In this document: positions 1 through 34,090 of the stretch, piece after piece
Numbering within the stretch: position 1 is the first letter of the stretch
Layout: the number at the start of each line of letters is the position of its first letter
NCBI GenBank assembly: GCA_944385125.1
Contig: CALWVZ010000018.1
Span: 1-34,090 of the forward strand
Direction of reading: 5' to 3'
Source: an uncultured Oscillospiraceae bacterium
GTDB taxonomy: Bacteria > Bacillota > Clostridia > Oscillospirales > Oscillospiraceae
DNA: 34,090 nucleotides
Notes under the pieces: generated by a model
Database searches by the model: none
What the model was told of the DNA's origin: nothing
The model's input: the letters and a program-made list of their open reading frames with translations, nothing else
Position numbers and translations under genes: made by a program

Positions 1-1088
<1,088 letters not shown>

Positions 1089-1102
1089 TTATTTATGCGC
1101 AT

Positions 1103-1134
1103 ATCCGGGGCGGCCTGCAAGGACCGCCCCGGAT
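1103..1134. terminator. GC-rich hairpin between activator gene and eno
   Basis: A perfect 11-base inverted repeat (1103-1113 with 1124-1134; arm ATCCGGGGCGG) around a 10-base loop, just after the activator gene stop and before the eno promoter. The position suits a terminator, but no T-run follows on either strand, so it may be a processing or REP-like hairpin. Confidence 0.45.
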
Positions 1135-1161
1135 GGAAACCGTTATCTTCTGTATGTATTC

Positions 1162-1956
1162 TTATTTTTTGGCCATGCCCTTCTGGCGGGCGTACTCGGC
1201 GGCGCCCAGAGCGCCCATCAGCTGCGGGTCGGTCTTCAGCTCCACCACCTTCAGCTTCAGCACGTGCTCTATGGCCTCCTTAAGACCGTCGTTCTTGGCG
1301 CAGCCCCCGGTGAGGGTGATGGAGTCCGTTGCTCCCGCCTTCTTCGCCATGACGAAGCAGCGCTTTGCCACTGCCATCTCTATGCCTGCCGCTATCTCGT
1401 CCGTGGCCTTGCCCTCGCCCACCAGGGTGATGACCTCGGACTCGGCAAACACCGTGCACTGGGCCGTGATGGGTATCACGTTCTTTGCCGTCAGGCTCAG
1501 CTTGCTGAACTCCGGCAGGCTCAGCTCAAAGCTCCGGGCCATGGCCTCGAAGAAGCGGCCGGTACCGGCGGCGCACTTGTCGTTCATGGCGAAGTTCTTC
1601 ACCGTGCCGTCGGTGTCTATGGAGATGCCCTTTACGTCCTGGCCCCCGATGTCTATGATGGCCTTCACATCCGGGTTCGTCACGTGCACGCCCATGGCGT
1701 GGCAGCTTATCTCCGAGATGTTCTCATCGGCAAAGGGCACCTTGTTGCGCCCATAGCCTGTGCCTATCAGGTAGGCCAGCTCCTTGCTGTCCTTCAGCCC
1801 CGCCTGCTTGCACACCTCTTCCATTGCCGCTATTGCGCTCTGCTCTGAATTTATCTTGCTCCTTATGGTGGTGTCCGCTATCATCTTGCCGTTCTCGTCC
1901 AGTATCACTGCCTTGGTATAGGTGGACCCTACGTCGCAGCCGCCAAAATATTTCAT
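1162..1956 (-). CDS. 2-hydroxyacyl-CoA dehydratase activator ATPase (HgdC/BadF family)
   Basis: This is the ATP-hydrolysing, [4Fe-4S]-bearing activator that injects one low-potential electron into a 2-hydroxyacyl-CoA dehydratase or benzoyl-CoA-reductase-type enzyme. It is an ASKHA-fold homodimer of 264 residues, the usual length. Visible motifs are the phosphate loop GCDVGSTYTK (6-15), IDIGGQD (101-107), and the two cluster cysteines expected per subunit, C128 in NDKCAAGTGRF and C167 in TAQCTVFAESE, then TGGCAKN near 217. The ATG at 1956 has GGAGG about ten bases upstream. It is the last gene of a four-gene operon whose first two genes encode the enzyme it would activate. The substrate cannot be read from this gene. 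Confidence 0.93.
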   Translation of the reverse strand: MKYFGGCDVGSTYTKAVILDENGKMIADTTIRSKINSEQSAIAAMEEVCKQAGLKDSKELAYLIGTGYGRNKVPFADENISEISCHAMGVHVTNPDVKAIIDIGGQDVKGISIDTDGTVKNFAMNDKCAAGTGRFFEAMARSFELSLPEFSKLSLTAKNVIPITAQCTVFAESEVITLVGEGKATDEIAAGIEMAVAKRCFVMAKKAGATDSITLTGGCAKNDGLKEAIEHVLKLKVVELKTDPQLMGALGAAEYARQKGMAKK

Positions 1957-1994
1957 TTCGCTTTGGCCTCCATGTATTTATTTAAGTTTTGAAA

Positions 1995-2246
1995 TCAGAC
2001 CTCATACTCATAGGAGGGATACTTGTCCATGTCGTAGGGGGCTTTCAGGGTATCCTTCCTGTCCATGTTGTCATAGTGTTTCTTCAGCAGCGGCTCCACC
2101 ACGTTGAACAGCAGCTTGCCGTCCAGGTCAAAGAAGAACACGGCAAAGAGCGCCGCATTTGCCAGCAGCAACAGGCCCAGCAGCTTCAGGGCAAGGCGGC
2201 CCAGCTTGCAGCCCAGGGAACACTTGCAGCATTTGCCTTTTTTCAT
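1995..2246 (-). CDS. small Cys-rich single-pass membrane protein, unknown function
   Basis: An 83-residue protein that I do not recognise. It starts MKKGKCCKCSLGCKLGR, with four cysteines in eight residues among lysines. Residues of about 17-40 form one hydrophobic helix (LALKLLGLLLLANAALFAVFFF), after which comes a soluble tail ending in acidic and tyrosine-rich residues. By the positive-inside rule the Cys/Lys head would be cytosolic. The start is well supported by AAGGAGGAG six bases before the ATG. It lies 12 bases after the long dehydratase subunit and 38 bases before the activator gene, so it is translated as part of the same operon. A role as membrane tether or metal/cluster-related helper is only a guess from context. 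Confidence 0.75.
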   Translation of the reverse strand: MKKGKCCKCSLGCKLGRLALKLLGLLLLANAALFAVFFFDLDGKLLFNVVEPLLKKHYDNMDRKDTLKAPYDMDKYPSYEYEV

Positions 2247-2258
2247 TGTCTCTCCTCC

Positions 2259-3869
2259 TTACCAGCCCATGGAATCGTCGAAGTCCAGCAGGGACGGGTC
2301 CAGGGGCTCCTCGTGCATGACGGTGGTCATATAGTCGTTGACGATGCGGCGTATCTCCGCGCGGCTCACGGTGCGGCTGTCCGGCAGGGCGTGGGGCATC
2401 CAGATGGCCGGCACGTTCCTGCTGCGGAACTCGTCCTCAAAGAGACCGTGCACGCCCTGCATGCCCTTGCACTGGAGCTGGTCGTACATCATGACGAAGT
2501 CGCAGTTGAACTTCTCCATGTACTCCCACAGCTCGAAGATGTGGTGCATGCCGCCCACAGCCATGCGGCGCATGGGGGCCCACATGTGGTAGGTGGCCAT
2601 GTCGTCCAGGCAGTGGTCGTAGGTGTCGGTGCGGATGGACATGTCGAACATGAGGGAGTCCATGTTGATTATCACGTTCAAGCCCCAGCAGTTATAGGCC
2701 CAGGTGCACCAGTGGGAGTAATACAAAGGTGCGCAGGACCAGGCGATGACCCGGTGGCGGGTCTTGGGGAAGGTGTTTATCTTCTTGCTGACGCACTTCT
2801 CCAGGATCTTACGCACCTTCTTGTCGCAGAAGTGCCAGATGGGCCGGTCGCCGTCCTGGCTGTAGTAGATACGGTAGAGGGCCTGGGCCACGCCGTTGAT
2901 GGGATAATAGGGGGTCTTGGCGGCCACTTCCCACTTCTCCCGCTCGAACTCCTGCAGCTGGTTCTGCTGCCGCAGCTTCTTCACCAGCTGGTCCCAGTTG
3001 AAGGGCACGCCGGTCTGCTCCTCTATGAACTTCCAGCACTCCTCTATCTCCCGGCGGCAGTGCTGATGCACCAGGGGATCGTCAAACTGCATGGGCTGGG
3101 GCATGGCAAACAGGGGCTTGTCGTAGAACCAGTCCTGAAGGATGGAGGTGGCCACGGAGGCGTCGCAGGCCTCGTTGGAGGTGATGATAAAGGGGGCATA
3201 GTCGGGCATGTCGTCCAGCACGAAAAGTCCGGACTCCGCCTGGCACATGGGGCAGGGGTCGCCGGGCAGACCGATGGACTGGACGGCGTCGATATAGTTG
3301 TGGACAGTATGGGAGTTCACGTGGCAGGTGACGAAGTAGGGTATCATCTCCATGGCCACGTTGTCAAAGTGGTCGCTCCAGGGATAGAAGATGCCGCCCC
3401 ACACCGTCTCGTTGTGGGCCATGGTGTGGTACCAGGCGTCGGTCTTCTTGCCGCCGTGGAGCTTGGTGTCCGCCACGAACATGCGCTGGAACTGGCGGAT
3501 GGTCTCGTTGACCATGCCTCTGTAGTGCCAGGCGGAGGCTCTCAGGGCCTCGCCCCGCATGCCTTCCATGCCCCGGTCGAACCAGTGGAGCACCGGCAGA
3601 TAGGTCTGGCCCACCCAGCGGTAGCGCCACACGCCCTTGGCAAAGTTTATGGGGCCGCCCATCTCCATGATGTCCTTCACCATGAATATGTAGTTATACA
3701 GCCATATCATATAGAAGTAGTACAGAGTGTCCTTCACTCCCCGCCACTCCCTGTGCTTATAGAGGCCGGTCTTGTCCTTATACAGCTCCCCCAGACGGCG
3801 CTCGCCGTGGGGCTTGCCATGCCAGAAGTCTCTGGCAAGCTTTTTGATGTCTGCTTTTTTCTTAGCCAT
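2259..3869 (-). CDS. long 2-hydroxyacyl-CoA dehydratase-family subunit (HgdA/BcrB-like)
   Basis: 536 residues, markedly longer than the 370-480 usual for subunits of this family. The C-terminal half has the family pattern: a Cys-rich stretch (C379, C388, C394), a CDFVMMYDQLQCKG segment (456-469), then VPAIWMPHALPDSRTVSR, matching the 'IP.l..D..D.R' region near the end of these subunits. A PCPMC pair (206-209) and SNEACDAS (231-238) would lie near the cluster or substrate site. The first 150 residues are basic and rich in Trp and Tyr and have no counterpart I recognise. The start at MAKKKAD is fixed by GGAGGG eight bases upstream and lies one base after the preceding stop. Known enzymes of this type dehydrate (R)-2-hydroxyacyl-CoAs or reduce aryl-CoAs; the substrate here is unknown. 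Confidence 0.85.
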   Translation of the reverse strand: MAKKKADIKKLARDFWHGKPHGERRLGELYKDKTGLYKHREWRGVKDTLYYFYMIWLYNYIFMVKDIMEMGGPINFAKGVWRYRWVGQTYLPVLHWFDRGMEGMRGEALRASAWHYRGMVNETIRQFQRMFVADTKLHGGKKTDAWYHTMAHNETVWGGIFYPWSDHFDNVAMEMIPYFVTCHVNSHTVHNYIDAVQSIGLPGDPCPMCQAESGLFVLDDMPDYAPFIITSNEACDASVATSILQDWFYDKPLFAMPQPMQFDDPLVHQHCRREIEECWKFIEEQTGVPFNWDQLVKKLRQQNQLQEFEREKWEVAAKTPYYPINGVAQALYRIYYSQDGDRPIWHFCDKKVRKILEKCVSKKINTFPKTRHRVIAWSCAPLYYSHWCTWAYNCWGLNVIINMDSLMFDMSIRTDTYDHCLDDMATYHMWAPMRRMAVGGMHHIFELWEYMEKFNCDFVMMYDQLQCKGMQGVHGLFEDEFRSRNVPAIWMPHALPDSRTVSRAEIRRIVNDYMTTVMHEEPLDPSLLDFDDSMGW

Positions 3870-3870
3870 T

Positions 3871-5082
3871 TTACTTGCCCTCCTGGATCTTCTTGATCTC
3901 CACACTTTCAACGAAGGCCTGGAAACGGGTGCGCAGCTGGCCGGAGGCGGAATTTATATACTCCTTTTCTATCGAGCACACCGGGATGCCGAAGTCCCGC
4001 TTCATGACCACCGTGTTTATAACACGCTCATAGCTCCAATACTCGCAGAACTTGTTGGAGGCGACAATTAGGCCGTCGGCCTTGTATTCCTTCACCAGGT
4101 CCGCCAGACGCTGCTTTCTCTCTCTCATTATATCCTGAGGCATGAAGCGGGGGCAGTTGCTGGTGTCCAGATAGTGGCGGGCTATGGCGTCCAGGGGCTC
4201 CTGCCCCTCCTTCACCACTATGGGTATGCGGCTCTCCACTGCGCCGTAGCAGTAGCGGTCCGCCACCACCTCGGCCCCGCAGCCCTCTATGAGCTTGGTG
4301 AACTCCGGGTCGTCGTTTTCCGAGCCCGCCAGCACCACCTTGCAGCGGAAGGGCCAGCGCTCGTCCGGCTCCCTGGTCTTCATCTCCTCCGCCGTCTCTC
4401 TCAGATAGGGCAGGATGAGCTCCTTGGGACAGGCCAGGCTCACCAGCTGGATCACATGGAACTCATAGCCTGTGATGGTGGGCTTATCCAGCTTGCGGTA
4501 ATCCCCTATCTGGTTTATCAGGCGGCAGACCTCGTTGTGCTGCTCTATGGCCTTCATTATGGCCCCGTCGGAGCTGTCTATGCCGAAACGCTCGTGGAGC
4601 TTGTCCAGCACATGGTACTTCAGCTGCTCCTTGTAGTGCAGGTAGCTGTTCTCCGTCTTTTTAAAGGGAACGTCGATAAACTCGCAGAAGAAATTGTCGT
4701 TCTTGATGACGTCCATATCCGCCACGCTGTCCAGGTTCTTCTTCTGCAGATGCTCCTGGAAGCGGCAGGTGACGGTGCAGGTCTCCGTTGCCATCTGAGC
4801 GTCCAGAAAATTATAGCCCCCCTCCAGGGCCCGCTCAAAAAGGCTGCGCCCGTAGTGGCAGACACGGGCGGACATATAGTAGGTGGCGATATCCGGGGAT
4901 GTGCAGCGGGGCGCTCTCAGCCGCACCGAGAAGCAGCCCGGCAGGTCGAGAAGAACTTCAGGCATAAAATAGCAGGTATAGCCAACAGCGTATTTCCCGT
5001 CGGCTCTGGCCTTCTGTACCAGCTCGTTGTTGGCTTCCTGAAGCAGATTCTCAAAGTAGATCAGGTGCTTGAGATCTTTCAC
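3871..5082 (-). CDS. 2-hydroxyacyl-CoA dehydratase-family subunit (HgdB/BcrC-like)
   Basis: 403 residues and the first gene of the dehydratase operon. The end ASNKFCEYWS (341-350), followed by FGIPVCSIEKEY and LRTRFQAFVES, is the characteristic C-terminus of PF06050 subunits. Upstream cysteines C37, C50, C60, C75, C102 and C106 include candidates for [4Fe-4S] ligation. I start it at GTG 5082, which has GGAGGG at 5089-5094, seven bases away. An ATG 20 codons earlier (5142) has no ribosome site and abuts the -10 box of the promoter, so it cannot be in the message. It would pair with the 536-residue subunit and be activated by the ATPase at 1162. No CoA-transferase or electron-transfer flavoprotein gene is nearby to point to a substrate. 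Confidence 0.88.
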   Translation of the reverse strand: MKDLKHLIYFENLLQEANNELVQKARADGKYAVGYTCYFMPEVLLDLPGCFSVRLRAPRCTSPDIATYYMSARVCHYGRSLFERALEGGYNFLDAQMATETCTVTCRFQEHLQKKNLDSVADMDVIKNDNFFCEFIDVPFKKTENSYLHYKEQLKYHVLDKLHERFGIDSSDGAIMKAIEQHNEVCRLINQIGDYRKLDKPTITGYEFHVIQLVSLACPKELILPYLRETAEEMKTREPDERWPFRCKVVLAGSENDDPEFTKLIEGCGAEVVADRYCYGAVESRIPIVVKEGQEPLDAIARHYLDTSNCPRFMPQDIMRERKQRLADLVKEYKADGLIVASNKFCEYWSYERVINTVVMKRDFGIPVCSIEKEYINSASGQLRTRFQAFVESVEIKKIQEGK

Positions 5083-5142
5083 AGACAACCCTCCAAAATT
5101 CCGATTTTCCGCATTGGGCCCCAGGCCCACTCTCACGTACAT

Positions 5143-5171
5143 ATTTTATCAAATCGTTAATGTGCTGTCAA
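5143..5171 (-). promoter_or_regulatory. sigma-70 promoter of the dehydratase operon
   Basis: On the minus strand TTGACA (5166-5171) and TAAAAT (5143-5148) are separated by exactly 17 bases. Transcription would start near 5136, leaving a leader of about 50 bases before the GTG at 5082. This site decides the start codon of the first gene. An ACAAAT/ATTTGT inverted repeat lies further upstream at 5249-5265 and could be an operator, but that is weak. Confidence 0.85.
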
Positions 5172-5298
5172 TTAATATTTGTGCACTTTTACGGTTTTTA
5201 TATGCAGTATTTTGGGGGTAATTATACATAATGACAGGCTATGTCTAAACAAATGAAGTATTTGTGAACTGTTTTCTCCCAGGCGCCTGTAAATTTAT

Positions 5299-6459
5299 TT
5301 ATCCAAAATCCCTCTCCAGAGCGGCGGCTATCTTCCCGGCGCAGGCGGAGGCGCTGCCCTGGATCATCCGGGGCTTGCCGCCGCCCCGGCCGTCTATCAG
5401 GGCGTTGAGCTCTCTTGCCAGGCTGCGCAGGTCCAGGTTACGGCTGCCCATGATATATCGGTAGCCCCTCTCGTCGTCTCCCGAAAAGGCGGCGGCTATG
5501 CCCCGGCACTTTTCCATCAGCAGATTCACCAATTCCCTCAGGGCCACCTCGTCCAGCACCTCGTCGAAGACGCAGATGTTCCCCTCCGTCTCCTCCCGGC
5601 TCTCCGCCATATGCCGCGCCAGCTCCAGACTCAGGGCGGCGATGCGCTCCTTAGTCTTCTGCTGCTCCTGGAGCAGCCGCTCCACGGCGGCGGCAGTCTC
5701 ATGGCGCTTGGCGCTGAGGGCCTGGGATATGGCGGAGATGTTCTCCTGCTTCACCCGGTAATCTCTCAGGGCCAGCATGCCGCAGGCCAGGTTCAGTCTC
5801 ACCCCGCCCCGGTGGCGCTCCCAGTCCAGCACCTTGATGAGGCCTATCTCCCCGGTGTGCTTCACATGGGGAGCGCAGCAGGCGCAGCGGTCCGTGTCGG
5901 GTATCTCCACTATGCGCACGTTTTCCGTAAGCTCCAGCTTGCTGCGGTACTCCAGGCGCTTCAGCTCCTCCGGCTCCGGGAAAGTGCAGAGCACCGGCAG
6001 GTCCTCTCTCACCGCCCGGTTTGCCAGGGTCTCTATCTCCATGAGCTGTTCCCGGCTCAGCTCCCGGTCAAAGTCTATGGTGACGAAGTCCTCCCCCATG
6101 TGGAAGCCCACGTTCTCACAGCCGTAGAGCTTGTGGGCAAGGCCGGAGACCACGTGCTCCCCGGAGTGGTTCTGCATGCGGGTGAGGCGCTGCTCGGAGT
6201 CTATGTGCCCCTCCAGGGTCACTCCGGGCTCCAGGGCCCTGTCGCAGTAGTGGAGTATCTCCCCGGCCTTTTCCTGCACGTCCAGGACCTTTGCCTCCCC
6301 CAGGCTGCCGGTATCAGCCTGCTGGCCGCCCCCCTCGGGGAAGAAGGCGGTTTTGTCCAGGATGAGGGCCGGGCCCTTGGGAGTCTCCCGGCAGTCCAGG
6401 ACCACGGCGGTAAAGTCGAACATGCGGCTGTCTTTATAGTATAGTTTTTCGGTCTGCAT
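5299..6459 (-). CDS. AlaX-type alanyl-tRNA editing protein (long form with DHHA1 domain)
   Basis: A free-standing homologue of the AlaRS editing domain, which would hydrolyse Ser- or Gly-tRNA(Ala) in trans. It has 386 residues, fitting the long AlaX class. The N-terminal FFPEGGGQQADTG (39-51) is followed by the zinc motif HSGEH (H98, H102) and the second zinc half C194-x3-H198. A coiled region (about 235-285) and a DHHA1 domain ending in GRGGGKP...GSA complete it. There is no aminoacylation core. The ATG at 6459 has AAAGGAG seven bases upstream; an in-frame extension to 6507 runs back toward the pgi terminator and is not used. It is monocistronic by context. Confidence 0.9.
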   Translation of the reverse strand: MQTEKLYYKDSRMFDFTAVVLDCRETPKGPALILDKTAFFPEGGGQQADTGSLGEAKVLDVQEKAGEILHYCDRALEPGVTLEGHIDSEQRLTRMQNHSGEHVVSGLAHKLYGCENVGFHMGEDFVTIDFDRELSREQLMEIETLANRAVREDLPVLCTFPEPEELKRLEYRSKLELTENVRIVEIPDTDRCACCAPHVKHTGEIGLIKVLDWERHRGGVRLNLACGMLALRDYRVKQENISAISQALSAKRHETAAAVERLLQEQQKTKERIAALSLELARHMAESREETEGNICVFDEVLDEVALRELVNLLMEKCRGIAAAFSGDDERGYRYIMGSRNLDLRSLARELNALIDGRGGGKPRMIQGSASACAGKIAAALERDFG

Positions 6460-6510
6460 ATCATCTCTCCTTTTATGCCTAGGATAACACCGCCGGCCCG
6501 GATACACAAG

Positions 6511-6538
6511 AAAAACCCAGGGCCGAAAGGCCCCGGGT
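6511..6538 (-). terminator. rho-independent terminator after pgi
   Basis: On the minus strand ACCCGGGGCC, a TTTC loop and GGCCCTGGGT are followed directly by TTTTT. The stem has ten pairs including one G-T. It lies 24 bases after the pgi stop and separates pgi from the AlaX gene. Confidence 0.85.
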
Positions 6539-6561
6539 GAGACTGTATATACTTCAGCGCA

Positions 6562-7836
6562 TCAGGTTCCCGGCTTGCCCAGCATGCGGAACATGTTCTT
6601 CTTGTAGGCCTCCACACCGGGCTGGTCGAAGGGATTGACCCCGGACATGTAGCCGGATATGGCGCAGGCCACCTCAAAGAAGCACACCAGGGCGGCAAAG
6701 CCCTCCTCGTTGCGCATGGGCACCTCGATTATCATGTTGGGCACGCCGCCGGAGACATGGGCATCCCGCACGGCGTCGGCGGCCACATGGCCCACCTCGG
6801 AGATATCCCGGCCGGCGATGTAGTTCAGGCCGTCGGTATCCTCCGCCTCATAGGGGAAGGTATAGGTGCGGCGGCTGTAATTGAAGCGCACCACAGTCTC
6901 CATCAGCTTCCTGGGGCCGGACTGGATGAACTGGCCCATGGAGTGCAGATCGGCGGTATATTCCACGGAAGCAGGGAAGATACCCTTGCCGTCCTTGCCC
7001 TCGCTCTCGCCGTAGAGCTGCTTCCACCACTCGGCCATAAAACGGAAGCTGGGCTCGTAGCAGGCCAGGATCTCTATCTCGTAGTCCTTGGCGTAGAGGT
7101 GCTGCCGGGCTGCTGCATACTTCCAGGCCGGGTTCTCCGGGGACTGGAGGGAAAGAGCCCTCAGCTCCTCTATAGCAGCGTCTATGACCCGGCGCACGTC
7201 TATACCGGCAACGGCCATGGGCAGCAGGCCCACGGCGGACAGCACGCTGAAACGGCCGCCCACATCGTCGGGCACCACGAAGGTCTCCCAGCCCCGGGTG
7301 TCCGCCAGGGACTTCAGCACGCCCTTGTGGGCGTCGGTAGTGGCGAAGATGTGTTCGTCGGCCTTGTCGCCGTATTTCTTTTCCAGCAGCTCCCGGAAGA
7401 TGCGGAAGGACACCGCAGGCTCCAGAGTGGTGCCGGACTTGGAGATGACGTTCACGTCAAAGTCCATGTCCCCCAGCCGGTCCAGAGTGTCGCAGAGGGT
7501 GTCCGCAGAGAGCATGTTGCCCACAAAGAAGATCTGGGGATCGTCCTTGCCGGGCAGGGGCTTGAGAAGCTCTATGGCGCCTCTGGCGCCCAGGTAGGAG
7601 CCGCCGATGCCCACCACCACCAGGGCTTTGGAGCGGCTGCGTATCTTTTCGGCAGTGGCAATTATCTCATCCAGCTCCGTCTCCTTGATGCGCTGGGGCA
7701 GCTCCATCCAGCCGGTGAACTCGCTGCCGAGACCGGTCTTCTCAATAAGCTTCTTGTGAGCCAGCCCAGCCAGGGCGTAATCTGGCCCGGCGCTGGTAAA
7801 AAATTGGGCTGCGCCGGATAAATCCACCTTTATCAT
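6562..7836 (-). CDS. pgi: glucose-6-phosphate isomerase
   Basis: Interconverts glucose-6-phosphate and fructose-6-phosphate in glycolysis. At 424 residues it fits the shorter Firmicutes type (about 450). Evidence: the sugar-phosphate site VVVGIGGSYLGARGAIELL (about 93-111), SKSGTTLEP (about 133-141), the ESEGKDGKG region holding the catalytic glutamate, LHSMGQFIQSGP with the catalytic histidine, and the C-terminal NPFDQPGVEAYK with the catalytic lysine. ATG 7836 has AGGAGG upstream. It has its own promoter (7905-7932) and terminator (6511-6538), so it is a single-gene unit. Confidence 0.97.
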   Translation of the reverse strand: MIKVDLSGAAQFFTSAGPDYALAGLAHKKLIEKTGLGSEFTGWMELPQRIKETELDEIIATAEKIRSRSKALVVVGIGGSYLGARGAIELLKPLPGKDDPQIFFVGNMLSADTLCDTLDRLGDMDFDVNVISKSGTTLEPAVSFRIFRELLEKKYGDKADEHIFATTDAHKGVLKSLADTRGWETFVVPDDVGGRFSVLSAVGLLPMAVAGIDVRRVIDAAIEELRALSLQSPENPAWKYAAARQHLYAKDYEIEILACYEPSFRFMAEWWKQLYGESEGKDGKGIFPASVEYTADLHSMGQFIQSGPRKLMETVVRFNYSRRTYTFPYEAEDTDGLNYIAGRDISEVGHVAADAVRDAHVSGGVPNMIIEVPMRNEEGFAALVCFFEVACAISGYMSGVNPFDQPGVEAYKKNMFRMLGKPGT

Positions 7837-7904
7837 ATTTCCTTGTTTCCTCCTGTGTAAACTTTATTCTTTTTCATTTGTCTCAGGGCCTTCAGGCTGT
7901 GTTT

Positions 7905-7932
7905 ATTATATACCCTTTCCCATATATTTCAA
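7905..7932 (-). promoter_or_regulatory. pgi promoter
   Basis: On the minus strand TTGAAA (7927-7932), a 16-base spacer and TATAAT (7905-7910), about 70 bases before the pgi start. Confidence 0.75.
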
Positions 7933-7947
7933 CAAAAATTTCACATT

Positions 7948-9099
7948 TCAAATGGCGAAGAGACTGGCTCCCAGGCGTTTGAACAGTCCGAAAAAGCCTA
8001 TCCTCTCTACATCCTCCCCGGCCCGCAGGGGCACTTCCGCCACAGTCTCTCCTCCCAGGCGCACCTTCAGGCGGCCCAGCTCATCCCCTTTCTTTACCGG
8101 GGCACGGACGCTGCCGCTGAGCTCCAGCTCATACTCCGGCGTCTGGCCCTTGCCCTCCACCAGAGCGTAGGCCTCGCCCCCGTACTCCAGAGCTACCCGG
8201 TCCGTCCTGCCCAGCTCCACCTTCAGCTCAGGCAGGGGCTCCTCCCTGGTGAGAGGGCACAGGGAGTAGTTGGCAAAGCCCACGTCCAGCAGGGTCTGGG
8301 CATCCTTGTTCCGGCTGTCGCTGCTCTCTCCCCCCAGTACCACCGCTATATATTCCACCCCGTCCCGCTCCGCCGTGGCGGACAGGCAGTATTTGGAGGT
8401 GGAGGTGTAGCCGGTCTTCAGGCCCGTGCAGCCGGAATACCAGTGTACCAGCTTGTTGGTGTTGCTCAGCTCAAATTCCCCTCCCCTTATGCTGTCCATC
8501 CAGATGGTGGTGAAGTCCTTTATCATGTCGTGCTTTATAAGTTCCCGGGACATGAGGGCCACATCGTAGGCGCTGGTATAGTGATCCCCATCGTCAAAAA
8601 GCCCGCTGCAGTTGGTGAAGTGTGTGTCCTTCATCCCCAGCTCCTTGGCACGGCGGTTCATCCTGTCTACAAACAGGCTCTCGCTGCCGCTGATATGCTC
8701 GGCCATGGCCACAGCACAGTCGTTGGCGGAGACCACCGCTATACATTTGAGCATATCGCTGACGCTCAGCTGCTCCCCCGCTTCAAGATAAACGCAGCTG
8801 CCCCCGAAGGAGGCCGCCCGTTCGCTGGCCGTCACCGTATCCTCCAGGCTCAGCTTGCCGCTTTCAATGTCCTCAACGATGAGCAGCATGGTCATCACCT
8901 TGGTGACGCTGGCGGGAAAACGCCGCTCATGGGCGTTTTTCTCATATATCACTGCGCCTGTCTCCTTCTCCATAAGCAGAGCCGAAGGCGCCTGGATGGC
9001 TATATCCGTATCCTTCAGATAGGCCTCCCCATAGGCGCCCACAGTAAAAATAGAGAGAAATATGCTAAATATGATTACAAAACAGAGTACAGGTTTCAT
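7948..9099 (-). CDS. serine-type D-Ala-D-Ala carboxypeptidase (DacF-like, S11)
   Basis: A penicillin-binding protein that trims the terminal D-Ala from peptidoglycan pentapeptides outside the membrane. It has 383 residues. An N-terminal signal segment (1-24, FVIIFSIFLSIFTVGAYG) is followed by the S11 motifs: S64-V-T-K67 (nucleophile and general base), S124-A-N126 and K228-T-G230. The C-terminal beta domain (about 290-370) ends in a short amphipathic segment, IGFFGLFKRLGASLFAI, which in this family anchors the enzyme to the membrane. ATG 9099 has GGAGGGG just upstream. It is divergent from the AI-2E-family permease gene, with a 359-base regulatory region between them. It could equally be called DacA-like; sporulation-specific use is not shown. 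Confidence 0.93.
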   Translation of the reverse strand: MKPVLCFVIIFSIFLSIFTVGAYGEAYLKDTDIAIQAPSALLMEKETGAVIYEKNAHERRFPASVTKVMTMLLIVEDIESGKLSLEDTVTASERAASFGGSCVYLEAGEQLSVSDMLKCIAVVSANDCAVAMAEHISGSESLFVDRMNRRAKELGMKDTHFTNCSGLFDDGDHYTSAYDVALMSRELIKHDMIKDFTTIWMDSIRGGEFELSNTNKLVHWYSGCTGLKTGYTSTSKYCLSATAERDGVEYIAVVLGGESSDSRNKDAQTLLDVGFANYSLCPLTREEPLPELKVELGRTDRVALEYGGEAYALVEGKGQTPEYELELSGSVRAPVKKGDELGRLKVRLGGETVAEVPLRAGEDVERIGFFGLFKRLGASLFAI

Positions 9100-9458
9100 A
9101 GGCCCCTCCCACAGTATATCTTGTTTGAGACTATGAGTTACAAAACGGTTCTATGAGTTGGTTTACATGATTATGAATATTTCGAGCTTTTTCCCCTTTT
9201 TATGCATTCCGCCCCTCCCCGCCGGGATTCCCACAATCAAAGGAGTTTTTAACATTTCCAACATAGTTTTCAACAAGCCCTTATGAATGTTTGCTTTTCA
9301 GCAGGCATTTTTAGTTTACATAATACGGTTACATCCTTTGTAACAGTTTTGCCAAAAAAAGTACACAAAATTTACAAGTTAGTCATTGACGCCAGGGAAG
9401 GCGGATAGTAATATTGTAATGTTGGATTTTTTAACTTGAACTTACGGGGGGATTGTTT
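9100..9458. other. divergent intergenic region, dac / AI-2E permease
   Basis: AT-rich and non-coding. On the dac side a possible minus-strand -10 (TATACT, 9113-9118) lies among two direct copies of CTATGAGTT (9131-9139 and 9151-9159), 20 bases apart. On the permease side are an inverted repeat GTTACA/TGTAAC (9328-9344) and a strong plus-strand promoter at 9386. I see no RNA gene. Confidence 0.6.
9386..9414 (+). promoter_or_regulatory. promoter of the AI-2E family permease gene
   Basis: TTGACG (9386-9391), a 17-base spacer and TAATAT (9409-9414). The start codon follows 45 bases later. An inverted repeat at 9328-9344 lies upstream of the -35. Confidence 0.8.
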
Positions 9459-10727
9459 ATGAGGCGACCGTTCAGATGGGACAAAATGTACCTCTACTGG
9501 GGGATAACCGCCTTCTGCGTGATCGCCGCAGCCATAGTCTTTTACATGGCTCTGCGTTTTCTTCCCTTCCTGGGCACCGCTCTGTCCACCCTGCTGGGTA
9601 TACTCAGCCCCTTTATCTGGGGCATGGTGATATGTTATCTGTTGGCCCCCTTCATGCGCATGGTCGAGAGAAAGCTTTTTGAGCCGCTGTCTAAAAAGCT
9701 ATACAAAAACAATAAGAAAAGCAACGGCTCCCGCTTCGCCCGGGCAATGTCGGTGCTGCTCAGCGAGCTGGTGCTGCTGGCTATACTCACCGCTTTGGTC
9801 TTCCTCATCATCCCCCAGATATACAGCAGCCTTCAGACCATAGTGGCCAGTTCCTCCATGTATATGGATACTGCCAGCCGCTGGCTCCAGCAGCTGTTGG
9901 AGGACTTCCCGGAGATAGAGCACTATGCCTCCCAGCTCTTCGGCGAGGTGAACACCAGCCTCATGAACTGGATACAGCAGACCGTGCTGCCGGAGCTGGG
10001 CAGCCTTATCTCCAACGTGACTTCCGGCGTGTATTATATCCTGCTGGGCATATATAACCTGGTCATCGGCATCATCGTCTCCGTCTATGTTCTCAGCAAT
10101 CTGGAGCAGTTCGGGGCCAGCGCCAAGCGCATCCTTTACTCCGTCTTTTCCGTGGAGATGGCCAAGAAGATAATGGAGGGCCTGGATTTCACCGACCGCA
10201 CCTTCATGGGCTTTATAAACGGCAAGCTCCTGGATTCCGCCATCATCGGCCTTATCTGCTACATAGTCTGCGCCATACTTCAGATGCCCTATGCCCTGCT
10301 GGTCAGCGTCATCGTGGGCGTCACCAATGTCATTCCCTTCTTCGGCCCCTTTATCGGCGCCATACCCTCGTCCCTTATCATACTGCTGGTGGACCCCATC
10401 AAGTGCCTCATCTTCGTTATCTTCATCATTCTCCTCCAGCAGCTGGACGGCAACGTCATAGGCCCCAAGATCCTGGGCAACTCCGTGGGCATCAACGGCT
10501 TTTGGGTCATGTTCTCCATTATCGTGGGCGCCGGCTTCTTCGGCTTCTGGGGCATGCTCCTGGGCGTGCCGGTATTTGTGGTCATCTACGCCGCCATCAA
10601 CGGCTGCGTCACCCGCAAGCTAAAAAGAAGCGACCTCCCTTGGGAGATCGCCGATTACAAGGATATAGATTATATCGACCCGGTCAGCTATCAGCCGGTA
10701 AAGAAGGACCGGGAAGATCAGGCGTGA
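9459..10727 (+). CDS. AI-2E family transporter (YtvI/PerM-like permease)
   Basis: A 422-residue polytopic membrane protein of the AI-2E transporter family (PF01594), whose members export autoinducer-2 or act as ion antiporters. Hydrophobic segments lie near residues 12-35, 42-65, 95-117, 190-215 and several from 245 to 385, with the family's long soluble loop (about 120-185) between them. The motifs VIVGVTNVIPFFGPFIGAIP and LQQLDGNVIGPKILG are typical. I use ATG 9459, seven bases after GGGGGGA; an in-frame TTG at 9453 is too close to that site. The substrate cannot be told from sequence. The 3' end overlaps the convergent cysteine desulfurase gene by ten bases. Confidence 0.9.
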   Translation: MRRPFRWDKMYLYWGITAFCVIAAAIVFYMALRFLPFLGTALSTLLGILSPFIWGMVICYLLAPFMRMVERKLFEPLSKKLYKNNKKSNGSRFARAMSVLLSELVLLAILTALVFLIIPQIYSSLQTIVASSSMYMDTASRWLQQLLEDFPEIEHYASQLFGEVNTSLMNWIQQTVLPELGSLISNVTSGVYYILLGIYNLVIGIIVSVYVLSNLEQFGASAKRILYSVFSVEMAKKIMEGLDFTDRTFMGFINGKLLDSAIIGLICYIVCAILQMPYALLVSVIVGVTNVIPFFGPFIGAIPSSLIILLVDPIKCLIFVIFIILLQQLDGNVIGPKILGNSVGINGFWVMFSIIVGAGFFGFWGMLLGVPVFVVIYAAINGCVTRKLKRSDLPWEIADYKDIDYIDPVSYQPVKKDREDQA

Positions 10728-11848
10728 GCCAGCCTCTCTCTGGCTGCTCTCAGGCCCTCCGCCAGAGCGTATATGTCCTCCTCCGTGTTGAAGCGGGAGA
10801 GGCCGATACGTATGGCCCCGTCAATGATTTTCGGCTCCAGGCCCATGGCCTCCAGCACATGGCTCCGCCCGCCCTTCTTGCAGGCGGAGCTTTTTGATAC
10901 GTATATCTCCCGCTCCTCCAGGAAGTTCATCAGCACCTCGCTGCGCCAGCCGGGCAGGGATATGCTGAGGATATGGGGGGCTCCCCCGCCTATCACCACC
11001 AGCTCCGGGATCTCCCTTTGCAGCTCCTCTATGGCCAGGCTGCGGAGAGAGCCCATGCGCTCCCTGTTCTCCTTAAAGCCCGCCTTTGCTGCGGCGCAGG
11101 CGGCGCCGAAGGCGGCTATCTGGGGCATGGCCTCGGTTCCAGCCCGGCGGCCGGACTCCTGGGAGCCCCCTAAAATAAAGGGCTTGAGCTTCAGGCCGTT
11201 TCTGATGTATAATGCCCCTATGCCTTTGGGAGCGTGGATCTTGTGGCCGCTGACGCTTATCATGTCCGCCCCCAGGGACTTGGCCGTAAAGGGCAGCTTC
11301 ATGAAGGCCTGCACTGCGTCGGTGTGGAGCAGGACCTGGGGAGCCGCTTTTTTAATGGCTCTGGCTATGGAGGCAATGTCTGTCACCGCCCCGGTCTCGT
11401 TGTTCACCAGCATCAGCGACACCAGCACCGTGTCCTCCCTCAGGGCCTCCAGCACCGACTGCACCGATATGCCCCCGGCGCTGTCCGGCCGCAGCCGGGT
11501 CACCTCAAAGCCCCGGCGCTCCAGCTCCTCCAGGGACTTGAGCACTGCGTCGTGCTCCACCATGGAGCTTATCACATGCTTTCCCCGGCGGCGCATCAGC
11601 TCCGCAGCGTTCAGGATAGCCCAGTTGTCGCTCTCGCTGCCGCAGGAGGTGAACACCAGCTCCTGGGGAGTGCAGCCCAGGGCAGAGGCTGCCTGCTTGC
11701 GGCTCCCGTCCAGCAGGCGCTTGGCCTTCCGCCCCTTGGTGTGGGTGGAGCTGGGGTTGCCGTAATTTTCCGTCATGGCTTTCAAAGCCGCCTCCGCCGC
11801 CTCCGGGCAGACCTTGGTGGTGGCTGAATTATCCAGATAGTGTTCCAT
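10718..11848 (-). CDS. cysteine desulfurase (NifS/IscS-like)
   Basis: A PLP enzyme that moves sulfur from cysteine to an active-site cysteine persulfide for Fe-S clusters or tRNA thiolation. It has 376 residues. Evidence: LDNSATTKVCPEA at the N-terminus, the PLP lysine K203 in SVSGHKIHAPKG, the GSQESGRRAGTE loop (228-239) and the persulfide cysteine C323 in SKSSACKKGG. The ATG at 11848 has GGAG nine bases upstream; longer in-frame starts lack a site. It is divergent from mtaB, a sulfur-inserting tRNA enzyme, 37 bases away, so a role in supplying sulfur is suggestive but unproven. The gene overlaps the permease gene tail-to-tail by ten bases. No IscU/NifU gene is adjacent. Confidence 0.93.
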   Translation of the reverse strand: MEHYLDNSATTKVCPEAAEAALKAMTENYGNPSSTHTKGRKAKRLLDGSRKQAASALGCTPQELVFTSCGSESDNWAILNAAELMRRRGKHVISSMVEHDAVLKSLEELERRGFEVTRLRPDSAGGISVQSVLEALREDTVLVSLMLVNNETGAVTDIASIARAIKKAAPQVLLHTDAVQAFMKLPFTAKSLGADMISVSGHKIHAPKGIGALYIRNGLKLKPFILGGSQESGRRAGTEAMPQIAAFGAACAAAKAGFKENRERMGSLRSLAIEELQREIPELVVIGGGAPHILSISLPGWRSEVLMNFLEEREIYVSKSSACKKGGRSHVLEAMGLEPKIIDGAIRIGLSRFNTEEDIYALAEGLRAARERLAHA

Positions 11849-11885
11849 TTCTACACACTCCATCCTTTTTCTATAGGAGACAATC

Positions 11886-13175
11886 ATGAAGTATATTATA
11901 TCCACTCTGGGCTGCAAGGTCAACCAGTATGAGACCCAGGCCATGGAGACCCTGCTGAAGCAGCACGGCCACAGCGCCGCCGCCCAGGGTGAACAGGCCG
12001 ACGCCGTGATAGTAAACACCTGCGCCGTCACCGCTGAGAGCGGCCGCAAATCCCGCCAGACCATACGCCGTCTGAAGGAGGCAAACCCGGGAGCCGTGCT
12101 GGCCGTCTGCGGCTGCTATTCCCAGATAAGCCAGGAAGAGGTGGCCGCCCTGGGGGCCCAGGTCATCTTCGGCGCCGCAGAACGGAAAAAGCTGGTGGAA
12201 GCGGTGGAAAAGGCCGTGGAAGAGGGCCGGGGCTGCCGCTGGGTGGACAAGCCCTTCCAGCGCCGGGACTTTGAACGCCTGCCCTCCGGGGCGGTGTCCG
12301 GCCGCACCAGGGCCATGCTGAAGATCCAGGACGGCTGCGTCAACTTCTGCTCCTACTGCATCATACCCTACACCCGGGGCAGGCTCCGCAGCCTGCCTAT
12401 ACCAGAGGCGGCGGAGGAGACCCGGCGTCTGGCCGGACTGGGCTATCGGGAGCTGGTGCTCACCGGCATAGAGGTGGCCTCCTACGGGCTGGACCTGCCG
12501 GGGCGCCCCGGTCTTGCAGATGTGGTCTGCGCCGTGGCGGAGGCCGCCGGGGAGATGCGCATACGCCTGGGCTCCCTGGAGCCCACGGTAATAACCGAGG
12601 ACTTCTGCCGCCGTCTGGCCGCCACGGGCCGGCTCTGCCGCCACTTCCACCTGTCCCTCCAGTCCGGCTGCGACAGGACCCTGAAGGCCATGAACCGCAA
12701 GTACGGCACCGCCGGCTTCTACCGGGCGGTGGAGCTGCTGAGGGAATACTTCCCCGGCTGCGCCCTCACCTGCGACCTTATAGTGGGCTTCCCCGGAGAG
12801 ACGGAGGAAGACCACCGGGAGACTCTGGAATTCATAAAAAAATGCGCCTTTGAAAGCATGCACATCTTCCCCTACTCCCGCCGTCCCGGCACTCCGGCGG
12901 ACTCCCTGCCCGGGCAGCTGGAAAACGCCGTGAAGGCCCGCCGGGCCCACGAGGCCCAGGAGATCGCCGAACAGATGCACCAGGACTTTCTCCGCTCCTG
13001 CATTGGCAGCCGCCTCAGCGTGCTCTTTGAGACCCGGGAGCAGGGGCTCTGGACCGGCCACGGCGACAGCTATGTGCTGGTGTCCGCTCCCGGGGAGGAA
13101 CTCCGGGGGCAGATCAGGCAGGTTTTGGTCTCGGAAGTCCGGGGAGAACAGCTTTTTGGGCACTTGGACGATTGA
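11886..13175 (+). CDS. mtaB: tRNA t6A37 methylthiotransferase MtaB
   Basis: A radical-SAM methylthiotransferase that turns t6A37 of ANN-decoding tRNAs into ms2t6A37. It has 429 residues, normal for MtaB. The N-terminal MTTase domain carries cluster cysteines C10 (STLGCKVNQYE), C46 (NTCAVT) and C77 (CGCYSQ). The radical-SAM cluster C151-x3-C155-x2-C158 is followed by IIPYTRGRLRS, the run that separates MtaB from MiaB and RimO. A C-terminal TRAM-like domain ends the protein. ATG 11886 has AGGAG close upstream. It is probably followed in the same transcript by serC, 60 bases downstream. Confidence 0.94.
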   Translation: MKYIISTLGCKVNQYETQAMETLLKQHGHSAAAQGEQADAVIVNTCAVTAESGRKSRQTIRRLKEANPGAVLAVCGCYSQISQEEVAALGAQVIFGAAERKKLVEAVEKAVEEGRGCRWVDKPFQRRDFERLPSGAVSGRTRAMLKIQDGCVNFCSYCIIPYTRGRLRSLPIPEAAEETRRLAGLGYRELVLTGIEVASYGLDLPGRPGLADVVCAVAEAAGEMRIRLGSLEPTVITEDFCRRLAATGRLCRHFHLSLQSGCDRTLKAMNRKYGTAGFYRAVELLREYFPGCALTCDLIVGFPGETEEDHRETLEFIKKCAFESMHIFPYSRRPGTPADSLPGQLENAVKARRAHEAQEIAEQMHQDFLRSCIGSRLSVLFETREQGLWTGHGDSYVLVSAPGEELRGQIRQVLVSEVRGEQLFGHLDD

Positions 13176-13235
13176 CGAAACTGCGGCTATAGAGTATTAT
13201 ATCTTGGAATTAACAAACCAACGGGAGATGACATT

Positions 13236-14318
13236 GTGGCCAGAGAGAACATTTTTAACTTTTCGGCGGGGCCTTCAGTGATGCCCCTGCCCGCCCTGGA
13301 ATCCGCCCGGCAGCAGCTGCCGGATTACAAGGGCAGCGGCATATCCGTGATGGAAATGAGCCACAGAAGCAAGCTCTTTCAGGATATATTCGACAGCACC
13401 AAGCTCAGTCTCAAGGAGCTGATGGGCGTCCCCGATACCCACGATATCCTCTTTCTCCAGGGCGGCGCTACCTTGCAGTTTGCCGCCATTCCCATGAACC
13501 TCATAGAGGACGGCTGCGCCGACTATGCCGTCACCGGCAATTTCTCAAAGAAGGCCGCCGTGGAGGCAGAAAAATACGGCAGGGTGAACATCGCCGGCGA
13601 CAGCTCCGCCACCGGCTTTGACCGCATCCCCGGCCAGGAGGAACTGAAATTCACCGAGGGAGCCAAATACTTCTATTACTGCGGCAACAACACCGTCTAT
13701 GGCACCGAGTGGCAGTATGTGCCGGAGACCTCCGCCCCCCTGGTGTGCGACATGTCTTCGGACATCCTGTCCTACCCGGTGGACGTGTCCCGCTTCGGCC
13801 TTATCTACGCCGGAGCCCAGAAGAACATGGCCCCCGCCGGCCTCACCGTGGTGATAGTGGACAAGGCCCTGCTGGGCCGGGAGCTGCCCTTCACCCCCCA
13901 GGTGATGAGCTACAAGGTGCTCTCCGAGCACGACTCCATGCTGAACACTCCCCCCTGCTGGTGCATATACATGCTGGGGCTGACTCTGGACTGGATAAGA
14001 GAGCAGGGCGGCGTCAAGGCCATGGACGCCCTGCGCCGGGAGAGGGCTTCCCTCCTCTATGATTTTCTGGACAACAGCCGTGTCTTTAAGGCCCACGCCC
14101 TTCCCGGCTCCCGCAGCTTCATGAACGTCACTTTCTCCACGGGGGATGCTGAGCTGGATGCCGAATTCATAAAAGGCGGCGCAGCCATCGGCCTGTTGAA
14201 TCTCAAAGGCCATAAGGTGGCCGGAGGCATGAGAGCCTCCATCTACAACGCCATGCCCCCGGAAGGTGTGCAGAGGCTGGTAAATTACATGAAGGAGTTT
14301 GAACTTAGCCATGTTTAA
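13236..14318 (+). CDS. serC: phosphoserine aminotransferase
   Basis: Transfers the glutamate amino group to 3-phosphohydroxypyruvate, the second step of phosphorylated serine synthesis. It has 360 residues, the family length. Evidence: NFSAGPSVMP at the N-terminus, SVMEMSHRS (38-46), FLQGGATLQFAAIPMN (73-88) and the PLP lysine K196 in YAGAQKNMAPAG. It starts at GTG 13236, eight bases after GGGAG; a nearby ATG at 13229 is out of frame. The stop overlaps the start of serA by eight bases, so the two are translationally coupled. Confidence 0.96.
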   Translation: MARENIFNFSAGPSVMPLPALESARQQLPDYKGSGISVMEMSHRSKLFQDIFDSTKLSLKELMGVPDTHDILFLQGGATLQFAAIPMNLIEDGCADYAVTGNFSKKAAVEAEKYGRVNIAGDSSATGFDRIPGQEELKFTEGAKYFYYCGNNTVYGTEWQYVPETSAPLVCDMSSDILSYPVDVSRFGLIYAGAQKNMAPAGLTVVIVDKALLGRELPFTPQVMSYKVLSEHDSMLNTPPCWCIYMLGLTLDWIREQGGVKAMDALRRERASLLYDFLDNSRVFKAHALPGSRSFMNVTFSTGDAELDAEFIKGGAAIGLLNLKGHKVAGGMRASIYNAMPPEGVQRLVNYMKEFELSHV

Positions 14319-15471
14319 TATACGTACCATGAACGCCATTTCCGCCTCCGGCATAGAGGTCCTGGAGCAGAAGGGCTGCGCCGTGGGGCCTGATGTGGAA
14401 GAGGCCCAGGCCTATCTCATCCGCAGCGCCGACCTGCACTCCGCCGTGTTCCCCCAGGAACTGCTGGCCATAGGCAGAGCCGGGGCCGGCACCAACAACA
14501 TCCCCGTTGAGGACTGCACCGAGAAGGGCATAGTGGTGTTCAACAGCCCCGGCGCCAACGCCGAGGCCGTGAAGGAGCAGGTCATCTGCACCATGGTCAT
14601 GGCCTCCCGGGACGTGCTGGGCAGCATAGACTGGGTCAAGTCCATCGCCGACAGGGGCGACGAGATCCCCGGTCTGGTGGAAAAGGGCAAGTCCAACTTC
14701 GCCGGCCCCGAGCTGCTGGGCAAGTCCCTGGGCGTCATCGGCCTGGGCGCCACCGGCTCCATGGTGGCCAACGCCGCTCTGGACCTGGGCATGGTGGTAT
14801 ACGGCTTCGACCCCTTCATGTCCGTTAACGCCGCCTGGCGCCTGTCCAGAGATGTGATACACTCCGACACTATAGACGACATTTTTGCCAACAGCGATTA
14901 TATCAGCCTCAACGTCCCCTATACCGAGAGCACCCACCACCTCCTCAACGCCGAGGCCTTCCAGAAAATGCGCCAGGGCGTCAGGATAATCAACGAGAGC
15001 CGGGCCGAGGTGGTGGACGACGAGGCCATGACCGAAGCGCTCAAGTCCGGCAAGGTGGGCAAGTACGTCACCGACTTCCCCAACAAGGTCATCCTCAAGG
15101 CCCCCAACGTCATCGCCATGCCCCATCTGGGCGCCTGCACTCCCGAGAGCGAAGACCGCTGCGCCGTGATGGCCGCCCGGGAGCTCTATGACTACCTGGC
15201 CAACGGCAACATCAAGAACTCCGTGAACCTGCCCGACGTGTCCCTGTCCCGCATGGGAGTGTGCCGCCTGTGCGTCATCCACCACAACGTGCCCAAGATG
15301 ATAAACCGCATCCTGGACCGCCTGGGAGCCGACGTGAACGTAGAGCACATGATAAACAAGCCCCGGGACGGCTATGCCTACACCATGGTTGACCTGGGCA
15401 GCCCCATAGACCAGGCAACTGCCGACAGCATCCGCTCCATGGAGCATGTGCTGAGAGTGCGGGTCATCTGA
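14311..15471 (+). CDS. serA: D-3-phosphoglycerate dehydrogenase with C-terminal ACT domain
   Basis: Oxidises 3-phosphoglycerate to 3-phosphohydroxypyruvate, the first step of serine synthesis. About 386 residues. The NAD-binding Rossmann motif is GKSLGVIGLGATGSMVANAA (about 137-156), followed by the NESRAEVVDDEAM region and the PHLGACTPESE histidine segment near 270. The last 70 residues (CRLCVIHHNVPKMINRIL...) form an ACT domain, the usual serine-feedback site. I use ATG 14311, inside the end of serC; the in-frame TTG 14299 is one base from the GAAGGAG site. A strong terminator follows at 15496. No phosphoserine phosphatase gene is seen in the window. Confidence 0.95.
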   Translation: MFNIRTMNAISASGIEVLEQKGCAVGPDVEEAQAYLIRSADLHSAVFPQELLAIGRAGAGTNNIPVEDCTEKGIVVFNSPGANAEAVKEQVICTMVMASRDVLGSIDWVKSIADRGDEIPGLVEKGKSNFAGPELLGKSLGVIGLGATGSMVANAALDLGMVVYGFDPFMSVNAAWRLSRDVIHSDTIDDIFANSDYISLNVPYTESTHHLLNAEAFQKMRQGVRIINESRAEVVDDEAMTEALKSGKVGKYVTDFPNKVILKAPNVIAMPHLGACTPESEDRCAVMAARELYDYLANGNIKNSVNLPDVSLSRMGVCRLCVIHHNVPKMINRILDRLGADVNVEHMINKPRDGYAYTMVDLGSPIDQATADSIRSMEHVLRVRVI

Positions 15472-15495
15472 GCCGCAGAGTCCATAAAGCCATAT

Positions 15496-15530
15496 AAAGG
15501 AAGCTCGCCTCCCCGGGCGGGCTCCTTTTA
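15496..15530 (+). terminator. rho-independent terminator after serA
   Basis: AAAGGA-A-GCTCGC pairs with GCGGGC-TCCTTT around a CTCCCCGG-type loop, with a single bulge and one G-T pair, and ends in a T-run. It closes the mtaB-serC-serA transcript. Confidence 0.8.
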
Positions 15531-15561
15531 AATCCACTGTCTTTCAGGGAGGACTGTTTCC

Positions 15562-15945
15562 ATGAATCTGTATGAGTCCGGGGAAATGTATCTGGAGAGC
15601 ATCTATGTTCTCTCTCTGAAAAGCCCCTGCGTCCGCTCCATCGACGTGGGGGAATACCTGGGCTACTCCAAGCCCAGCGTCAGCCGGGCCATGAGCGCCC
15701 TGAAAAGCGGCGGCTACGTAACCGCAGACAAGGACGGCTCCCTGCACCTCACTCCCTCCGGCCTGGAGGTGGCGGAGAAGATATACACCCGCCACACCGT
15801 GCTCTCCGGCCTTCTGGAACGTCTTGGTGTGGATGCCAAGACCGCCGTAGAGGACGCATGCCGCATAGAGCACGTCATCAGCGACGAGAGCTTCAGGGCC
15901 ATCCGGGAGCATGTGGAGAACATGGGAGCCTCCGGCGAGGGCTGA
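15562..15945 (+). CDS. DtxR/MntR-family metal-dependent transcriptional regulator
   Basis: A 127-residue repressor of the iron/manganese-responsive family. The N-terminal winged helix is MNLYESGEMYLESIYVLS, then SIDVGEYLGYSKPSVSRAMSALKSGGYV (about 28-55) and a wing ending GSLHLTPSG. The dimerisation/metal part follows, with RHTVLSGLLERLG and EDACRIEHVIS, whose Cys, Glu and His are in the places of metal ligands in this family. It lacks the SH3 domain of DtxR and is close to MntR in size. ATG 15562 has GGAGG nine bases upstream. It stands alone between two terminators. Target genes are not identifiable in the window. Confidence 0.88.
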   Translation: MNLYESGEMYLESIYVLSLKSPCVRSIDVGEYLGYSKPSVSRAMSALKSGGYVTADKDGSLHLTPSGLEVAEKIYTRHTVLSGLLERLGVDAKTAVEDACRIEHVISDESFRAIREHVENMGASGEG

Positions 15946-15999
15946 GCCCGGTGTCTTCCCTGTCCCTGCGCAGCGGCAAAAATCTATAAAATCACTGCA

Positions 16000-16039
16000 A
16001 GCAAAGGCCCGACTGATTTTCATCAGCCGGGCCTTTGCT
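16000..16039. terminator. bidirectional terminator between regulator gene and guaA
   Basis: A perfect 12-base inverted repeat (AGCAAAGGCCCG 16000-16011 with 16028-16039), extended inward by CTGAT/ATCAG, lies between two convergent genes. It would end transcripts from both sides. Confidence 0.75.
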
Positions 16040-16052
16040 TATATCATGTTTA

Positions 16053-17594
16053 CTATTCGAATTCTATGGTGGCGGGGGGCTTGGAGGTCACGTCATAGAG
16101 GACCCGGTTTACGCCCCGCACCTCGTTTACTATGCGCACGGAGATGCGGTCCAGCACCTCGTAGGGGATGCGGGCCCAGTCAGCGGTCATGAAGTCCGAG
16201 GTCTCCACCGCCCGCAGGGCTATGGCATAGTCGTAGCTGCGGCCGTCCCCCATGACCCCTACGGAGCGCATATTGGTGAGAGCGGCAAAGTACTGGCTGA
16301 GCATGGGCTCCAGGCCCGCCCGGGCTATCTCCTGGCGGAAGATGAAGTCGGCGTCCCGCAGCATGTCCAGCTTTTCCTTTGTTATCTCGCCTATAATGCG
16401 TATTCCCAGACCGGGGCCCGGGAAGGGCTGGCGCATCACCAGATACTCCGGCAGGCCCAGCTCCCGGCCCAGCTGGCGCACCTCGTCCTTGAAGAGCATG
16501 CGCAGAGGCTCGATTATCTCCTTGAAGTCCACGAAGTCCGGCAGGCCGCCCACATTGTGGTGGCTCTTTATCACCGCCGCCTCGCCCTTGCCGGACTCGA
16601 TGACGTCGGGGTATATGGTGCCCTGGACCAGGTAGTCCACAGAGCCTATCTTCTTGCCCTCCTGCTCAAAGACCCGGATGAACTCCTCCCCGATTATCTT
16701 CCGCTTCTGCTCCGGTTCGGTGACCCCCGCCAGAGCCTTCAGGAAGCGCTGTTCCTCGCTGCAGCGGACAAAGTTTATATCCCAGCGGGAGAAGGCCTGC
16801 TCCACCTCGTCCCCCTCGTCCTTGCGCATCAGGCCGTGGTCCACGAACACGCAGGTGAGCTGGCTGCCCACCGCCTCCGCCAGCAGAGCCGCTGCCACGG
16901 AGGAGTCCACTCCCCCGGAGAGGGCCAGCAGCACCTTGCCGCCGCCCACCTTGGAGCGGATGCTCTCAATGGCCCGGCGCTTATAGTCGGCCATGGTCCA
17001 GTCTCCCCGGGCATGGCAGATATTGTACAGGAAGTTGCGCAGCATCTGGCTGCCGTACTGGGTGTGGTTCACCTCCGGGTGGAACTGCACTCCGTAGAAG
17101 CGGCGCTTCTCATCGCAGATGCCCACGGTGGGGCAGGCCTTGGAATGGGCCACCAGCCTGAAGCCCTGGGGCACCTTGGCCATATAGTCCCCATGGCTCA
17201 TCCATGTTATGCTCTCCTGGGGCAGGTCCCTGAAAAGGGTGCAGGAGGTATCAAACCAGGTGGAGGTCTTGCCGTACTCCCGGGCGGAATCGTCCTGGGC
17301 TGCGGTGACCAGGCCGCCCAGCTCGTGGCTCAGCAGCTGGCAGCCATAGCATATGCCCAGGATGGGCACCCCCAGCTCATATATGCCCTTGGCAGGGTGG
17401 GGAGAGCTCTCCGCATACACGCTGTTGGGGCCGCCGGTGAAGATGATGCCTATGGGGTCAAAGGCCTTTATCTCCTCCAGGCTCATGTCATGGGGCTTTA
17501 CCTCACAGTAGACATTGCATTCCCTTACCCGGCGGGCTATAAGCTGGTTGTACTGGCCGCCGAAGTCCAGTATAAGTATCTTTTGATTGTCCAT
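16053..17594 (-). CDS. guaA: GMP synthase (glutamine-hydrolysing), full length
   Basis: Converts XMP to GMP with glutamine and ATP. 513 residues with all three parts. The class I glutamine amidotransferase has nucleophile C82 in [11 protein letters not shown] and the FHPEVNH His/Glu pair (about 172-178). The ATP-pyrophosphatase P-loop is [16 protein letters not shown] (about 223-238). The C-terminal dimerisation domain ends KPPATIEFE. It lies 42 bases after the second leucine-rich-repeat gene, without a clear promoter of its own, so it is probably the last gene of that operon. A second, amidotransferase-less paralogue lies at 28309. No purine riboswitch was recognised upstream. Confidence 0.97.
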
Positions 17595-17636
17595 GTTTTC
17601 TCTCTTTTCTCAAAATTTAGGCTCAAATTCCCGGGC

Positions 17637-19007
17637 TCACTCCATCCAGCTTGGGTAGAGGGGGTCGTTCCAGGAGAAGGAATAGGCGCTGTCGGCATAG
17701 CCGCCGAACTGCTTGCGCAGCTCTGTGTACCTGGGGTGCAGCACATACTGCCAGGTGTCCAGGTTCAGGTCCACATATCTCCAGCGGCCCTCGGTGGGGT
17801 CGCCGGCGGAGGTGTTGATATCGCAGTCAGGCAGCAGCTCCCGGAGTTCTTCCGCCTGGGTCCGATCTATGCGGGTCCAGCCGCCTATCCACAGCCGCTC
17901 CAGCTTGGTCAGGCCGTAGAGGGGGCTCAGGTCCAGCAGCTCGGCATTGGTGAGGTTGCAGATGTTCAGGTGCTCCAGGTTGGTGAGATTGGCCAGGGGG
18001 CTTATGTCGGTGACATAGCTGGTCTGTATCTCCAGATACTCCATCTTGGTGCAGCCGGATATGGGGCTGAGGTCGCTGAACCAGTCCATAGCCAGGATGC
18101 ACACCTCCAGCTCGGGCATGCTGGCCAGGAAGGATACATCGGTGAGATATTCATTGTGACCTACATCCAGGTATTTCACCTTGGTGCAGTATTTCAGGGC
18201 CTGGGTATTGTCCGGCGTGAGCATGCCTCCCACCGAAGGCTTGGAAGCCAGGATGCGCTCTGTATCGGTGCGGACGCTGTAGCAGTCCCCAAACCAGATG
18301 CGCCAGACTACCTCCACATCCGGGAACTCGTCCCTTATGGAGGCCATCTCTTCGTTGCTCAATCCGCAGCTGTCCATATCCAGGTATTCCAGCTCCGTCA
18401 GGCAGCGGAGAGCCGCCTTTACTGCGGCGCCGCCGTCCTCAACAGGGATATACTTCAAATCAAGCTCCGTCACGTTCAGGGATACTTCCACCCCGTACAG
18501 GTCCCCATAGTAGTTCAGCTTAAGCTCCGGGAAAGCGCTGCGTATCTCCGCCACATCCTCCCAGCCAAAGCCGTCCCGGGTCTTGCCCAGCTCTATGCTG
18601 CTGAGATTCGGCAGGCAGGACGCAGCCTCTATAAGGGCCTCCACGTCCTCATGCTTCAGCTCCGTCATGTTCAGGGCCGCTATGTCGTTGGTGACTGTGC
18701 TGCCGTTGGGCAGGGGCACCGTGTATCGCACCGAGACCTCCGGGTGAGCCTGGGCCCAGGCGTATATCTCCTTATAACAGTCGCTGCCCCGCAGGTCGGC
18801 GGCCACCAGGCCCTCCATCTCGTCCAGCTTGGAAATCTCGTCGGCGGTGATGACCATGGTCACGCTGAGAGCGTCCTGTTCCACCGTACCTGCTTCGAAC
18901 TTTACAGGCGTGGAAACAGCTCCGCCGGCCAGTCTCTGACAGCCGGCCATCACCAGTATTGTGGCCAGAGCAGCGGCCAGAATTACGATAAACTGTCTCT
19001 TATGCAT
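17637..19007 (-). CDS. leucine-rich-repeat lipoprotein, paralogue 1
   Basis: 456 residues. The N-terminus FIVILAAALATILVMAGC is a lipoprotein signal with Cys23 as the modified residue, so the protein is probably anchored outside the membrane. Irregular leucine-rich repeats of 21-24 residues run from about 100 to 390, for example KVKYLDVGHNEYLTDVSFLA and KMEYLEIQTSYVTDISPLAN. A conserved block, WRIWFGDCYSVRTDTERILA, interrupts the repeats and recurs in the neighbouring paralogue. The C-terminus is rich in Trp and Tyr. ATG 19007 is chosen because the signal peptide begins there. Internalin-type LRR proteins bind protein or glycan partners; no partner can be named. It lies 76 bases after paralogue 2 and 42 before guaA. 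Confidence 0.85.
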   Translation of the reverse strand: MHKRQFIVILAAALATILVMAGCQRLAGGAVSTPVKFEAGTVEQDALSVTMVITADEISKLDEMEGLVAADLRGSDCYKEIYAWAQAHPEVSVRYTVPLPNGSTVTNDIAALNMTELKHEDVEALIEAASCLPNLSSIELGKTRDGFGWEDVAEIRSAFPELKLNYYGDLYGVEVSLNVTELDLKYIPVEDGGAAVKAALRCLTELEYLDMDSCGLSNEEMASIRDEFPDVEVVWRIWFGDCYSVRTDTERILASKPSVGGMLTPDNTQALKYCTKVKYLDVGHNEYLTDVSFLASMPELEVCILAMDWFSDLSPISGCTKMEYLEIQTSYVTDISPLANLTNLEHLNICNLTNAELLDLSPLYGLTKLERLWIGGWTRIDRTQAEELRELLPDCDINTSAGDPTEGRWRYVDLNLDTWQYVLHPRYTELRKQFGGYADSAYSFSWNDPLYPSWME

Positions 19008-19083
19008 TTTTCTACCTCGTCTCAAATAAGGGCTTCCTCCTATATCTTTGGCGCTTCTCTGTGGAAAGCTCCGCCGCCGCTGG

Positions 19084-20736
19084 CTACAGGCCGTAAACTT
19101 CCTTGCCGAACATCCCCGCATACTCCGCAGGAGCCGGATCGCCGCACTTGGGGTCCAGCCAGTAGAAGCTGTACTCCTGGTAGTTATAGCCCAGCTGCTC
19201 TCTCAGCAGCTCGTGCCGGGGCACCCAATAGTACTTCGGCTCGTTGGGGTCATAGGCGGAATATCTCCAGGCTTCGCCGTGGGGGTCGTTGGTGGTTGTA
19301 TTTATATCGCAGTCAGGCAGGGACTCCTTCAGTTCCGCCACCTGCTCCTCCGGGATGGGAGTGTTGCAGCCTATCCACAGGCGCTCCAGCTTGGTCAGGC
19401 CGTAGAGAGGCGAGGCGTCGGTGATGTTTTCCTGATTGCAAATGTTCAGATGGGCCAGGTTGCTCAGGCCCGCCAGGGGGCTCAGGTCGCTTATCTGGGT
19501 CTCCTGTATCTCCAGGTATTCCATCTTTGGGCAGTTGGCCAGGGGGCTCAGGTCGCTGATGTTGGTCATGGCGATTATCAGCACCTCCAGCTCCGGCATG
19601 GAGGCCACAAAGGACAGGTCGCTGAGATCGTCGTTATGGCCCAGGTCCAGATACTTCAGCTTGGTGCAGTACTGCAGCACCGAGCCGTCGTATATCATAC
19701 CGCCCACCGTGGGCTTGGAGGCCAGTATCTTCTCAGTATCCGTGCGGACGCTGTAGTTCTCTCCGAACCAGATGCGCCACACCACTTCCACACCGGGGTT
19801 CTCGTCCCGGATGGCGGCCATGGCTTCATTGGAGACCCCGCAGTAGTCCATGTCCAAATATGTACAGTTCCTCATAAGGGGCAGTATCTTGCGTATCTCT
19901 TCCCCTTCGTCGGATATCTGGGTATGGTTGAAATCCAGGCTCTCTGCGTTCAGGTTCAGCTCCTGGCCGTAGAGACTGAAGCTGAAATCCAGCACCGCAT
20001 CGGGACAGGCCTTGGCCAACATATTTATATCGTCCCAGCTGAGTCCGCTTTCGCTCTGGCTGCCCAGCTTCACATCTTCCAGCTCCGTCAGGCAGGCCAG
20101 CACGGCGGCCGCCTGCATCAGCTGCTCCGACTCCGATTCCAGGCCGCTGAGGTCCACGCTGCGGGTGTCCGGCTCCACGCTCTGACCCAACAGATCCAGG
20201 GTAAAGTCGAAGCCCACCTCCGGAAGGGCTATGCGCAGGGTGACCACGTCCTCCAGGCTAAGGCCTGAACCGTCGCCTCCCACGTTGCCCAGGCTCACGG
20301 TCTGGAGATTCGGCAGACACTTCAGGGCCCCGGCCGCCGCCTGGGCCATGCCTGCCGGCAGGCCGGACAGGTCCACTGCGGTGGTGCTGCTGTCATAGCG
20401 GCTGCCGTCGGGCAGGTCCACCGTATATTTCACCGTCACCTGGGGGTTGTCCCGGGCCCAGGCAGCTATCTCTTCATAGCAGCTGCTGCCGCTGAAATCG
20501 GCGGCCTCCAGCCGGTCAAAAAGATATAGGTATTCTGTCTCCCCGGCTTCCAGAACGGCGGTGAGCATTTTGCTGTCCTGTGGGTAACGCCCTGATGAAA
20601 GCTGTACCTTCACCTCACCGAAGAGGGGGCGAACGGAAGCGTCTCCCTCACGCACCGGGCCGGAAAGGCACAAAAAGGCCAGCAGCGCCACGCCCAGGAT
20701 ACCTACCAATATTTTTATCTTCTTTCCTGCTCCCAT
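19084..20736 (-). CDS. leucine-rich-repeat surface protein, paralogue 2
   Basis: 550 residues, the first gene of the LRR-LRR-guaA cluster. A single N-terminal hydrophobic segment (KILVGILGVALLAFLCLSG, 8-26) makes it secreted or membrane-anchored; Cys23 follows AFL, which is not a proper lipobox, unlike paralogue 1. Repeats run from about 110 to 480, with units such as KLKYLDLGHNDDLSDLSFVA and KMEYLEIQETQISDLSPLAG. It shares the WRIWFGENYSVRTDTEKILA block and the LTKLERLWIG...LPDCDINT C-terminal part with paralogue 1, so the two arose by tandem duplication. ATG 20736 has GGAGG eight bases upstream; longer in-frame starts lie upstream of or within the promoter. Confidence 0.83.
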   Translation of the reverse strand: MGAGKKIKILVGILGVALLAFLCLSGPVREGDASVRPLFGEVKVQLSSGRYPQDSKMLTAVLEAGETEYLYLFDRLEAADFSGSSCYEEIAAWARDNPQVTVKYTVDLPDGSRYDSSTTAVDLSGLPAGMAQAAAGALKCLPNLQTVSLGNVGGDGSGLSLEDVVTLRIALPEVGFDFTLDLLGQSVEPDTRSVDLSGLESESEQLMQAAAVLACLTELEDVKLGSQSESGLSWDDINMLAKACPDAVLDFSFSLYGQELNLNAESLDFNHTQISDEGEEIRKILPLMRNCTYLDMDYCGVSNEAMAAIRDENPGVEVVWRIWFGENYSVRTDTEKILASKPTVGGMIYDGSVLQYCTKLKYLDLGHNDDLSDLSFVASMPELEVLIIAMTNISDLSPLANCPKMEYLEIQETQISDLSPLAGLSNLAHLNICNQENITDASPLYGLTKLERLWIGCNTPIPEEQVAELKESLPDCDINTTTNDPHGEAWRYSAYDPNEPKYYWVPRHELLREQLGYNYQEYSFYWLDPKCGDPAPAEYAGMFGKEVYGL

Positions 20737-20779
20737 CTCAAGGCCTCCAGCAAGGTGCACATTTGACATATAATGTAAT

Positions 20780-20808
20780 AGTATATCATCATGGTTTCTT
20801 ATTTGCAA
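20780..20808 (-). promoter_or_regulatory. promoter of the LRR-LRR-guaA cluster
   Basis: On the minus strand TTGCAA (20803-20808), a 17-base spacer and TATACT (20780-20785), about 45 bases before the first LRR gene. Confidence 0.7.
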
Positions 20809-20821
20809 TAAATGCAGCAAA

Positions 20822-20856
20822 ATTTGCCCTGTCGCTATTGCTGCAACAGGGCAAAT
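20822..20856 (-). terminator. hairpin upstream of the LRR promoter
   Basis: Perfect 11-base inverted repeat (ATTTGCCCTGT with ACAGGGCAAAT) and a 13-base loop, followed on the minus strand by a short T-run. It would shield the LRR promoter from read-through. Confidence 0.5.
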
Positions 20857-20965
20857 CCCGGCCGTGCTGCCGGTTTTGCGTTTTTCTTTCGCTCCTCTCA
20901 TGAAACTGCCGGGGCGGTCAAGCACTCCTGGGGCCTGCCTTGATTACCGCAGAGCAAGATGGGGC

Positions 20966-21001
20966 GGGGCGGTCAATGGCGCACATAAAGTTGGCCGCCC
21001 C
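20966..21001. repeat. GC-rich hairpin repeat (GGGGCGGTCAA arms)
   Basis: GGGGCGGTCAA (20966-20976) pairs with TTGGCCGCCCC (20991-21001) with one G-T. The same 11 bases occur at 20911-20921, and a related GGGGCGG hairpin lies at 1103. There is no T-run. It could be a REP-like or old terminator element. Confidence 0.4.
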
Positions 21002-21255
21002 GGCCGGGATTCCTGCATTTAATGGTGAAGATAATTTCTAAAAATATCTATTATTTTAGAAAAGGATGTGGTAAAATTTTTTCAAGCAAAGCTGAATGTT
21101 AAAGTTGGTTCGATTTTAGCTAAGGGAGAAGTAATACCCTTTTATATTGTCACCCAAGATGAATTGCGGTAAAAATGTGATCCCGCTTGGGTGGCATAAG
21201 GTTTTCTTCCTTTTCAGGTTTTGTTTTGCGGCAATCGGTGCTTGCGTTTTTCGGC

Positions 21256-21277
21256 GTGTGCAGCTTCGGTTGCACAC
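21256..21277 (+). promoter_or_regulatory. attenuator-like hairpin in the lipoprotein gene leader
   Basis: GTGTGCA and TGCACAC form a perfect 7-base stem around an 8-base GCTTCGGT loop, followed after three bases by TTTTT. This is an intrinsic-terminator shape placed 26 bases before the start codon, between leader and ribosome site, so it could act as an attenuator. A short reading frame precedes it (from 21147) but is not convincing as a gene. Confidence 0.5.
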
Positions 21278-21303
21278 ACATTTTTATTCGGGAGGGAAAG
21301 AGA

Positions 21304-21951
21304 ATGAAAAGGCTTTTAGCACTATGTCTTATTTTGGTTATGCTGATGCCGCTGACTGCCTGCGGCAGCGGAGACACTCAGCCCCAGACAGGCAGCGATT
21401 CGGGCAATCAGCAGCAGGAGCAGGCTCCCGAAACGGGCGATGAAAACGGGAGAAGCAAAGCTACGGAGTTTACATTTGAGCTGGCTGCGGAGGAAGAGCG
21501 GATTGTTGAAAACCTCATATTTGATGAGGATGTAACGATCAGCGGGGATTTTGGAATTATCACTTTTGACAACTGCGAATTTAACGGTGATATTATCAAT
21601 ACCGCAGAACAGTTTACCAGAGTGATTCTTCCTGATGGGACGAGCGTAAAGGGTAATTGCGTGTTCAAAAACACCGTCAAAGAAGCAAGCATGGACTATC
21701 CTATGCCTAAATTTATCAGTCCTAACACACTGAACATCGTATGTGAGGACTGCATTGGTTCATGTATCCTGGAAAATACCGAAAACAGCATTACATTCAA
21801 CGGAGAGACCTGCTCCATGGCCGACGTGGAATTCTTTTACGATGCCGGTACAAATGAGCTCGTTCCTTATGAGGGACAGGAGGCCTCTGTGCTCTTTGTT
21901 GGCCAATGGTGGGAAAACGGAGAAAAGCTGCTGCAAATATTTTGCGAATGA
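21304..21951 (+). CDS. putative lipoprotein, unknown function
   Basis: 215 residues that I do not recognise. The signal MKRLLALCLILVMLMPLTAC is a textbook lipoprotein leader, with lipid attachment at C20. A Ser/Gly/Gln-rich linker (21-48) follows, then a domain whose short alternating stretches (ISGDFGIITFDNCEFNGDI, later ILENTENSITFNGETC) suggest a small right-handed beta-helix or similar all-beta fold. The start has GGGAGGGAAAG just upstream. Its base composition is lower in GC than the backbone genes and it lies at the edge of the accessory region, so it may have been acquired. It has its own leader hairpin and a strong hairpin downstream (22026). Function is unknown. Confidence 0.8.
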   Translation: MKRLLALCLILVMLMPLTACGSGDTQPQTGSDSGNQQQEQAPETGDENGRSKATEFTFELAAEEERIVENLIFDEDVTISGDFGIITFDNCEFNGDIINTAEQFTRVILPDGTSVKGNCVFKNTVKEASMDYPMPKFISPNTLNIVCEDCIGSCILENTENSITFNGETCSMADVEFFYDAGTNELVPYEGQEASVLFVGQWWENGEKLLQIFCE

Positions 21952-22025
21952 TCGGGAAACAGGATAATACACCTCACAAGGCGGGGGGTTGCACCTAAAA
22001 GCCTTACGATTGTATAGACATCCAA

Positions 22026-22061
22026 AAGTGCGAAGATACCGTTCGGAGTATCTTCGCACTT
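22026..22061. terminator. long perfect hairpin after the lipoprotein gene
   Basis: A perfect 14-base stem (AAGTGCGAAGATAC with GTATCTTCGCACTT) around an 8-base loop, 75 bases after the lipoprotein stop. Only a weak T-tract follows, so it is either a terminator or an mRNA-stabilising hairpin. Confidence 0.6.
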
Positions 22062-22099
22062 GCTTTAACGTAATAATATTAGCCAAGTTTACTTTTTAC

Positions 22100-22130
22100 C
22101 GCCCTGCCGAATTTGTCGTTCAGCAGGGCG
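22100..22130 (+). terminator. terminator hairpin beside the left repeat
   Basis: CGCCCTGC pairs with GCAGGGCG, extended inward past a single mismatch by GAA/TTC; CTTTT follows on the plus strand. Confidence 0.6.
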
Positions 22131-22152
22131 CTTTTGCAAGCTTTTGGCACTT

Positions 22153-22162
22153 ATTCCCACTC
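22153..22162. repeat. candidate left attachment site (guaA-type core)
   Basis: ATTCCCACTC, identical and in the same orientation to 28311-28320, which is the 3' end of the guaA-like gene at 28309. Read with the two bases to its left it gives, on the minus strand, GAGTGGGAATAA: the final Glu-Trp-Glu codons and a stop. This is what an undisturbed guaA end would look like if the island were removed. Ten bases alone could match by chance. Confidence 0.5.
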
Positions 22163-22304
22163 GTTGCCGAAAGCCGCAACTTAACGCTTTTTGTTTATAA
22201 TTCATGTGATGTAGTTTTCGTATTATCCTGATAATCCATATTATACTGCCTGTACGACGAGAATTTATCAATATCTTATCAGGTGCGATAAAATTAATAT
22301 TTTG

Positions 22305-23297
22305 CTAACCAAGTATATCTGCCTTGATTTGCTCAACAAGACTTTTTAAAATAGAGTATAGTTCCTTTTTTGTTGTTATATAATCCTTTTTAAATGCCTT
22401 CATAGTCAAACCTTTTAGAACATCCGCTTCATCTAGCTCACTTTCATCAATGTACTGTCCAAGGCCATAGTGAGCAATGCAATTTCTAAATTGTCGATTA
22501 TACAAACAATCATCTAACCTATACTTCGTGCCCAAATTACTGTTCAAATCATTTAAAAAATCGCAAAGATAATAATACTGTAGATACGCATACTTGAATT
22601 TCTGCGGTATTTCCTCTATAAAATAATTTTCAATAAACTCAATAACATAGTTAATGCTGCAAAGTATTGAAAACAAAAGGAATCCTGTGCCATTATTCAT
22701 TTTTAAAGGAGACTTCTTATACAAGTGATAGTCCTTGTAGCTCACCGTAAGACTGTCATTATATTTGTAAACTGGCAAATCGGCACAACCCAAATATGCA
22801 GCCAATTTTCCAACGATAATACTAATGCTCTTAATCCAAGGACCAGCACCATCGTTACCCAAAGTCTTTATGGGAATATACATCGAACAAAGTACAGTGT
22901 TGCCGCAATATTCCCCACAACACAGATCCGTTCCTACATTATAGTATCCCAATATTTTCTCGCGGAGTCTTCTTATGCTATAAAAATAATCATCACTTTC
23001 TGTAAGTTTACCTAACAATACCTCTCTATATTCGACATAAGATTTTTCAAACAACTTGTGGCTTTGACGAAGTTGCGCATAATATATTTTTTCTGTTGGA
23101 TTAAATGCAGGCGCATTTAATCCAATTTTTTTACACCATTGTTCTGCCCCATCTGCAAACAATCCTATGTATGGAAGACTCATACAAATATAGTTACTAT
23201 CAATGTTTTTTGCATTACGCATAATATCGGTTAGCGCATATAAAAATCTTGCATCTTCTCTTATTAAATCGAATGCGGCTTGCTGCACTTTATTCAA
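22305..23297 (-). CDS. HEPN-motif protein, putative defence ribonuclease/toxin
   Basis: 330 residues, mostly helical, with no family I can name. Near the C-terminus (271-276) it carries RNCIAH in the context NRQFRNCIAHYGLG. This matches the R-x4-H signature of HEPN domains, with the polar residue after the Arg typical of HEPN ribonucleases. The start is TTG 23297, with AAGGAGAG five bases upstream and no better codon nearby. It is divergent from a controller-like HTH gene, with an 86-base shared promoter region, and lies against the left repeat of the probable island. Base composition is AT-rich, unlike the backbone. Toxin or RNase activity is inferred from one motif and the context; the first 250 residues are unassigned. 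Confidence 0.6.
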   Translation of the reverse strand: MNKVQQAAFDLIREDARFLYALTDIMRNAKNIDSNYICMSLPYIGLFADGAEQWCKKIGLNAPAFNPTEKIYYAQLRQSHKLFEKSYVEYREVLLGKLTESDDYFYSIRRLREKILGYYNVGTDLCCGEYCGNTVLCSMYIPIKTLGNDGAGPWIKSISIIVGKLAAYLGCADLPVYKYNDSLTVSYKDYHLYKKSPLKMNNGTGFLLFSILCSINYVIEFIENYFIEEIPQKFKYAYLQYYYLCDFLNDLNSNLGTKYRLDDCLYNRQFRNCIAHYGLGQYIDESELDEADVLKGLTMKAFKKDYITTKKELYSILKSLVEQIKADILG

Positions 23298-23332
23298 CGC
23301 TACTCTCCTTCAGCAGATACTTATTGTATGTA

Positions 23333-23342
23333 GACTTATAGT
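23333..23342 (+). promoter_or_regulatory. C-box-like half-site between HEPN and HTH genes
   Basis: GACTTATAGT lies 42-51 bases before the HTH gene start. From memory it matches the GACTTATAGTC half of operators bound by restriction-modification controller proteins. A second half is only loosely present (CATTATGAT, 23352-23360). Confidence 0.4.
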
Positions 23343-23383
23343 ATTCATTTTCATTATGATATAAAATTAGGAGGATTGCAACT

Positions 23384-23590
23384 ATGGATATTATAAAAGT
23401 CTTTGGAGACAATTTAAAAAAATATCGCACTGCAATGGGCATATCCCAAGAAGCATTTGCCGATAAATGTGGTATGCACCGCACATATATCAGTGCGATC
23501 GAATGTTATCGCAGAAGTATCTCCTTAGAGAACATTCAACGCATCGCTGATGCTCTTGAAATTGAGACATATAAACTGTTTATCCCTTAA
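23384..23590 (+). CDS. small HTH (XRE) protein resembling R-M controller proteins
   Basis: A 68-residue, single-domain helix-turn-helix protein. The HTH is MGISQEAFADKCGMHRTYISAIE (19-41), followed by SISLENIQRIADALEIETYKLF. The pattern HRTYIS-x-IE then ISL-x-N-x2-xIA-x-AL-x-I is that of controller (C) proteins of type II restriction systems, though the usual Gly and Asn after IE are replaced by Tyr and Ser (IECYRRS). Start ATG 23384 has AGGAGG eight bases upstream. It is divergent from the HEPN-motif gene and points toward the endonuclease gene, from which it is separated by an IS110-family element. It could control the R gene, the HEPN gene or both. A phage-type repressor is the alternative. 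Confidence 0.8.
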   Translation: MDIIKVFGDNLKKYRTAMGISQEAFADKCGMHRTYISAIECYRRSISLENIQRIADALEIETYKLFIP

Positions 23591-23611
23591 TTATCGAAAA
23601 GGAGAATAAGG

Positions 23612-23671
23612 TTGAAACATTGTAATTTAAGTACCATTCCAAAAAAGGGCGCACAAAATCAAGCTCCCTAA
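23612..23671 (+). pseudogene. 5' stub of a gene cut off near the IS110 element
   Basis: AAAGGAG (23598-23604) is followed seven bases later by TTG AAA CAT TGT, giving about 19 codons (KHCNLSTIPKKGAQNQAP) before a stop. It begins 21 bases after the HTH gene stop, as the next gene of an operon would. The stop falls where the IS110 element is likely to begin. Probably the start of a gene whose remainder was separated; possibly chance. Confidence 0.35.
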
Positions 23672-23703
23672 AAGCGAGCTAAAAAACAAGAAATGCTTGA
23701 AGT

Positions 23704-24948
23704 CTAAGATGCTGGTGGAGCAGTCACTAAGTACCCTTGCCGTTGTAGGATGAAGACGGCTTCTTCCACAGAAACCTCACGGTGTGCAGGTGGCCGGTCG
23801 CCCTTTCGGTAGAGTTCAGGGTTGTACGGTTCGTTCTTCTTGAGCATATTGTAGATAGCCGTAAGGAGCATTCTGGCAATGGCAATAATGGCTTTCTTGT
23901 GCCCTCGGCGCTTTTTGAGAGCCAGGTAGCGATTACGGACTTCCGGGAACTGCTTGGTACGAATGGCACAGAGGGCACACTGAACAAGCAGTGGCTTGAT
24001 GTAAGCACCGGCCCGGCTGATTCTGGTGGTTTTCTTCTTTCCAGCACTTTCGTTGTTCTGTGGCGTAAGACCAGCCCAAGAGCAGAGATGCTTCGAGGTG
24101 GGGAACACGGACATATCCACTCCGATCTCAGAAATGATGCCAACAGCGGCAAAGGATTGGATACCCGGCGCCGTCATAACAAGGTAAAGTTGGGGAAGGT
24201 ATTTCTCAGCAGTTGTCAGAATCAACGATTCCAGATTGAGCTTGCATAATTCAAGGCTGTCCATGTGGGAACGGATGATGCGGAGCTTTTCAGCCTGTTC
24301 TTCACACATCACCCCGTCCACAGCAGCGAGGATTTCCTCGTCAGTCGCTTTCATGTGCTTGGTTCGGAAGCCAGAAACATCCGTAATTTTCTCCATTGGA
24401 TTTTCCAGAATACGGGCAGTGATTGCGGAGGCTGCCTTGCCGAACACATCCGAGAACACATCGTCCAGTTTGAAATTGGAGACCGTCAGACAGTTTTGCG
24501 CCCGGTTTTTCTCGCCGGTAGTAAAGTTGGTGAGTTTCCAGCAGTAACGTACCAAATCCCGTAGTTGGCGAATATCCGCAGGAGGGATAAAACTCCCGGC
24601 GACAAGGTCGTGCTTGAAGATGTCTGCGATCCACTTGGCATCTCGCTTGTCTGTCTTTTTCCCCCGAATGGCTTTCACATACTTGGGGTGGGCAAGAACA
24701 ATATTGCAGGTGGGCTCCAGAATGTTGTAAATGGGAATCCAATACTTTCCGGTGGATTCCATGCACACATCCTTGCAGTTGTTTTCAGCCAGCCAGGCAG
24801 CACAGCGGCGTAAATCTCCGGTGAAGGTGGAGAACCGTTTGCTTTTGTAAGTTGTCACTCCCTGCTCATTCGTAGAAGCGATACAGGCAACAACAAAGGA
24901 CTTGTGAACGTCCATTCCACAGCAGACACTGTAAACGATTTTAAGCAT
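23704..24948 (-). CDS. IS110-family transposase (DEDD/RuvC-like, RNA-guided type)
   Basis: 414 residues. The N-terminal DEDD_Tnp_IS110 domain opens with the first acidic residue in [17 protein letters not shown] (about 9-25) and includes [21 protein letters not shown] (about 90-110). The C-terminal Transposase_20 domain has [19 protein letters not shown] (about 257-275) and [22 protein letters not shown] (about 291-312), which holds the conserved serine. IS110 recombinases use a bridge RNA made from the element's non-coding end to pair donor and target. I use ATG 24948, seven bases after AAGGGA; the frame is open to a TTG at 24963. The gene is full length with no frameshift, so the element may be active. 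Confidence 0.95.
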
Positions 24949-24971
24949 AACACGTCCCTTCAAAACAGTAT

Positions 24972-25164
24972 TTGAGGAGAACAGACATTGACTGGACGCT
25001 CACTGAAAGATTGAAGTAGTCCGTCTCTCCAAAGATAAGGTTACAGGGTTCAAAGCCCTACTCATTGGTGCTTGAAAGAGCGTCCGGCACACATATACAT
25101 TCAGTCCGGCACATGGCTGGGCCTACTCACCTTCACGTGCTGTGTAGTGTGCCTGCCTCCTCAA
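24972..25164 (-). ncRNA. candidate IS110 bridge RNA
   Basis: A 193-base stretch just upstream of the transposase gene that folds into nested stems. The outer stem is TTGAGGAG (24972-24979) with CTCCTCAA (25157-25164). Inside it are two abutting arms: GGACGCTC/GAGCGTCC (24994-25001 with 25078-25085) and GGCACAC/GTGTGCC (25086-25092 with 25147-25153). The first arm contains a further hairpin, AGGG...CCCT (25045-25059). All listed repeats are perfect. Size and place fit bridge RNAs of IS110 elements, which are about 180 nt, encoded between the left end and the recombinase start, with two guide loops. The strand is set by the transposase. The guide sequences were not assigned. Confidence 0.6.
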
Positions 25165-25260
25165 GCATATTCTAACAAATTACGTTTTGCTGTGTTAGAG
25201 GCTCCTGGGTTTCATCCCCTTTGGTGCCTTGCAGCGCAGCGGAAAGGAATGGTCATATAT

Positions 25261-26256
25261 ATGGCACAAATACCTACAAGTAAAGCCCACGGTAAACAAA
25301 TCGAAGCTGGTACAGCCGGGAGAAATAAGGGCCATAGATTTGAATGGCTACTGACCGCTGAGATAAATAAATTGAACGGAACCGTTTTCTCTCCTACTCA
25401 CAACGAATCTCATTTATTACAAGGAAACCCCGCATATAATTTGCTTCAATACATTTCGAACAACAGAAATATTGTGATCGAGTCAGTCCAGGCTTCTTGG
25501 CTTGGCGGTCTTGCTACATCTGGATTAGGCGATGCTATTACTGATGACGACGGTAATCCCATAACTAAAAGCAAATCAGATGTCTTGATCAAAATTAAAG
25601 CTCAAAATAAAACCGAAACAATCGGAATTTCTGTCAAAACCTGCAACAAAAAGAATCCGACAAACGACCAAATGTTTTTTACTACAGCGAAAGCGTTTTG
25701 CCAGCTACTAATCGACAACGGAATTAGCGTAAACGAAGTAGCAACTACGGGACTTTCAATGTTTTGCGGCGATGTCGGATATAGACCAATCGACCGTATG
25801 AGTGAAGATGAACTAAAAACACGAATTTCCGACCCCAATAGATATTATTGGGAGGAAACATCTCAAGAGTCCCAAAATACTTGGAGAGATATTATTTCTA
25901 CAAATCAAGATAGAATTTCTCTCTTATTATTTCAGAAAGCTTATAAAGATGACCCATTCCCTCCCGAATACCTTTTACATCAAACAGTAAAATACACCAA
26001 CTTCGAAGATTGCGAAACTGCTGTATTCTCAATGAACGAAATAATTACTCTGTCAAAAATGCATTCTGGATTTATTTTGTCGAAATACTTTATCCATAAA
26101 GGTACATATAAAAACGACAAGAATCCACATCTTGCACCAAGATTTGGGTTCATCCAGTTCCAACGAGGCGGTCAAAAGCAACATCCAACTCAGTTGCAGT
26201 TTAATTTGAAGTCAGGATATTTCTATATTTTGAAAGACTACTTTGACAGAACTTGA
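25261..26256 (+). CDS. putative type II restriction endonuclease
   Basis: 331 residues, AT-rich. The N-terminus has TSKAHGKQIEAGTAGRNKGHRFEWLL (6-31), a layout I associate with restriction enzymes. The likely nuclease core is a PD-(D/E)xK variant, D107 in SKSDVLIKIK and S124-V-K126 in IGISVKTCN. A Ser in place of the Glu occurs in Cfr10I/Bse634I-type enzymes, where another Glu supplies the charge; E28 is a candidate. ATG 25261 is preceded by GGAAAGGA; ATG 25249 is possible but too close to it, and the frame continues upstream into the IS110 region without meaning. It is convergent with the C5-methyltransferase gene, overlapping by 19 bases, which is the main support for the R role. The recognition site is unknown. 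Confidence 0.72.
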   Translation: MAQIPTSKAHGKQIEAGTAGRNKGHRFEWLLTAEINKLNGTVFSPTHNESHLLQGNPAYNLLQYISNNRNIVIESVQASWLGGLATSGLGDAITDDDGNPITKSKSDVLIKIKAQNKTETIGISVKTCNKKNPTNDQMFFTTAKAFCQLLIDNGISVNEVATTGLSMFCGDVGYRPIDRMSEDELKTRISDPNRYYWEETSQESQNTWRDIISTNQDRISLLLFQKAYKDDPFPPEYLLHQTVKYTNFEDCETAVFSMNEIITLSKMHSGFILSKYFIHKGTYKNDKNPHLAPRFGFIQFQRGGQKQHPTQLQFNLKSGYFYILKDYFDRT

Positions 26257-27662
26257 CGTTTAATGCTTTCTGCAATTATTTCGGCAAAAATTGGGGGCAC
26301 TGCATTACCGATAGCCTTTCTAATATCTCCCCATTTACCTATAAATGCAAACTCATCAGGGAATGATTGCGCCCTTGCTGCCTCTCGTATCGTAAGAGAA
26401 CGAGTGGCAGTAGGGTGTACATTCCGACAACCCGAAATCATACTAAAGTTTGTAGTAATGGTAGAACACGGTTCATCCCATTTTATACGCTTATAAGTAG
26501 TATTAAATCCGCTTGGCGGTCTTAAATCTGGGTTTTCATTATCGTGTGCGCTACAGCCTTCTGGTACGTCTTTCAACCAGCGGATAACGTGTTCGGGATG
26601 AATGATGCTCCAATGAAGAGGGTCCGTAGACAATTCTCCAGATTCCAAGAAGTCCAAATCGACCGTTGCTTCTCTAAAAGAAATTTGCTTTTGAAAATTA
26701 AAAAGACTTGGCACATCAGTATCTGTTTGATAAGTTGCCATAGGAAAGTCAAAATCTTTATCAATATCATTTCGCACGCCAACAATTACCACTCGTTCTC
26801 TCGATTGAGGAACGCCATAATCAGCCATATTAATTTCTTTTTTTACTAAATGGTATCCTGCTTTTGAAAATGAATCAAAAATACAATCAATAAACAGCTT
26901 GCCATCAGATGTTTTCATTGATGTCAGAAGTCTTACATTTTCAAAAATAAATGCTTTAGGATAAACCAATGAAACTATATTTGAATAGTATTCGAATAAC
27001 TGATTTCTTATATCATCTGGGTCACGTTTTCCTGCCAAACTAAATCCTTGACAAGGCGGACCACCAATAACAACATCAATATCTCCAAATTCTTTTTTCC
27101 ATTCTTTAATTTGCTCATCTGTTATATTACAAATGTCAGTTCCAAGAAGCTTACTATTGACAAAATTAGAATCATATATTTTATTAGCTGATTCTTCAAT
27201 TTCAACGTGACCGACTAAGTCAAACCCAGCTGCCGCAAAACCTAACGATAAACCTCCACAACCCGAAAATAGAGCGATTGCTTTTGGGGCATTATGGGGC
27301 TTTGTATCCATCGCTCTCTTATATAGATTTGTTAAGATATCACGATAGGCACAATTTTGATGATGACAAGCTTTAAGTAATTTGTGATATTCATCGCTAC
27401 TTTTTATTACTTTAGGCAATCTTTTTTTTACAGCATTAGACTTTGTGATCCTTTTTTTTCGCACATCGCACAAACCACTATCTATATCACAAATCAAGGA
27501 AGATAATGCATTACTAACAACTTTAATATCCTTTAATGACGGGATTGCTTTTCCCAATTCCCAAGATGAAATTGTTGCTTTGCTGAAGCCACTGGCTTCG
27601 GCAATTTTTGTTTGACTTATATTATATTTTAAACGCTTTTCTCTAATTGCTGTGTACTCCAT
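26238..27662 (-). CDS. C5-cytosine DNA methyltransferase with N-terminal HTH
   Basis: 474 residues. Residues 5-55 form an XRE-type HTH (ISQTKIAEASGFSKATISSWELGKAIPS), then a basic linker, then a full m5C methyltransferase: motif I ALFSGCGGLSLGFAAAG (130-146), motif IV GGPPCQGFSLAG with catalytic C204, motif VI ENV (241-243), motif VIII QSRERVVIVG, a target-recognition region (about 320-400), motif IX REAARAQSFPDEF and motif X AIGNAVPP. In M.SsoII-type enzymes a similar N-terminal HTH represses the methyltransferase's own gene. ATG 27662 has GGGAG seven bases upstream. It lies 14 bases after a small HTH gene and is tail-to-tail with the putative endonuclease gene. It protects host DNA and may regulate the system. 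Confidence 0.95.
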   Translation of the reverse strand: MEYTAIREKRLKYNISQTKIAEASGFSKATISSWELGKAIPSLKDIKVVSNALSSLICDIDSGLCDVRKKRITKSNAVKKRLPKVIKSSDEYHKLLKACHHQNCAYRDILTNLYKRAMDTKPHNAPKAIALFSGCGGLSLGFAAAGFDLVGHVEIEESANKIYDSNFVNSKLLGTDICNITDEQIKEWKKEFGDIDVVIGGPPCQGFSLAGKRDPDDIRNQLFEYYSNIVSLVYPKAFIFENVRLLTSMKTSDGKLFIDCIFDSFSKAGYHLVKKEINMADYGVPQSRERVVIVGVRNDIDKDFDFPMATYQTDTDVPSLFNFQKQISFREATVDLDFLESGELSTDPLHWSIIHPEHVIRWLKDVPEGCSAHDNENPDLRPPSGFNTTYKRIKWDEPCSTITTNFSMISGCRNVHPTATRSLTIREAARAQSFPDEFAFIGKWGDIRKAIGNAVPPIFAEIIAESIKRQVLSK

Positions 27663-27676
27663 AATTTTCTCCCAAG

Positions 27677-27898
27677 TTATTGTTCATTGCAGGCATCGTT
27701 TGAGACGATTTCCATAATATCTTCAATGCGGCATTCTAGTGTCAAACATATTTTTTCTATTGGCTCAATTGATACCGGCTCATCTTTCCCGAGTTTTACT
27801 AAGACATTACTACTGATGCCACACAACTGTTTCAAATCGGTTCGTTTAAGCTTTTTATCTATTAGGAGTTTCCAAAGGTTATCATAACAAACAGCCAT
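27677..27898 (-). CDS. small Cro/C1-type HTH regulator (HTH_26-like)
   Basis: 73 residues: MAVCYDNLWKLLIDKKLKRTDLKQLCGISSNVLVKLGKDEPVSIEPIEKICLTLECRIEDIMEIV. This matches the short HTH_26 regulators common in integrative elements of Firmicutes, with recognition helix SSNVLVKLGKDEP and the 'I.kIC..L.C.i.DImE' end. ATG 27898 has GGAGG seven bases upstream. It is the first gene of a two-gene unit with the methyltransferase, so it may set its expression. Confidence 0.88.
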   Translation of the reverse strand: MAVCYDNLWKLLIDKKLKRTDLKQLCGISSNVLVKLGKDEPVSIEPIEKICLTLECRIEDIMEIVSNDACNEQ

Positions 27899-27990
27899 TT
27901 AAAGACCTCCACTATCTGATATTTGTAATTGTATACTTAAAATCATGATATATCAACTTATAATTACTTTTTCGTGATTTATAAACAAAT

Positions 27991-28032
27991 AAAAAAATGC
28001 CGAGTGTAACTCGTTTTCAGAGCTACACTCGG
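27991..28032 (-). terminator. rho-independent terminator after the tnpV remnant
   Basis: CCGAGTGTA (28000-28008) pairs perfectly with TACACTCGG (28024-28032), with CTC/GAG inside past one mismatch. On the minus strand seven T's follow almost at once (27991-27997). It ends the minus-strand tnpV remnant before the HTH-methyltransferase unit. Confidence 0.85.
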
Positions 28033-28039
28033 TATAATT

Positions 28040-28308
28040 TTATGCGTAGATCAAATCTGCATTCACAACTTCCGTTGCACGATTTCGGATACTGTTCATC
28101 CTCTGCACCCACAGCATTTGATTTTCAGCTTTGAGCTTTTCCGTTACATTTTCTTTTTTCGTCAGTTGTTCTGCCCAGCCGGGAAAACATTTCCTCTGCC
28201 TGTTCGTCAATATCAGCAAGGTGACTGTTCAGCTTGCAAGAAGTCAGCAGATTAGCGTAAAAGGCTCTTTTATATTGGTAGTGACCAGGCTTTTTCAGGC
28301 CTCTGAAA
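28040..28308 (-). pseudogene. tnpV: tnpV remnant (transposon-encoded protein), truncated and frameshifted
   Basis: Too broken to be an open frame. On the minus strand the first part reads GLKKPGHYQYKRAFYANLL, TSCKLNSHLADIDEQAEEMF and SRL. After a one-base insertion near 28174-28178 the next frame continues AEQLTKKENVTEKLKAENQ and MLWVQRMNSIRNRATEVVNA, ending DLIYA and TAA at 28040. Together these match, from memory, the C-terminal three quarters of TnpV, a small protein of Tn4451-like and other mobilizable elements in Clostridia, whose usual end is ...RNRA.EIVN.ELIYA. The N-terminal third is missing: the remnant stops exactly at the stop codon of the guaA-like gene, where the right repeat lies. 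Confidence 0.75.
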
Positions 28309-29289
28309 TCATTCCCACTCTATGGTGCCGGTGGGTTTTGTGGTCAGGTCGTAGAGCACACGGCACACGCCGGGGACCTCGGTGACGATACGCTTGGTCA
28401 CGGTATTGAGCACGGAGTAGGGCACTTCCTCCACGGTGGCGGTCATGGCGTCCAGGGTGTTCACCGCCCGGATGATGACGAACCACTCCTCCACCCGATG
28501 GTCCTCCTTCACGCCCACGGTCTTCATGTCCGGGATCGCAGTGAAGTACTGCCACACCTTGCCTGCAAGGCCGCTCTTTGCAAACTCCTCCCGGAGTATG
28601 GCGTCGGACTGGCGCACCGCCTCCAGCCTGTCCCGGGTGATGGCCCCCAGGCAGCGCACGCCCAGTCCCGGGCCGGGGAAGGGCTGACGGTACACCATAT
28701 TGTCCGGCAGGCCCAGAGCGGAGCCCACCACTCTCACTTCATCTTTAAACAGGAATTTCAGCGGCTCCACCAGCTCGAACTTCAGATCCTCCGGCAGGCC
28801 GCCCACATTGTGGTGGGCTTTCACAGGACCGCTTTCCAGTATATCCGGATATATGGTGCCCTGGGCCAGGAACTCTATGCCATCCAGCTTCCGGGCCTCC
28901 TCCTCGAACACCCGTATGAACTCGGCGCCGATTATCTTCCGCTTCTTCTCCGGCTCGGCCACTCCCGCCAGCTTGTCCAAAAAGCGGTCCACCGCGTCCA
29001 CATACACCAGGTTCGCATCCATCTGGTGGCGGAACACCTCTACCACCTGCTCCGGCTCCCCCTTGCGGAGAAGGCCGTGGTTCACATGCACGCAGGTCAG
29101 CTGCTTGCCCACCGCCTTGATGAGCAGTGCGGCCACCACCGAGGAGTCCACTCCGCCGGACAGGGCCAGCAGCACCTTCTTGTCCCCTATCTGGCGGCGC
29201 AGGGCTGCCAGCTGCTCGTCAATAAAGGCCCGGGCCAGCTCAGGGGTGGTGATCCTCTCCATGTTTTCCGGGCGCCGATTTTCTGCCAT
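28309..29289 (-). CDS. GMP synthase ATP-pyrophosphatase subunit-like paralogue (no amidotransferase domain)
   Basis: 326 residues covering only the second half of GMP synthase. After a 30-residue lead come the P-loop [16 protein letters not shown] (about 41-56), [35 protein letters not shown], the [12 protein letters not shown] loop and a complete dimerisation domain ending KPTGTIEWE. This is the layout of the archaeal GuaA B subunit, which takes ammonia from a separate partner. ATG 29289 has GGAGG eight bases upstream. It differs clearly from the full-length guaA at 16053, so it is an old paralogue and not a copy made by integration. Its last codons form the right repeat of the island. It may be cotranscribed with the GH13 gene, 68 bases upstream. 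Whether it makes GMP from ammonia is unknown. Confidence 0.9.
   Translation of the reverse strand: MAENRRPENMERITTPELARAFIDEQLAALRRQIGDKKVLLALSGGVDSSVVAALLIKAVGKQLTCVHVNHGLLRKGEPEQVVEVFRHQMDANLVYVDAVDRFLDKLAGVAEPEKKRKIIGAEFIRVFEEEARKLDGIEFLAQGTIYPDILESGPVKAHHNVGGLPEDLKFELVEPLKFLFKDEVRVVGSALGLPDNMVYRQPFPGPGLGVRCLGAITRDRLEAVRQSDAILREEFAKSGLAGKVWQYFTAIPDMKTVGVKEDHRVEEWFVIIRAVNTLDAMTATVEEVPYSVLNTVTKRIVTEVPGVCRVLYDLTTKPTGTIEWE
28311..28320. repeat. candidate right attachment site in guaA-like 3' end
   Basis: ATTCCCACTC covers the final Glu-Trp-Glu codons of the gene at 28309 (minus strand GAGTGGGAA, plus the T of the stop). The same ten bases lie at 22153. GuaA 3' ends with this core are known integration sites of genomic islands. 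The adjacent tnpV remnant begins exactly here. Confidence 0.55.
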
Positions 29290-29357
29290 ATGTCTTTCCT
29301 CCAAAATCTTTTGTCTTTTTTTCTTTCTCTGTTCTCTATAAACAAGACCTCAGGCGG

Positions 29358-30644
29358 TCATGTTTCCACTGTGATGATGATGGGCCGGCCTTCGCAGAAA
29401 AGCCTGCCGTCCTTTACCTTTACGGCGCTGCCGTCGATAAGGTTTAAATATTCCCCGTCGGCCAGTTCCAGGGCCACATCCCCGCTTTTTGACCTCAGGC
29501 TGAAGACACCCAGACTGCGCCGGCCGGCGCTCTGGCGCTCCATCAGGGCGATATCCGATCCGTCGTCGGCGGAGGCGGTAAAGCTGTCCCGGCAGCCCAG
29601 GCTCCCCTTTATCTCCCGGAGCCGGGAGAGTAGGCCGCTGAGGTCCCGGCCGGTGTTCCTGCTGAACACGTCCTTGTCAAAGAGGCTGGGCACATGGGTG
29701 TCGCAGAACTCCTGCCCGGCATATATAAGCGTGGTCCCCTTGAGAAAATACAGCATGGCGGTTAGGTTTATCAGGTCCTTTTCATCCGCCGCCTGGGAGG
29801 CTATCCGGGGCTGGTCGTGGTTTTCCAGAAAGCGCAGCTTATTGTAGTTTTCCGGGTACATGGCCTCCTGGAAATTCAGCATGTCCGTATAGGCGCTCAG
29901 CGGCAGCTTCCCCTGGAGATAGCGGTCGAAGCTCTCCCGGATGTCGTATTCATATTCCATATCGAAGGCGGCAAAGAGCTCCGTGTCCCGGGCGCAGTAC
30001 AGCCCCGCCCGCCTTGCCCAGCTGCCGAAGCTGAGGTGTACGCTCTCCGCCAGCCAGATGCAGCCGGGGCGGACCTTCTCCACCGCCGCCCTGGCCTCCA
30101 GCCAAAAGTCCACCGGCACGAAGGAGGCCACGTCGCAGCGAAAGCCGTCCACTATCCCGGCCCAGAAGCACAGGCTCTCTATCTGGTAGTCCCAGAGCTC
30201 CCGGTTACCGTAGTCCAGGTCGATGACGTCGGTCCAGTCCCCCACCCGATTGCCGGGGCTGCCGTCGGGCCGCTTATAAAACCACTCCGGGTGCTGCTCA
30301 TAGAGCAGGGAATCCGGCGAGGTATGGTTGTACACCACGTCTATGATGCACTTCATGTCCCGGCGGTGTATCTCCCCCACCAGGGCTTTGAAGTCTTCCA
30401 TAGAGCCGTATTCCGGGTTGACGCTGCGGTAGTCCCGGTTGGCATAGGGGCTGCCCAGGCTGCCCTTCCTGCCCTTGACCCCCAGCGGATGGATGGGCAT
30501 GAGCCAGATTATATCCGTACCCAAAGCCTTTATCCTGTCCAAATCCGGCACCAGGGCCCGGAAGCTGCCCTCCGGCGTATGGTTCCTCAGGTACACGGAA
30601 TATATCGCCTGGTTTCGGAGCTCAGTCTTCCTTTCAGCCGCCAT
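29358..30644 (-). CDS. GH13 alpha-amylase-family glycosidase
   Basis: A 428-residue cytosolic enzyme (no signal peptide) acting on alpha-glucosidic bonds of maltodextrins, sucrose or similar. The (beta/alpha)8 GH13 regions are present: IIDVVYNHTS (region I, 100-109), GFRCDVAS with nucleophile D171, WLAESV with acid/base E200, and FLENHDQPR with H276 and D277. A short C-terminal beta domain (about 350-428) follows. The length fits trehalose-hydrolase, oligo-glucosidase or amylase-like members; the specificity cannot be settled by eye. ATG 30644 has GGGGAG seven bases upstream, and an extended -10 promoter lies at 30686. The neighbours give no pathway hint. Confidence 0.9.
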   Translation of the reverse strand: MAAERKTELRNQAIYSVYLRNHTPEGSFRALVPDLDRIKALGTDIIWLMPIHPLGVKGRKGSLGSPYANRDYRSVNPEYGSMEDFKALVGEIHRRDMKCIIDVVYNHTSPDSLLYEQHPEWFYKRPDGSPGNRVGDWTDVIDLDYGNRELWDYQIESLCFWAGIVDGFRCDVASFVPVDFWLEARAAVEKVRPGCIWLAESVHLSFGSWARRAGLYCARDTELFAAFDMEYEYDIRESFDRYLQGKLPLSAYTDMLNFQEAMYPENYNKLRFLENHDQPRIASQAADEKDLINLTAMLYFLKGTTLIYAGQEFCDTHVPSLFDKDVFSRNTGRDLSGLLSRLREIKGSLGCRDSFTASADDGSDIALMERQSAGRRSLGVFSLRSKSGDVALELADGEYLNLIDGSAVKVKDGRLFCEGRPIIITVET

Positions 30645-30685
30645 GGTTCTCTCCCCGCTTTCCCATATTTTAGGCGCATCTACAT

Positions 30686-30712
30686 ATTATATCAAAACCG
30701 GGTATAAAGCAA
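30686..30712 (-). promoter_or_regulatory. possible promoter of the GH13 gene
   Basis: On the minus strand TATAAT (30686-30691), preceded by TG one base away (extended -10), with a poor -35 TTGCTT at 30707-30712 (15-base spacing). Confidence 0.45.
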
Positions 30713-30771
30713 TCGTTTTCCTCTGCCCGGGCCCCGGGTGTTTTTTACATAGATTTTACACAGAACTGATA

Positions 30772-30800
30772 TTGGATTTTATGGCCGCTGGCTATAGTAT
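30772..30800 (+). promoter_or_regulatory. possible promoter of the Na/Pi cotransporter gene
   Basis: TTGGAT (30772-30777), a 17-base spacer and TAGTAT (30795-30800), 37 bases before the start codon. No PHO-type boxes were recognised. Confidence 0.45.
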
Positions 30801-30837
30801 AGCTTGGTTCAATATGTAAGATACGGGAGAGAAAACC

Positions 30838-32601
30838 ATGGATATTTTCGACGTACTGAGTCTTATCGGGGGACTTTGCCTGTTCCTTTTCGGCATGAAT
30901 ATCATGGGCCAGGCCCTGGAGCGCAGGGCCGGCGGCAAGCTGCGTAGCCTCCTGGGCAAGCTCACCACCAACAAGATGGCCGGGCTGCTCACAGGCCTTG
31001 GCGTCACCGCCATAATCCAGAGCTCCTCCGCCACCACGGTGATGGTGGTGGGCTTTGTGAACTCCGGGCTCATGACCCTCAAACAGGCCATTAACGTCAT
31101 TATGGGCGCCAACATCGGCACCACCGTCACCGCCTGGATACTGAGCCTGGCAGGCATAGACAGCGGCAACCTCTTCGTCTCCCTTTTAAAGCCCAGCTCC
31201 TTTACCCCGGTGCTGGCCCTTATAGGTATAATCTTCTACATGTTCAGCAAAAAGTCCCGGAGGCAGGACACCGGCCTCATCCTCCTGGGCTTTGCCACGC
31301 TGATGTACGGCATGGACAGCATGTCCGCCGCCGTGTCCGGCCTGCGGGACGTGCCCGAGTTTCAGCAGATCATCCTCATGTTCCACAATCCCTTCCTGGG
31401 CGTGCTGGCCGGCGCAGTGCTCACCGCCATAATCCAGTCCAGCTCCGCCTCCGTGGGTATACTCCAGGCCCTGTCCTCCACCGGCCAGGTCACCATAGGA
31501 GCCACAATCCCCATCATCATGGGCCAGAACATCGGCACCTGCGTCACCGCCATGATCTCCTCCGTGGGCACCAACAAGAACGCCCGCCGGGCCGCCCTGG
31601 TACATCTGTCCTTCAACGTCATCGGCACCGCCGTGTGGCTCACGGTCTTCTGCATAGTCAAGGCCGTATTCGCCCCCGCCATCCTGGGGGAGAGCGCCTC
31701 CCTGGTGAGCATAGCCGTGGCCCACTCCGCCTTCAACATCCTCTGCACCATCCTGCTGCTGCCCATGACGGGGCTGCTGGAACGGCTTGTCCACCGCCTG
31801 ATCCCCGACGGGGCGGAGGCGGAGGTGCTCACCGAGATAGACGAGCGTCTCCTGGCCACGCCCCCCATGGCCCTGGAGCGCTGCCACGCAGTGGCCTCCG
31901 AGATGGCGGAGACCTCCGTCACCGCTTTGAAGGCCTCCCTCTCCTGCCTGCTGTTCTACACCCCCCAGCTTGCCGCCGGGGTCCGGGACAAGGAGGGCAA
32001 GAGCGACCATTATGAGGATATCCTCTCCTCCTACCTGGTGAAGCTCAGCAGCCTGCAGATAAGCGAGAGCGACAGCGCAGAGGCGGCTAAGCTGCTGAAG
32101 GTCATCGGTGACTTCGAGCGCATTTCCGATCATGCCGTGAACCTGGTGGAGTCCGCCGAGGAGATGCAGGAGAAAGACATCCAGTTCTCCGGCAGGGCCA
32201 GGGAAGAGCTGTCCGTTATCATCCCCGCCGTCAGCGAGATATTGGACATGACCCTGGAGGCCTTTAAAAAGGACGACGTGTCGGTGGCCCTCTCCGTGGA
32301 GCCCCTGGAACAGGTGATAGATTACCTGAAGGAAAAGCTGCGCACCGGCCATATACTCCGGCTCCAGCAGGGGGAGTGCTCCAGCGTTGCCGGCTTCATC
32401 TGGTCGGACATCCTCACAAACCTGGAGCGCACCGGCGACCACTGCTCCAACATTGCCGGCTGCATCATCGACATGTCCCACTACGAGATGCACCTCCACG
32501 AATCCCAGCGGGAGTTCAGGAACGCCAGCGAGGATTACCGCCAGAATTACCTGCGCTATATGCACAAGTATTCCCTGCCCGACCCCAAGGCCGGTAGCTG
32601 A
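30838..32601 (+). CDS. Na+/phosphate cotransporter family protein with PhoU-like C-terminus
   Basis: 587 residues. The N-terminal membrane part (1 to about 310) holds two inverted Na_Pi_cotrans repeats, each with the signature QSSSA: Q61-S-S-S64 in AIIQSSSATTVMVV and a second near 200 in AIIQSSSASVGIL. Each repeat also has an 'mGaNIGTtvTA' type segment (MGANIGTTVTA and MGQNIGTCVTA). The C-terminal 230 residues are helical, with FERISDHAVNLVESAEEM and LERTGDHCSNIAGCI, the metal-binding E-x3-D-H motifs of PhoU. Family members import or export phosphate with sodium. ATG 30838 has GGGAGAG upstream. It is followed by a terminator at 32626, so it is a single-gene unit. Confidence 0.94.
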   Translation: MDIFDVLSLIGGLCLFLFGMNIMGQALERRAGGKLRSLLGKLTTNKMAGLLTGLGVTAIIQSSSATTVMVVGFVNSGLMTLKQAINVIMGANIGTTVTAWILSLAGIDSGNLFVSLLKPSSFTPVLALIGIIFYMFSKKSRRQDTGLILLGFATLMYGMDSMSAAVSGLRDVPEFQQIILMFHNPFLGVLAGAVLTAIIQSSSASVGILQALSSTGQVTIGATIPIIMGQNIGTCVTAMISSVGTNKNARRAALVHLSFNVIGTAVWLTVFCIVKAVFAPAILGESASLVSIAVAHSAFNILCTILLLPMTGLLERLVHRLIPDGAEAEVLTEIDERLLATPPMALERCHAVASEMAETSVTALKASLSCLLFYTPQLAAGVRDKEGKSDHYEDILSSYLVKLSSLQISESDSAEAAKLLKVIGDFERISDHAVNLVESAEEMQEKDIQFSGRAREELSVIIPAVSEILDMTLEAFKKDDVSVALSVEPLEQVIDYLKEKLRTGHILRLQQGECSSVAGFIWSDILTNLERTGDHCSNIAGCIIDMSHYEMHLHESQREFRNASEDYRQNYLRYMHKYSLPDPKAGS

Positions 32602-32625
32602 GCTGTACACCTTTTCTCCCACGCC

Positions 32626-32660
32626 GCCGGGCATTTTGCAGAGCAAGATGCCCGGCTTTA
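32626..32660 (+). terminator. rho-independent terminator after the Na/Pi gene
   Basis: GCCGGGCAT (32626-32634) pairs with ATGCCCGGC (32648-32656), followed by TTTATTATTGTTTT. Confidence 0.85.
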
Positions 32661-32737
32661 TTATTGTTTTATTGCATTTTTCCCCTCCCGGCCTTATAAT
32701 TGTGGGCATTCAAAGGAATGTTTTCGGAGGTGCCGTC

Positions 32738-33895
32738 ATGGTACATCTGCTTCTGGCGCTTATATACCTGTCCTTCATAAGCCTGGGCCTGCCCGACGGG
32801 CTGCTGGGGGCCGCCTGGCCCAGCATGTACGGGGAGCTTTCCGCCCCGGTATCCGCCGCCGGCATGGTCTTCATCATAATCTCCGCCGGCACCGTGGCAT
32901 CCAGTCTTCTCAGCGAGCGACTGAATTTGAAGCTGGGGCCGGGGAAGGTCACGGCCATAAGTGTGGCCATGACCGCCGCCGCCCTTATGGGCTTTTCCTC
33001 CTGCTCCTCCCTGTGGCAGCTCTGTCTCTGGGCCATACCCTACGGCCTGGGGGCCGGCAGCGTGGACGCCTGCCTAAACAACTACGTGGCCCTCCACTAC
33101 GCCAGCCGCCACATGAGCTGGCTCCACTGCATGTGGGGCATAGGCGCCTCCGCCGGGCCTTACATAATGGGCGCAGTGCTCACCGCCGGGGGCCACTGGA
33201 GCCGGGGCTACCAGCTCATCGGCCTTATCCAGATAGTCCTCACCGCCGTGCTGCTGCTGAGCCTGCCTCTGTGGAAAAAGAGCGCATCCGATACCGAAAC
33301 GGAAAGCTGCGAGCCTTTAAGCCTGCGGCAGGTCTCCCGCATCCCCGGGGTGAAGGCCATGCTCCTCAGCTTCTTCTGCTACTGCGCCACCGAGCAGACC
33401 GTGGGGCTGTGGGCCGGCTCCTATCTGGTGCTCCACCGGGGCATGGCGCCGGAACTGGCCGCCTCCTTTGCCGGGCTGTTCTTTATGGGCATAGCCCTGG
33501 GTCGGGGTCTCAACGGCTTGCTCACCCTTAAATTCTCCGACACCCAGCTGACCCGGGCGGGTTTTGGCATCATCCTTCTGGGCACAGCCGCCGTGCTGCT
33601 GCCTTTAGGAGATACGGCCGCCCTCATCGGTCTTGGCCTCATCGGCCTGGGCTGCGCCCCCGTCTACCCCAGCATCATCCACGCCACCCCGGAGCGCTTC
33701 GGAGCGGAACGCTCCCAGGCGGTCATCGGGGTGCTCATGGCCAGCGCCTACCTGGGCAACTGCCTGATGCCGCCCCTCTTCGGCCTTATTGCCAACCACA
33801 TAAGCATCTCCCTGCTGCCCCTGTACCTGCTGCTGATATTGGCTGTAATGGCCTCCATGCATGAGACGGCCCTGAGAAAATGCGGGAAAGGATAA
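32738..33895 (+). CDS. MFS transporter
   Basis: A 385-residue polytopic membrane protein with about 11-12 hydrophobic segments and the Major Facilitator layout: LYLSFISLGLPDGLLGAAWP-type first helix, a short loop with SERLNLKLGPGK after helix 2, and a central charged loop (about 185-200) between the two six-helix halves. The N-terminal 'LGLPDGLLGA.WP' is seen in sugar/fucose-type and uncharacterised Firmicutes permeases. The substrate is not identifiable. ATG 32738 has GGAGG seven bases upstream; the open frame back to 32387 runs through the Na/Pi gene and its terminator and is not real. A terminator follows at 33909. Confidence 0.9.
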   Translation: MVHLLLALIYLSFISLGLPDGLLGAAWPSMYGELSAPVSAAGMVFIIISAGTVASSLLSERLNLKLGPGKVTAISVAMTAAALMGFSSCSSLWQLCLWAIPYGLGAGSVDACLNNYVALHYASRHMSWLHCMWGIGASAGPYIMGAVLTAGGHWSRGYQLIGLIQIVLTAVLLLSLPLWKKSASDTETESCEPLSLRQVSRIPGVKAMLLSFFCYCATEQTVGLWAGSYLVLHRGMAPELAASFAGLFFMGIALGRGLNGLLTLKFSDTQLTRAGFGIILLGTAAVLLPLGDTAALIGLGLIGLGCAPVYPSIIHATPERFGAERSQAVIGVLMASAYLGNCLMPPLFGLIANHISISLLPLYLLLILAVMASMHETALRKCGKG

Positions 33896-33908
33896 AAACG
33901 AAAAAGAA

Positions 33909-33945
33909 AAATCGTGCTGAGGAAATTCTCAGCACGATTTTTTAT
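33909..33945. terminator. bidirectional terminator after the MFS gene
   Basis: A perfect 13-base stem (AAATCGTGCTGAG with CTCAGCACGATTT) and a six-base loop, with A's before and T's after, lies between two convergent genes. Confidence 0.9.
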
Positions 33946-33964
33946 CGTCTCACGGGAGCTTCCG

Positions 33965-34090
33965 TCACTCCACGGTGACCAGGCCGTCCTCCCCTACGGT
34001 GACCTTCATTCCGGTCTGGACATAGTTGAGGAAGTCCTCCCCCAGGCTGTCCACCACAGGCATTTTGGCCTCGGTCCACACATCCCCCAG
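33965..34090 (-). CDS. C-terminal 41 residues of a gene continuing past the right edge
   Basis: On the minus strand an open frame ends MPVVDSLGEDFLNYVQTGMK and VTVGEDGLVTVE, stop at 33965. Codon use matches the backbone, and a terminator lies just beyond the stop. The 'PVVD...DF..Y..TG..V.V..DG.V.V' end recalls the last strand-turn-strand of the DUF126/aconitase-X small-subunit family or another swivelling domain. With so few residues this is only a hint. Confidence 0.55.
   Translation of the reverse strand: MGDVWTEAKMPVVDSLGEDFLNYVQTGMKVTVGEDGLVTVE

Follow-up and report, generated by a model that had tools for sequence, protein, structure and literature searches.

A probable decayed mobilizable element with a type II restriction-modification module at the 3' end of a second GMP synthase gene in an uncultured Oscillospiraceae bacterium

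The window, by which we mean the complete analysed stretch of 34,090 nucleotides (contig CALWVZ010000018.1, here C18), codes for a canonical GMP synthase (guaA) and for a paralogue which is devoid of the amidotransferase domain (guaA2). Adjoining the latter is a 6.2-kb interval bounded by two short repeats, which carries restriction-modification (R-M) genes and remnants of mobile genetic elements. The features are as follows, with profile matches in parentheses.

16053-17594, minus strand: canonical guaA (NF000848 8.5e-230, NCBIfam)
22098-22147, minus strand: hairpin, probably left by an older, second element, shared with five relatives
22153-22162, minus strand: distal attachment core, from a repeat search of the window
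22163-22198, minus strand: distal element terminus, TAAACAAAAAGCGTTAAG...GCAAC, adjoining the core
22305-23297, minus strand: 330-aa protein with an Rx4H (HEPN-type) motif; RNC[IL]AH is kept in a 71% identical relative
23384-23590, plus strand: probable R-M controller (C) protein (PADLOC Control_protein 2e-20)
23609-25252, no strand assigned: IS110-family insertion separating the C and R genes, with approximate ends placed by eye
23704-24963, minus strand: IS110 transposase (NF033542 9.6e-68, NCBIfam)
25261-26256, plus strand: type II restriction endonuclease, R (PADLOC REase_II 2.5e-65)
26238-27662, minus strand: C5 cytosine methyltransferase, M, with N-terminal HTH (PF00145 6.5e-64, PF01381 3.1e-11; PADLOC MTase_II 1.1e-92)
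27677-27898, minus strand: small HTH protein (HTH_26), encoded immediately upstream of the methyltransferase (PF13443 8.8e-17, Pfam)
28043-28277, minus strand: C-terminal tnpV remnant split over two frames (residues 48-81 and 83-125 of 125), from tblastn with the TnpV of relative G012; the second piece matches PF14198 (3.1e-15, Pfam)
28280-28310, minus strand: about 30 bp with a modest resemblance, by alignment, to the element end in relative G003
28311-28320, minus strand: proximal attachment core, GAGTGGGAAT on this strand, the same core as at the elements in G012 and G039
28309-29304, minus strand: guaA2, GMP synthase ATPPase and C-terminal domains only (TIGR00884 4.5e-132, NCBIfam; PF00958 9.7e-36, Pfam)

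The direct repeat which had been predicted at 22153 and 28311 was confirmed: ATTCCCACTC occurs at 22153-22162 and 28311-28320 on the same strand, and these are its sole copies in the window when both strands are searched. In 100 dinucleotide shuffles of the window, the mean was 0.07 copies and no shuffle reached two. The copy at 28311 indeed represents the final codons of guaA2, which reads GAGTGGGAATGA at its 3' end, the attachment gene end. The whole genome (2.0 Mb, 76% complete) contains six copies, the other four being located away from guaA and guaA2. One of those four also coincides with a gene end (by eye).

The GC content is 39.6% inside the interval (36.0% without the IS110 element, which itself has 49.2%) as compared to 59-60% in the flanks (1-20800 and 28321-34090). 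The interval is thus AT-rich as described in the original prediction, but low GC is not confined to it and extends below 22153 to ca 20.8 kb (46.5%). The HTH regulators, R-M pair, IS110 element and tnpV remnant that had been read from the sequence were all found by Pfam, PADLOC and NCBIfam profile searches. The reported lack of a tyrosine or serine integrase was also borne out: the profile of the element integrase family described below has no match in the window, PF00589 and PF00239 have none on contig C18, and a Pfam scan of the main island ORFs revealed no relaxase. Rfam and tRNA scans were empty.

The M, R and C genes lie side by side, as in C-regulated type II R-M systems, with the IS110 element interrupting C and R. 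The endonuclease has no match in Pfam, NCBIfam or PDB. Modules with the same C-R-M-HTH order, uninterrupted, are found in L206 (a Roseburia MAG) and L207 (a Clostridia MAG from goat colon), their R and M proteins being 80-88% identical to those of the window. In L206, the endonuclease relative is 88% identical and the C protein, encoded directly before R with a gap of ca 20 bp, is 93% identical, unlike the window, where IS110 splits C from R. The small HTH gene adjoins M in L207 and is fragmented in L206. While the L206 module is not beside guaA2, that of L207 is located behind guaA2, in a 6.5-kb integrase-less island which adds GajA/GajB (Gabija) homologues, the window having the Rx4H gene instead. 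No methyltransferase match at E <= 1e-60 was found in the other 101 genomes of the genus. The window cargo includes a C-R-M-HTH type II R-M module with putative restriction and methylation activity.

HEPN ribonucleases are defined by an Rx4-6H motif. Such a motif is present in the 330-aa protein (RNCIAH) and in its relative (RNCLAH), as had been noticed earlier, and is the sole basis of the HEPN label. The protein has no match in Pfam, PADLOC, NCBIfam, PHROGs or PDB, nor in a comparison with plasmids, and an AlphaFold model computed from two sequences was too poor to be used (mean pLDDT 35.5). It occurs in 3 of 295 genomes of the order, its own genome included, and is a possible ribonuclease.

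Intact-looking elements with GAGTGGGAAT at both ends, thus having the same core as the window, are found at guaA2 in G012 (10,429 bp between the cores) and G039 (9,981 bp). According to Pfam, the G012 element codes, in this order, for an integrase, Mob_Pre and TnpV, and that of G039 for HTH, integrase, NikA-like, AAA and Mob_Pre proteins. The tnpV remnant of the window is on the guaA2 strand, as is tnpV in G012. Compared to these elements, which have a tyrosine integrase and Mob_Pre (and, in G012, tnpV), the window lacks int, rep, mob and the proximal arm repeats, and its cargo differs. When 102 genomes of the genus were searched with the G039 integrase, 19 matches were obtained in 18 genomes: 13 behind guaA2, one behind a second core beside guaA2, one behind guaA, and four on contigs for which neither guaA2 nor guaA is listed. 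Judged from these sequences, the genus has an integration hotspot at the 3' end of guaA2.

That the amidotransferase-less paralogue is the target, as originally proposed, holds for the window: its canonical guaA ends with GAATTCGAATAG and lacks the core, so that an island at canonical guaA is rejected here. We do not favour guaA2 itself being part of the cargo, because an amylase gene adjoins guaA2 in several members of the genus. In other members, LRR genes rather than the amylase gene are beside guaA2. The presence of the core does not fully account for the use of guaA2, because 4 of 27 canonical guaA genes in the genus likewise terminate in the core GAGTGGGA, as do 6 of 18 more by eye (10 of 45 in total).

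The two gene ends differ in their arm repeats, defined as an 8-mer recurring at 11 nt. Of the 81 guaA2 3' ends that were inspected in the genus, 72 are followed by at least 130 nt, and period-11 repeats occur behind 34 of these 72, as compared to 5 of 44 canonical guaA genes (Fisher p 9e-5); the call permits one mismatch, and two of the 34 cases (L132, L150) appear fortuitous, shuffles predicting 1-2 (31 of 1440 shuffles have such an 8-mer). Among core-ended genes, arm repeats accompany 1 of 10 canonical guaA and 30 of 57 guaA2 genes (p 0.016), and the core is absent from 4 of the 34 guaA2 ends having arm repeats. An integrase was found in none of four GCAGGCATTC-hairpin loci with enough sequence versus 12 of 20 loci in the two remaining arm classes, numbers which are too small for a claim and include some loci from outside the genus. 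A hairpin of the type at 22098-22147 occurs in five relatives, where it follows guaA2 or a second core at ca 90-140 bp, and that of the window is probably the remnant of an older, second element.

The distal terminus of the window is of a type common to the G012/G039-type elements and is closest to G039. In fixed register, with a pattern that was picked after some ends had been inspected, it is identical at 24 of 36 positions to G039 and at 21 of 36 to G098 (0 of 2000 shuffles as good in either case), and at 20 of 36 to both G112 (2 of 2000) and L207 (1 of 2000). When gaps were allowed in a local comparison, the observed score was reached by 6 of 1000 shuffles. The pattern is absent from the distal end in G013. 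At the proximal end, the sequence beyond the core scores 37 against G003 (shuffled mean 22, maximum 39 of 300 shuffles); the period-11 repeats which follow this terminus in G003 are missing in the window.

The fact that elements of relatives use the guaA2 3' end, that the same core directly borders their termini, that a terminus of this type precedes the distal repeat of the window, and that the R-M module of L207 is also located behind guaA2, in an interval whose ends are similar, supports the view that the interval of the window is an island. Among the relatives searched, none was seen to have the R-M genes here with island limits distant from the repeats. We consider it likely that what remains at the guaA2 3' end is an integrative mobilizable element in a decayed form, a cis-mobilizable element (CIME). 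An ancestor with a tyrosine integrase would have recombined at GAGTGGGAAT in the last guaA2 codons, and the guaA2 reading frame would have been preserved, as the element brings identical codons. We infer that a single deletion, extending from a point ca 30 bp inward of the proximal core into the middle of tnpV, then removed the arm-type sites, integrase, rep and relaxase, leaving both cores, the distal terminus and, as cargo, the R-M module and the Rx4H protein, for which a defence function is presumed. An IS110 copy would later have landed between C and R. From the alternatives originally offered, decay or movement in trans, we retain the former because tnpV is truncated and frameshifted and the arm repeats are missing; the latter is not supported, as the own genome (76% complete) has no integrase of the element family at E <= 1e-40. 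The interval would now be immobile because the proximal arm repeats are gone, and their loss also speaks against cis-mobilization by accretion with an ICE or IME.

Other intervals at guaA2 raise the question of whether the lack of an integrase is the normal state. Seven core-bounded guaA2 intervals were found in the genus, and six (window, G013, G021, G060, G098, G112) lack matches to the element integrase family as well as PF00589 matches on their contigs, but this count is biased to short elements, since long ones overrun the contigs or the retrieved DNA. Defence-related cassettes at guaA2 include a YhcG/DUF1016 nuclease with an McrBC-like system in G112, a YhcG/DUF1016 nuclease alone in the second G098 interval, and AbiEii with a KwaB-like fragment in G060. 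G112 has kept its arm repeats. L207 has arm repeats and no integrase-profile match; its cores are each one base off GAGTGGGAAT, only TGGGAATAA being common to both, and chance alone predicts 0.6 matches as good as the distal one on that strand. These cases are what a non-autonomous but still movable cassette, served in trans by integrases of guaA or guaA2 elements, would look like. For the window we regard this as unlikely, given its missing proximal arm repeats, its broken tnpV and the lack of a family integrase in its own genome. A broader proposal, which we make tentatively and hold to be doubtful, is that guaA2 may be a dedicated docking gene sparing guaA, comparable to a one-site cassette array, where integrase-less cassettes, many with one or two defence systems, would be inserted in tandem and in trans by the integrases of resident mobilizable elements.

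It is very improbable that the second 10-mer arose by chance and that the genes gathered beside guaA2 via ordinary recombination and transposition. The repeat is short and has six genomic copies, but the shuffles of the window argue against chance, and this explanation was disfavoured once the terminus at the distal copy matched four other elements in fixed register.

A same-species empty site was not found in a search of the genus via the lower flank, where 20926-22162 has matches of only 32-83 bp, in 11 of the other 101 genomes. In G016, no island is present between the same flanking genes, and ca 60 bp behind guaA2 resemble the end of another element (by eye). That an assembly error fused an island contig to the guaA2 region is hardly credible: the genome is incomplete and in 86 contigs, and for 25 of the 81 guaA2 loci in the genus the contig stops within 1 kb after the gene, but the ends are as expected for a real insertion, and on a single G016 contig the two sides, LRR/guaA and guaA2/amylase, follow each other in the same order.

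With the interval taken as a decayed element, its intact-looking relatives at the same gene end show a way in which a mobilizable element can be reduced to attachment sites and probable defence cargo. The gene end of a second GMP synthase copy would be a spot to harvest defence genes between two short repeats. Should integrase-less intervals still be exchanged in trans, these bacteria would have a simple means, open to testing, of swapping anti-phage systems with one another.

This kind of element is already known; the interesting part is the guaA2 target and the run of integrase-less intervals, several with defence genes. Streptococcal CIMEs retain both att sites and cargo while recombination and transfer genes are deleted; classical ones have 1.2-13 kb and occur in tandem with other elements at gene 3' ends (PMC5704250, PMC7563491). 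The window is alike in that a 10-bp core is retained at each end together with the distal terminus (the proximal arm repeats being absent), in having no integrase-profile, PF00589, PF00239 or relaxase match, and in that the 3' part of tnpV follows the proximal core in element order and strand, as expected after deletion from an ICE or IME. It differs from the CIMEs described there in its bacterial host, in having an amidotransferase-less guaA paralogue as target, and in its cargo, a type II R-M system with controller gene and an Rx4H protein. Elements tabulated at guaA 3' ends include ATE-1, an IncP island and GIsul2 (PMC5704250), and GIsul2 sits at 5'-GAGTGGGA-3' (PMC9376610). Islands of the GIsul2 type share the gene end and this site with the window, but those listed carry a tyrosine integrase, of which none was found in the window, and sit in guaA, which lacks the core in the window genome.

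The interval 22153-28320 lies behind guaA2, a GMP-synthase paralogue lacking the amidotransferase domain, and is bounded by a 10-bp attachment repeat (the core). The original prediction, a decayed island at this 3' end, is supported by elements in relatives and by a distal terminus shared with them. The relevant features are:

16053-17594, complete (canonical) guaA, 3' end GAATTCGAATAG, without core
22098-22147, hairpin with counterparts at the element ends of five relatives
22153-22162, distal core
23609-25252, IS110 copy, between the controller (C) and restriction endonuclease (R) genes
28309-29304, minus strand, guaA2, GMP synthase consisting of the ATPPase and C-terminal domains; its last codons are the upper core copy
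28311-28320, proximal core

As had been proposed, the direct repeat ATTCCCACTC marks both island ends and its upper copy ends the amidotransferase-less paralogue, canonical guaA being spared. It occurs exactly twice in the window, in identical orientation; dinucleotide shuffles of the window contain 0.07 copies on average, and two copies in 0 of 100. By itself the 10-mer is weak evidence, because the 2.0-Mb genome has six copies, four of them away from guaA and guaA2. The anticipated AT-rich interval with an R-M pair, HTH genes, IS110 and a tnpV remnant was confirmed, with a GC content of 39.6% (36.0% minus IS110) versus 59-60% in the flanks. A stretch of 46.5% GC extends below the island from 22152 to about 20.8 kb; this adjoining DNA carries a lipoprotein-like gene (21187-21951, by eye) whose matches in relatives are weak and mostly N-terminal.

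Going down from guaA2, the genes code for the C-terminal part of TnpV, a small protein with an HTH, a C5 methyltransferase (M) with an N-terminal HTH, and a type II endonuclease; below the latter follow the IS110 copy, an HTH gene of the controller type and the gene for a 330-aa protein bearing the HEPN-type Rx4H motif. Scanned by pattern, the species-genome collection yielded endonuclease relatives at five loci (65-88% identical). At a Roseburia MAG locus (L206, 88%) and a goat-colon Clostridia MAG locus (L207, 80%), C is immediately 5' of R with a gap of about 20 bp, and the IS110 copy of the window thus occupies the junction between C and R. By eye, R is separated from its ribosome-binding stretch, which was left on the C side, and IS sequence now lies in front of R; judged from the sequence, the insertion may affect restriction. 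A relative of the Rx4H protein occurs alone between metabolic-looking genes in G193 (L215 9164-10156), as if moving singly.

Matches of the guaA or guaA2 type (E ≤ 1e-60) were found in at least 96 of the 102 genomes of the genus set. From a subset of the guaA2 genes among the matches listed, 81 3' ends were sampled, 72 of them with at least 130 nt beyond. An 8-mer recurring at exactly 11 nt (e.g. TTTGATAACAATTTGATAACA), with at most one mismatch and 30-130 nt past the stop, was detected in 34 of these 72, compared to 31 of 1440 dinucleotide shuffles and 5 of 44 canonical guaA ends (3/27 plus 2/17; Fisher p = 9e-5 vs guaA2). Such repeats may represent arm-type integrase sites. The core is not exclusive to guaA2: GAGTGGGA also terminates 10 of 45 canonical guaA genes (one of these ten with arm repeats), and elements are also found behind some canonical guaA genes (e.g. 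G079, with integrase). In G037, guaA and guaA2 are in tandem with matches about 28 bp apart (L052 13213-15744), which suggests that guaA2 originated by duplication. In other families, guaA2-like genes (L054 17873-19159, L082 18003-19283) have upstream of them a stretch with a match to just a portion of the guaA amidotransferase domain, possibly an intermediate form.

Intact-looking elements span 10,429 bp between cores in G012 (by Pfam: integrase, Mob_Pre and TnpV, with tnpV immediately after mob) and 9,981 bp in G039 (HTH, tyrosine integrase, NikA-like, AAA, Mob_Pre). Past the far core, G012 has a second integrase and G039 has sequence resembling another element's end; elements therefore stack. 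At E ≤ 1e-40, 18 of the 102 genus genomes together contain 19 matches to the G039 integrase, of which 13 follow guaA2, one follows a second core adjoining guaA2, one follows guaA, and four are on contigs without either gene among the matches listed. The window's genome, which is 76% complete, has none at this threshold.

The distal end of the window (TAAACAAAAAGCGTTAAG...GCAAC, then the core) is identical to that of G039 at 24 of 36 positions in fixed register, a value equalled by 0 of 2000 shuffles; the gapped comparison is weaker (6 of 1000). Values for G098, G112 and L207 are 21/36, 20/36 and 20/36, with 0, 2 and 1 of 2000 shuffles as good. The pattern TAAAC...TTAAG, drawn up after some of the ten ends had been viewed, occurs in six of these ten distal ends (window, G039, G012, G021, G060, L207); G112 and both G098 ends have CTAAAC...GTTAAA by eye, and G013 is without the pattern. 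On the proximal side, some 30 bp past the core show a modest resemblance to the G003 element (score 37; shuffled mean 22, maximum 39 of 300); next comes tnpV, which starts with residue 48 of 125 and is spread over two frames. The interval, probably a deletion remnant, has no arm repeats, integrase, rep or mob. Similar tnpV pieces lie 74 nt (G004) and 3 nt (G064) from the guaA2 3' end, with no integrase match nearby in the DNA examined (552 nt for G004).

The hairpin at 22098-22147 has counterparts about 90-140 bp past guaA2 or a second core in G012, G085, G090, G094 and G105. Since it is only about 5 bp from the distal core of the window, it is probably a leftover of an older, trimmed element just outside the island. 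G016 has no island; its order is guaA2, a transporter-type operon, LRR genes and guaA, and about 60 bp after guaA2 resemble another element's end. This operon (L038 10477-16082; by eye ABC, nucleoside or sugar) is absent from the window's interval.

A second perfect core was found in 7 of the 81 guaA2 loci within the DNA fetched, a tally biased toward short elements. Only G012 has an integrase in the core-bounded interval. The expected lack of an integrase was verified for the window: as in G013, G021, G060, G098 and G112, the interval gives no profile match and the contig is free of PF00589 hits. The cargo of the other five is:

G112, YhcG/DUF1016 nuclease, AAA, McrBC-type protein
G098, YhcG/DUF1016 nuclease (second interval); AAA ATPase among other genes (long first interval)
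G060, AbiEii, KwaB-like fragment, YitT-type membrane protein
G013, DUF6273 protein
G021, acetyltransferases and peptidase (labels by eye)

Defence-type genes are thus present in three of these five (G112, G098, G060). Short intervals behind guaA2 between cores or core-like sites (L138 1062-5340, L153 10330-11940, L132 1010-4960, L207 2834-9334) carry McrBC-like, YhcG/DUF1016, AbiEii or R-M plus Gabija-like genes, with no integrase match. In L207 the C-R-M-HTH module likewise follows guaA2, with GajA/GajB homologues beside the R-M genes; this interval has the proximal repeats GTGGCAACGATTTGGCAACA, ends after 6.5 kb at a core-like distal site whose terminus is of the same type, has 37% GC inside versus 49-51% outside, and lacks an integrase-profile match. 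Its cores are each one base off GAGTGGGAAT, with TGGGAATAA common to both; because they are imperfect and chance alone would give 0.6 such distal matches on that strand, the distal boundary rests mainly on the terminus. A separate element-end type, a GCAGGC[AG]TTC hairpin directly behind guaA2, occurs at L010, L039, L041, L138, L139, L155, L162 and L164, with integrase matches at 0 of 8, four of which are long enough to judge. The weaker L207 cores and docking-gene argument leave the odds of the best explanation, a decayed element, unchanged, since it rests on neither.

The guaA 3' end is described as the target of GIsul2, with the site 5'-GAGTGGGA-3' (PMC9376610), and IMEs and ICEs in guaA are described for streptococci and others (PMC5357655, PMC4701971, PMC5704250, PMC12479173). 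In the literature searched, mostly papers available without subscription, no mention was found of integration at guaA2 or of a run of defence intervals without integrase at that site. A CIME (cis-mobilizable element), as defined in PMC5704250 and PMC7563491, has lost its integration and transfer genes and kept attL and attR; by this definition the window's interval is a CIME, with att sites kept and integration and transfer genes gone.
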